64,000 nt of DNA, from positions 71,704,398 to 71,768,397 of the forward strand of contig OU015497.1 in the NCBI GenBank assembly GCA_907164885.2, read 5' to 3'. The notes beneath the pieces were generated by a model. It saw nothing but the letters and a program-made list of their open reading frames with translations. It did no database searches and had not been told where the DNA came from. The translations under genes were made by a program, and so were the position numbers. The DNA is from Dolomedes plantarius. Lineage: Eukaryota; Arthropoda; Arachnida; Araneae; Dolomedidae. Within the stretch, counting starts at the first letter, position 1. Each line of letters opens with the position of its first letter. Positions 1-64,000 of this stretch are shown piece by piece.

Positions 1-144
1 TTAAAACATCATTTTAGAATGTCAGGTATAGTTCAATAAATAATATTTTTTAAATAAAATTTGCAGCTCTGTTACTAAATTGAAAAAAATAATTTGAATT
101 TTCCATCATGAAATTTGTATTTTAAATAAAATGTATTTTCTTAC

Positions 145-199
145 TTCTTTTTGTATCCTCTTTGCTTCCTCTTCTGTTTCAAATGTTACAAAACCATAC
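145..199 (-). CDS. boule: boule exon with RNP1 (third RRM exon)
   Basis: Fifty-five bases: one base finishing a split Gly codon, then 18 codons reading YGFVTFETEEEAKRIQKE. This is the RNP1 core and following helix of the RRM. The acceptor reads GATTTAG just above base 199. The donor GTAAGA occupies 144 down to 139. The residues match the Boule family closely (its members have GYGFVTFET followed by an acidic, Lys-rich helix). The next exon is outside the window. Confidence 0.9.
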
Positions 200-3100
200 C
201 TAAATCAGAATGTTATTAAATGTCAATCATAAAAATGAACGAAAAAAAATGTATTGTGGTAACTTCAAATTTGAAGCATAAATAAAAATAAAACTCACCC
301 TTTAGAAACACCTGCTCTGTCGAGAATGATCTTTGTTGCTTTCACATTACCGTACGCTGCAAACAGGGAGTGAAGTTCAGATTCTGTCGTCTGTACAAAA
401 TTATGAAGCAGTTACTTTTCACATAACTGTAAATTTGCATGACAATAACAGAAGTTAATAATGAAAAAATAATAAAAAGTATGATGACACTGACAAACAG
501 TAACAAAATTTGATTTGGTTGTTTGGAAGTTAGACCTATTTTGGGGTATATTTGAGGCACTGGTTTTGAAAATATCTTCGGATTAGTCATATCAATTCTA
601 ATTTTCTCAATATGACATCAACGCTAATAAATAGATTTTACATGCTGACCTTAAAATTATGATCAATCCATCTAATGAACATTCATTTAGCTCAACTCTC
701 CTGCAACATGAATTCAATTTTCATGGTATCTAGGTTCAACTAGAGTCTACCATCCCGCGAAACAGCCGAACTTGAAAACTGGTCATAGTACGTAGATTTG
801 AATAAAGTGTAGACATTATTTGCTCAAGTGATCAAAAATTTTCTTGGTAACCGTATGGCAGACATTTGCTCTGAATCAGAAGAGTAGATGCGTTCAAATT
901 TTTGGCTGTAATAGGAATGTCCATTATCAACAGAGCAATTTGGATTGTTTCCCACATAACTGTGGAGATTTAAGCGAAGAGCAAGATACCAAAAACTATG
1001 GAGTAGAGGTAGGATATCCTAATGATGATAGATAACTGATGGAATCTTCATCGGAACTGTTCTATAAAATCTCCCGAAGGGAAATCCCAAAGAAAAAAAA
1101 GACTTCTTCTATGTTGAGTGAATTATTTTATGAGCTCTTTGGTTGAAGTAAACTGATTATACACTATTATATTGTGATTTGTTTTATTAGTATACAATGT
1201 TATCCGCAACAATTTATTACAAAATCATATCAAAATTAGTAGATCACTCGATTCAAGCTTCCAGATTTTGACCGATGACCAAAATTAACGTAAAATGTGA
1301 TTATTCCGTATCTTCGACCCCAAATGTATTAAAAAATAGGTCTAACTTTTAGAGCATCAAAATATGTGTTGGCTATAAAAGCACACAGTTACATTCATAA
1401 GTAATTACTTTTTTGAATCTAGTCCTTTAAACTTAGGCTAAATTAGCTTGTTCTGTGTGAGAGCCAAAACTGCAACGAAAAGTAGTCGCAAATATTTATG
1501 TGTTCAGCGCGGTAAAACTGAGAAACAGTGTTAGAAAAAAAAGAAAGAAAAAAGCAATTGTTTTAAGACAGAATAGATTTCAACTCTACACTTACAAACA
1601 TACTCACGGTAACGACGAGTAATTTTATGCAACTAAATTTAAACTTAAGCTTTATGGTTCTGTTTTGATTTGTTTTTAAACAGATGATCCTATACCAAAA
1701 TATGTATATTACTTTTTAGCAGTCCGTTTTTATTTACAGATAAGTTGGAAACTTATGTGTTAGAAACATCTGTGTAAGAAAAAACACAGATGGTGAATTC
1801 TATCAAATTTATAAATTTTATATCCAAGGTAATTATTATTCACTAAATATTTCAAACCGAGTTTAGAAAACAAATGTTCGTTCATATTAGTCTTACAGGA
1901 AAGCTTAATGGTAAATTTGTAACTATAATGCAATTTAGCATGAGCTAATCCAACAGCTATTAGTAAACCTTGAATAACTTTAGTGTTTTTAATATTTTGA
2001 TGATACGAATATTTTATACATATTCGGACTACTACTATTGTAATCCGTTACTTACGTGAAAACTGTGAAGAAATGTCTGCTATTGAACTTATAATTATAC
2101 GAATCTTTAAGATCAAATAGAGCAATCTGAGGGCTCAGTATTTTATTGAAAATTCCACCACTTAGTATTTTATCAAGATTTCTCATAAAAATTCAGAATA
2201 GTTAAGTACTTTCAAGCTGGTATTTTTATAATAAAATTAAAAACCTTTCTTGATGCTTAATAACTTATGTTTAGTAAAATGCCACATAATTTCATTATCA
2301 GTGGTTCGTTTTGAATGCACATTTCTAAGCACTCTGCTAGAAAAATATTTTACCCGTTCATTTGATAGCATTCAAATTCCCCACTACACCTTGATATTAC
2401 TCTGACACTGCAAGCTGACTGTTCAAGAAATACAAGCCTACTTTCATAATGTGTTATTTAAGTATTTTAATCTCCAAATATTTAGAGAGAAAATTCAAGT
2501 AATATTTATTCTCTTTGAACAATATAATGTGATCTTAACAAACATGTATATATACACAGAATATATACTCAAGAGCCAAAACATTATGACCACCTGTCAA
2601 TAACGAGTTGGCCCACCTTTGGCGCGCAACACAGCTTCAACCCGCCTTGGCATGGATGCCACAAGTCCTTGGTAGATGGCCGGAGACAGATTGTACCAGA
2701 TGTTTAAGTAACGGTCACGCAAATCCGAGATATTGCGAATTGAAGGTCTTTGAACGCTGAGCTGACGTCCCATGACATCCCAAATGTATTCTATCGGATT
2801 GAGATCCGGTGAGTTAGGTGGTCAGGACATTAACTGGAATTCAGCATCATGTTCCTGGAACCACTCCAACACAATTTTAGCCTTGTGACACGGGGCGTTG
2901 TCCTGTTGGAACATTCCATTTCCAGCTGGAAAAACAGAGGCCATGTAAGGGTGCAATTGGTCCGCAATGATGTTTAGATACCCTGTAGCATTCGTGGTCT
3001 GCTCTACCACAATCACGGGTCCCAGAGACGCCCAAGAGAACGTCCCCCAAAGCATAATACCGCCACCACCGACCTGTGTATGACCTACTGTACATTGAGG

Positions 3101-3776
3101 GAGCAACAGTTCGCCTGGAAGACGGCGTATCCTGACACGGCCATCGGCGTGATGAATGACAAACCGTGATTCATCTGACCAGGCAACTCTCTCCCACTGA
3201 TCCATGGACGAGTCGCGATTTAAAACAGCGCAGGCGCAGTTGGCGATGACGCTTGGTCAGCAAAGGCACACGAGTGGGACGTTTGCTGCGTAGCCCCATA
3301 TTCAACAGTGTCCGATGAACAGTGTGCTGCGATACTATTCTACTTGGCCCTGCATTGTATTGGGCTGTCAGCTGAGCCACTGTCTGGCTCCGGTTTTGCT
3401 TCACCATGCGAGACAGTCTCCGACGACCTTTTTCTTTGATAGCGTGTGGACGTCGAACACCATGTCGTCTACTGCTGGTTTCACCGTCATTCATCCACTT
3501 TGCATAAGTACTAACAATTGTAGGTCGCGAACAACCCACGAGTCGTGCAGTTTCGGAAATACTTGTTCCGAGCCTTCGAGGCATTACAATCTGCCCTCTA
3601 TCAAAGTTAATTAGATCCGCAGCCTTTCCCATCACACACAGAAGTAAGTGAAAGAATGATTCTTCAGACTCTCCAGCAGCAGTTAAATACCATTTCCACC
3701 TGATCACGTGCTTTCCACGTCATCCAGACGAATTCATTGCAAAATGTAGGGGTGGTCATAATGTTGTGGCTCTTGA

Positions 3777-3838
<62 letters not shown>

Positions 3839-6800
3839 TTATTTATTTATTTATTTATTCTGTGAGTTCAGTTCAGTTATATCTTCACTTTATTTAAATA
3901 GTTTTTGTAGTTTTAAGAATGCCTGATTGAATTTAAAAACATTTCATTGAACTATAACAAGAATATTAGCACTTTTTCTAACTTTGATCAATGAATCAAA
4001 TTTTGAAACACTGATACAATTCAGAGCCCAAGAACATCAAATCTTGATACAGATACGCTTAAGTGATGAGGGCTTGTAAAGCATTCTTTGTGAACAGAAT
4101 TCATAACGTAGCAAATTATAAGTAAATTTTCTACCTCTGTTATAACTGTGATATGCAGTATATAACAGACGCATACACTCACATGTATACATATGAACGT
4201 GTGTATTTTTAAGTTATGTTCAAATGTTTGGGTTATGCTGTAAAAACTATGGTAGAATTTTGAGGAGAGTTTTAAAAATAGATTACTTACATTGGCGGCT
4301 ATACCTCCAACGAATATCCTGTTAGGAATGAGAGTTCCAAATTTCGGAGCATTCGGTGCTACAGGGGAAGGGGACAGGGAGCCTGACCCCTCCGCACTCG
4401 AGGTTGACTGGAAAGACAGAGATAAATAGATTTTATAAGCAATAGAGAGAACAGAAAAAAAACAATAAAGGATATGACTGCAACGTTTCTCGCCCTTTTT
4501 ATTAATATACTTCAGTTATAGAAGCTAGTTTTTCCTCAGCTCTGTTCGCTCGCGTTTATCTTTATGTGTGCCGTGTAACAAAACTGTCTTAAAAATAACG
4601 AGATAAAACAATTTTTCAACACATTCTATATGAAGCACCGGTTATTTGTCCAGTCGCCACCATCCAAACAATATCGGTTAAATCAGAGTTTAAAAACTAT
4701 AGAATACTATAAAAAGGTATTTAAACTGGGTACCTCAAGTTTTAACAGTATTTGATTAGTTTTTTAGATATCTTTATGAAATCAAAATAAAATTTGTTGT
4801 TTAATTAAATTAGTAACTCGTTTCATTTCAAAAATATTAAACTTAAATTCATCTCAAGTTTTTTCGACAGTCAAAAAGTGGCTTGCTCAATCTGAATAAA
4901 TGATCAACCTCTTACGATGGTTTAATTTTTCAGTTAATAATACTAAAATTGCATTCAACCAGTGAAAGGAGAGGAATTGTATTCTTTACGTATTTTTTAA
5001 TAAAATTTTATACTTTTTAAAATTTCTTTATAGGTAAATCATCAAGTACTAATTTTCAAACATTAGTAATTATTTTTCTCTAGAGTTTGAATGATATAGT
5101 TTGTAGTTTTCAATCTAGTAATAATCTGCTTGTAGTAATCATCTAGACTAGGCCTGCACAACATACGGACCACATGCGATCCTCCAGTACTCACTCTGCG
5201 TCCCGCCAAACCTTTTGTGAGCATGCATTATATTATGAATCTAAAAAATACGGAATATCATTTTTATATTTATAATATTGCGGAAGGAATACATAAGCAA
5301 TGGATATATTTATTTAATCTTTAAAGTGATCAGTAATTTATTTTATATTACATAAAATGTTTCGCCTTCCCATCTATCTTATTTTATTGCACCCCGTAGC
5401 AGCTTACCGTAAAGTTATAATGCCCTCATCACAGTTCGAGTTGTGTAGACCTGATCTAGACATATAGAGAAACGGCGCAACATTCTGAAAGAGCTTCAAG
5501 TGAAATGATTACGAAAGAAAAAATTACGTTGAAAGAAAATATACAATCCAACTACTGGTATATAGACCTCATTCATCACTGATGTTTTATCGTAAAATAA
5601 TATAATAAAAAAATTGTCCTACTCGGAAACTTTTCGTTCAGTTCTAGTTGCATCTTATGTTGATTTTCTGTTGGAAAAATATACATGCTAACAAATATAA
5701 ACAATGATTTCAAATGTATTACTAAAAGTGGAGTCAATGTTTTATCTCCAGGACGAAATGAGCTGTTAATGCCAGTACTTGATTTCAAAAAGAAATTAAC
5801 TATGAAGGTTTTCACACTGACAACGCTATTGGAGGTTCGTATGTGTTATCTTAAAAATCAAATCGAAATTTTTAAAACTGAAAAAATCCACAAACTATTC
5901 ATTCGCGACGTAAGTTTGGCAAATATCCTGGTTTTCTCTACATTTATTTATTTAAAGTTGTGGTATTTATTTACTTAGTTAAATTCTATAAACATGCTTG
6001 AGAGATGAACAACACAGTTTCTAAAGGATGAGTGAAAATGTTTATGGCGCGTCAAAAGCAGAAAATGGCATAAGTAAGAGTAAATAATTTTGACACTGAT
6101 TTACTAACAAACTACTAAAACAATACAATTCTAGGCACTTCAAAATAAATTGTTACAGAAAACCTTTAAAAAATTACGTAACTTCATACCTATTTAAACA
6201 AACACTCTTATTTTTTTTTTCTCGAAAAGCCAAAACCGACAAAGAAATCAACTTATTAACGGCTGATATTTTCATCTCTAAAAGATGACATTAAAAAATA
6301 GAATATAATTTTCCGTTGCCATTGACAAATTGTCAGTTCTGTAATCAATGTATTTGGAATAAGTTTAATTTCAAAAATGTAACTTGAGAATGATAGATAT
6401 CCTCGACATAATTTTCTATGAAAGAATTGAACTTGAACTGTCCACATAAATGAAAGTTTGTTATTTACGTACTGTTTAAAATAATATAAGCAAAGAGACT
6501 GTTTCATGAAATTTGATTAAAGAGGGTGGGGATAAAAAATATGGTGTGAGACATAAAAATAAGACTTTAAATTTTCGTCATGTTCCAAACTAAATATTAC
6601 TTCACGCAAAAATTACAAATTCTAATCTCCGAAAAGTTAGCTTTATTTCTTGATGAATACAAAACATACTTTAAAAATCTACCCTCCAGTATGTTTTTCA
6701 GTGATATGTAAATAATTAAGAATTTGAGCTAAAATCCCAATGTCGAAGATTACTTTAATCTTGCATAGTAATACGTACTTAAGTAATTTTTAGCAGTTAT

Positions 6801-9800
6801 TATAAACATGAATTAATAATTACGTCTTAAAAGCTGCCCTGGTGAAAATGTAGTTGTATACCTCGATTTACTGTTCGAATAATCCCGGCATTAAAACCTA
6901 TCAAATATTTAAAATAAATCATTTCTGTCCTTCAAACCTTCACTGTTTTTTTCTCAAAAGGGAAACGAAGTCTGGTTAGTAAATTTTAAATACGCCTAAC
7001 ACATTTGATATCCAATCAAAAAGAGAGCGGTTTGCTTTTATATACACCGTAGCGGAACCTTATCAACGTTCCTGATATTCAAGGATAGAAAAGTGCAGAC
7101 TCGGTACATTTTTTACAGAAGGTTTGAGTGGATAAAAATCAAATAAGAGATAGAACTAAAGACATTACAAATTAATTTTCGATGTTTCAACATTCAGTTC
7201 TTAAAATGGGGGATTATTAGTTGCATTATAGAAAATAGAAGTGTTTAATAAGATAAAATCTTCAGAAAATGTAAAAACACACATTTTTTAGATGGTATTA
7301 ACATTATGTATAAAATTCATAGCGTTTTACATGAAGTCTAAAACTGAGTCTCACTGAGAAAGATTAAAAAAAATCTTGTTAAAGAAATACATTTACATAT
7401 TTTTTCTTGTCTAAAATAACTCAGAGAGGGAAGATTCAATACTTAATCTGTGTATAATATTTAGTGTTTTTAACTCCAAGTTCAAACTCAATTTAACAAT
7501 TAAAGTTGTTGGTTTTGTGCTATTCGTTAAAGCGGTGTTCGCTTATCCTGAGTTAAATTAAGTAATAAATAATGAAATCTACGCTATAGAAAAGAAATAA
7601 ACTAATTTTTCATGCCCTGTTTCATAAATTTATACTACTGAAGGAATTTAGATGAATTTTTAAAAAAATTTGGCAAAATACATTTTTGAGATATATAATA
7701 GTGTTCTACAGAGTAGTGGATCTCAAACTCAGGTATGATTTTCCAGGAGTAAGCCCTCGAATTTCAGGAGGCACAGAAGGTAATCAAGGAAAAATTAGCA
7801 AAATGATGAGATCGCCAAATGTGGTAGGAAATCCCCCCCCCCCCTTCGATTACCGAGAAAACTTTCTAAACCGTAATTTACCCTTCTAAAGTATAACCTT
7901 GTTATGTATATTTTTATTTAGACTTATTCACCAAGTATTTTTAAAATATCAGATGCATATAATGATTTACTCTCCTCTAGTAAGCAATGAGAATTAAGTT
8001 TGAGAGAAAACATATGATGGCTTTTCTATTTATCCATAGTATATTTAACAGTGGCTTTGCAACTGTGCATTCAGTTTAACGTGTTTTAAATAGAGTTAGA
8101 AGTTTAAGTACAATTTGTTTTGAATTTTTCTTCTTTCACATACTATAGACGCCTACTTTCTTGAACTTTTTTTTTCTCATATGGGATAAGTGGCTAATTA
8201 AACTAGAATCACAAATTGAGGCACTAATTTTTCAAAGGCTGAATAAAGGTCAACATGGTAAACTACAAAGCGACCTTCATGGTTCGTTATAAGATAAAAG
8301 CTTTCAAACAGAACTTTTCATTTTGTTTCAAAAGGAGTTTTAAACGAGCAACTGTCATTCTTTCCAGCCCTGGAAACTGTCAAGGATGAAAATAAACTTC
8401 TTGTCTCTACTATCAATAACATAAATTGTCCGTAATCGGTTGAACACTGGTAAATACTTATCTGTGAATTTAGACATCGATAATTTTAGTTGCAAGACCC
8501 TTTTTCTGCAGAGGAAGACCCTATCCCTAATACTATTTTTAACACAGAAAATTTTAAAAAAAAGTTCTACTGCTCTATAACGAAACTCTCATATCCAGTT
8601 ATAAAAAACTTCTTTGAAGAACATATTATTGCAAGGATTGCACAAGTTTCCTCCTTGGCGCGCCGTGTCATCAAGTTTATGACCTTCCAGACAACAAATA
8701 TATCCAAATATATTTAGGAATTTAAAAAAAAAAAACGCTTTTTTGTGTTAAACAAATCCCCTTTCCGTTTATCTTTTCAATTTCTAAAATGCATAAGTCG
8801 TTTAAACAGAGATATTTCCCCGATCAGAAAGCTTTACACAGTGTTCGAGTAAATGTGAGTAAAGCGTAAAAGACAATTTTTCTTAACAGAAAAGAGCAAG
8901 GTAACTGTCTATTCTAGTAATTATTGAAGAAACAAAAGTGACTTATTCTAAAAATTATTCCCGTCCCTTAGCTTAACTGTCTCCTCAGGCAATTAATAAG
9001 AGATGGCTAACACTTTAACGTAGGATTAAATTCCTCCATAACAGTCCGCAGTAAACCAAAATTTCAGACTTTAAAACCGTCGTCGCGAATTATAAATCAA
9101 GAGTGGCAGACTATTTCTAAAAGTTTTTTTTTTGGTTCCGTTAAAAAAAAGAGGTAAGCAACGATAAGTAATAATACGTTAATAACCCGCGGTAGTTTCG
9201 TTAGAAGAGACTACCTGAAATTTTTTTCCTTAGAGCAGAGCTCCGCAACCTTTTATCTTCCACGGCACAACAACGTTTTTTAGATAATCCTGCGGTACAC
9301 CACAAGAAAAAGCTTGCGATTACATAAATTACAATAAATGCGTATATGTTTTTATTAGATAAAAAACACAATAAAATAGCTGTATGTATCAAGATAATTA
9401 TAAGCATTTAAGTTTTATATAAGTCATTTTGAATTGTGCACCAGCACAAGAACAAAAATATAAAATTATAGTTTACAAGTAAAAAAATTTTCTCTTTAAA
9501 TTTTTATATTAAAATTTGCTTTTTGGTCTTTACTTAAGCCTAATAAATCAAAGTTAATTTAAACATAACTTATTTATTAATGATATGTTTGAGCTTGTTT
9601 TGATGAACATATGTACGTTTAATATTTGGCTCTATATTAGAAGAGCTACTCGAAGTTCATGGTCAAGACCCTTTAAACATGATCGTTTGTCAATTTTAAT
9701 TAGAACCAGTGTCGTAAAACGTCGTTCGCATAAGTATGTCGTAGAAAAAGGGAGCAAAATTGCCATGGCCTTGTCATAAATTTGTGGATATTCTTTCTTA

Positions 9801-12800
9801 ACTAAAATCCAGAAATATGACGCTCGAACATACATACAATGTATGGTAACAACATTTTTTTTTTGTGTATAATTTCGACCCAGAGAAATATTAGCAAAAA
9901 GTTAGAGGAATATTTTACTTAGAAAAATTTCTAACTAATGCAGTGGTTAATTTTTTTTTAAATTTTGAGATGAATGCTTTACAGCAGGGGTTCTCAAACT
10001 TTCAGTCTCTGTGCCCTCCTTTGAACACTGATGTGAGGCCACACCTCCCCCCCCCCCCACCACCACCACATGTGGTCAATACAAGTAGTACAATCGGAAT
10101 TTGAAACTGAAGCTGGTTATTAAATGAAAATATAGAATAGATAATTTCATACACAAAATTTAATATTACTAATCATATCTTAATTTGGAACATATTATTA
10201 TTAGAACATGTCAAATCAAAGAATTAAATACAGAGCAAATATATTTGAGGTAATCAAGGATCTAGGTGAGGTTGGCATGTAATACCAGTCACTTTCACAG
10301 CATTAATGAGAGGGCTGGCACTGTTGGTCCTTGACAAGTTTTTGAATATTAGGTTGTAACTGTCACAAAGCACACCTCAGGTCACTTTCAACGTCCAGCT
10401 TTTCTCGATATTTTGACTTTATGTATGCTAAGGCTGAAAATACAGATTAAAAGAGAGATGTAGATGAAACTGCACGAACAACGTCAAAGCTTCCAAAGCA
10501 ACTTCTGAGTAAACAGGAAAATAGCATAACCAAAATTTTCAACATCCATGTTTTCGAATTCCGCGTTTGCTTGAGAATCACATTTTAGGCCGATTGCCTG
10601 TTTCTGAATATGATCAGGAAGTATATCCACGTTGATTTTAAATGGATCTCTTGTCAACTTAAACTCCCAGTTCTCTGAACTAATATCTGGAAAATAGTCT
10701 GCAATTTCATTTTGCAATGCTGCCAAATGCCCTGATATAAGGACGTTCATTTATCTGTTGCAATGGGAGATTTTTTTTAATCATCGAGGAGGTCGTTCAA
10801 TCTTGGAAAGGATGAAAAGTTTGGCTCTGAACTCTGAAGACGGCGTTACCAAAGAGTTGCCTTTTCTGTGAAACCCTTAACTGCATCTAAGTCTTCAGAA
10901 TGTTTTTTTTGTCATTGTAGCTACGACAATTATCGTGTGCGACAATTATTGTGTTCGTGTTCGTATGTCGAAAATACGTTACGGTTACATTGTGACCGCA
11001 AAATTGAGTACAGTAAATTACAGTTAATTTTACTTTTTATTTTTTTTTTAAACTCACGCCTCCCTTGAAATTCTTCTACGCCTCCCCAGGGGGCGCGCCT
11101 CCCAGGTTGAGAACCGCTGCTTTACAGGACGACCAACTGAAAACTAATATATGACAGATTTTGTCTGATCAAAAATCTTTTATGTGCATTTGAAGAGTTT
11201 CAAAATTAATCTGGCACCGTATTTCTAAAAGCAGTCTTGTTTAAACAGCTTGGCAAAGACGTACTTCTTCTGTCTGCCCCTGTCTGTCTTTCACGTGTTA
11301 TAACCATTTTCTCGCAAACGGAAAATTTAAATTTGTAAACCATACACTGGATATTTGATAATTTATAACTATTTGATATATCTATAACTATTTGATAATC
11401 TTCTGTATTTATCTTACGTCAGGTAAGATAAAGGCAGAAAATTGTTTTTAAATAATGACTCCAAAACAAATGTATGAATAATAAATTCTTTTGTAAATAT
11501 TTTAGATTTGTTATGTTTTGACTGATATATACAGGGTGAGAAAAAGTCCCTTTCCGATTAAAAAAATTATTAACTTTTTTGTGCATTTTTAATTTATATA
11601 TATATTTTTTTCGTTTCAGACATTAAACTCGGGAGATTCCAATATGGAACAATACACCATAATACACCATTGCAGAGTGAACGAAAATGGTCTCATTATT
11701 TTTGGAATAATAATAAGACCATTATTTTTCTCCCATACTTTTTCCTGTGGGGCTACCTGAAGGAGAAGGTCACATCAACAAACCCCGGACTTTAGCTGAA
11801 AGATAACATTCGAGCAGAAACTGCGCAAATTACACCGGTCACAGTTCAAAAAGTGATGCAATATGCCATGAAAAGAGCCGATGCGTTCGTGAATTCTAAT
11901 GGTGGACACTTAACGATATCATTTTCCACACCTAATGTAAAAAAAGAGACATGAATTAAACTTTGATTTGCAATTATTTTTTTTAGTTTTTATCACTTTG
12001 TTTATTAGTTATTAGAGATATAAACAGGAAAGGGACTTTTTGCGCACCCTGTACTACGATCGTTTTGAAAGATTATTCGAACATCTTTCAGGGAGTATTA
12101 AAAGTACTCTTTGGGATTACAGGAACATTGATCAGAAACCACCGATGACTCGGCTAAATACGAGAGTTATTTATGGAATATTTTTCGAGGAATATGGATA
12201 AAATAAGAGTTTGTTTTATCAGTGTTTACAAGACCTGTAAGTCGCGGAAACTTGGCACACACACTTCTTATTACTCAATATCAATGCGGAAATACCGCGT
12301 AAACAGAACTCGTCTGCGATTTTCTTCTAAACAGACAGTTTATGTGATAAAAAAAACATCAAAACTGCTCTACACACAAAATAACATTTATAATTTCATC
12401 AAATTAAACAACTATAATCTCTTCAGGTATTTACAATATCTGGAAAAGTAACATCATTTTAATATTCTTGCAAATCAATTCAGAAAGAAATCAAATGTTT
12501 TCATCCTCGATTTGATTTAAACCTTATGAAAGCAGTATTTAGAAAATTTGACAACATGCCAAGATGAGCTACCGAGTAGAAAGCCTCGTATATTTTGAGC
12601 ACCTTTTAAACAACAAATGCTGTCTTCTGCGGTGAGTCATAGGCACATTAACTCTCTTGACAATGAGAGAGGTAATGTTTGTCACACTAGTTTCAACATT
12701 GGACTACCAAACTAACTTTCTAATCTAAACTTTAAATTAGACGTTTGATACGTAACAGATAAAGACTTTTCTTTTTATTCATAACTTCTACTAGTGAGCA

Positions 12801-15800
12801 AGTTTATAATAGTATTTAAGCTGTCAAAATAACAATTTAGTTAACTTATTCTTTTAGGCATAACAAGCGCTCAAAAATTATTTTACAGATTTTCTGAGTA
12901 TTTTGTTACAATTTCAGAGGTGTAATTTTCAGTGTTTAAATTACTCCCTTTTTTTCTTTCAATTTAGCTATAATTTCAGATGAAAAGAATTTGGTGGTTG
13001 ACCATTAAAAACTATACCTTCATACGATTTGTCAACATTTCTTCTACGAAGTGGAAACATCATTACGTAATCTTCCCACAATATCTCTAACGTCCACTGA
13101 AACAATCTTTTTCATAAAAAGTATAAACGATTTTTTAAATGTTAAGTCCCTGAATGTGAAGACTATTAGAGGAAATTTTGCTTTATTAATTTCGGAAAAA
13201 AATACCAATAAAAAATTAATTTGCACCGGGAATTTAAAAGAAAGGAAACCGTTCACCACCCTTAAATCAAATTTCATCTCTTATGTACATGAAACTTATG
13301 AAGTATAAACACAAAACCCACAGCTTCTTATAATCCTCCCAATAAAAATTTAATATTTTTGGGGGGCTTAAAGTCGTATTTTTGTTTCAAAAGAATACAT
13401 CACTTTTTGCTAGCTGATCTTAGTCATCATGCACCCCCAGTAACTTCGAAATAAGCGGATGAAGTTTCAGCGGGTTTACCATCCTTTCTATCACCCGATA
13501 GGGTGGTATGTACTCGTAAGAATTCCATAGGAATTCGAATAGCTAAACTTCATCCATACTGTTTCCTGCAGTTGATTATATGTATATTTTTTAAGTCTAC
13601 TTTTTTATGCTTGTTTGTCTCCACAAGGTCAGGGAGGATTTTGACATCATGAAATCAAGTCTACAAAATCATTGGTTATGCTGATTGCTAATCTTATTTT
13701 TTCTTTCTTTCTCCCCCCCCCCCCTTTCCTTAAATTCAAAGGTTTTGTGTTTTTGCACTTTTCTCCATGTTTTTCTGGGAAAAGAAAATATTACTTCAGT
13801 GAAATTTAGAAACAGTCTAGACAGAATACGTAAGTTAGTGATGTTCAGACTGTATTTGATAAATTTAAAAAAAATTGAGAACTGATGCCTTTCAACTGTC
13901 TGGTCTGTCCTTTTTTTTCAAAATTATTGTTAAAATGAAAACATGGCAGTAATTTAAAATCTGAAAAATACATTATTGAAAATATCTTAAAAGAACTCAA
14001 AGTTTTAAATAACCTGTAATTATTTTGCGCCGCTTGAGGTACCTCAAAAAGTTTATCGTAAAAATTCATATTTTGATAGGTGAAATACTGTTATAAGAGG
14101 AAAAGTTTTACTCAGAATTAGAACTTAAAAATATAGAAAAAAAGAAAGAAGAAGTGTTCCTGAAAAAAAATCGCAAAGACCTCTTAAAATTAATAAGATT
14201 AACTATTCTTGTTTGGTTTGAAGAGTCTTTATTTTTTATCAATTTAATATTTTAATCGCTTAGTCAACGATATGAAAGGCAAACTTTTACCCACTTTTCA
14301 AAGTGAAAAGAACTTTTTTACACGCTACTCCCTTTCATCTCTAATCTTATGAATATGGGTGACGTATTTGGTTGAAATAAAAATAATACAAAATTTTTCG
14401 ACTGTATGACACTAATGTATTATAAAGCTGTATGAAATAAGACTACGTCTGCACTTTTAAAAATTAATATGGTATAAAAAAAAAATCACAGGTATGCCTT
14501 AAATTTTAAATACAAAAAGTTTCATAAGTAAGCTGATTAGAATAGCGAATATAGCGAATATAGCGTAGAATAGTCTGAACATCGTTTGCCAGAAATACAA
14601 TGAGTACAAAATGAATGAGTTAATGCTGTGTGCCACAATAAGGATTGATTTTTTTAAGACTTTAACAGATCTTAATTTAACAGCATTTTGAAGTTTGTGT
14701 AACGGTAGTTCAGCGATTAGATTACTGGCAGAAATTCAGGAAATCGAAATTTTATTTACTCGAATATAAGTCAAAATTTAACTCCCCCCCCCCCCCAACA
14801 AACAAACAAACAAAAAAACCAGCAGCAAGATAAATTCTGCATGATGTGTAAATTTGAAACTATATAAACTTCAATCGGCCTACTGGAATAAAGCAGTTAA
14901 TCCGTATTTTCAACGATAACTCATTAAACAGAATTATGTCATATTCTAGACTTCTAAGACTTTTATTAGAGTCAAAGCTACACACTTTCGCTATAATTTA
15001 TTTTTAAAAGATAGAAGAAAACCTATGCTCCTCTCGTTTAATACTACTATGAAAACGTTTACGACCACGCGGAAGAAATTCTTTTAGTCCATCCTTTGGA
15101 ATTTGAATTGTTTCAAATCTTAAAAACAAAGACCTGACGCTCATTGTATGAGATAATCTTACAATCTTGTAATGAAGTAAACTAGAACGGTGTGATATCA
15201 TGAAAGTATGTGCAGTTTTGTTTTCTTTTTTAGAAGGAGATAAACTGAGATAGTTGAAATAAATAAATGCGTCTGGATGAAATAATACATATGGGGCTAC
15301 TGTCCTCTGCGGTTAGCTGTAATAAAAATACTTTTTTTTCCCAATGTGGGGGCACTTGTCTTGAGGGCATTCGCCCGTCTACACCACGCTTTTGGTGGCT
15401 TCATTATTATAGCAGCACCATATAAAACATTGCTCCATACGAGGGCACCGCCAAGGAAAATCCATGCCTTATCCGAGATTCGAATCTAAGCTTACACTGC
15501 GAAAGCTCACGACACTAACTACTATACGATGTGGGCGGCCCATACAGCTAAAATAAGAAGGCAGAAACTATTTACAATAGGTACCTGAAAAAAAATCCGT
15601 AATATTAAGGCAATTTTAAAATGCCTTTAGCTTCTCCTTCACATCTACTACTGTCGTGCAGAAAGTAGCACTTATAACAAAATTTAGTAACCAAATGCTC
15701 CTACTAATGTACCTTGATAGAAAACTTTTTAACGAAACAATGTTAAGTTCTGAAAAATAAACTGATTCTGATGCAGCAAATTATTATAGGTTCAGGTAGA

Positions 15801-18800
15801 TGACAAAGTGATGTTATCTGGACAGCAACGTAGCAAGCTCTGCCTTATTTCCATGATAACGATAAATAACATACAAAGCGAAACTATAAAAAATTATGCT
15901 CCATAACTGACACAAAATTAAGCTTCTAATATACAGTAGGATATTTTTTAAGTGCCGTGGTCTTGGCGCCTGAACACCATTAGTAAAATAAGAGCTAAGT
16001 GTTATGAACAGCACTGGTGCATTTACTGCTTTTCATGTCTAAGAATAACGAAGAATATTTGGATACACACATCTCTTAATAATTTCTATGAAGCATAAGG
16101 TGAATGTGCCCTATAAAATATCTATGACAAACATTACATCCCTTATTAACTAATTTCGCTAATAACATTCAAATCTTAAAAATCATTTTCGGCATTGTGA
16201 CAATTTTACAGTAAAGACAAAATGCAAAATGTAACTGGGGAGAAGAAAAAAAGTTACTTTTCCATTCAGGATTCACTTTACGATTCGTATAAATACATTT
16301 TAAAAATGGGATCCTTCCAGTCTTAGCAACAGAACAGGGATAAAAAATACTTTATCTTTAGAAATTTGTAAGAACTTCTCATTTATTTTTATTACAAAAA
16401 CAATTAGCCATATAAATAATCCTCCAGTTTTAAATATGATACGAGGTCATTAATGAGTGAAAGAAATACTGCAACTCAATGTCATAAAGTTCTGATGCCT
16501 CTTTCTGATGTAGACAAGAGATAGACGTCATTTGCAGAAACTGGGGTTAGTCATAAAGCTATAAAACCCATAGAGCTATAAATAGGTGTTTATAACTCTA
16601 TGGGGTTAGTGATCTGTAATTAAATTTTTACACCCAAAAGGAATCCGGAAAAACCATGCTTCCGGTTCTATACACTAACCACACACACCACAAGTCAATA
16701 ACACTTTTTTTTTTCAGTGCTCTTTGATGAGCTGCTAAATATAAACTTGCTTTCCCGAAACCATTGTTTCTAAACTTATCTCAGACAAACTGAAGAGATG
16801 GACCATCAAATGCTGTGAAAGTGAGCGAAAGAATCTATCGAAATTTTGAGAAAATCAAAATCTGCATCAAAAGAGAGTATACCGGATAAAAAACTGATAA
16901 ATGATACGTGATTCTCTGTGAATTTTTCTTAAATATTTCACTATTTTTTTATAAAAGAAATCTTTCATATATCCTTATAATTATTCAAATTTTCTAATAT
17001 TACTCATGAATCTCAATAATATCATAATCGGAGGTTTTATAAGAAGAAAGAAAAAAGAAATTTTTTTAAATTCTTTTGAACTTATTTAATGTAATTTTCT
17101 GCGTCACTAATACTAATAATGTAAGATGCTAAACTTAAGATACAACAATAATTTTTTCTTTCAATCTTTTGTTGTTTTATTACAAACGCCATTAAAAAAT
17201 CCCTCCACGTCGTGTTATTACTCTTTTAAAATAACTTTCGAAGTAACAGATAAAATTTTGTCCTCGATTGAACTCTTTGGACCTCCAGTAATTATATCCA
17301 TAACATAATATGTTCTCAAAATCCTTTAATATTCCGCAGATGAAACGACCAAAATAAACAATATCACGATACAGATTATTGCATTCTTCCTACCATCTGC
17401 TCTGAATAAACATTATTTTAATATGTTTAAAACGAACAGACCATTTCACACATAATAAAATGCACAAAGCGTAACAATACTGGATGCTAATTATTTTTCT
17501 AAGGTTGGCATACCCTTCGCATCACTGAACTACATCCGTATCATATTATATCGCATCAGATCATGATGAGTACGACAGTAAAAAAACGTTGATTTCGGTC
17601 TGTTCAGTATATCTTATTCCCAGATCATGTTGTTTGCCACCATAACATCTCCGTTGTTATGCTACAGGTAACGCCCATACTGCTGTATCTGTGTCTCGTT
17701 TTATTTCTTTGATGTTTCGGCAAAAGAACGTCACTTATGCAAAAATAGGCACCAGCTGACTAACGTACCGGCACCTCTTACAACTGGTGGGCATAATAAG
17801 CTGGATATACGAAGACGTGTTTTATAAATTTTTATCTCCTAGTTTCGCAAAAGTTCCCTTGCAAATCGTGCCAGAACCTTTTTTTCCGCTATGGACATGT
17901 TAACCGAATATTGTCACTTTCTAGTAAAAATGGCGAGATTAGACTTTGGGGATTGTGCCACTTCCATCGAACATGTGGAGTGGTTCCGTGCTGAGAAGCC
18001 CATTTTGGGGGAGAAGTTTAAGTTCACAGTTGCTGGGTTCGCTGGGGATACCTATTTTTGTGATCAAGATTGTTGCCATCCTAAGTGGCAAAACTATTCT
18101 TGGACTTGACACGGCGCACCTCTGAGGTATTCATCAACCGGAATTTCCTCCGCATCAGACAAATCAATGATATCAATTAATACTAATTTTGAGCTATTGG
18201 TTTAACATTCTAATTTGCAAGTAATTAATTTTAATAATTTTTAGTAATAAATGGGTAAATATGTTAATTCTTCTGAAAAAAGGTATATTAGAAAGTTTCC
18301 TTTTCATCACGTTTCATGTAATGCGGTGAAAGCAAATTGCTCAATATTTTTTGTTGCTTAGGTATATTCCCAGTCCATTTTACAGTACAAAGCAAAATTA
18401 TAATATTCCTTAGTACACGCAGAATATATTATTCCTCAGTACACACAGATTTTCGAATTTTCTAAAAATATTTCGAATATTTTGCATAAAATTTTGAAAC
18501 ATGTAAATACATTCCACGTTATAACCCCATAACGTCGATCTGAGTATCTGTATTGACTTCCATGCTTAAATTAACTACTTTTACCATACTAAAACAATAT
18601 GTTGGAAGAGATATGTTTATTTTTTATGAGTGCATTTAACATAAATACAAAAGTAAAAGAAAAACTTTATTTTAACTATCACTGACATTGTGAACAAACT
18701 TTCAGTAACCAACGAAGTCATTTCTCGATACTCTTCCACTGCTCACTGAAATAAACTGAGGAAGTCTAATTTAACTATTTTAATATTTCAAACACGGAAA

Positions 18801-21800
18801 GCCTTCTATACTAAAGTGTGTTCAAGCACAACCATTCAAACTTTTCTTCAAATTGCATAAATAAATAAATTTACTTTTTCTAAAATTTGAAAATAAAAAT
18901 TAAAACTACAAACTTATTTGCAAATATCAAAATCTCATGAGTGTACCTTGAATAAGAAAATTCCTCAGTACACACAGATTTTGAAAAATGAATTTTCGAC
19001 TTGGCATTAGTGATGCGAAAGAAATGTTCATTTAGTAAAAATCTTTCTTAAGATTTTAAACTACAAACTTTTCCCGTGCTAGCAACATGCGGTACAAAAC
19101 TACATGACATCCACATTGACAGGAAGTTATATTCTGCAATATGTTATTCGGTAGGTTGGTGCATTAAATGCATATTTTACTTGCCATGGGTTTGTAAGGG
19201 CATAATCTCCATCGTAAATCTTAGAGAGCACCTGTATAAATCTACAGCAATCACACAGGCTAGAGCACTTGCAACATGCATCTGGCGAAACGCCATTTTG
19301 TTTTTTTTTAAATCCCCTTGCTCACGATATTCAGTCACGCATTGATATAACTCGCTTGCTCCACCTACATCTATTCATTACTCAAGATAATTTTACGCTG
19401 AGTAAATGTAATGGTAATGAAAAGTTCCAGAAACAAATGAATGGAATGGAGTTAGAGTCTACATTTTACACGCCTCATTTACAGACGAAAGATTCATTAA
19501 GAAATCCTAAGTTAAATAAAGACATTTATAGCAATACAACCTGTTCTATTTTTACAGAAAACGGACAGCAAAATATTAAAATAAAGCTGTTAACATAATA
19601 CATAAGAAAATTTTAGAATCAACTACGTATTATAGATTATTGACTCTTTATTTGACAATTTATTAATTTTTTTTATGCAGACAAAAATGTAAAACGTCAA
19701 ATTTTTCTAAACGGCCCAAGTGTTCTAATTAAGAATAATGCAATTCTAAAGATCTAATAATTAGATTTTTTTTTTATAAAACGACACAGAAAAAAAAACG
19801 GAGAAAAGTTTACTCAGATTTTTTTCGTCGAATTTCGGTCTTTTCGTAACAAAATTTATTTAGGGAAAAATAAATTTTGTTAGAAGAGAAAATAATAATC
19901 ATAATAAACGTTTAACGTCCTCTCCCAACCCTCTTTTCACACAGACCGATAAATCCCTGTTCATACAGCTGAAATCGGGCAAATACGAGATGTTCAAGAA
20001 GTAACAACACTCAACCTGTTGCTATAAAACGGCAGTAATTTAAAAGAAAAAGTGAATTAGTGTTAAATTTAACGGCCTGTAACAGCACTTGTCTGCGTCT
20101 GGGAAACAGGTGTTTAGAGGCGCACATCAAGCTTGTCAATTGTACACTTTTTTGTTCTATCCTTCTGGGTCTGTTACTTGCAACAATGAGCTGTTAAGAA
20201 TTTTAGTGTTCGCTTACAGAAAACTACAACACAAACTTTCGGATTGACAAGAACTGTGTATAAGGAGTGAGCAATGTTTGCGAGCACGGATTCATGTTGC
20301 TATTTATGTTTCACTGTCATCAGTAGATGGCACCGTGAGAAACAAGCTTTAGGTCTGAGAGGTTTTCCTAAAGCCCCTAGAGTACGCCGAAGAAAAATGG
20401 ATTCTGAACCAGGATAATTATAATCACGAATATCGGATGAATGCGACCCAACAGGCGACTTGCAGCTTGATAATCGAATTTATTGTACATCCATCAAATT
20501 TCGGGACTTTGTGAAATGCAACATTTTCCAGTGTTAAGAAAGTACTGACAGGACGAAAATTTCCTAGAAATGTTGCATTAAATAATTTTGGGATAGGTGT
20601 GTGCTGAGCAAGCAATCAAATAAAGGATTCGAACACACTTCTGGGTAGGGGTGTAACGGTCGGATCGACGTCTCCAACTGCAGGAAGGGTGTTTCGGCTT
20701 TCCTAACCGTTATACAAATTAATTTGTATTTTTATCGTGTTGATTCATAGTATTTACGTTACTTTTTAAATGACTCTCTGTGTGAGGCATCAACCGAAGA
20801 AAACTTATTGTTTAAACTACACTGCTGGCCATTAAAATTGCAACACCATGAAGGAAGGATGATACAAACTCGCATGAAAGGAAGATGTTGGGTTATGCAA
20901 ATGATTAGCATTTAAGCGCAATCGAACGACGCAGGATGGAGTAACGGCATCTCAAACCCTGTATAAAAGGAAAGTTACGCAGCAGATTTCTCACTCGGAA
21001 ATCGCATTTGAATGTTGGTTGTTTGTGAAAAGATCGTGTTATGCCTCGTATAACAATGAGAAACGGCTACCAGAGTCAGAATTCGATAGCGGCAGGATCG
21101 TGGCCTATCGAGAGTGCGGTTTATCATTCCGCGATATTGCTGCTCGCATTGGTCGGAATCCAACGACTGTCATGCGAATATGGAATCGATGGGTTCAGGT
21201 GGGTCATACTGAACGCCATGCAGGATCTCAACGGCCTCCCGCCACTAACGCCCGAGGGGACAGACATGTTGTCAGGTCGGCCTTGCAGGATTGTACAGCC
21301 ACATCACGGACCTTGAGTCGTGAGATGGGCTTGTTTGCAGCACGAGAAGTTTCCTCACGGACAGTGCGACGACGTCTGGTGCATCACGGACTGTCTGCAC
21401 GGCGACCATTATTGCGGCTTCCCTTGACACTGCAGCATAGAGACGCGTAGTGACAGTGGTGCGCCCAACGACGAAACTGGATACAGGAATCGTCTTTTCA
21501 GACGAGTCCCGGTTCTGCGTGCAGCATCATGATGGATATATCCGTGTCTGTAGGCACCGAGGAGAACGCCCGTGGCCTGCTTGCATTCGATATCGTAATA
21601 CGGTCCCTGCACCTGGTGTGATGGTATGGGCAGCCATTGGGTACACGACAAGAACACCTCTTGTTCGCGTCGTCGGTAATCTGAAGAGCCAGCGTAACAT
21701 TTCTCAGATCTGAAGGCCGGTGGCTGTGACCTATCTTCGAGGCCTCGAAGACGTCATTTTTCAACAAGATAACGCAAGACCGCAGGTTGCCCGTCGTGTT

Positions 21801-24800
21801 CTGACTTACCTCGACACAGAGGGTGTTCAACTGTTGACCTGGCTAGCACGTTCTCCAGATCTCTCACCCATTGAAAACATCTGGTCATGGGCTGTCACCG
21901 CTCTTCAGCCACTACGATTGATGAAATGTGGCATAGACTTGAAGCAGCATGGAATTACTTGCCCGTATCTGTCATCCAAGCCCAGTTCGACTCGATGCCT
22001 AATCGGGTTAGAGCCGTTTTAGCTGCCAGAGGCGGCAGCTGTGTGTACTAATTTCGGACCTTGTATACCCCTAAATTGCCTACAAATTTAATCCTGTTTT
22101 CTTCCTACTATGCTCTATATATGTACAATGAGTAAAGTTTTGTTATTTGCTTTCCTTCCTGGTGTTGCAATTTTAATGGCCAGCAGTGTATTTGTTTCTG
22201 CTTCTAAAAGGTTTTAGTGTTCTGTAATGGTTCGGGACGCATTCCTTAGCATAGTTGGAATCCACATTTTAGAACGAGCTGTCAGGCATCTCCCAACCTA
22301 GAGGACAAAGACCAAGCAATCTAGTCGCTCTGTCAGTTATCACAATCAAACCTAACAGTAGATCTGAATACATTTCCAAGTCTACAATACAAGTTTTGAA
22401 AATTCAGCCTGATCCCTTGAGTTTAGAGACCCCTTTTGTTTTAGTCTTAGAAAAGATCTCCACTGCAATGTGAGATATAATCATCAATTATTTAGAAGAT
22501 CTGAGTTTTTTTTAAATCTACGAATTTAAAAAGTAATCTCGTTGCTCGCATATTTAAGTCATACGTTCGTATTTATTATGGTATGTGTTCTTTCTTCGGC
22601 ATGGTGCTCTCCACTATATAAATTTAAAACGAATGAGCATGTGCGTTCAAACATTCCTAAAACCCAGAAGCTGACAGTAGGCTTTTTATTTTTATTGGCT
22701 CGGTGACAAATTTCCGAATGTGATACGAGGCAAGGCTAGAGTTCACAGCGTAAAATGTCTAGAAAAGTGTTTATCTGCATTATATTTTAAAAACTCCAGA
22801 ATTCCGCCAATGAAACAGGAATGAGACTTCCCTTCCGCCTCAGGTTCTTAAAAGAAACATCGTCAAAATGAATGCAAAATTTTGAAGTGTATTTCAAAAA
22901 ACAATTTTTAAAAATTCAGGACTAATTTTATCCTGGACAAAAATTGCAAGAACTAACAAACTGTTTAAATATCCTTCGAGATTAAATAAACTAAATACAC
23001 GACTTTGATACAGAGACTGCAAACTGGCATTTTTTCTAGATAAAAAAATAAGATATCATTTCTACCTTCGAATATAGCATGTCTGAATGGGGGCTTTTAT
23101 TGTATCAGTGCATATTGTACAGTCCGCCATATGGTAGTGTACATACATATAAAAACCTCTAATTCAAGGATTATTTGTGCTCTGCAATCGATCAAGACAT
23201 TGACATAACAGTGTCTCCTAATCATAAGCAAATGAATTATAGCTCTGATTGTACATCTAAATATGTCAGTTTATTTAAAATAGCCTTTTAAAATTTGAAA
23301 TGGTTACCCAAGTTACAAGTATTTTGTAATGGTGAAGTTGAGATCAAATATTTCCATCCGTTTCATTTTCTTCCGTATCAATTTACTCATCTTTCAGACA
23401 GCTGAATTTTAAAGAAAGCAATTTGGATTTGCTCATTTATACTTTCTGAAAAATCAATGAAATTGTTATAGAAAGTTGACTTTAATCACCTATAACTTTT
23501 TTTTTTTAACATTACAACATTATATTACATTTCACATACGTAATGAAGATAAAACTGTAATTTTCTGAAATGATAGAGGGTAAATTTGCAAACGAAAACT
23601 GAAAAGTATATCCGTAGTGTTTCCTTAACAGTAGCGTTTATAATACCCTCATACAAAAGCATGAATACCTGGATATTTTGATCTTCAAGAAAAATAATTT
23701 AAAACACACACAAAAAAAATAAATAAACAGAAATAAAGTAAAACTAAGTACAAAAATAACTTTAGCAAGGGAACTGCCTCGTGAGAAGCATTTATTGAAC
23801 AGAATTACGCTGCTGAAATGCCGCCAACCAAATCAAGACTGGAAGGTCAGCTACGGATTAAAAGAGAATAAGAGAAAGGAGAATAGTCCAAATTTCACGC
23901 AAGAACTAAATTCAGTGTTGATAGAGGGCGTAAACTTATTTAACTTAAAATAACGTTAACTAGTACAATTAAAACAATAAATTTTTCAATTTCCGTTAAT
24001 ACAGAAGAGTCCCGATAATCCAAAATGATTGGTACCAGACCCTTTTCGGATTAAGCAAAATAATTCTTAAAATATACTTAAATTACATAATAACGTGATT
24101 ACAAAAATATTACATATTTCGTGTGATTACACAGTTTATTTTATAAGGTCTGTCTAAACATTACCAAATCTCGGGACGCAATGGGTAATAAGAGAGCGGA
24201 ACGCTGCCTAGTACAGTACAGTAGAGTGTAAGTTGTTCGTACGACGATCAGTAGACGAGCAGTAGATTGTTGAAATGGATCTGAAAGACCCTGTCAACGT
24301 CTCAGACGAGAGTGAAGGTGAAGCAGATGGTGACAGCGAGCAGAGGGTATCCCACTCAGACGCCGCGGCTGCATTTGATGTAGCGCTACGTATTTGGATT
24401 CAAGTGAGGGTTATTCTTCTCTTCGACATAAAAAATTAACAGATTTTTTTTCAAACCAATGTAGTTCAGTAATAATTAGTTCAGTAGACTGTCTAACTGT
24501 GAATTTTCTTGCAATTTTCAGAAATATACTTTATATTACTAAGTATCACTGTGGTTTTATTGTAACCTCAGTTCTTTATGATTTTCGATTTCGGATTAAG
24601 CGGACTTTTGGATTACCGAAGTTCGGATTATCGGGACTACACTGTATTTCTATCATAATTATCCCAAAGAATTCCTGTTTTTCCTCTTCATTTAATATAT
24701 ATTTTTTCATACATCTTTTGGTACCGTATCATATGCCTTATTGTGAAACTTTTAGTTCACATTGAGTTTGGTTTCCCTTATGATTGCCTAAAACAGTTAA

Positions 24801-26370
24801 ACTGTTTCATTTTGTATTTTATTTATCGATAAAGGCCAGATCTATAACTTTCGATACATTAAACAAACTGTAAAAAAAGTCTCATCTCCCTAAAATTAAC
24901 ATATTAATGATCATTTACTTGAGGAGAATCCTTTTTCAAATGAACAAAATTTCTATCGCATGATTTAGCAATATACGAATTTATGCGAACATAAAAATCC
25001 TATCAAGAAAAGTCCCAAGGAAACACCAGCAACAAAAACTGACAGGTTAGTAACAACAAATTCGCTCTAAGTAAGATGGTTTTCATGGAAAGAAAAAAAA
25101 GTTCAATATGGAATTGTGAAATAGATGATACAAAAGCTTAACAAAACGAAATATTAAGGAAAATGTCTCGTTTTTAGTAGTACCAAAATTACCATTAAAC
25201 GAAGAATTGTTTCTAAAAAAATATTGTTTAAAAGCTAAACATTCCTTGAAACTGGGCAATCCTGAAGTAGGAAATAAAAATTCAGACTGAATAAAGAACA
25301 TCGTACAAGCAAAGCCAAACGCGCATTGAATATATAGATGAACAAAATAATTAATTAAATGGTCAATTACACTTTTAAAAGTAAGAGTTTGGTACAAATA
25401 CCTTGGTCAAGTATATTTTTGAATCTGTCACTGGGAGTGCATAATCTATCAATACCGATTAATTGTTTAACTATTATATTTATTAAAAAAAAGCAGCCAA
25501 AAACCTCTGCATTAGACAATAATAATAATAATAATATTACGTAAACATTGATGAAAGGCTAAAATTTATTGATCTTAAAGTGGTACTTAGACATTTTGTC
25601 CTCACTTCTTATGATTTTACAGTTATTAGTTGATAAGTTACGATTTAAAAACTTATCTTTGCAGTATATTTTTTATTAGTTTAAAGTTATTAGAATTGAA
25701 ATTTAAGCTTATGAAATTTAAACTAGAATTATTAGGTAACTAGAATTAAGTGATTTATAAATCTGTACAAAGAGACACCTAACTAGAGTCATTATTTCCC
25801 CATATAAAACTTTATACATGCATCAATTTTAAAATAACAGCCACAGATTTCAATAAAGTGCTCATAACAAATCTTTGTTACCAACCATTCATCAAATATT
25901 GTGGCAGATCTATATTTATACATCAATTAAAACAATAAAACAATTACCCATTGAATCATATGAAATCCCGTTAGTAAGACAAGTGGTACTCATAACAACA
26001 ATAGCGCACTTATAAATGTACAAATGAGAGAAGAGCTACGCGCTGTACAGAAATAAGCAGACCGACTGACTACCATGCTGTACTGAGACAAAAATGGTGA
26101 CTTGTCACAGTTTAAAAAATGATTGTAAGCCGACAAGATAATAAAAGTGAGAGTATTCTCTTATGAGATTTTATATAAAGCACGGGCGACTTGAGCTCCG
26201 GATGATGCGCGTGATACTATAATTAGGGTGTTTTGAGAATGAAAGAAGAACGGCCTAGTGGTGAACGCTCGCAGTATAATACAGCATGTAGGTAACATCA
26301 GTTATTTTCATAGGCTAATATTGGTCGAAAGACAGACCGCGGTGAACGATATGATTAAGTAGCATAAATA

Positions 26371-26410
<40 letters not shown>

Positions 26411-29400
26411 AAAGATCATCGTCTAAAAAATTCTGCCCCGTATAGCTTTCCACAGCAGGAGACCCCCACCCCATTAAGATACCTATATTTATTACCAAAC
26501 ACTACAACTTACGCAAGAAACTCGCATTCCAATAAAGACAATAGCGTCCTTTACACGTACGTTCTTTCGCGAGTGCTTGGAGCGTACGTGTAAAGGGTAG
26601 CGCCCTTTACACGTAATAGCGCGCCTCTCCGACACCTTCACACGTGCACTCAATCGCGAGGGATCATGGTTTCACGCGGGAAAGAACGTACGTGTAAAGG
26701 ACTCTATTCACCCACGTAAATTACGTCAAAGATTTGCTGCTGAATTAAGCAAAGCCGTTTATGAATTAGTACTTCGATCTATGAATAGTTATAAAAGGTT
26801 CCCTTATTCATCGAATCGCTGTGCTCTGCTGATAGGATGATTAATGAGAAATATGGAAGAGATCTACGATAGAAATCACCAATAGACATAGCGATTCAAG
26901 AGAGAGAAGCAAGCGAGAGTGGTGTACTGGTTGAAGAAAATATTTTTTAGGTATGTATCATTGTGAGCATTCATTCCACTGGACGATATGACGAATTGTA
27001 CTATCTGTTTTAACCTCACGTCAGACTACGTACGCAGGGTACAGTCTACACTAGGGAAAGAACAGCACTGTTTTCAATCCAGTATAATGAGTACACTTAA
27101 AATGTTACTAGAGGAACGAATGGTTTGTAGAATATGACCGTGACCCTCACAAAAATGATAACTATCCTTATAGACATTTTTAACACTAAGGTGCTATTGT
27201 TATCACTTACACAGATTCGCGTTTTTGCCCTTTACAAGCGACGTTTAAGAGCTTAAGAAAAGATAATGAATTTATTCAATAACACCTTTGGGCGTCTTTA
27301 ATGTCTCGAACAGTTTTTTTTCAATAGTTTATTTATTTAAACTTTAAATCCATTTTAAATAATTGTCTTTCACTGATGCGTTTGAGAACTGAATGCACGG
27401 GAAGGAACAATCGGAAATTCTTTTTGAGCTATTGAATTTGCTTTCCAATACTGCTCTGCAGTTACAGTAGTATAACAATGAAAAAATTACGATTAATTCC
27501 ACTAAAATAAGGCAGTTGGACGCAGCGTATCACATCTCAACTCTTGCATAAGCGAAAGGCAAAACATCTTGCTTTGAACACAGAGATTTAATTAACTGTT
27601 ATAAAAATGCACACCAGAGCTCCACGTGTAAAAGGCATCCATTCTATGCCCCCTCCTTTTTTTTCTTGCATGTGGTTGCGTAAGTGCCGTTGCGTGGAAC
27701 TAGGGGAGCTCCGAAAACTCACCAATGCAAGTAACCACAAGTCGGTTTCAAAAACTAATTAAAATCCCGTGACGAAAAAAAAGAATGTAAAAAATTCTCC
27801 CATGTATGAAAAAGCCTCTTTTTTTTAAAATATAAAATCACTTTAAAGTATTTAACAAATGTGAAGGGAATTTATATAATTCTTTCATTGAAAACAGCAT
27901 AGAATGTCATATTTGCTGATGCATTTTGAATCGGAGGGTATCAGATGCCAAATTTCTACATTCATGAAATTCCTAGATTTGGGTTGACCTCACTTAATTA
28001 AATTATCAATAAACCTTAGTTCGCGCGATGGTAAACACAAATGAATACGACAAACAAACGGATGTGCCAGAGAACACAAAATAAACATATATAGAAATAA
28101 CAATAGATTATGAACGCGAAAATCTTTTAACGTAGGATTACGTTATTCCATAACGGTCCTCCTGAAAGCAAAATTTATGACGCTAAAACCGTCGTCGCGA
28201 GTTATAAATCAAGAGTGGCTTATTATCAAGAGTAACTTATTTTTCTTACTTATATGTAACTTATTTTCCTTACTATCGACCTATTATGCATAGGGTTACC
28301 ATTCATACTTCTTGTATGTAGGAATTTTATTGTTTAAAAAAAAAAAAAAAAAAAAAAGAGAGAGAGAGAGAGAGGTAGGCAACGATAAGTAATCCTACGT
28401 TAATAACCCGCGGTAGTTTCGTTAGAAGAGACTACCTGAAATTTTTTTTTAGCAATTTTACACAGCCAAAATTTTAAAATTAGCAAATAAGGAAGTACCA
28501 CGCAGTATATCATATATCAAATTGTGCATTAACGAAGGGTAAAACGTTTATAGTAGCTAAACGCTTAGATTAGTGAAACTCGTATAGAAATGCATACCAG
28601 AGCTCCACGTGTAAAACGCATGGCAGCCATTTTCTTCCCTTTTTTTAAAGTGGTGGCATAAGTGACGTTCCATGAAACTACCTAATTCTAAAGCGCGGCA
28701 TCATTGCCACTCACAGAGATCGTCTAATTAAAAAAAAATATGTAAATAAAATTTTTTTTGTCATTTTTGTTAATTACTAAATTTAAAAGGTAATAAAAAT
28801 TAACACGATTGTCTTTCATAGACTAAAGGAAACCTTGGCCCCTATCCTTGGGTCCCTCTAAGAAAAATATATTTTTTATTGTTACTAACAACTGTTCCCT
28901 CAATCTGAAATTCGGATCTTGCACATATATTCATAATTGTATTAACTGAAAACTAATCTTTACCCCCCCATATTTTCCGAATTTTTTTTTCCCCGACGTC
29001 ACTGGTTCATACAACTCTATGTGTATGTGTGAACACGAATATAAACTATTTCATGAACTGAATAAATAAAATACTCCGCTTTGTGCTATTTATCTCAACT
29101 ATACATATTGACATATTTTTGTCGTCTATTTCTGTGCGTATATACAAACTCAGCCGACGGGGAAAAAATCATAAAATCTCTTTCATCATTGTAACGGTTG
29201 AAAATTCATTATTACCCCAGTCAAAATAGACCCAATTTTGCCGAATGGCTAAAAAAAATATGAAAGTTTTGAAAATGGGTGAAGATGTTTGTTTGGGCAT
29301 ACTGTTGAACCTACTAAAAGTCCCCACCGATCAGACTTGAGCTTTCGGCGCCATCTTGGAAAATGTGTAGACTTTTTTGGTTTTTTGCAAGTAACTTGGG

Positions 29401-31851
29401 AAATATTGATTTTATGCAAAAAAAATTTAGTACAAAAATTGAAGAGCATTAAACTATGAACAAAAACATCATTTACATTTTTCTTATAAGTCTAACACGA
29501 ACAAAGATAATTGACTTTGAAAGGAGCGAATTATCACACCTGGGACGCGGATGCGCGGGTCATCCCCACCGCGATGGGGGGGATGACCCGCGCATGCGCA
29601 CCAAAAGTCTTGCATACTCACGTTTGTCAAACCTCTGCATATCAAAGCTCGAGAGAAAGTTGCAGCAACATCCAATCCATTGTTATCAGATTGTATTGTG
29701 AGGTTTGGTGGATTCTATCTTTTTATGACATACTTAGGCTGCATTGGGTACATAATGGCTGGAAGTGGGCTAAAATAAATACTAACTTTGATGTATGCAA
29801 CGGTAAAAAAAATGTTGCCTGGCCATGCATACGCTAGAAAAATCCTAGCTAATTTAATTACCCAAACAGCTTTAGCAAAAATAATTTTTGACGCCATGGA
29901 CATATTTGATTTCTACACCGTGTCAAAAGGGGTACACAATTAACTTTTTCGGCTGTTTGCACAAATTATGTTAACTATATAAAAAAGCAATATGGGACCA
30001 GCTGTGAAGTCATTTTTAATGGCTAATCCAACACCACTAACTGTACAAAAAAATTGAACAAAATCTACGGTCTATTGTGAAAAAATCTGTAGACATAAAA
30101 TTTTAATGGAAACATGAGAGTTACTGTTCAACAAGAACAGTTCCTTTCAATTGAAAACAACAAGAGCAAATTGATCAGCATGGTATCAGCTGAGCTGGAA
30201 AACAATGGGATTCGATTCCGACAAACTAATGACGACGCCGACATTCTCATTGAAAATACTACAATTAATAAAGCATATTCTGGTAACAGCATCCTTATAA
30301 TGATCGGTGAAGATGTTGACGACCTGGTTCTATTAACAGCTCTCACTACTACAGAAAAAAGACATTTTCCTTGTCAAACCATGCAAAGGGAAAGCAAAGA
30401 AAAAATATATTCATCAAATAAAATACAATCATCGAGATATACCAAAGTATCGTTTTTTGAAAAAATTTTCCAAAGTAAAGATATGGCACAGTATAGAACG
30501 TGACAGTAGTTAATAAATGCAACTCGTCGCACAATGATGTTGCTCAGCCGGAGAATGCTTTTTCTGATCTGGTATGGAGCACATTCCAGTGAACAGTCCC
30601 TAAAAAAGTTTAAGTTTAAGGTACAAATGCTTCGCAAAATTTGTCACTAAAATAAAACCATATATTTCGTCTCTTTCCTGAACTGAAGAGGCAGCAAGAG
30701 CAACATTTCTTTCGGTTGTATCACCAAGTGCAAAAGTGGTTTGGGAATGAGTTGAATCCTGAAGTGTGGGGCTGGGAACGTCACGAGAAAACCCTCGTGC
30801 CCTTCACAACTATGGATGCAGTGGCTCCCGATTCAGTTTTAAGTATGGAGTTTTGCAACTGTAAAGCTATGTCCACACTTTTGCGTTCGCTTTCGCTTTC
30901 GACATGTCGCACGGAGAGAGAAATGTGAGGCATGCTCAGAGCGATGCGTCACCACCTACAAATTCCAGGACAGCGCATGCGTCGCGATAGAGCATGCGAT
31001 ATCGCAAGCGTATCCAACCAGAGTGGATTTTCTTGCGGAATTCCATGCACTTTTCTATCCTGTAAGGCAGTTTTTAAGCCAGTGTTCAGAATGTCGCAGT
31101 CTTCGGAAGAAATTTTAAATTTTATTGATGATTACAGAAATTTACCGGCACTGTGGGATGTCAACCACTCCGCATACACAAATAAAATTATTAATACATT
31201 TAAAATAATTATTTAATAATAATTAATGTGTATTGTTTTAAAATAAAAACTAAATGTATTTTTAAACAAAGCAAATTGAAAATTTTTTTGAAAACTTGTA
31301 CTATATCATTGAAATTTTCTTTTTGAAATACAGGGAGAAGATTTCAAAAATATGCATCAGCTCATTTGTTACTATAAAAATACTGAATAAAAAATTCCCC
31401 ACAGCTTATCATAGGAATTAAAGACCCACTTTGAAAAAAAAAATAGATGTTTTAGTATTATAAAATCAGGTTACAACCTGAATTCGCGTGACGTAATTTC
31501 ACCCCCCCCCCCATGTCATGCATTGCTTGCATCCAAATGCGTATGATCTTGCATGTATCATTTTCATTTGAAGATAAATATCATCGACACATTTTAAATG
31601 TACGCATTTTTTAGTCCATCATGGTTTTCTCGTCGTGTTCTTCATTTAACCCCATATTAAAGAAAAATGAACAATTTTCAATAATAACAAAATATACTTC
31701 TTAACTTCTTACATATGTAGAAATTTTTTTTTATTATATATGAAAATTCAAAAGTAATTCTTCATGGCCCGCTTTGCTCAGAAAAGAAATAAATGTCTCG
31801 GTTTAATTCATTACATTATATTAAAGAGATTACTTACTTTCTCACTCACTC

Positions 31852-31948
<97 letters not shown>

Positions 31949-33943
31949 TATGATTAGCTAACGATTTTTCTTGAATATTCTGTATACTTCAAAAGTAATA
32001 TAAATGTTCCTTTTATTCAGAAATGAATTAATACAGAGGCTGTTCGCACATTTTTTAGACGATTTTGGTAAGCGGTAATAAAAAAGCGTTTGCTGCAAAA
32101 GAAATAATTGCAATTGTACTATGTTTTTAAAAGTCAAAATTATCGTCTACGGCTTGAAAGTTTTGTTTTTATTCAAAATTGCGTTTTTAACAAAGCAGTG
32201 GTTCGAAGGCTACATTTATGCTCTTTCCGAAGAGAAATATGCATACTCCGTTATCCAAAAACGATGTGAGAGTCATGGTTTTGTGATATCTAAAGCGTCG
32301 ATAGGTAATATCGTCAACAAGAAAGGGAAAAAAACGTCAAATTGGAGCCTCAAGTGGGACAAAAATTCCAAACAAGTATCCAAGGAAAAAGCGGACATCT
32401 TCGACTATTGCAAAGGTACGTTGTTTAATGTTAAAAGAAAATCCCCCTAGTCAAAGGACAGTTGCAAAATCATTAAAATGCTCGGTGTCCACTGTAAACA
32501 AAATGATAAACGTTGATTTAAATCTTAAGAAAGCGAAAAAACGCAATGTGCATCATCATCTTCCAAATCATATCGCTGAACGCAGGACACGCTGTAGAAA
32601 CACTTATCGAAAGAAACATTTCTCCAAAGAACATGGTATATGAGAAACACTTATCCAAAGAAAAATGGAAAACAACTGTCACAATAGATGAATCATGGGT
32701 GTAATTAAATGATTGCAACAAAAAAAAAGAGCCATTTATTATCATAAAAGGGGAGAAAAAAATTTAAGTACATGGTTCAAAGAATCGAAAGAAAGTTTTT
32801 CTAAGGGATTCATGATTGTTGCTGGTTTTTCTTATAATGGCAAGTTAAAAATAAAGAGAGTGGAAAAAAATGTCAAGATTAACTCCAAATACTATCAGGA
32901 ACATATTTTATCGCCAATGTTTCTGAATGAAATACCATCGCTTTACCCACAGTGCCATCAATCTGTGAGACTCCATCAGGACAAAGCTAGCAGTCACACA
33001 TCAAAATCCACTGTAAATTTCCTAAAAGAAATGGAACAAAAAACTGGTATCAAGACCATACCCTTCACTGATATCCCTACTAAATCTCCCGATGTATCAC
33101 CTATGGATTTTTGTGCTTTCGGACTTTTAAAATCTGCATTATCCAAACGTCGTCCCAAAACCCTTACAGGACTCTGGAAAGCTATTCAGGAGGAATGGGA
33201 TAGAATATCTCTTCTGACACTTCAAAAGACATTATTATCCTGGAAATTGCGGTGTCGAAAGATAGTTCAGAATAAGGGATGTCAAATAGAACATTTAAAA
33301 TACAAGAATTTTATGTAATTTAGTTTTGTGAATACAATATACATCGTCTAAAAAATGTGTGAACAGCCTCTGTATACCAGTGTAATTTACACTATATATT
33401 TAAGAGATAGAATTTTAATAACGAGCAATATTCTACCGTTTTCTATTCTTAGTATTTGTTTAGTTTTATTACTTCATAAACTAAGCTATAAATTGTAGTT
33501 CTATTTCTAATAAATTGGCATATAAAAAAACAGGTCTTCTCTATATACCATATCACCAGTTATTAATTTCTCTATCAAACTACATTGATGTAGAACAGGG
33601 GTGTCAAACTCAAAGGCTACCTTGGGCCAAACAAACAAATAAATATATGCATTTCGTTTAATAATAGCAAAAAAAGAGTATCATTAAAAAAACATTTAGC
33701 GAATTCTTCCTATTTTATTATAATTCTGCGTCGGTTATTTTATTATATATTATTGTGTGCCAATATATTGGCCGGGCCGCAAAAATGTTCGTTGCGGGCG
33801 AGTTTGACACCCCTAATGTAGAACCTACGTGTATAAGAAAAACCATCTCTAATCGATTACTGTGGTATTATATAAAAAACATTATGTTTAAATTTATATT
33901 TATTTTTTAGTCTTCTCATTTAGATCATTTTCCCCTGTACGTG

Positions 33944-34018
<75 letters not shown>

Positions 34019-37000
34019 GAATGATAAATATGCAAGTAGAGGGATTATACATATTTATATACAGAGCACCGTACCAAAATTGTAGTCTATTCTTGTTGCA
34101 CATTCCTTGTTGCTTTACGTAAAAATAGTCACCTTATAAACTCCGCGAAATCACAAAAAACGCAGCAGTAACCGTCCGACTCTTCCATCTCGTGATTAAT
34201 GAACTGTCGAACAAGTGTGGACAACAAATTGAATGCGTCTAGAGGCATACCGGGAAGCATGGGCTAAAAGCAAGTTGAAAGGAAAGACGAACCGCAAGTC
34301 GAAAGCGAAATTGAACTCGAAAGCGCAAAAGTGTGGATATAGCTTTTGACTGACTGGGGAGAAAGATGCGTGTGTCGGAAAGCATGCATCAATTGCACAA
34401 CGCCCTGTAATAACTGCAATGTGGTATGTCACAATGACATACCTCATTGCAGTTATTGCACTGTAGATCATGACGATTCATTAAAAGGAATTGATGAGGT
34501 GATACTAGATGACCCATAGACGATCTTTTCAAGACTGACGACGCAAACAATCCCGTATCGAATAAAGGACGTCAATCACAAAGTAGGTAAGCTTCAAAAA
34601 TTATACACAATGAAAATATGGTAGTGAATAAATCCAAGTTTATTACATTCGTTTATAAAATTAATAATGATCAATTATCTACATACCAAAAACATTAAAG
34701 TCTATATTCTTGTGTTTAGAACACCGCAATGAGGATAAAATAAGAGGAGCATCAGAGGAGACAATTCAAAGTAAAGCGCCTGCAACGAGACTTAGACGCT
34801 ACCTCCATAATCAACGAGCCTTAATATACGATAATTTAATAGTTAATATTTTGGTTCGTATTAGGGTTACGACAAAATGTATTTAATATTTTTTGTACAC
34901 AGTTTAATGTTCTTTAATTTTTGTATTAAACTTTTATTACATAAAGTTAATATGTCCCAAGTTATTTGCAAAAACATAAAAAAGGCCTTCAAAATCTCTA
35001 AAGAACTTATGGAGATTATCACTTATGAAATCAGATATGTCCATGGCGTCAAAAATTATTTTTGCTAAAGCTGTTTGGGTAAATAAATGAGCTAGGATTT
35101 TTCTAGCGTATGCATGGCCTGGCAACATTTTTTTCTACTGGAGTAGTTACATACATCAGTTAGTATTTATCTTAACCCACTTCCAGCCATTATGTACCCA
35201 GTGCAGCCTAAGTATGGCATAAAAAGATAGAATCCATCAAACCTCACAATACAATCTGATAACAATGGATTGGATGTTGCTGCAACTTTCTCTCGAGCTT
35301 TGATATGCAGAGGTTTGCAAGAATTTTGGTGCGCATGCACGGGTCATTCCCCTATCGCGGTGGGGATGACCCGCGCATCCGCGTCCCAGGTGTGATAGTT
35401 CGCTTCTTTCAAAGTCAGTTATCTTTGTTCGTGTTAGACTTATAATAAAAATGTAAATGATGTTTTTGTTCATAGTTTAATGCTCTTCAATTTTTGTACT
35501 AAATTTTTTTAAACATAAAATCAATATTTCTCAAGTTACTTGCAAAAAGCCAAAAAAGTCTACACATTTTCCAAGATGGCGCCGAAAGCTCAAGTCTGAT
35601 CGGTGGGGACTTTTAGTATGTTCAACAGTACGCCCAAACAAACATCTCCACAAATTTTCAAATCTTTTATATTTTTTTAGCCATAAAACCTATTTTGACT
35701 GGGCTATAATAAAGAACTTCTGAACATTGCAAAAGAAAACACATTTGGCCACATAAATTTCTAAAGATAAAATATATACCTTAAAGTACAATTCCAATAA
35801 ACCTGGTTAACAATGGTGATTGCCTTTTTACGTTTGTACGTACTTTCCCGATAGAAGGTTCTTAACATAAAGATACCAAGCAATTTTTACCGTTATACGT
35901 GTATACACATTATACATTTACAAGAACCCTAAAATCTGCGCAAGCATTTATCTCTAAAACTATTTATGCTAAGTAAAAAAAAATAAAAATCACTTCCTGT
36001 TCTAAAACCGTTAAATTTAATGACTCTTAATCAAATACTGTTACACTTGGAGATGACTTTGAAATGAACTAGGATATTTTTGCAATATAAAAATTCATTT
36101 ACACTTAACTGCAAAAATAAAAAGATCCACCATTTGATATCAAGTTATACAGTTAATACTCGCATTATGAGAACACTGAATGAGGCATATTTACTCTTTA
36201 TACTACAAAATAGCTTACACAGGAGCTGTTTTCAACAAAGAGGTTAAGGAGTATGTCGTCATTCGTTTTATTCTGGGACAGGGAATAAAATATTAAAAAG
36301 AAAAGAAAGCTAATATATTTTTGTTTACAACCAACATTTTTAGTATATAAATATAGTGGACATGTCTGCAACAGAGATATATCCTGTATATATATACTAT
36401 TTATATACATTAAATCCACTGTTTTTTAGATAGAAAAAGAAAAAAAAATTATGTCTGCGGAAACTGACATCCTAAGAAATTATTCATGGAAATTAGAAAA
36501 TAACAATTGAATAAAAGTATTTACAGATTAGATTAACATCCAAACACAAGCCTAAATTTGCCTGAAACTGATTTAGAAAGAATAGAAAGCCTAGGGAAAA
36601 AAAGGAAATTTTACGAAAGGGATATCTATAAACGGACAGCCCACCCTCCCCGCCTACGCACATGTTTGAATTTTCTAATTTTGATATAACATTTGCATTA
36701 ATCTAAACCATTACAATGTAAGAAATCATTCTCAAAATTTGAATCCATTGGATTAAGAATCACTCCAAAAAGTTCTACAACTACAGTTTATAAATAATCA
36801 TGAAATATATACATATGTTCATTTTTATAATTTTTTTTTTTTCATTTAGCACCTAACAGTTTGAAATCACTACATTAAACGCACAATTATCTGAATTGAA
36901 ATTAAGCTATTTCTGGTAACTCATTTCTATTTGGGACGATCTGATTTAAGAACTACGTTCCTTTAAACAACTACTTTTTGGTCCAAATCAAAACAAAACT

Positions 37001-37309
37001 TATAATAGAAGATAATTTTTACTGCGAGAAAATGTTGATAAAAGTTACCGAGAAATCTTACTCATTAAGCATACCTGTATTTATGAAATTAGCGCACAAT
37101 ATTAAATCTGATTGTGCGAATGACTAAGTTTCATTTAAAAGAATACTTCCTTATTTACTAGCTAAAATAATATTCTCTAATAATAGAAAAACAGCGTATT
37201 ACTAATCAGAATTCTCAAAATTTTAAGGGTTTTTTTTTCATGCAACAATTAAAGCAGATTAAGAAAACACAGTAGAAAAAAACAATGCAAAATATTGAAA
37301 ACTTACCAT
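145..37309 (-). CDS. boule: boule/DAZ-family RNA-binding protein gene, 5' part (exons at 37307-37309, 4291-4407, 299-390, 145-199)
   Basis: Minus-strand split gene for a germline RNA-binding protein of the Boule/DAZL family. In animals these proteins bind mRNA 3' UTRs through one RRM and promote translation in meiotic germ cells. The visible exons encode a Ser/Pro-rich N-terminus (SPSPVAPNAP), the family-typical stretch TLIPNRIFVGGIAAN with RNP2 (IFVGGI), the middle of the RRM (LFAAYGNVKATKIILDRAGV), and RNP1 (KGYGFVTF). Every visible junction has a GT donor and an AG acceptor, and codon phase is kept (0, 0, 2). The rest of the RRM and the DAZ repeat must lie left of base 1. The first exon is inferred from a phase-matching ATG at a splice donor 33 kb upstream. 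If it is wrong, the start lies elsewhere, but the RRM exons are secure. Confidence 0.85.
299..390 (-). CDS. boule: boule exon, middle of RRM
   Basis: Ninety-two bases encode 30 residues starting TTESELHSLFAAYGNVKATK and continuing through ILDRAGVSK, plus two bases of a Gly codon finished in the next exon. The acceptor is TTTTGTACAG above base 390 and the donor is GTGAGT from 298 down. The segment is helix 1 to strand 3 of the RRM. The phrase DRAGVSKGYGFVTF is diagnostic of Boule/DAZL proteins. Confidence 0.92.
391..2567. other. boule intron 2, left part, no gene seen
   Basis: AT-rich intronic DNA. I see no further exon, RNA gene or recognisable mobile element in this stretch. Short open frames here are not supported by any protein similarity I recognise. 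Confidence 0.6.
2568..3779 (-). mobile_element. Tc1/mariner-superfamily transposon, DD36E type
   Basis: The terminal inverted repeats are about 28 bp: CTCAAGAGCCAAAACATTAT at the left, mirrored by a right end finishing TGTGGCTCTTGAGTG. They lie at TA dinucleotides inside a TA-rich microsatellite. The internal minus-strand gene is a Tc1-type transposase, broken twice. The element is about 1.2 kb, near full length for the superfamily. It sits in boule intron 2, in the same orientation as boule. Confidence 0.93.
2597..3632 (-). pseudogene. Tc1-like transposase (DD36E), frameshifted, with one in-frame stop
   Basis: Reads from MGKAADLINFDRGQIVMPRR near 3632 through a paired helix-turn-helix DNA-binding region (ETARLVGCSRPTIVSTYAKW, then a second HTH around VAQLTAQYNAGPSRIVSQHT). 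The catalytic core has D in WSDESRF, D in FQQDNAPCH and E in SPDLNPIEYIW, and the product ends at RAKGGPTRY. Thirty-six residues separate the second D and the E, counting the stop as one residue. A frameshift lies near 3205-3225 and a TGA near 2823 occupies the position of a conserved Trp before PPNSPDLNP. The copy cannot make a working transposase. Confidence 0.92.
3780..3859. repeat. Compound microsatellite (TA)n then (TTTA)n
   Basis: About 54 bases of alternating TA followed by a TTTA tetranucleotide run. It abuts the right end of the Tc1 element, and the left flank is also TA-rich. The transposon, which targets TA, therefore probably landed inside the microsatellite. Confidence 0.97.
3860..4290. 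other. boule intron 2, right part
   Basis: AT-rich intronic sequence between the microsatellite and the RNP2 exon. Nothing recognisable apart from the splice donor of the exon at 4291. Confidence 0.6.
4291..4407 (-). CDS. boule: boule exon with RNP2 and Ser/Pro-rich N-terminus
   Basis: One hundred seventeen bases, exactly 39 codons in phase 0. It starts STSSAEGSGSLSPSPVAPNA, then PKFGTLIPNRIFVGGIAAN. IFVGGI is RNP2 of the RRM. The TLIPNRIFVGGI phrase and the preceding SLSPSP tract are hallmarks of Boule/DAZL N-termini. The acceptor is TCTTTCCAG above 4407 and the donor is GTAAGT at 4290 down. No in-frame ATG exists within the exon, so the start codon must be on an upstream exon. Confidence 0.93.
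4408..5148. other. Intronic DNA upstream of the RNP2 exon
   Basis: AT-rich stretch with no coding exon, RNA gene or repeat that I can name. Confidence 0.55.
5149..5453. mobile_element. hAT-type MITE, 305 bp, 8-bp target duplication
   Basis: The ends are TAGGCCTGCACAAC and, on the other strand, CAGGTCTACACAAC. They are flanked by a perfect 8-bp duplication ATCTAGAC (5141-5148 and 5454-5461). Eight-base duplications and this style of short imperfect terminal repeat are typical of hAT elements. No transposase fragment is visible inside. Confidence 0.88.
5462..9013. other. Intronic DNA without recognisable features
   Basis: AT-rich sequence. Several short open frames occur on both strands but none matches a family I know. 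A run of 12 cytosines is at 7833-7844. Confidence 0.5.
9014..9228 (+). repeat. Dispersed repeat family A, copy 1
   Basis: Shares several blocks with a second copy at 28125-28450: an opening TTAACGTAGGATTA, a centre containing ACCGTCGTCGCGA followed by TTATAAATCAAGAGTGGC, and an end TTAATAACCCGCGGTAGT followed by GTTAGAAGAGACTACC and a T run. The last part can fold as a hairpin (GGTAGTTTC against GAGACTACC) followed directly by Ts. I do not recognise the family. Confidence 0.85.
9236..9835 (-). mobile_element. hAT transposon fragment, 3' half with transposase dimerisation domain
   Basis: The 3' terminus CAGAGCTCCGCAACC is at 9236. On the minus strand, from about 9815 to 9625, the conceptual protein contains FWILVKKEYPQIYDKAMAIL, then LLPFSTTYLCERRFTTLVLI and KGLDHELRVALL. 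This is the C-terminal dimerisation region of hAT transposases of the ZBED5/FAM200 type, where the usual motif is LPFxTTYLCExxFS. The 5' part is missing; the fragment appears to end near 9835. It cannot encode a working transposase. Confidence 0.82.
9985..11119 (-). mobile_element. hAT transposon, internally deleted, 1135 bp
   Basis: The left end is CAGGGGTTCTCAAACTT and the right end, read from outside, is CAGCGGTTCTCAACCT, a classic hAT terminus. The perfect 8-bp duplication CTTTACAG occupies 9977-9984 and 11120-11127. The minus strand at 10484-10750 retains part of a ZBED5/FAM200-like transposase (HLAALQNEIADYFPDIS, then WEFKLTRDPFKINVDILPD). Most of the catalytic region has been lost. The interior starts with a 12-base C run at 10047-10058. 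Confidence 0.93.
10484..10750 (-). pseudogene. hAT transposase remnant (ZBED5/FAM200-like)
   Basis: About 88 residues on the minus strand containing HLAALQNEIADYFPDIS and RDPFKINVDILPDHIQKQAI. In hAT proteins of the ZBED5/FAM200 group this segment lies shortly before the C-terminal dimerisation domain (commonly an LQxEIxxYFP phrase, then a W/F-x-x-NPF-like phrase). There is no zinc finger, catalytic core or dimerisation domain here, so this is a relic inside the deleted element. Confidence 0.75.
11532..12051 (+). mobile_element. Deleted mariner/Tc1-like element, 520 bp
   Basis: The ends are CAGGGTGAGAAAAAGTCCCT and, from the right, CAGGGTGCGCAAAAAGTCCC, flanked by TA. The plus strand near 11728-11935 retains the transposase C-terminus: FFLWGYLKEKVTSTNPG, a stop, then LKDNIRAETAQITPVTVQKV and NSNGGHL. 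FFLWGYLK follows the third catalytic residue in this transposase group. The first two thirds of the gene are gone, so the copy is non-autonomous. Confidence 0.88.
12052..13456. other. Intronic DNA without recognisable features
   Basis: AT-rich sequence. Open frames of up to about 90 codons occur but show no domain or family signature. Confidence 0.5.
13457..13555. repeat. Short inverted-repeat element, 99 bp
   Basis: The ends are GGATGAAGTTTCAGC and, read inwards from the right, GGATGAAGTTTAGC. An internal ACCATCC to GGGTGGT pairing surrounds CACCCGATAGGGTG. The whole unit could fold into a hairpin. It is either a tiny MITE or part of a larger repeat; I see no target duplication. Confidence 0.5.
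13556..15331. other. Intronic DNA without recognisable features
   Basis: AT-rich. It holds two C homopolymers (13713-13724 and 14784-14796), the second followed by a short AAAC repeat. No gene is seen. Confidence 0.5.
15332..15536 (-). mobile_element. tRNA-Glu-derived SINE
   Basis: On the minus strand the head starts near 15536 with CCCACATCGTATAGTAGTTA, then GAGCTTTCGC in the anticodon-arm position and AGATTCGAATCTC as the B box. This order and wording match tRNA-Glu (CCCACATxGTCTAGxGGTTA, then a TTTC-containing anticodon arm). An unrelated body follows and ends in an A run, visible as Ts at 15332. The acceptor stem does not form, so this is a SINE and not a tRNA gene. Confidence 0.75.
15537..20817. 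other. Long intronic stretch, no gene recognised
   Basis: AT-rich DNA. A frame at 17891-18109 is less AT-rich than its surroundings but matches nothing I know. A short hairpin lies at about 16568-16608 (CCCATAGAGCTATAAA against TTTATAACTCTATGGG). No exon with credible splice sites was identified. Confidence 0.5.
20820..22188 (+). mobile_element. Tc1-family transposon, DD34E, 1369 bp
   Basis: The terminal inverted repeats begin CACTGCTGGCCATTAAAATT and continue GCAACACCA. Left and right match perfectly for 29 bp and then diverge slowly over about 10 more. TA flanks both ends (20818-20819 and 22189-22190). The plus-strand transposase is nearly complete but frameshifted. Orientation is opposite to boule. 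Nearly identical ends suggest a fairly recent insertion. Confidence 0.95.
21041..22020 (+). pseudogene. Tc1 transposase (DD34E), several frameshifts
   Basis: Starts MPRITMR at 21041, then shifts frame into RLPESEFDSGRIVAYRECGL. The paired HTH region includes FRDIAARIGRNPTTVMRIW. The catalytic residues are D in VFSDESRFCVQ, D in FQQDNARPQVAR and E in SPDLSPIENIW, with 34 residues between the second D and the E. The reading frame changes near the N-terminus, near 21440-21470 (after the second HTH), between about 21690 and 21730, and after about 21900. The catalytic residues are kept but no single frame connects them. Confidence 0.92.
22191..24000. other. Intronic DNA without recognisable features
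   Basis: AT-rich. No coding exon, RNA gene or named repeat is seen. Confidence 0.5.
24002..24644 (+). mobile_element. pogo/Tigger-type element, 643 bp, deleted
   Basis: The left end CAGAAGAGTCCCGATAATCC and the right end, read inwards, CAGTGTAGTCCCGATAATCC, are flanked by TA. The plus strand from 24275 keeps the C-terminal tail of a Tigger-like transposase: MDLKDPVNVSDESEGEADGD, an SHSDAAAAFDVALR stretch, then after a frameshift YLDSSEGYSSLRHKK. Such acidic tails followed by a short helix are usual at the end of these proteins. The catalytic domain is missing. Confidence 0.88.
24646..26545. other. Intronic DNA with one TA microsatellite
   Basis: AT-rich. The only feature is a (TA)n run at about 26376-26407. 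No gene is recognised. Confidence 0.5.
26546..26702. mobile_element. Foldback/MITE-like unit with two nested palindromes
   Basis: The outer inverted repeat of 23 bp reads GTCCTTTACACGTACGTTCT at the left and is mirrored at 26680-26702. In its interior, ACGTGTAAAGGG and CCCTTTACACGT form a second 12-bp palindrome around five bases. Outer and inner repeats share the core CCTTTACACGT. The unit is GC-richer than its surroundings. I could not fix a target duplication. Confidence 0.7.
27500..27735 (+). repeat. Dispersed repeat family B, copy 1
   Basis: A block including CCAGAGCTCCACGTGTAAAA followed by a T-rich tract and a segment with GCATGTGGTTGCGTAAGTG. It recurs, diverged, at 28490-28705. Family unknown. 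Boundaries are approximate. Confidence 0.6.
28125..28450 (+). repeat. Dispersed repeat family A, copy 2, with internal expansion
   Basis: Same opening (TTAACGTAGGATTA), centre (ACCGTCGTCGCGAG, TTATAAATCAAGAGTGGC) and end (hairpin GGTAGTTTC/GAGACTACC followed by Ts) as copy 1 at 9014. Here TAATCCTACGTTAA near the end is the exact reverse complement of the opening. About 110 extra bases, including an A run and a (GA)n run, sit in the middle. The copy lies between the two copies of family B. Confidence 0.85.
28490..28705 (+). repeat. Dispersed repeat family B, copy 2
   Basis: Diverged relative of 27500-27735. It shares CCAGAGCTCCACGTGTAAAA and a downstream GTGGCATAAGTGACGTT corresponding to the first copy's GTGGTTGCGTAAGTGCCGTT. 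Boundaries are approximate. Confidence 0.6.
29216..29912 (+). repeat. Left arm of long inverted repeat
   Basis: Matches the reverse complement of 35024-35703 over nearly its whole length. It contains a GC-rich palindrome near 29552-29595: GCGCGGGTCATCCCC pairs with GGGGATGACCCGCGC across about ten bases. This is striking in an AT-rich setting. The inner end reads as MLPGHAYARKILANLITQTA on the plus strand, a phrase also kept in the other arm. Confidence 0.88.
31091..31216 (+). pseudogene. MADF-domain fragment
   Basis: MSQSSEEILNFIDDYRNLPA then LWDVNHSAYTNK. This is the first helix and turn of a MADF (Myb/SANT-like) DNA-binding domain, whose usual pattern is FIxxYRxxPxLWdxxxxxYxN. The frame leaves the homology after about 32 residues and stops at 31216; the rest of the domain is not found. 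It is the only coding relic that could belong to the 30863-34346 element itself. Confidence 0.62.
31841..31948. repeat. Compound microsatellite (TC)n (TATC)n (TA)n
   Basis: Three successive simple repeats: TC to about 31884, TATC to about 31920, then TA. They lie between the MADF fragment and the mariner insertion. Confidence 0.97.
32034..33372 (+). mobile_element. rosa-like mariner element, DD41D, 1339 bp
   Basis: The inverted repeats CAGAGGCTGTTCGCACATTT through AGACGAT are mirrored at the right end (with GTGTGAACAGCCTCTG), both flanked by TA (32032-32033 and 33373-33374). It has a plus-strand transposase gene. It is nested within the 30863-34346 element, so it is younger than that insertion. 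Confidence 0.94.
32121..33318 (+). pseudogene. mariner transposase of DD41D (rosa) type, frameshifted, with one in-frame stop
   Basis: The N-terminal part around 32190-32430 includes a helix-turn-helix region (YAYSVIQKRCESHGFVISKA). After a frameshift near 32420-32440, LKENPPSQRTVAKSLKCSVS follows. The catalytic residues are D in TVTIDESWV, D in LHQDKASSHTSKS and a third D in SPDVSPMDFCAFG. Forty-one residues separate the second and third D. A TAA at about 32702 directly after DESWV interrupts the frame. The final 200 residues (from 32713) are open to 33318. The DD41D signature is that of the rosa clade of mariners. Confidence 0.92.
33596..33815. mobile_element. hAT MITE, 220 bp, 8-bp target duplication
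   Basis: The ends CAGGGGTGTCAAACTC and, from the right, TAGGGGTGTCAAACTCG are flanked by the perfect duplication ATGTAGAA (33588-33595 and 33816-33823). It contains CTTGGGCCAAACAAAC and a matching GGCCGGGCCGC near the right end, typical of this MITE type. No coding capacity. It is nested in the 30863-34346 element. Confidence 0.93.
33948..34018. repeat. Compound microsatellite (AC)n (AT)n
   Basis: A long AC run followed directly by an AT run. Confidence 0.97.
34520..35023. other. Spacer between the CXC relic and the right inverted arm
   Basis: AT-rich. On the minus strand the frame running out of the arm continues as FISDNLHKFFRDFEGLFYVF, which the left arm does not share. Function unknown. 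Confidence 0.45.
35024..35703 (-). repeat. Right arm of long inverted repeat
   Basis: Reverse-complement copy of 29216-29912, with many single-base differences and small indels. It keeps the GC-rich palindrome (near 35330-35385, slightly mismatched) and the terminal CCCAGTCAAAATAG. Confidence 0.88.
35704..37300. other. Proximal part of putative boule intron 1
   Basis: AT-rich. No exon, repeat or mobile element recognised before the splice donor at 37306. Confidence 0.5.
37307..37309 (-). CDS. boule: Putative boule first coding exon (ATG only)
   Basis: On the minus strand the sequence reads TTGAAAATG then GTAAGT. The ATG ends exactly at a consensus splice donor and has an A at -3. Exon 4291-4407 starts in phase 0 with no ATG of its own, so this exon would supply precisely the missing Met, giving MSTSSAEGSG. 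The exon continues upstream as 5' UTR past the AGAACTGCGCATCAAAAGAA region. The phase match and donor are seen directly; membership in boule is inferred across a 32.9-kb gap. Confidence 0.6.
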
Positions 37310-37830
37310 TTTCAATATCACTCTTTTCTTTTGATGCGCAGTTCTCGGTAATTACTGAAAGTATCTTCCAAGCCGATCAACTTAAGTAATCCATTTGACA
37401 CTGACGGCGCAGAACACATCGGATCGCATGTCACATTTACAAGTCTCGATAATTATTAATTCGAAAAACTTCAAAATCTATTCTTTACAGCTAGACTTTG
37501 ATAATGACAGCATGGAATTGTCGAAAATTAGTACCACAATTAAAAAAAATTACGTCCCAGGACTTAATGTAACCCACTTACTTCTGGCAGAGAGACAGAG
37601 CTTCAAGAAATAAATTTAGCTCAGTGTTCATTTCTTCTGGTGACGGTATAGCAGAGCTTTCTTCGCGCTCTGCGGCTAGGAACTCTACTACGCAATGACA
37701 AGGACGAGAACTTTAAAAATAGGTAAAAGGCCCGGGAAGCACTGCCGTGTAGTGTGCATTTCTTCGAAGGGGAAAAGGCAGAAAAAGCTCCCCACCTGCT
37801 CGCGGTGCTAAATCCCCAACTTGCCACCTG
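37310..37830 (-). promoter_or_regulatory. Candidate boule 5' UTR and promoter region
   Basis: Upstream of the putative ATG exon the base composition rises above the surroundings (37620-37800 has GCGCTCTGCGGC and GGCCCGGGAAG) before returning to AT-rich DNA. I cannot place a TATA box or initiator. The call rests on position and composition only. Confidence 0.35.
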
Positions 37831-38819
37831 TCTTGATTTTTTATTTATTTTTTAACGTCTGATGAAGTAGCAGACGATAGTAGCTTTCTTCCTACAACAT
37901 CCGAATTCCCTAAACTGTATTACGTAAGAAATCTAAACATCTATAATAACGGGAAACATTTCATACCAGTAACTTAGATATATTATGTTTAACTTTTTTC
38001 ATTTTACTTACCTCAAAATATTTGAAAACATGTAGAGAAATTATGTTTCAATGTGTTCCTCCTTTATCGTTGATAAAGTCTTCACGAAGAGTAAAATATT
38101 TTATTCTCTTCCACACATGTGCTTTGAAACGAGGAGGATACGGGTTTCAAGAGATAATTAAACGAATCGCATGCATAATTTGCAGTGTGGTAATCTAATT
38201 TCAACCCGCACTAGATAAATATTGATACACTGTATTTTTACAATTAATAAGAGCTGAGTAAATTCTGAAAAATAACTTTCAGGAACACTTATAAAGAATA
38301 AATAAGGGATTTTAATGACGATACAATAAGTTATTTGTTGAACTTATATCGAAATTTTAGTTAATACAATTATAAAGAAATAATCCAATAAATTTGATAC
38401 ATATGAAATGTATGAGTGGAGTTTATTTACTTACAAGAATCATACATAAATTATAAATTGCTCTTTTTTTTCTTTACAAAACTTTTAAGCTAAATTTTAA
38501 AATTAAAAAGACCACCAATAACCCTTTGGGTCATCCACTATCTATAGATGATGAAAAATTCGAACTAATTGCGACACTAGACTTCAGAGAATGTTTGTTT
38601 CAAGACAATTTCATCAAATATTTCAACCTACTCAAGTTATTAATGATTCAAGAATCGGAATGAATCCATTGCGTTTTCTTCCTTCCACGCGTGACATCAC
38701 TTACCTCATTGTAGTTCCTAGTTAAGGGAAATAAATTTTCAGCTCAAGTAATAATTCGGTCATATCTCTGAAATTTCCCACGCCCTCCTGATAACTCGGA
38801 ACTTCTCCAACCACAATGG
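37831..38819. other. Intergenic DNA, nothing recognised
   Basis: AT-rich stretch between the candidate boule promoter and a hAT element. Confidence 0.5.
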
Positions 38820-39253
38820 ATCCAACACAGTCATTCCCAAAGTGGTCTACATCGACCCCCAGGGGTCGATATAGCCCTGCAAGAGGTCCATGCCAGTGAA
38901 AAAGAAGATTGGGGGTGCATGAGATGTAAATGGGGGTCCAAGAGTTAGACAGGCCGTCAACAAAATTTTGGCTTCACATAAATGTAATAATCTGCCTAAC
39001 ACAGATAGTTCCTATGGCAGTATTTACGTATTACAAGTACTTCCTTATAATAGTATTATAAGGAAGGAATATGAAATATGCGTATAATTAGGAATACATT
39101 TCCTAATTATACGCATATTTCATAAAACTGTGTAAGAAATCTATTCACTTTTCGGTCTGAGTACGTGTAACTTGTGTTGCGACATCATGGACTGGAACGG
39201 TTGCAGCGAGTGCCAGCAGTTGGCCGTTATATTGAAATTGTCAGTTTCTCAAT

Positions 39254-40157
39254 TTGGCACAGACAAACTGCCAAGATGACCTTTCAGCCTACGTTCAACA
39301 TTTAAATGTCCTTCACACAGACTTTGAAATTAGGTTTGAAGATGTATTGTCTATGGAGATACCACATTGGATTATCAATCCATACGGTGACATTGAAGAA
39401 ACGGATGTCATGTTACAAGAACTGATCGGTATAATCACCAACGAAGAACTTAGGGTGCAGTTTAGAAAGGGATATCAATAATTCTGGCTTCAGAGAGACA
39501 TACTTGTTACATATCCTACATTATGGACTATCGCGAGAAAGTTTTTGATAGCTTTTCATCTTCATCAGGGCCCGATTTAGAAAATTTTTGACTATAGGCA
39601 CAACTCGGGATGAGGGCCCCCTAACACTGATGTGGGCATAAAATTTCCAAAATTAACACACTAAAAAATGAATCATTGTGAAAGTACCATTTTACCAAGA
39701 ATTGGCTATTTGGAGCGTAGAAGCCTAGAACATTATCAAATAACAAAAAGCAATACAATATATTAACTTCATCATTAAAACACCAATAGAATGCAACCAG
39801 AAAAAGTTATTTATCCCTCATATACACTATAACATACATGTAATGAACCAATCAGTCAAATTTTAAAGAATATACAAAAAAAAATTGCTATTAAAAAAGT
39901 AAAATAAAAAAATTGAATTGGGAATTTTTTCTTTTAAAATAAATTTTTTTGGGGGCCCCCAACATTCGAGGGCCGCTAGGCTCGGGCCTACCGGGCCTAA
40001 TGGAAAATCAGGGCCTGATCTTCATACCTCGTGGAAAGGGGTTTCAGCGCGGTTGTCAATCTCCTTATTAAAAAAAAAAAAAAAGAAACATTAGAAATCA
40101 CTCGCCTAGATTTAAGGTTAGACCTGACTAAATTGAAGCCAAATATTAAAATTTTGC
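39254..40157 (+). pseudogene. hAT transposase C-terminal part, interrupted by a MITE
   Basis: Residues read YVQHLNVLHTDFEIRFEDVL, SMEIPHWIINPYGDIEETD, then EELRVQFRKGYQ, a stop, and FWLQRDILVTYPTLWTIARK. After FLIAF the frame meets the insertion at 39566. Beyond it, at 40018, it resumes with SYLVERGFSAVVNLLIKKK and ITRLDLRLDLTKLKPNI. This is the end of the catalytic region and the dimerisation domain of hAT transposases in the ZBED5/FAM200 group (usual motif SYLVERGFSAV). The N-terminal zinc finger and DDE core are absent. Confidence 0.9.
39566..40017. mobile_element. hAT MITE, 452 bp, nested in the hAT transposase gene
   Basis: The ends CAGGGCCCGATTTAGAAAAT and, from the right, CAGGCCCTGATTTTCCATTA are flanked by the duplication ATCTTCAT (39558-39565 and 40018-40025). 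Removing the element and one duplication restores the transposase reading across the joint. Subterminal G/C blocks (GAGGGCCCCC and GGGGGCCCCC) are conspicuous. Confidence 0.93.
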
Positions 40158-40581
40158 TATCAAAGCATCAGGCTCATCCCTCCCATTAAAAAAATTGATT
40201 TTGTTGTGTATTTATTCTATGTAAAAATATTACTAGATTTGCATTTTGTGTCGTTTCAATTAATAAATGTATAACTATAAAACTTAAGATATATTTTTTT
40301 AAATTTTAAAATTTTTCACTCTACAGTAAACCCTCTCACAGTGAGTAGCTGTGTGTCAGCTTCAAAAACACTTTTAAAGTTGATGAATTTGTAAAAAATA
40401 AGTATTAGGATAGCAGGGGATCTACTCAAAACAAAAAATCGGCAGGGGGTCTACGGGACAAACAAGTTTGGGGACCTCTGATCCAACATATCCTCTTATT
40501 TTGAGAAGTGACTGAGATAAAAAAAAGGGTGGTTTTGATTACTTTTTTAGTTGGTTTGCCATCTTTCAAAAATGCTCCATT

Positions 40582-40751
40582 CAGTGGTGCACCCAGGGGT
40601 CCCTGCCCCCACCCCCAAAGAAGAAGAAATATTCATTTTGCATTATAAGTATTTTTATTCGTTCATCTCGGCCCCCATGCATTATAAATATTTTATCCAT
40701 TCATCTCGGCGCGCCCCCCCCCCCCAAGAAAAAATCCTGGGTGCACCACTG
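40582..40751. mobile_element. hAT MITE, 170 bp, with internal duplication
   Basis: The ends CAGTGGTGCACCCAGG and, from the right, CAGTGGTGCACCCAGGA are flanked by the duplication GCTCCATT (40574-40581 and 40752-40759). The interior repeats a block of about 40 bases (CATTATAAGTATTTTTATTC then CATTATAAATATTTTATCC, each followed by TTCATCTCGGC). A 12-base C run lies at 40714-40725. Confidence 0.93.
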
Positions 40752-40759
40752 GCTCCATT

Positions 40760-43145
40760 TACTATAGTACAAAAAATTCTTCCTTTTCCCTTAGTTTAGA
40801 ACTATATTACCAAGCTCTAGGGTCATTTTTCTGAAAATAAAACAGTTGTGCCAAGAATAAACAGGTTCCTCTTTCACCCAACAGATGGCAGCAATGAAAA
40901 GTGAAATGAACCCATGTTTCATCGAAACCTAATGATGATTTCTTTGAAATACGATTAACAATGGATAAAACGCTGTTTAGCTAACCTTCACATTTTTAGA
41001 ACATTTTACGGTGGTTTCTCCCAGAGTCTGACAACCTTAGAATTTTGGTCTTAAAATGATCAACAATAGCATATTTTCTTTGGGCATTCGTCAAAAATTA
41101 GTTTAAATCTGAAATTTAAAATGGTATAACATTGGAACGACACACATAAAAACACTATTACCTGATATAAAGGAAGGCCGTTTTCATTCTGTTTCTATGC
41201 ATATCAGGAATATGCTATTATCAGAAATATGGCACTGTCACACGCTATTTACCATGATAAATTACAAAGTCAAAGTTTTAGTATTACATAGAGGTATTTG
41301 TATCTTTCAACATCTTTTTCGTGTGTCAGATACTCACAAAAGTGGGGAAATGTATGAACTTTCACAAACACACACCTCAGGAATACAAAAAAAAGGCCAT
41401 AAAGAAGTTACTTTTGTCTAGTAACTGTTTGACCTCCACATATTAAAAATTGGTTGAAGTTATATAAGTGACGAAATCCAAATTAAATTTGTCTTGTCTT
41501 TAAAAGGTGTTTCATCACTTAAGTTTCTGCTGATCAATTTCATCTCATCATTTGCTCTGCAAAATGTTTAACTCTCGAACAAACTGAGTTAGAAGTATGA
41601 AATTTGCTAAGTAACAGACAGGACCATTCTGATTTTGGATACTATCCGTCAAGATGCTCATCAACAAATTAAAAGAGAAAAAATTCTTAAAATGGTATAA
41701 GAATTTTTTGCAATTAACCAGTATAAATATTTTGCTGAAAACTTTGTCAAAAATTTAAAATTCTGGACGTGAATTCATAAAATTTTAGTATCAGTCAGAG
41801 CATGAAAACATTAATAAGTTCTTAATATTAAAGAAACTTTTGATAGACACAGAATTAAAATTAATGCAAAATTTTTCAATGTGAAATGTACAAACAAAAG
41901 TATGATCCATTCATTTTATTTGTTATATTCCAAGTAAAACATTTTAAGCTTAAAATTTTACATATAGTGATAAAGATCAATACTATTACGATTATGAAAC
42001 TAGAGAGGCCTTAACTTTTAGCCATTCCTGATTTTACTCTATAAAACTACAACAATTCACTAAAATTTGGAAAATAATTCTGTCTAAGTTTACCTCAACT
42101 AGTTTATTGTCCTAAAGATATTATGTGTAAACATAACAAAATGTTTAAAGCATTTTCATATCATTTGCTTAGATCTATGTTTTATCTCCAATACTGATAA
42201 GAACTGTTTAAGGGATCAATTCCAGTCCTCAAACAATTATTAAAAAAAAAAAAAAACCTAAGCAAAGTTTTTCTTGAAATTTAGGGATGTATGACATATT
42301 TGGGCAAGGAAAGACTTCAGTTGAGTAAATTGTCTGGATACATTGCTTCTAAGGTTTGACACTTGCTCGATTCACCCATATGGCCAGTCTATGGCATGTA
42401 GTGCTTCTTTCTTTGCAAACTTACCTTTTAAAACATGCAAGATTTTTCTTTTCCAACACAGGAGGCACATTACACTATCTTTCAACATTTTCCCTATGTA
42501 ATGGCAAGATGGTTGCCTGTAATGGGGTCCCATATAGGTGAACCAATACCACCCCTGGATGCAAGTTGCATGTTCTAACCTATCACATTACCCAGTTTGT
42601 TTAAAAAACCCCTTCAAAGATTTCTAAGCCACTCAAGGAAGGTTATTTAAGAGAATACTCAATTAAATCTTCATCATTCAATTTTTTAACTTTAATGTTC
42701 AATTAGTACAACTCAAATACACATAAGAATAATTTTATTTATAATAATCAAAAATATTTTTGATTAAAACTTTCATAAAATTTTACTAATTTTTTGCTTA
42801 TTCTTGGACATAGACAAAGTTTTCATGAGGTTCCAAATAAGGCCTGAAAGGCCCTTTACCCTTGGTATGAGTATGGGAAGTAACTGCAACTTTTCACGCA
42901 TGGTCCAGGAAGATATGTATTAAGTTTTTTTTGTTTTTTTTTTAAGGAGAAAGTTAAGTTATCAAATTCATTAAAGAAGTTGCAAAAATAAAAAGATTAT
43001 CATTAGAATTGATTAAGTTGGAATCAACAAAATACAGAAATTAAATTAGCAAGACTTGACTTGCAAAAAAAAGTTAGCTTAAAGAAAATAAAAAAATGTT
43101 ACAAATTCAGATTAAATAGTTAGCAAAATTAAAAATTAAACTCTC
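40760..43145. other. Intergenic DNA, nothing recognised
   Basis: AT-rich. A slightly less AT-rich patch at 42350-42570 holds short open frames without family signature. No exon is proposed. Confidence 0.5.
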
Positions 43146-43149
43146 AAAA

Positions 43150-43260
43150 GTTGTAGACGAGCCACAGAGGTCCACGAGCAGTGAAGAATACAAATGCTGG
43201 GATCAAACCCAGGATGGAATTGAGCTATCAAGCTACCATTGCTGCTATGTGCATTGGGAA
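43150..43260 (-). repeat. Possible tRNA-like SINE head
   Basis: The minus strand carries CTGGGTTTGATCCCAG, which contains a good Pol III B box (GGTTTGATCCC), downstream of TGGTAGCTTGATAGC, a weak A box. It lies at the 3' side of the LINE remnant and could be its tail partner or a separate SINE. Weakly supported. Confidence 0.35.
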
Positions 43261-43666
43261 CAGGCCAAAAGGAAGCAAGATGGTGAATTAGAGTGACAGA
43301 GGTTAGAACTGAGTGAGCTTAACTATTGGTCGAGAGCAAATTGAATCCTATATTCTGGTTGACTAGAGAAACAAGGTCCAGGATCTTAGAGAAAGCTATT
43401 AACAGTGAGAATGGCCTGTGAGGAATTGCGGTGCAGGAGTGAGAATTAAGCAGTTTAAAATCAAATTAAAGAAAATGGAAAGACGAAAGAAAAAAAATTA
43501 AAGATTACGAGAAAGAGGAGTGCAGAGTGATCCCAGTGTCGAGCACTAGGGTCGCTCTGGGCCTACGATTAAATTCACTATTATCATAATCTGGGAGATT
43601 GGCAATTTCTTCATTAAGAGTGGAGTAAAGTCTAATATAAAATTTGATAGCAAAATTAATTATAGC

Positions 43667-45660
43667 CTAGCGAATGGGTTTAATGTGGAGGGAGTAGTTT
43701 GTTTTATATCTATTGACTTCGGTAATTAGATGTAAGGCTGTGTCATCAACATAGAGGGCAAATGATGTGTTAAGGGTGGCAGGGATATCATTTATAAATA
43801 CGTTAAATAAAACCTGTAAGAGTTTCAAACCTTGAGGAACACCCACATTAACAGGGTGTAGGGCTGACATGGTACCAGAATTGCTTATAGCAAAAGTTCT
43901 GTCCGAAAGATAAGACTGAATAAGTTTAATTAGAGCAGCTGGCATTTTAAATTTAATGAATTTATAGATAAGGCCGCTGTGCCAAACAGAGTCAAAAGCT
44001 TTTAGCATGTCAAAAAATACAGCGCCAGTCTGCATTCTGTTCTGTAGTCCATCATGGATGTACTCAGTAGCACAAAGCAGGTGGAGTTTGGTAGTGTTTG
44101 GTCTGAAACCAAACTGGGCATTTATGAGGTTATTGCTCCAGATAAACTTATTAATATGGTTACAGAAAATGTGTTCAACCACTTTAGAAAAGGAAGATAA
44201 AAGACTTATGGGCCTGTAGATTTTAGGAATGGATGGATCCTCACCAGGTATCAGTTAAGTAGTTGACATATTGAAAAGGGAGATTTTTAATAGCATTATG
44301 CTGATACTGTCTTGACTAGGGGCTTTTCTATTAGGAAGGGAGTTAATCGCAGTTAAAACTTCACTTACAGTGTTTTTTTCGATCTCACTACTATGATTTC
44401 TGAACAGAAAATTTTGGAGGATATCATGGACTTTATCAATTGCACTTGGTCAGAAAGCACTAGAATGGGGGTTGAATTCGGTTTCATAATTAGCTGCTAA
44501 GGCCTCAATTTTGTCTGAGTCACCAGTTAAGATTCCAGAACTGGAGTTAAAGGTCGGAAAGGGTATATGGGGTTTCCTAATTCTTTTAAGGTATTTCCAA
44601 ATTGAGTTATCAATGGGAGCTAGTGACTCAATAAATTCTTCCCATTTATTATTTTCAAAATTTTTTATTTTAATTTTAACCTGGTATTTGAGATGTTTAT
44701 AATTACTATGCATTCTTGGGTCCTGAGTTTGCTGCCAAATTTTCCTGAAATAATTCCTCTATTTAATTAGATCAACAATGTAATGGGGTAGTTTGTGATA
44801 AAAGTATTGGGGGGAGTCAATCTTAGCAGATTCTAACACACTTTGGATGGTATTAGTGATAGAGATAACAGCAGCGTCTATGTCATCAGGACCGTTAATA
44901 TTATCAAAGGGTGAGGGGTGGGGAGTTGTTTACAAATTTAGTGAAGGACTGCCAGTTAGTATGGAAAGTAGGAATAATACAGGGGAGCAGGGGGTTGCAG
45001 TTAATATCTAATTTAACAGGTAAGTGGATAAATAATTAATAGTATTAATCGCATAAGCATAGTTCATGTTGTTTAAGAGGGCAAAGTCAATGATAGATTG
45101 GGAGCCTGAAACAACTAACCTGGTGGTGTAGAGTGGGAGAACAATATCTACAGAGTTATCTATTGAGTAAGAATTAATTTCAGTACTGCATCTAGTTACT
45201 GAACGGTCACTCTGGCAATTCAAATGGGGGTGAGCGTTAAAGTCACCAAAAAGTATAACTTTATGGTCCAGATTAAAAAGCTGAGTAAGTTCATTAGTTA
45301 CAGGTCTACCATCAGTAATTAAGTAAGTGGAGACAAGGGTGAGATTAGTGCTAGTTTATCCAAATTTTAACAATTGTGTTTTCTATAGTATGTAAGTTAA
45401 GGCTGGGGAGATGGTTATATTTAATATTTCATTTGACATAGATCGCCGTACCACCAAAATGTACGGGAGCATTAGTATTAGGGTCAAGACAGGGAGTGAA
45501 GTACAAATTGTAGTTTTGAATTTTAAGAGTTCTGGGGGTGGGAGACTTCACTTCCTGTGCCAGAAAAAGATCTACTTGGTTCTTGATAAGAAACTCTAGT
45601 AGCTCATGAATATGTGTACTCAAGCCATTAGCATTACAACTCAGAAATTGCAGAAGTAGA
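43667..45660 (-). pseudogene. LINE ORF2: APE endonuclease and reverse transcriptase, broken
   Basis: The N-terminal endonuclease piece reads LLEFLIKNQVDLFLAQEVK, followed by GGTAIYVK. Next come fragments around SIIDFALLNNMNYAY (45223-45008) and a pre-RT region (KWEEFIESLAPIDNSIWKYL). The reverse transcriptase has NAQFGFRPNTTKLHLL, motif A FDMLKAFDSVWHSGL, the motif B region VGVPQG, and the catalytic box FALYVDDTALHL. The active-site box is YVDD. Several frameshifts, a stop at 43667 inside the post-RT region and missing segments make it non-functional. Confidence 0.9.
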
Positions 45661-47043
45661 GGGGAGCATTAGGGAGCAGAGGAGTTGGCTGTCTCTTGTG
45701 AGGCAGCAGAAAGTATGTTATTTATTGGTTGGCTGTTTAGTTTATCAACTAAGTAATTAAAATCTGAAATATTCATTTTGGTGCAAAGTTGTTTTATTTC
45801 TTTTAGGATGTCCCTAATTTTTAAAAGTTTATTTAGAGTGCCGTCAAGGTTTCCCATTGGCAATGCACTAGATGTTTGAGTTTCAAGAGTATTATCAACA
45901 GGAGTTACATAATTAATGGTTTGTTCAGTCGTTATTGTGGGACGACAGGAGTTATTGGGTTTAACAGCCTGGCTATAAGATATTGTGGAATTTATCGGTT
46001 TGCTAGCAAAGGTATTTCTTGCAGTCATTTGGACAATGAGTTGGGGAGAGTAATTACCGGCTTTGGCCACTTCCTTAATGGTTTTTATTTGGTTGTGTCT
46101 AAGTTTAACCTGCTCCGGGTGAGCACTGCAACCTCAGTAGTTCGCTGGGTGGTCATCATTACAGTTAGTGCATTACCTGAGTTGTTACACAGTTTTGTAC
46201 AAACTGAAGATGGCACCTGCACACCCAAACAGTCTGTAGGAGGCAAACTTCACTACTGTGATGGAATTTTTGACAGTTGAAACACTGTTTGGTACCTTTA
46301 GATTTGTAGACTTTAACTCTAACAATGAAACCTAGAAAGTGTCTTATTATCCTTTTGGAAGGTACTTTTGGATTGTTCGAAATTGCTCAAATGTGCTGGG
46401 TGTTATTTTGAGAAATTGTCCTGAGACAGTTTTGGGTCGGTTGAAATTAATTAACATGTTGATGTTGGTAATAATATTTTAGTTTCTTGAGAGCATTTTA
46501 ATGAAATATGGCTCTGGGTTCTCTTTTTTCTGGGGTGGAATCCTCTGTTCCCCAAAATTCAACATCTGTAGCTTCTTCCTCTAGGGGAGCAAATTTGTTA
46601 CTGGTCCCAATGGCATCTGATTTTGCTTGATTTAGAATATTTTCATGAGCTACCTGCTTTATTTGTGGTTTGCTATTCTCAGCATTCCTTCTATTTTTGA
46701 TAGATTTTTTAACTACTGGAGTAGTAGAAAATTTACTGACGATAGTGACTAAATTTTTAAAACTCTCTAAAGTAGGACCACGCACAAAAGCAACAATGTA
46801 CTTCCACATACCTTTAAGTTTGTTGAGCTCAAAGTCCTGGTCTATACCAGTTCAGTTTCAGTAGGTTCCCAGAATCTCATCAATCGATTGAGCAGTGAAA
46901 TCAAGTGACTCCGTGCAATCCTTATATTCAGGAAGGTCATTTCTGCAGACTTTGAAGAAGGTCAGGCAAATATGCAAATCTTGAAGTTCAAGATAATCAG
47001 GATCAAGGTGTGAAAACATGGTGGCTGGATCAGAAAACAAGAT
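45661..47043 (-). pseudogene. LINE ORF1: gag-like protein with CCHC zinc knuckles, broken
   Basis: Fragments in order: MGLILFSDPATMFSHLDPDY (47052-46858), an Asn/Lys-rich middle (46809-46498), the knuckle region at about 46290-46080, and a C-terminal part ending QETANSSAP. The first knuckle is canonical, CFNCQKFHHSSEVC (C-x2-C-x4-H-x4-C). A later one reads CNDDHPANYRGC. Jockey gag proteins carry three such knuckles. Frame changes occur between the fragments. Confidence 0.85.
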
Positions 47044-47296
47044 CAAGCCCAAGTTTTTACAAAAAATACATTTATGTTATAACAAACAAACAAATAAACA
47101 GATTAAAAAAAGAATTTTAAAAAAAAGACACAAAGAATAGAAAGAAAACACCAGGGAAATATTTTGAAACTTCTCATGAGTTTTTTTCAATGGTATATCT
47201 CTTACTGATCAATACAGACCAGGGGATTTGTTGAAATATGTCATCAAATTAATCTCACTGAGAGTAATTATTAAAACAAAAAATTAAAAAGTGTTG

Positions 47297-47302
47297 TTTA
47301 TT
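47297..47302 (-). terminator. Poly(A) signal AATAAA of GPALPP1-like gene
   Basis: AATAAA on the minus strand 30 bases after the stop codon of the last exon. The position is short but normal for a compact 3' UTR; the cleavage site is not visible. Confidence 0.55.
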
Positions 47303-47331
47303 TACATATTAACTATACAAAACTGCATCAG

Positions 47332-47481
47332 CTACAAATACTGATTACTCCTTCCAGGTGCAAACCGTGAGTTAAGATATTTTGCTTTATCAATGACAGA
47401 ATTAACTTGTTTTTTATTGAAATGACGGGTGGCAATTTCATCTCGATCAAATGCTTTCCTCTCCTGGCGCTCAGGTTTTTT
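47332..47481 (-). CDS. GPALPP1: GPALPP1-like exon 6, C-terminus and stop
   Basis: Forty-nine codons plus TAG: KKPERQERKAFDRDEIATRH, then FNKKQVNSVIDKAKYLNSRF and APGRSNQYL. The acceptor is TTTCTTTAG. It matches the conserved end of the DUF3752 region, where FDRD and a final SRF followed by a short tail recur in the family. Confidence 0.93.
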   Translation of the reverse strand, partial: KKPERQERKAFDRDEIATRHFNKKQVNSVIDKAKYLNSRFAPGRSNQYL

Positions 47482-50400
47482 CTAAAGAAAATACATACAC
47501 AATCATATAAAAAAAATTAGTGTACAAGGTAAAAAATAGTAATATAATTGAACAAGAAAAAAAATATTAAGTGTTTTCCAAAACAAATATGTTAAGGTTA
47601 TATATAAAGAAATAATTCAGTAAATAGTGCTGGTAACAAGAAAATACATCCCAATGAAGAACTATCAAAAATGGATATTTCTTATACTGATATTCTATTG
47701 ATAAAATAACATCAAAGAATGGAGTTCGGCCAATAAGCCTACAATACATTAGGAAAAATATGTAATATAAAGTAAATTGATTTTGAAATATGTGTTTTTA
47801 GTAGGATTAAAAAAACAAAAAAAAAAAAACAAGTTTTTTTTGTTTGATTCATTATAAATAAAATTTTTACCCCACTAAAATTAACAAATAATAATAATAA
47901 TAATAATAATATAAAAAAATCAATGTTTTATTTAATCAAAATAAAATTTAATATTATACTTATACATTTATCAATACTGTGGTGCACAAATACATAATTG
48001 TCTTTAGAAAGTTTTTAATACCTGCATTAATGCATAGCTACAGAATTGCTGTCAAAGCAGAAACTGAAATGTTTTTGCAGTTTTATCTTACTGGTAGTCT
48101 TATAAAATCTAAAACAGCTTTTAAAATTCTTACTAAACAATAGGGGTTCTTTGTTGGTATTTCTTTGACTTTAATCTTTTAATCAAATACTTTGAATAGG
48201 AATGATTATATAAATAAATATATATATGTATATATAGCCAAATATATTGTGCAAATGATAAGCAAACTAGGAAAGTACTATATTAGTATAAATGCAAACT
48301 AAAAAAGTCCATTTTAAAGGGATACCTGTTCGACAAACTCTATTTGCCTTATGGCCACAAAAACAAATATACAAACAGACTACTTCAGTAATCATAGAAA
48401 TCATCATCCCAATCATTACTCAAACAGGTCAAAATTTGAGTTAATTTTATTCCTGGAATACTTTAGAATACCTCATCATGAATATCCCGGCTGACTATTT
48501 AATCTGGGTCAAACTCTTGAGTATTCTTCAAATTAATCAAACCTGGTAGAAAAACTTAGGTCCACATTTTTTTTAATATGGTCTCATCCTTGCAGAACTT
48601 ATGCCCATCTTAGCTACCTTTATGAGAAACAGTTTGGACAAAAACAACATAATATATACACAATTTATTTTTAGTATCTGATTTATTATCAGAAAAAAGT
48701 AAGAAATTTGTTAGATTTGTCAGAAATAAAACCTATAATAGCACAAAAACACAAGTATTTGTTCATGTAGCATTGGAAATTTACCTCTTTCTTCTTCTTT
48801 TGGTGCATTTCAAGTAATGATTTATTACGTTTTGACTCCTGAAAAATAGTTAATAGTTTTTACAATTTTTTTTTATAGATGGCTGGCATGGAACAATTGT
48901 CATGATTCAAACAATAGGAAAAAACAAACACATCATTAAAAAAAGTCACAGTTCTTGTACACCTTTTAATATTTTGAAGTCAAATTTTGTTTAATTCTTC
49001 TAAAGACAGATTCTCTTTTTAGCACTACTATAATAAGAAAAACTTGCATAATTAAAAAGCTATCACCTAGCACAAATGTTATAATAAGTACTACATAGTT
49101 AAGAATACAAAAATCCTTTATACTCCCTCAGTTCTTGATAAATAAAAACGTTACAGTTTGAGTAATTTGAATGGGTAGGGATGAAGTATTGTAGATTATA
49201 GTTAGGTTTGGAGCACAACAGTCAACTTTTTGCTACACGAGGGCTAATTAAACCAGGACCTACAGTTTAAAGCCAATTTTGAACAGCTACAAATATCCAT
49301 GCCAAGAGTAGGACTCGAACCCTTAGGATCTGAACCGAATGCCAATGCCCTAGCCATTCGGCCATCACCAGGCATAGAACAATAAAATGATAGCTACAAG
49401 TCACAGAAGTAACCTCATTTAAAATTAAAGAGGAAAAAACACTGTGTGTTAGGTGACAGAATTCAAATAAATAGGTATTCCCATCTGCCTAATCATTATT
49501 ATTTTAGAAAAAAATTGATAAATAAGTACCAGGGACAGAAACTAGAATAGAGACAACTTTACTACAAATAAGTAATTAGTATTTCATTGCAACTTCTACA
49601 ATTACAGTCAAAATAACATAATATGATGAAAGGAATTTAATTTATCTATAAAAACTTACATTGTACTTTTTTAATTCTTCACTTGTCTTCTCATCTTCTT
49701 CAGGATTTCGATATTCTGTTTCCTAGAAAAATAACAAGCTACTGAAATATTTACAAATAAAATAGTCAATTTTTATACACATTCTATTGAGAACTATCTA
49801 TATATTTAAGTTGCTAAGCCGACTTTTTGGGCAGTCCGTGAGAGAAAACTACTGCATCAATTTACTTCATTTTGGTCTTAAACGAAAGATTGTAATCTGT
49901 AGATTTGTCAAATTTGGTTTTTGTAACCGCAATTTCTATTAATTAGAGATAATTTACAGTTAAAAACTGATTTCTGCGCATGCTCAGTGGCATGTTTAAA
50001 TTTGGCTTTAGAAACTCACTGTTTCTGCGCATGCTCAGTGCCATGTTTTAATGATAAACACGTTTATTTCGTCGAGTCTCTCTAGATCTCTCTCTGCTAT
50101 TTTTATTTTTGTGATAATTAAGTTTGTGAAATATAAGACTAAACCTGATGGAAATTGTTTATTTCGCGCTTTTTAATTAGCGATAATTTACAGTTAAAAA
50201 AATTTCTTTCTGCGCATGCTCAGTGACATTTTTAAATCTGGCTTTAGATACTCACTAAGCACGATGCCGCTTAAACACGTTAATTTTTTTCTGCGCATTA
50301 TTATGATTTTCAACATTTGGGAATGATTTGTCGAGTATAATTTGTGTATTAGTACATTTATTTACTATCTAGCCGTCATGTTTTGGCGGGTATCAACTAG

Positions 50401-53400
50401 TTTTTGTTTAATTTTATACCTGAAATATATTTAAAAACTGAAATAAATAGATAAATGTAAAATATATTTTTTGCAAACTAAATTTAAAAAATAGTTTAAA
50501 AATCTTTAAATATTAAATATGTACAGGAATAGTGTTACACTAAGGCATTTTTAGGAGGGCAGACATTTTGCCCTTTATTTCATCATAAATATATTCTACT
50601 CTTTTTTAGTTAAAAAAAAAATTACCCTGCTCATTTTCAAATGAATTTTACTTCAACTGTAAATTTTACTACTATTATGAAATTATACTTAAAATAAAAT
50701 TATAGAAATTTGTATACAGGCTATATTAACAAGACTAAAATTCGATTTATTAACCAGATTTTATTAATATTTATAAGAAAGTTTAGTAATATTACAATAC
50801 AGGAATTAAAATTTTTTTATTTAAAATCACAGAAAAATTTAATTATCTAGGTAATAACCATGATAACAAAAAATACAATTTCCATTTAAAATTGTCCTTT
50901 TTGATCAGTTGCAATGTCTAATTAAAGACAGTCTCATGCCTTTTTTTTTATTCCGGGGAAAATATAACTTCATGATAAAAACTACTTTCTTCAAGATAAA
51001 AAACTTATTGCTGGGCAAAAATATGTAAATTATATATTATAAAACAGTAAGATGCAAAATTTCAGAATGTTATGACCTTATTAAATATTTTAATTTTTAA
51101 AGTATATTATTTATTTCCAAAATATATTAAAAATTACCTTTTTTTGAAAGAATGCTTATACTGTATACTAAATAAGTTTTAAATAGTTTTATTCATACAT
51201 ATAAAATACTACTAAATAAGTTAAATAGTACTAAATAAGTTTTATTCATACATATAAAATATGGTGCATTGAATCATTACAACTGTCTATATCAATAATC
51301 ATCACACCATATGTGAAATCCATATGTTTTCTATGAATTTTACAGGTGATTTGATTTTCAAGTTTAAACAATCACAGCCTATAATGAAAATAAATACAGT
51401 ATTTAAAGTCTGTACTTCTAAGATTAAAGGTTTAAACAATACAAGTTTAAATTTAGCAACAAATTTGAATATAACTAAATATGTGAAAGATATCCCACAT
51501 CTCAGACGATGGTTTTCCCTATTACATAAAATACCTTTTGCTGAAAAAAAAAATAAACCCTTTCATTAAAAAAAAATCTGTGTTATAACTAAAAATTGCT
51601 AGTTAGCAATTTAAATACCAGACAATTTCTCTTAAATCCCAAAACTTAAGTGAAACTTATACATTCGCATTCCAGTGTTTTTTACAATGGACATTTTTAA
51701 TGAAAAAAATATATATATTCATACATATAAAAAATAAATATTAACATTAACAAAAATGTAGCAAAATCAACCCTTATATTGATAACACTAAAAAAAGTAT
51801 AAAGCATTTTAATTTTCTTCATTATATTGCAATTAAAATATAGTTTTGCATGACAATTTTAACACTTTAGATTTAATTATATTTTTAATTAGGAATTTTT
51901 CATAGAACACAAATTTTTTATACAATTAAAAAGGCAATGGATTTTTGTCAGTACTTACTTTCTTTGCTATTTTAGAACCTGGGGCTAGACATCTTGATAT
52001 AGCTCCAAGTTGATTGCGACGAGATGTATCAGGAACAACCATCCATTCTTCTCTCTGAGAACTTTGAACAGCAGGTATATCCTACTCTTAAAAAGCATAT
52101 TTATACTGAACATTTAATTACTGACAAGAGAAAAAGCTAAATTGAAAATTTTTACATACAGATAGACAAATTTGTCATAAAAATTATTTTATAAATTAAA
52201 GATGATTACATAACATTAGAACAAGAAGCAAATTTACAGCATAAAAAATAATTTAATATTTTAAATAACAATTGGTTTTAAAATATTTTAGTGACAACTG
52301 CTTTAAGCTACTGCTGACTAACTGTTAGCTTAAATCTGTAGTGTAATCTTACATTTTAATGAATTTTGAATATTTAAAAACTCAAGGACAAATTGTTTAA
52401 AATTGTAGAGATAGGCATTTAAATCATTATGTTACCTTTATCAATTAATGAAATTAAATAATTATACAAATACTTTTCATAAATCTGATTTAAAATTTCT
52501 TTTAGAGAAATAATTTTAAATACTATTCAAGTTATAAAAATTGCAACTACTAATGTTTCAGAAAATTTTAAATGAACAAAGGCATTAAATACAATTTTTA
52601 TATGTTCCTAAAATAAAAACTTTGTACTTTATTTCAAACCAAAATTTAAAAGAAAAATGGTGATTCAGAGAGAATTTCATTAAAAAATCTTCAGAGCCAT
52701 AAATATCAAAGCATATATCTATTTAGGAATTACTGATTTGGATAAAGAATCACTGAAATCTTTCAAACTCTCGGAACTTCTCCAATTTCATTGTTTTCAG
52801 TTTATTTTTGACTCTATTCAAAATCATTCCAAAGAAATATAATCACAGGACTTTTCACATACTACCCTTAATCTAACATATGCCTATAATCATATTTCAT
52901 ATTTATAATTTCAATACATGATAGTTGAGATTTTCAGTATAACAAAGTCCACTGATATCATCTAAATGATCCGAGTTATTCTAAATCAAGTTAAATATTC
53001 TGATATAGCAAGAGAGTTCAGATTTTAATACAACTAAATTTGCAGAGTCAAGCCTAAACAGTTTGAAATATTTGTTATCATTGATATATGTATTATATAA
53101 TTGTAATTATTAGAGTTTATTCTTGAAATCACAGTTCAATGATGTGCTCTTGCCGATAAAATGTGAGTACTTTATTTTTTACTAATGTCTAAACTATGTT
53201 ATGTATGAATCTAGTTAAAAAAAGAATGTTAGATAATGTAACAACTTACATATTTACAAAAGCAATGCAACAACAAAAATTTAGAAATGTAGATAATGGA
53301 TACCACAAGATGAACAAATTTGTTTGAAATAAAATATGAAAACTCCTTCATACCTATTTTATTTTCTGCTGAATTATTCAAGTAATTTGTCAACATATCT

Positions 53401-56400
53401 TAAATTTCAATTCTATTTCTTACATAAGAAAAAAATATGCTTCTGAAAATTTTGTCTATAAGTTTTATGATTACTTTACAGATTTATTTATGGTAAAAAG
53501 AAGAATTTCATTGAAAATGACTTAAATGATTTGATATATACCATTCATAATTCAGAAGTATTCTTTATTTTTATTTCATTTTAACTAAATTTTTAACAGT
53601 CACTTCTAGAGCAAAGCACAAGATGCAACAATTTTAATTATCTTTGAAAGTAGTACATAATTAATATGAGGGGAAAAAATATTGCATTTAGTATCAACAA
53701 ATATACTGGTTTTAATCTATACTTAAAACTTTAATGCTACTAAAAAATTTCCAAATTATAATAGTTTAAAATTATTTTTTAAACTATTGAAATATGTATA
53801 CTTTTATCAAAGCATGTTACTTGCCTTCATATCCAACTTATTTTTCATATTAACAGCTCTCTTCTCAATTATCTTAACAATATCATAATCTTGTTTAGTC
53901 TGAGGAGGAAGAGGTCCATATACTTCACTGTCATCGTCATCATCATCTACGTCACTATTTTGTAAACAAGTTCCGGGTAATACAGGTCCTATTACCGTAG
54001 ATGCTTGAGATTCATCTTCTGGTTCAGGAGAATTCAATTCTTTTTCGAATGGTTCCTCAGCAATAAATAATGGTCGCTCCGGTCCAATAACTTTTGCTTT
54101 CTTCTTTGGTTGTTCATTATCACTGTCACTATCTTCATTAGTAGGTAATTTGAAGCCTACAAATATCAAAAATTAAATTCTTAATATACAAAAAGATCTT
54201 TTGATCAACAAGATGTGTTTTTTCAGCTGTTTATTAACTTTTGTTTTTATACGTATATAAGTATGATACTAGCTGCATTCTAACAAGTTTTTATTTTGAA
54301 TAAAAGATCAAAAGTTCCAGACAAGCAGAAAAGAAACAAAAAAAATTTTAAGTGAATAGTCAAAAATATTTCTTAAATAGTGATATGTGAAAGACGAAAT
54401 ATGAAAGATATCATTTCTTAGGGTGCAACATTTACTGATACATTAAAATGCAAGGTTGACATTTCTAATATAAAGATTTAAAATATTAATACTGCATTAT
54501 TAGAACTATACAAATAAAATTAATATAACTAGATTTCTGCCCTGAGGATAATTTAATGTCTGAACAAAATACATGTGAATAATGTGATGGAACTTGTCAT
54601 TTAGGACATGTTCCATCCTTTAAGAGAGGTATTTCCTTTACAGAAATTCACTTAAATGTTCTTGAGATACTGTTTCAAATTTTGTATTCATTAAGAAAAT
54701 ACTACTTCATATCTTTTATGTGTTCATGTATTAAGATGGCCCTACATGTGCAAGAAATCCTCAAAGAAAAAGTCTGCAGGCTTTTTCTTTATACACTGTC
54801 TTGACCTTCAGTCAATCTGTTGCAGTACACTTACAACCTCATATTAATATTTTTGCATTTTGTTTAAATAGAAATATACATATGGCATCAACAGACAATA
54901 TTTTGGATGCTGTTGGCTTGATTGTAACAAACTGTATTATAACTCGTAAGAAAAAGTGCACAAGAAACGTATGGTGCAAGTAGCAACTGCTAAAGAGAAG
55001 AAGCTATTCCCACACAAATCTCATTTCAGAATTGGAGGTTTTCCCAAAAGACTTTCATAATTACATGAGGATGGACCAAGAAACTTATCTACATCTGCTT
55101 TCATTGGTCATCCATCATATCACAAATAAAAACACTGTCATGAGGCAAGCCATTTCTCCCCACAAAAGACTCATTGTGACAGAGGTTTTTGGTTACTGGA
55201 AGGAGCTACAAAGACCTAAATATTCAACAATAATTCCTCCACAGGCCCTTGGACAAATCATACTAGAGATATGCGAAGCTATTTCCAAATCCCTTCAAAG
55301 CATTATTTGACGGTAAGTTGAAAACAATTATTGTAATGTATATAAAAAAAGGACTTTATTTAGAAGTTGATTTGATTAAATTTTACATTTGTGTGGATAT
55401 ACAACAAACTTTAAATTAACTGCAGTCATCAAAATGTGATAAAAAAGATGCTGATGTATAAATCTAATAACAAAAAAATTTGAAGTTTTTCATGCAAATA
55501 ATTCCTTTCAATAAAGAATCAAGCACAAATTTTATGACTGATAGATTTTTACTTTTACAAATAAATTTGACATTACTTAACTTTTAAAAGAACCTTTTTT
55601 AAGAATGTATTTTTTGGGCTTTACTAGAAATTACAATCCATTCTCATGAAACTATATGATTAAAAAAGTGATAAACTTCACAAAATTGAAAATAATTAGT
55701 TGAAAAGGATGTTTGATATGCAGCATTATTCTTACATACGTATAAAGTCGATATTGATATATTTGACCATAAAATTATATACAAGTTAATAAGATCAGTA
55801 TTTCCATGAATTAATTCCATGAGTTGATTGTACAGTTTTAGGTTATCAGCGAATTATGCAAAGAAATAAATTAACTAGTAACCTCTTTTAATTTTAAAGG
55901 ATGCAGTCAGAAGTAACAAATGTATGGGACTAACTTTTGACAGTAAAAGATTACAAAACAAAGTTTTAGTTCAGGAATTTTAGAAATTTAAAAAATAGTA
56001 AGATCAGTTAGAAAATTAGGCCTCTGGTTTAGGGAAATATAAGTATAGCATGCTTTAACATTTGCGGTTTTCCTTACCCTATATTCTTTCCTGTAGATTT
56101 TTATTAAAGCTATTATATTTCCCTTGAAATTGATAAAAGCTTTATCAAAATCCTATAAATCTAATACAGATGGATTATGGTTCAATGAAATTTGGTAAAA
56201 ATAGCACAAATATGAATATATTCATGAGCAAAAGAACTTTTAAAATATCATGCTATAATTATTTAAACATTTCATTCAATGAATGGTTTAAGTTAATTTT
56301 TTTTGAAAAAAAAATTTACTCCATATATCATTATAGGTTAGTAATTAAGTTTTTATAAATTATAAAGTCACATAATGTTCACTACAGACAAAAATTAAAG

Positions 56401-57289
56401 AATGGTGTTTAAATATATATAAAGACATTTGAATTCTTTTCAAGGAGGGTAAGATAATGCCTCAAGAAATATTAAGCCAAAAAAATTAATTTCCCAGTTT
56501 AGTTTTAACTAGTAAGAATTAGTTTGGAGCACAACGGTAAACTTTTTGCTAAATGCAGGATAATTAGACCGGGACCTACAGTTTAAAGGCGATTCCAAAC
56601 GGCTACAAACATCCATGCCAACAGTGGGACTTGAACCCACAATATCTGAACTGAATGGCAGCGACCTAGCCATTCCACCATCTTTTAGTTAAGATAGACT
56701 GTTTAATATATACTTCATAACTTCTATGTTAATGATAAATTAATTATAATAATAAAAATTATTAGTATTTGCAACTTACTAATGCACAAAAATGTTTCAC
56801 TACATTAAAAAAGTACTAATCGGTTGCCAAGTTTACATGAAACTACCAATTTTGCAATGTTTCTTATACAAAATACATTGCATGAATAATAAATGTTGGA
56901 TTTAAAAACAACTATGTTGATAAAATAATGATATCCCCTCATTAAATTTTAAAATTATTAAAAAAAGTAAGGAACAATTTTGTTTGCAGATGCATAGAAA
57001 GCTTTAATGGAATATGGAATACTTTAGTGTTTCAGCCACACACAATTTTCAAAATCAAAATTTGTATCTTATATAAGTTTATCATATGGAGACCTACAAT
57101 GCAATAAAAAATTATTAATCCTGATAATATTACTAATAATAGTCAAAATAAGTGGAGAAAAAGGGATATATTTTTATTTGTTTACATACAACCTGTCAAA
57201 AACATGAATAATTCATTGAACAAAAACTAATATATTTGCCACAATGGAAACCACTTACCAGGTGGTAATGGTGGACCATAAGTATCCAT
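47332..57289 (-). CDS. GPALPP1: GPALPP1-like protein, complete, six exons, 250 codons incl. stop
   Basis: Exons (minus strand): 57259-57289, 53825-54156, 51959-52081, 49660-49722, 48785-48838, 47332-47481. The product starts MDTYGPPLPPGFKLP and has GP-x-LPP-like motifs (YGPPLPPG, IGPERP, IGPVLPG, YGPLPP), acidic tracts (DSDSDNE, VDDDDDDSE), a likely nuclear localisation signal PKKKAKV, an aromatic EEWMVVPD segment, and a basic C-terminus (ESKRNKSLLEMHQKKKKE, FDRDEIATRHFNKKQV, LNSRFAPGRSNQYL). This order is that of GPALPP motifs-containing protein 1 with its DUF3752 region. The role is poorly known; nuclear location is inferred. It is shorter than the roughly 340-residue human protein. The reading frame is intact and every junction is in phase. 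Confidence 0.93.
47886..47911. repeat. (AAT)n microsatellite
   Basis: About nine AAT units within GPALPP1 intron 5. The rest of that intron (47482-48784) is plain AT-rich DNA. Confidence 0.95.
48785..48838 (-). CDS. GPALPP1: GPALPP1-like exon 5
   Basis: Eighteen codons, phase 0 both sides: ESKRNKSLLEMHQKKKKE. Acceptor TTTTTCAG, donor GTAAAT. It corresponds to the family segment ESKRxxSLxxxHxKK. Confidence 0.92.
49197..49372 (-). mobile_element. tRNA-derived SINE, copy 1
   Basis: The minus strand starts near 49372 with GATGGCCGAATGGCTAGGGC (A-box region), then GGGTTCGAGTCC (B box), then GGCATGGATATTTGTAGC and a body ending CTGTTGTGCTCCAAAC. The head resembles a Ser/Leu-type tRNA (GxTGGCCGAxTGGxTAxGGC). 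The same sequence recurs at 56521. It lies in GPALPP1 intron 4. Not a functional tRNA: no acceptor stem forms. Confidence 0.82.
49660..49722 (-). CDS. GPALPP1: GPALPP1-like exon 4
   Basis: Twenty-one codons: ETEYRNPEEDEKTSEELKKY then N. Acceptor TTTTCTAG, donor GTAAGT. Highly charged linker, less conserved. The exon is supported by exact phase 0 fit with its neighbours. Confidence 0.85.
49797..50400 (+). mobile_element. Non-autonomous Helitron, 604 bp
   Basis: It begins TCTATATATTTAAGTTGC after an A and ends GGCGGGTATCAACTAG before a T, the A^T insertion and 5'-TC/CTAG-3' ends expected of Helitrons. Just before the CTAG, CCGTC and GGCGG form a short hairpin. The interior has three copies of TCTGCGCATGCTCAGTG (near 49973, 50021 and 50208). 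It lies in GPALPP1 intron 3. No Rep/helicase coding. Confidence 0.82.
51959..52081 (-). CDS. GPALPP1: GPALPP1-like exon 3
   Basis: Forty-one codons: DIPAVQSSQREEWMVVPDTS, then RRNQLGAISRCLAPGSKIAK and K. Donor GTAAGT. The acceptor AAGAGTAG closes the GC-AG intron. It carries the E-x-WM-x-x-P segment characteristic of the family. Confidence 0.92.
53825..54156 (-). CDS. GPALPP1: GPALPP1-like exon 2, GP-motif and acidic region, with GC donor
   Basis: Two bases finishing a Gly codon plus 110 codons. It begins FKLPTNEDSDSDNEQPKKKA, contains IGPERP, IGPVLPG, DDDDDDSEVYGPLPPQ and ends KRAVNMKNKLDMK. Acceptor TATTTGTAG. The donor after AAG reads GCAAGT, the standard form of a rare GC donor, and is the only choice that keeps phase 0 with exon 3. 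Confidence 0.93.
54870..55310 (+). pseudogene. PIF/Harbinger transposase relic, N-terminal part
   Basis: In GPALPP1 intron 1, antisense to the gene. One frame with a single in-frame TAG (54981-54983) reads TRKKKCTRNVWCK, stop, QLLKRRSYSHTNLISELE, VFPKDFHNYMRMDQETYLHL, then AISPHKRLIVTE and PPQALGQIILEICEAISKSL. In HARBI1-type nucleases the order is W-x-x-x-WLLKR, H-x-NLLxEL, DFxNYLRMxxxTF, MRxAIxPxERLxxT, then PxALGxIIxETCxAI. The DDE core is missing and termini were not found. Confidence 0.85.
56521..56683 (-). mobile_element. tRNA-derived SINE, copy 2
   Basis: Same family and orientation as 49197-49372. The head GATGGTGGAATGGCTAGGTC is followed by a well-kept T-arm GTGGGTTCAAGTCCCAC (5-bp stem, 7-base loop), then TTGGCATGGATGTTTGTAGC and a body ending GTTGTGCTCCAAACT. 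It lies in GPALPP1 intron 1. Confidence 0.82.
57259..57289 (-). CDS. GPALPP1: GPALPP1-like exon 1 with start codon
   Basis: ATG at 57289, ten codons MDTYGPPLPP plus the first base of a Gly codon completed in exon 2 (giving LPPGFK, the family motif). Donor GTAAGT. No other in-frame ATG precedes it closely. The intron to exon 2 is about 3.1 kb. Confidence 0.92.
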
Positions 57290-57480
57290 ATTATATAAAT
57301 GCACAAAAACCGATCTTCATAACTCACACAAATAATACTATAGTATTTCAAAGATCACCGCACAAATAAAAGCTGTGACTACGCAGCCGGCTGGCCGGTT
57401 GCTTAGTAATTCTGACTACGCTGCCGACTGACAGAGTGCGTCACTGCGCATCATGTCTGGAAATTCTATCAGCTGGCTGC
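57290..57480 (-). promoter_or_regulatory. Candidate GPALPP1-like promoter/5' UTR
   Basis: Immediately upstream of the ATG. It contains a doubled motif, GACTACGCAGCCGGCTGGC and GACTACGCTGCCGACTGAC (about 57377-57432), in a GC-richer patch, as in many housekeeping promoters. No TATA box was placed. Inferred from position. Confidence 0.4.
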
Positions 57481-58608
57481 TTAGAATTCGGGATTACATA
57501 ACTTTTTGTAAACTTACTGCTTACTTCGGTAAGCAGTGAGCTCTTAATTTTAAACTTTTCTTAATTTTTAAGTATTTTCTATCTATTTTAAGCATTGCTC
57601 TCATTGAGCATCGCTTTCGCTATCATATTAAACTTCCTATTCTCAAGCCACTCCCCGGATCCAAAACCCACCTATCTCTTTTCACCTTTCTATGGTCATT
57701 ACTATGCAAGCCTACGTTGGAAGGCGTGGCCTATAGAACGTAGTTATCTCATTTGTCCTGATGTCCTGATTCGGGATTAAATTGCCGGCCGATTTTGGCG
57801 GTAGCTTAGAATACTTTTGGATACGTTTAGATTTGTGTATATTATTATATATTATATGATCATAAATTTTTATTATGCATTACATACTTAGATATATATA
57901 TATATCTTATTAATAAAAGAGAGTGTTTGCGTGCGTGCGTGTGTGTGTGCGCGCGCGTGTGTGTATGCAGCCCCAGGTGAATCTGTGACACGGGTAGTAC
58001 AGACTACGGGAAGGTGCATCTAGAAGCCCGAATTTTAAATTTTATTCTAGAAATTTTTTCATTTTATGTTTTGTGCGATATTTTATGTTTTTTTAACTTC
58101 AGATTACGATATCTCGGCAAAAAATGATCGTAGAATTTTGATCTTTTTATAATCTAAGATTACAGACATTTCTCCTTCAAACAAGACCTCATTTGTTTAA
58201 AAATAATTTAAAACAGACTACTATTTTCATCAAAATAATAAACCCACTTTTTCGAGAAATTTACTCACTTTTTATCATCTACGGTCGATGCTCTTCGTGT
58301 TTTTATCTTACAAAGAAAATATTTGCATCATCTGGAAGATGAAAGCTTTCTCATTCATATGAACCTCATTTCAAGTCTCTATCTTAAAATTTCGATTTTT
58401 AATTGAATTTTAAAGAACGATACTGCAACACAAATTTCCTCCTTGGAACTTCCAGCGGAATTGAATGACGAAATATTCTCCCCTTGGGTTGTAAACAACA
58501 ATGAGTCATTCATTCACTTGATTCATTCATCGCCCTTAATGTAAGAAAAATTTAATTAGAGATCTTGAATTGATTAAATCTTCTTCACAGTAAAACTGTT
58601 TTTCATTA
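57481..58608. other. Intergenic DNA with a (GT/GC)n microsatellite
   Basis: The purine-pyrimidine repeat GTGCGTGCGTGTGTGTGTGC and continuation is at about 57930-57966. It follows TCTTATTAATAAAAGAGAGT, which resembles a Helitron start, but no matching 3' end was found. Otherwise AT-rich with no gene. Confidence 0.5.
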
Positions 58609-58610
58609 TA

Positions 58611-59239
58611 CAGTAACCACCGCTTATAGTGATCAGTGGTTATAAGAATCAACCGTTTATAAGAATCAATATCGCAAAAACAAAAACGGTTTGATTCAGA
58701 ATCAAACCGTGAAACGTAAGCTATAAAGTGAATCTTCGTCTGAGACTGTAATAAGCATATGTCGCTAGTATTCACTTTAGTTTTCTAACAAAATTGTCAG
58801 TTAGTGTTAGAACTTTTTGATAGTCGAATTCAAATATGATAAAAACAAGGAAAACTCTTAGTTTTTCTGAAAAACAGAACTTGCTAATTAGATATGATGC
58901 TCTTCCAAAGTGTAGTTAAAGAGAAGCTGCCTCTTGTTGATTTTATAATCATGTGTTGTTACTTATAGGTCTAGAAACTGAGTTATAGTATTTGTTTAGA
59001 AATTGAGTATGTTTAAAATTATAAAAAATAATTTTAATAAATGATAAATAACGTAAATTAAAGAGTATTTAATGGTAAATTATGTATATATGTGCCTGTG
59101 TGTATATATATATATATGTACAAGTATATATTTGTGTATGTGTGCCTTTCCAAAGGGACGTTTCGGTTATAAGAATCAACCGCTTATAAGAATCAAAAAC
59201 AGTAATAACAAACGTGATTCTTATAAGCGGAAATCACTG
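58611..59239 (+). mobile_element. pogo/Tigger-type element, 629 bp, deleted
   Basis: The left end CAGTAACCACCGCTTATAGT and the right end, read inwards, CAGTGATTTCCGCTTATAAG, are flanked by TA. Subterminal repeats of GGTTATAAGAATCAACCG occur at both sides, as in mammalian and arthropod Tiggers. It contains the start of a CENP-B-like transposase at 58836 and a 12-bp perfect hairpin (ACGGTTTGATTC/GAATCAAACCGT) near 58685-58709. Confidence 0.9.
58836..58934 (+). pseudogene. Tigger transposase N-terminus (CENP-B-type HTH)
   Basis: ATG at 58836: MIKTRKTLSFSEKQNLLIRY, DALPKCS, stop, REAAS. This is the first helix-turn-helix of pogo/CENP-B proteins (usual wording RKTLSFxEKxxLIxxYDxLPKCSQREAA). The TAA stands where a Gln codon (CAA) is usual, a single-base change. 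A further stop follows shortly and the rest of the gene is absent. Confidence 0.85.
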
Positions 59240-59257
59240 TATTATTTTTTTAATTTC

Positions 59258-59339
59258 GCTTGTTTACGTTAAAAACGTAACAAACGTTTATAACGTTTAG
59301 GTCTGTTTGTTTACGTTTTTAACGTAAACAAACAGACCT
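59258..59339. repeat. Cluster of perfect palindromes around TTTACGTT
   Basis: The main hairpin has 19-bp arms with a 3-base loop: AGGTCTGTTTGTTTACGTT (59299-59317) against 59321-59339. Just upstream, TTTACGTTAAAAACGTAA forms a second, shorter palindrome. They sit just outside the Tigger element. Confidence 0.9.
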
Positions 59340-59649
59340 TTTGATTAAATGTTACATACTTAGAAAGAGCTTCAAAAACTTTTAATTCAAATTTTTTAAT
59401 CATAATTAAATCATTTCAAGATGTACTGATTTTTTGGGATATTTTGCCAGTTAAAAGTGAAAATTCGAATGGGAATCGATTCGCTTTGGGTTGACTGCGT
59501 ACCATTTTCAAATTTGCAAAACGGCTGCTTGTTGTTGTTTCGTAAGTTGAAATTTTTATAAACTATTATTTTTTAATATAATTTTTTTCATTTTTTAATA
59601 TAATTGTTTTCAAGTGTTTGTTTGTGTGTGCGGTTACTTACGTGTGTTA

Positions 59650-60113
59650 AAATCATTGATAAATTCATTATAAGGCTGATTCTCGAACATCGTGATTAAA
59701 AGATGTGAATTTCCATTACTTATGTTATGTGACATATGCATTATTTTGTACGTCAAATATAGTTGCAGATTAATTTTATAGAAATTTGTGGTATGACTTT
59801 CTTAAGTAGCATGATTTATTTTTTCTCGATGATATCTTTTTCTTAATTGTCATATTTTGAGAACATAACTTTTTTAAAAACTAGCCGCTGTGTGAACAGC
59901 ATGGTCGCTTTTAGTTTTATATTTTCTTTTTCAAAACAACTCAACTGAAAGTAACCTATGTAAGGAATGCTATCATTACCTGTAATCATAAATATATGTT
60001 GTTAAGGCGTAGTGGGATCTCGGCCAAAAAAATTATAATCATTGCTAAATTCAGTATAACGCTGATTCTAAAAAATCATGATTAAAAGATGTGAATTTCC
60101 ATTACTTCAGAAC
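59650..60113 (+). repeat. Diverged direct duplication (about 75 bp, two copies)
   Basis: A block containing GATTAAAAGATGTGAATTTC at about 59645-59722 recurs at about 60040-60113 with the same flanking words (AATCATTG, AAATTCA, GCTGATTCT). The DNA between is AT-rich. Confidence 0.8.
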
Positions 60114-60460
60114 AGAATTAAAGATAAGATTGAGAAACCCAACACCAATGATTATAAAAATTACATCCCTCTCTGTATGTAGAAATGCTTTTTTCATTAA
60201 AAAATCTATGTAGTTTTAAGCTGTAGAATACGTGTTATAATTTTTTAAACAAAATGTTATTATTATAATTGATTTTGGTTAACAAGCATTCGACAATTTC
60301 AATCTTATTTATACTGTGTTGAGTTTTTAAATTGATTTTGTTTAACAAACATTCGACAAAGTGACATTTTTACTTTTCAGCTTTACTTTTCAAAATTCTT
60401 TACTTTCCTAAAGACAGTTTGACATTTTTCCTTTTCGACTTTTAGTGGTTTATTATAAAT

Positions 60461-61078
60461 TCAAATTAATGGAGATAATGTTAATGTTTTTTTTGCAGGG
60501 AGTAATTTTTTGTTGACATGAAAAATGATTCAGATATTATAAAAATTGATTGCTTTTTACATTATTTTCAACTCATAAATGGTTTAAATGTAGATATATA
60601 AAAGCTTTCAACTTTTGTTAGTATATTTAGGCCTGTAGTGTATAATAATGTTTAATTTCTATTTGTATAATTAAATTTTTTCCCACTGTCTGAATATTTT
60701 TTTTCTGTTCAAATTAATGGAGATAATGTTAATGTTTTTTTACAGGGAGTAATTTTTTGTTGACATGAAAAATGATTCAGATATTATAAAAATTGATTGC
60801 TTTTTACATTAATTTCAACTCATAAATGGTTTAAATGTAGATATATAAAAGCTTTCAACTTTTGTTAGTGTATTTAGGCCTGTAGTGTATAATAATGTTT
60901 AATTTCTTTTTGTATAATTACATTTTTTCCCACTGTCTGAATATTTTTTTCTGTTCAAATTAATGGAGATAATGTTAATGTTTTTTGAAGGGACTAATTT
61001 TTTTTTAATTTAAAAAATGATTGATATTATAAAAATTGATTGCTTTTTACATTATTTACAACTCATAAATGATTAAGG
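60461..61078 (+). repeat. Tandem repeat, unit 246-248 bp, about 2.5 copies
   Basis: Copies start with TCAAATTAATGGAGATAATG at 60461, 60709 and 60955. The first two are almost identical over their full length. The third diverges and stops at about 61078. The unit also contains AGTAATTTTTTGTTGACATG and TTTAGGCCTGTAGTGTATAA. No coding content. Confidence 0.95.
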
Positions 61079-61721
61079 AAAAATATCCCAACTGGGGAAT
61101 AATCGCCTTGCAAATATTGCGAAAGGAGGATAAGGCGCCTATGCTGTACGCCTAGCGTGGTGAGGAAAACAGCAGTAGCGTCATAAAATGCCAGTTAGTG
61201 GCCACGTTTGCAGTTTTGTCATCTTTGGCTATACTGTGTTTCCTTTTCTTTAATGTTGCCCTTTTCATTTTAATCTCAGTTTTAAGGCAAACTTTTTCAG
61301 TCATTTATTTTGTTTTTGTATTTCTATAATTTCAAAACATACTTTTCATTTCATTTTCTGTAATTTTGCACTCTTGATTTTAATCTGTTTTATTTCAGGG
61401 TCTTTCATTTATAGTTCTGATTTAAGTTGTGTTTAGTTTTTATTTTTACTGTATTTCCTTTTCTGTAACTTTGCCCTTTTGATTTTAATCTCAGTTTTCA
61501 GGTAAACTTCAGGTAAAAATATTAAAATATAGTTAAAGAAATGTTCCTCAAACTGAGCTATATTAACTGTACTATATTCTTTTGTATGTTCTATTAGATT
61601 TAATTTCAATATTTTCTTCTACATTATTTTGCCTATTAAAATATCTGTTACGATTTTTTATAAATATATATATATTTTTGGTATTAATTGCATACATTGA
61701 GCATTGCATATATTCAGCTAG

Positions 61722-61722
<1 letters not shown>
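61079..61722. other. AT-rich DNA with weak internal repeats
   Basis: Phrases such as CCCTTTT(C/G)ATTTTAATCTCAG recur near 61260 and 61467, suggesting decayed tandem duplication. No gene. Confidence 0.5.
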
Positions 61723-61791
<69 letters not shown>

Positions 61792-61798
61792 GTAAATG
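61723..61798. repeat. (TA)n microsatellite
   Basis: About 37 TA units directly preceding Helitron-like sequence. Confidence 0.97.
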
Positions 61799-63740
61799 TT
61801 CGTTTGTTCAAAACCTCAAATCTCCGAAAGTTCTTCACCGATTTCTTTGAATTTTTGACACAACGTTGCATTCAAATATTTGAGTGTTTTTATATACCTA
61901 TTATATAGATGCCACACCTGTGACAGATATAAACATGCTTTTTTTAAGCACACGCTATACTAAATATTTTACGGCAAACAAGGAATGTCTTTCCCTTCCC
62001 CCTGAGAACAGAAATTTGTCACGGTGAGGTGCGATCCCACTATCAGCAGTCCCCACAGGTCATAAAGTACGCAGGTATCGTTCTAGACAAGAAAAGACGA
62101 TCGAAGAGATAAGAGAACGCACATGGCTGAAGATATTTTCTGTCAAATACACGAGGAAAATTCAAATATGAACATGGATTTTACAGCCGAAATTACAACG
62201 AAGCGTTGATAATAATTGAAGATTAGTACTTAGAAATCGCGGAAAAAGTTCTAAATCAATTGGGAATGCCCTCACCGAATCGATCTGCTGATGCTTCGTT
62301 CGATGTAGAATTGCGTCGTGAAAAAAATTACAACATGGGAGATCTTTTGTCATATGTGCAATCAAATATTCCTAAGCTAACGCTTGGGCAAAAAGGCATT
62401 TACGATCAAATATTGCAAACTGTCAATAGCGGGGTTAGAGAAATCTTCTTAGATGCGCCAGGAGGAACTGGTAAAACGTTCCTAATTAGATTGATTCTGG
62501 CAGCAATTAGATCCCAAAATGACATAGCCTTAGCTCTTGCGTCGTCCGAAATAGTTGCGACATTGCTACCAGGTGGAAGAACTGCACATTCCGCTTTGAA
62601 ATTGTCATTTAACATACAATTCATTGAAACTCCCACGTGCAACATTTCCAAAGCATCCGGCATGGGAAAAGTATTGCAGAAAGGCAAACTTATTTTTTAG
62701 GATGAATGTACAATGGCACACAAAAAATCGCTCGAGGCTCTTGATCGATCATTGCAAGATTTGCGTGGAAACATCAGACCATTTGGGAACGCATTAATAT
62801 TGTTTGAAGGAGATTTCAGGCAAACATTACCTATAATTCCTCTATCGACACCAGCGGACGAAATAAATGCTTGCCTGAAATACTCTACTTCTTGTCGACA
62901 TTTAAAGACGTTGAAATTATCTACAAATATGCGTATCCATCTGCAAAACGATCGATCAGCTGAGTTATTCTCACATCAATTGCTGGAAATTGGGAACGGA
63001 AAGGTGCCGTTTGATCTGACATCAGGACGAATTTCATTGCCTCATAACTTTTGCAATTTCGTATCGTCAAAAGAAGAATTGGTTGAAAAAGCATTTCCCA
63101 ATATTCAAAAGAATTATAAGAATTACAATGAGTGAACGAGCTATTCTTGCCGCCAAGAACAAAGACGTCTGCGAACTTAACAATATCATTCAGTATAACA
63201 TTCCAAGCAAGGCAGTCACATACATGTCCGTCGACACTGTTGTGGAAGCAGATGAAGCGGTTCATTATCCAACAGAATTTTTGAATTCACTCTATTTGCC
63301 AGGGATGCCATCGCCCGTACTGCAATTGAAAATCGGCTTACCAATTATAATGTTGCGAAATATGAGCCAACCAAAGCTTTGCAACGGCACGCGGCTTGCA
63401 GTAAAAAAATTACTGAGCAACGTCGTAGAAGGAACGATCTTGACAGGACTATTCAAAGGGGAAGATGTCCTCATTCCTCGCATTCCCATGATTCCAAAGG
63501 ATATGCCATTTAAATTTAAGAGATTGCAATTCCCAATTCGATTGGTGTTTGCAATCACCATCAATAAAGCTCAGGGCCAATCTTTACAATTGTGCGGGTT
63601 AGATTTATACACGGATTGTTTCTCATACGGGCAATTATATGTTGCGTGTTCAAGAGTCGGAAAACCAGACAATCTATATATATGCACAGACAATGGAACA
63701 ACAAAAAATATTGTATACCCACAAGTATTGTAAAATTAAA
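61799..63740 (+). mobile_element. Helitron fragment with helicase gene, internally deleted
   Basis: The stretch beginning TGTAAATGTTCGTTTGTTCA, with TCTCCGAAAGTTCTTCACCG, resembles the 5' part of arthropod Helitrons that follows a TCTATATATA start. It is followed after about 300 bases by the end of the Rep/helicase gene. The Rep (HUH) domain is missing, so the interior is deleted. No clear CTRR end with hairpin was found; GCAGCGGGCG near 63769 may be a remnant of it. Confidence 0.72.
62123..63733 (+). pseudogene. Helitron Pif1-like helicase domain, broken
   Basis: It starts within the replication protein (MAEDIFCQIHEENSNMNMDF), then after a frameshift and a TAG reads YLEIAEKVLNQLGMPSPNRS. 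The helicase has Walker A APGGTGKTFLIRL, Walker B DEC directly after a TAG at 62698-62700 (the usual residue there is Trp), motif III EGDFRQTLPII, a frameshift near 63115-63130, then LQFPIRLVFAITINKAQGQS (motif V) and SYGQLYVACSRVGKPDNLYI (motif VI), ending at 63733. Pif1-family helicases unwind DNA; in Helitrons the domain is fused to a rolling-circle Rep, here absent. Confidence 0.92.
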
Positions 63741-64000
63741 CATTTAAAAAAATTTTTTTATTTCCAATGCAGCGGGCGAAGGGGAACACAATTCTTTCTC
63801 CAAGATATTACATAAAACAAGCAAGTGAAACACTCATCGGCCTGTGTACTAGAACTGCGGTAATCAGAAACTTCTCACACACTAGACCAAACACCAGGGC
63901 GCCTCCATCCCAAGGCCAACAAAAAAGCTGACTGGGAGCCATTGTTGATAAGAACAGAAATGTTGAATAGTCCGTGAATTTGGAATGAGTTGCCGAAAAT
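63741..64000. other. Window edge, nothing recognised
   Basis: Sequence after the helicase relic. No gene or element end identified with confidence. Confidence 0.45.

Follow-up and report, generated by a model that had tools for sequence, protein, structure and literature searches.

A gene-dead DNA transposon family with coding sequence in its inverted arms, and its probable AcademX-type parent, in the spider Dolomedes plantarius

Inverted arms and a broken gene in the window

The analysed window (64,000 nucleotides of Dolomedes plantarius contig OU015497.1) contains two long inverted arms that flank a broken gene; its coding segments include a PIN-like core and a CXC tail (Table 1). The stretch at 29213–35706 probably represents a single copy, now decayed, from a family of non-autonomous DNA transposons with an AcademX-type parent. 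The arms (29216–29913 versus 35703–35027) differ by 31 substitutions in 669 aligned sites and match with 964 bits, whereas none of 20 two-base-block shuffles of positions 27000–38000 exceeded 46.4 bits; this rules out an arm pair by chance. Arm alignment and protein matches bear out the original prediction of two inverted arms around a PIN-like/CXC gene. Its bounds, 29216..35703, hold for the aligned arms and not for the element, whose ends lie 3 bp further out in a comparison of copies (TAC at 29213–29215 and CTA at 35704–35706).

Table 1. Features of the window copy (positions within the window)
Feature	Positions	Strand	Remarks
Left flank triplet TAT	29210..29212	.	Candidate target duplication; right TAA at 35707-35709; 2/3 bases agree
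Left arm	29213..29913	+	Begins TACCCCAGTCAAAATAG; inner side cut off by ~463 bp deletion at 29913/29914
Non-coding terminal part of left arm	29213..29531	+	Putative true TIR
GC-rich hairpin	29547..29599	.	Between terminal and coding parts of left arm; z -7.0 as DNA
Coding part A	29596..29910	+	Matches P0009 residues 45-149, E 7e-29; contains stop common to 15/15 complete copies
Coding part B, Rad2/XPG/FEN1-like (PIN-like) nuclease core	29913..30440	+	Stops and frameshift near 30350
Coding part C	30604..30865	+	Between nuclease and CXC tail
Later insert in CXC codons, ~3.5 kb	30864..34346	.	No clean target duplication
Tc1/mariner-like element nested in the insert	32031..33375	+	33-bp TIRs, TA at both ends, DDE_3-like ORF below cut-off
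CXC (Cys-rich) tail, same gene	34352..34519	+	Protein match
Presumed remnant of original 3' TIR	34826..35001	-	75% over 178 columns versus 29356-29531 inverted
Right arm	34990..35706 (inner edge ~34990)	-	Ends GACTGGG-CTA; inner part is inverted repeat of coding part A (35334-35030)

The tips of the family read TAC/TAGCCCAGTCAAAATAG. With the ends placed at CCCAGTC, the duplication test returned TA alone, or 5 bp including one mismatch, and the other copies moved the ends outward. The 40-bp flanks outside CCCAGTC are also similar (a score as high or higher was reached by just 1.6% of random window pairs and by 2.1% of shuffles), partly because of the conserved TA just outside; we do not take this as evidence of longer arms because the other copies have only TAC/TAG in common there. 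An exact target duplication is absent at the window copy (TAT/TAA).

The arms are unlike plain TIRs: on the inner side they consist of coding sequence from the enclosed gene. The upstream part of the protein is encoded in the right arm (35334–35030; P0009, E 9e-18) as well as in the left; the best control match of P0009 to the reversed window had an E-value of 0.057, and 10 control matches fell below 0.5. The right arm looks like a 5' end copied into a 3' TIR, and a diverged, presumed 3' TIR remnant lies directly inside it in other copies too. Of the other 39 scored arms, 18 have self-complementary matches at the hairpin position.

Within the gene, the motifs NDDADILIENT and LIMIGEDVDDLVLL are located at 30111–30350, and a frameshift comes after them. 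No match to the GCDT-containing segment was seen upstream of coding part C in the window copy. The ~3.5 kb insert contains a MADF-like ORF (30929–31216) with a Pfam score below the cut-off, and its site is free of the insert in all 14 other complete copies. At this site, ~11 bp are missing from two of these loci (L013 and L026).

Recurrence and shared damage across the genome

A genome-wide search with the arm gave 2456 first-look candidates, of which 40 were scored, mostly at full length and 89–93%. Among the 20 loci fetched, which belong to the best arm matches and are not a random sample, 14 contain the inverted arm pair and 18 the nuclease segment; the pair encloses the gene at 14 of the 20. 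Complete elements are 3.4–5.0 kb long (6.5 kb in the window), and the arm alignments of the other 14 complete copies span 709–749 bp on the left and 713–742 bp on the right.

The TAC/TAG-CCCAGTC ends are flanked by an exact 3-bp duplication in 12 of the 15 complete copies (the window copy counted among the 15; three are without). The duplicated triplets are ACT, TTG, TTT, TAT, ACA, CAT, ACA, AAT, AAA, AAA, GTG and TTA. Identical 4-bp flanks are found in none of the 15, shifted controls gave 0 or 1, and permuted flanks gave a mean of 1.2 and a maximum of 5. The unit therefore recurs with exact target duplications, and its arms are termini of a mobile element that carries the gene, as had been proposed. 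Searching for paired arms with the gene between them, and for a target duplication, had been suggested as checks, and both came out positive. Left and right tips differ from each other at the same columns in 11–12 of 14 copies, and the tips are swapped relative to the gene in two of 15.

The gene is broken in all 15 complete copies, one stop codon is common to all of them, and it is therefore a passenger. Gene matches in these copies omit the same two stretches, and none covers P0009 before residue ~45 or after ~212. Because of this stop and these uncovered stretches, the unit is non-autonomous. With its own gene disabled, it has ends of the same kind as those of fuller elements found in the same genome.

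Fuller relatives and rival readings

Four fuller relatives (L033–L036) are 5859–6066 bp long, end in TAG(T/C)CC and contain single frames of 1319–1641 codons. Target duplications were seen at four of the five fuller loci fetched (the ends of the fifth, L037, could not be placed): GAT/GAT in L033, CTA/CTA in L034 and TAT/TAT in L035 (3 bp), and GTCT/GTCT in L036 (4 bp). At the L036 locus, two uninterrupted repeat units have the site with one GTCT. L033 and L034 share 99.3% identity. The TIRs of L033–L035 are ~330–365 bp long, and the left-arm stretch ~29359–29489 of the window copy resembles that of L035 (64.7%, E 1.6e-8). The tip on the 5' side of the gene exceeds the one on its 3' side in length, with a difference of 10 bp in both L033 and the derivative and of 9 bp in L035. 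Protein identity between the fetched fuller relatives and two examined copies of the derivative is ~28–57%; none of these relatives has near-identical ends, and because of this low identity we do not regard any as the direct helper.

In the long protein, conserved D/D/E motifs mark a region that precedes a Rad2/XPG/FEN1-type nuclease with a CXC tail behind it; nuclease and tail together make up approximately the last third. The motifs DNAD, FDQ and DM-IEQ are invariant in the three aligned long frames (L033, L035 and L036). A structural model of P0009, which covers part of the D/D/E region, reached a pLDDT of 44.5 and gave no usable fold. A Rad2/XPG/FEN1-like fold is found in the relative P0004, and the same region aligns in the L033, L035 and L036 frames. 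P0003 and P0004 carry the acidic motifs DGG, FDGY, DDAD, GEDVD and GCDT in this order, which we liken to the motifs of FEN1; fold and motif order are both found in relatives and not in the window copy. The transposon version differs from Rad2/XPG/FEN1/Exo1 nucleases in its fusion with a transposon protein and with a CXC tail, and also in having D-x-D in place of their E-x-E.

Database searches with these proteins gave the following results. (i) Pfam-A gave no match above the cut-off for P0001–P0005, P0009, P0010 and the L033 and L035 frames; (ii) the PDB sequence search found no solved protein with a meaningful E-value; (iii) NCBIfam contained no relative of the PIN-like/CXC family above the cut-off; (iv) with P0001 as query, 22 stretches of viral contigs fitted a pattern and 595 candidates came from prokaryote genome contigs, none of them a relative; and (v) none of the 139 candidates from the long read-through query was significant. 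Scans for Rfam families and tRNAs gave no matches. PIN-like/CXC relatives in Mythimna loreyi (P0002) and Ignelater luminosus (P0017) are annotated as 'hypothetical protein'. Such genes are likely to encode flap-nuclease-containing proteins of transposons and not to be host genes. An unmodelled protein family is thereby tied to mobile elements, and the open-frame relatives that the spider genome also contains allow the part played by the nuclease to be tested.

The lack of Pfam and PDB sequence matches would suit parent elements that form their own superfamily apart from Academ, with an XPG-type nuclease fused to an unrelated transposase, and the AcademX description used here is second-hand and short (PMC10045372). 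However, that same account reports a nuclease and 3- or 4-bp duplications for AcademX (PMC10045372), and we consider a separate superfamily unlikely. It is also improbable that, in an undescribed superfamily, an XPG/FEN1-type flap nuclease, joined to the transposase, processes the ends and defective relatives extend their arms by copying the 5' end with its coding sequence into the 3' TIR; were this so, the arms would be long enough for recombination to flip the interior.

That the element might be self-sufficient, with the PIN-like/CXC nuclease as its own protein and no DDE-type transposase, agrees with the joint presence of gene and arms at 14 of 20 loci and with the nuclease fold. Three observations argue strongly against it: (i) in none of the 15 complete copies does the gene strand stay free of stops for more than 263 codons, and this maximum (L024) falls between gene segments; (ii) all 15 have the same stop and the same unmatched protein stretches; and (iii) the open-frame relatives encode a larger protein. 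We therefore find the suggestion of a nuclease rather than a DDE transposase as main protein unsupported, since in the relatives this larger protein has a D/D/E region, and a self-sufficient element is very improbable.

It is barely credible that two opposite repeats met by chance around or inside the gene, or that two elements fused tail to tail just once at this locus: in the window alone the right arm does appear as a second 5' end joined to a 3' TIR remnant, but the recurrence of this layout on many contigs (14 of 20 loci), together with duplications in 12 of 15 copies and tip differences specific to left and right common to the copies, refutes chance insertion and rules out a local fusion. 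The family itself may have been founded by one such fusion.

Proposed origin and comparison with known transposons

The probable history of the derivative starts from an AcademX-type parent with TIRs of a few hundred base pairs and one gene in which transposase, Rad2/XPG-type nuclease and CXC tail were fused. The parent gene would have lost approximately its first two fifths and a middle part. The outer part of the 3' TIR would also have been replaced by an inverted copy of the 5' end, comprising the TIR, the hairpin and a coding stretch of ~300 bp, with the original 3' tip kept, probably through template switching during repair of an excision gap. The result would be a ~3.5 kb unit with ~740 bp arms and a dead gene, presumably moved in trans by a full-length relative that left 3-bp duplications behind. 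The window copy afterwards lost ~463 bp and received two nested inserts. Comparison of its copies makes the derivative an illustration of how TIRs can come to take in coding sequence.

Several familiar groups of DNA transposons do not fit the ends. The PIF/Harbinger target duplication is TWA, which is not the pattern of the 12 duplicated triplets. Target duplications are TA in Tc1/mariner and 8 bp in hAT elements; here the identical flanks are 3 bp, and the TA lies inside the conserved end TAC/TAG.

Non-autonomous TIR derivatives include Ds-like deletion derivatives and long-TIR or foldback-like elements. The window family resembles them in the end type of its fuller relatives, internal deletions, a dead gene and many copies. 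It differs in arms that hold coding sequence and have seemingly grown by 5'-end copying into the 3' TIR, and in the swapped tips of two copies.

The parent type appears to fit the AcademX lineage, compared by description and not by a named Academ sequence. The AcademX nuclease is of the XPG type. In the literature consulted, Academ is counted among the DDD/E superfamilies (PMC9587614), a nuclease and target duplications of 3 or 4 bp are given for AcademX (PMC10045372), and bivalve Academ elements have a mean length of 5565 bp (PMC10294476). On these accounts the likeness lies in (i) the element-encoded nuclease of the relatives (PMC10045372), (ii) duplications of 3 bp in the derivative and 3 or 4 bp in L033–L036 (PMC10045372) and (iii) lengths of L033–L036 near the bivalve mean (PMC10294476). 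Searches of open-licence full texts turned up no description of the window's family; the derivative can thus be called undescribed within that literature, as originally proposed, whereas its parent type fits AcademX. In brief, the window element is real and probably a derivative of a known kind of transposon: it represents a new non-autonomous family of unusual anatomy, which differs from AcademX as a gene-dead derivative with 740-bp arms.

Recurrence of the arms and gene as a unit

The element in the window (29213–35706) has inverted arms of ~700 bp each, which differ by 31 substitutions over 669 aligned sites and match each other at 964 bits, against a maximum of 46.4 bits in 20 shuffles. 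The arms enclose the pieces of a single gene, in the order PIN-like core, next coding piece, CXC tail. The PIN-like core carries stops and a frameshift, and a ~3.5 kb insert splits the CXC tail from the preceding piece. No insert is seen at this site in the 14 other complete copies found in the same genome, so it is a later event; two of them (L013 and L026) lack ~11 bp there. The insert holds an ORF that resembles MADF but scores below the Pfam cut-off, together with a nested Tc1/mariner-like element.

Searching this genome (2.78 Gb, 390 contigs) with the left arm gave 2456 first-look candidates, of which 40 were scored as arms. Twenty stretches, picked among the best arm matches and not at random, were fetched. 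Both arms are present in inverted arrangement at 14 of these 20 loci and the nuclease segment at 18; the fetched stretches of the other two (L021 and L028) lack this segment and resemble other copies over the first ~1 kb from the tip inward. Complete elements are 3426–4980 bp long (6494 bp for the window copy), and their ends read TAC-/TAG-CCCAGTC or variants with at most two mismatches (TAT in L017). The 3-bp outer flanks are identical in 12 of the 15 complete copies, the exceptions being L011, L013 and the window copy (TAT/TAA), while 4-bp identity was found in none of the 15. Controls gave 0 or 1 identities at shifted positions, and a mean of 1.2 (maximum 5) for permuted flanks. The original prediction of a mobile element with these arms as termini and the PIN-like/CXC gene inside is thus supported by its own check, in both the paired arms and the 3-bp duplications.

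Coding capacity and fuller relatives

In this derivative family, matches to P0004, a relative with a Rad2/XPG/FEN1-like nuclease fold, span residues ~1 to ~447, and those to P0009, an upstream coding part, are confined to residues ~45 to ~212. Against the 1490-codon frame of the fuller relative L036, the two copies listed (L012 and L023) are without residues before ~588 and ~759–979, and have therefore lost the DNAD (432) and DMIIEQ (838) motifs of that frame. One stop codon is common to all 15 complete copies and a second to 11 of the 12 that cover its position. Together with the missing stretches, these common stops indicate that the founder was already dead; the derivative is not self-sufficient. 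The close copies L016 and L020 have nearly all stops in common, so the 15 copies are not independent, but their flanking triplets differ (ACA and AAT), which marks separate insertions.

Searching the genome with P0009 gave 6061 candidates, and several of the 143 places scored have long open frames. L033 and L034 (99.3% identical across ~6.06 kb) each contain one 1641-codon frame between terminal inverted repeats (TIRs) of ~365 bp; the frame of L035 is 1319 codons long and its TIRs ~331 bp; the two ends of L036 match in inverted orientation over 146 bp; and L037 has 1282 codons, with ends that could not be placed. The ends of L033–L036 read TAGTCC or TAGCCC, and their target duplications are of 3 bp (GAT, CTA and TAT) or 4 bp (GTCT). 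The L036 element is inserted in a satellite array (L036:1–1148 and 7008–7501); in this array the intact units at 468 and 7167 provide the empty target site with a single GTCT. The aligned long frames share DNAD, TFDQPLY, LGGFH and DM-IEQ, which are putative D/D/E motifs, followed by the nuclease and the CXC tail; two of the three also have Cys-rich N-terminal fingers. No direct helper of the derivative was found among the fuller relatives fetched, whose frames are ~28–57% identical to its pieces.

Origin of the long arms

Among the 14 other complete copies, alignment of the arms stops after 709–749 bp on the left and 713–742 bp on the right. The left end point lies near GAGATTTTG in most of them; in L012, the sole copy whose right side was read out, GAGATTTTG precedes a TIR-like stretch there. 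Directly inside the right arm is a diverged copy (~75–81%) of the arm's terminal part. The extreme left and right tips differ at the same columns in 11–12 of 14 copies, with 16 of the 17 diagnostic columns in the first 32 bp, and the gene's 5'-side tip exceeds the 3'-side tip by 10 bp in L033 and 9 bp in L035. These data are most simply explained if the 5' end, with its TIR and coding sequence, was copied in inverted orientation over the outer part of the original 3' TIR, leaving the original 3' tip in place. This replacement would predate the spread of the derivative family and may have come about by template switching in gap repair. Two of the 15 copies (L013 and L026) carry the left- and right-type tips on opposite sides of the gene from the others, which suggests that the long arms recombined; conversion limited to the tips could also give this swap.

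A GC-rich hairpin (DNA fold z −7.0) lies between the terminal and coding parts of the arm, and 18 of 39 other scored arms have self-complementary matches at its position. It could be a putative transposase-binding site or a small old insert.

Other features of the window
Feature	Position	Strand	Remark
Tc1-like transposase fragment	2822–3719	−	
Interspersed repeat, two copies	9014–9227 and 28126–28448		82–96% alike in two blocks
Tc1-like transposase fragment	20905–21450	+	
GC-rich hairpin	29547–29599		
Reverse transcriptase fragment	43667–44254	−	RVT_1, E 1.7e-25; likely from a non-LTR retrotransposon
Open frame	45669–46133	−	No match above cut-off
PIF1-type helicase frames	62227–63733	+	Possibly derived from a Helitron

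Probable relation to AcademX

The AcademX nuclease is of the XPG type. AcademX is described as encoding a nuclease and making target duplications of 3 or 4 bp (PMC10045372), and Academ is counted among the DDD/E superfamilies (PMC9587614). The elements described here resemble AcademX in both nuclease and duplication length (3 or 4 bp), and, as judged by its published description, likely belong to it.
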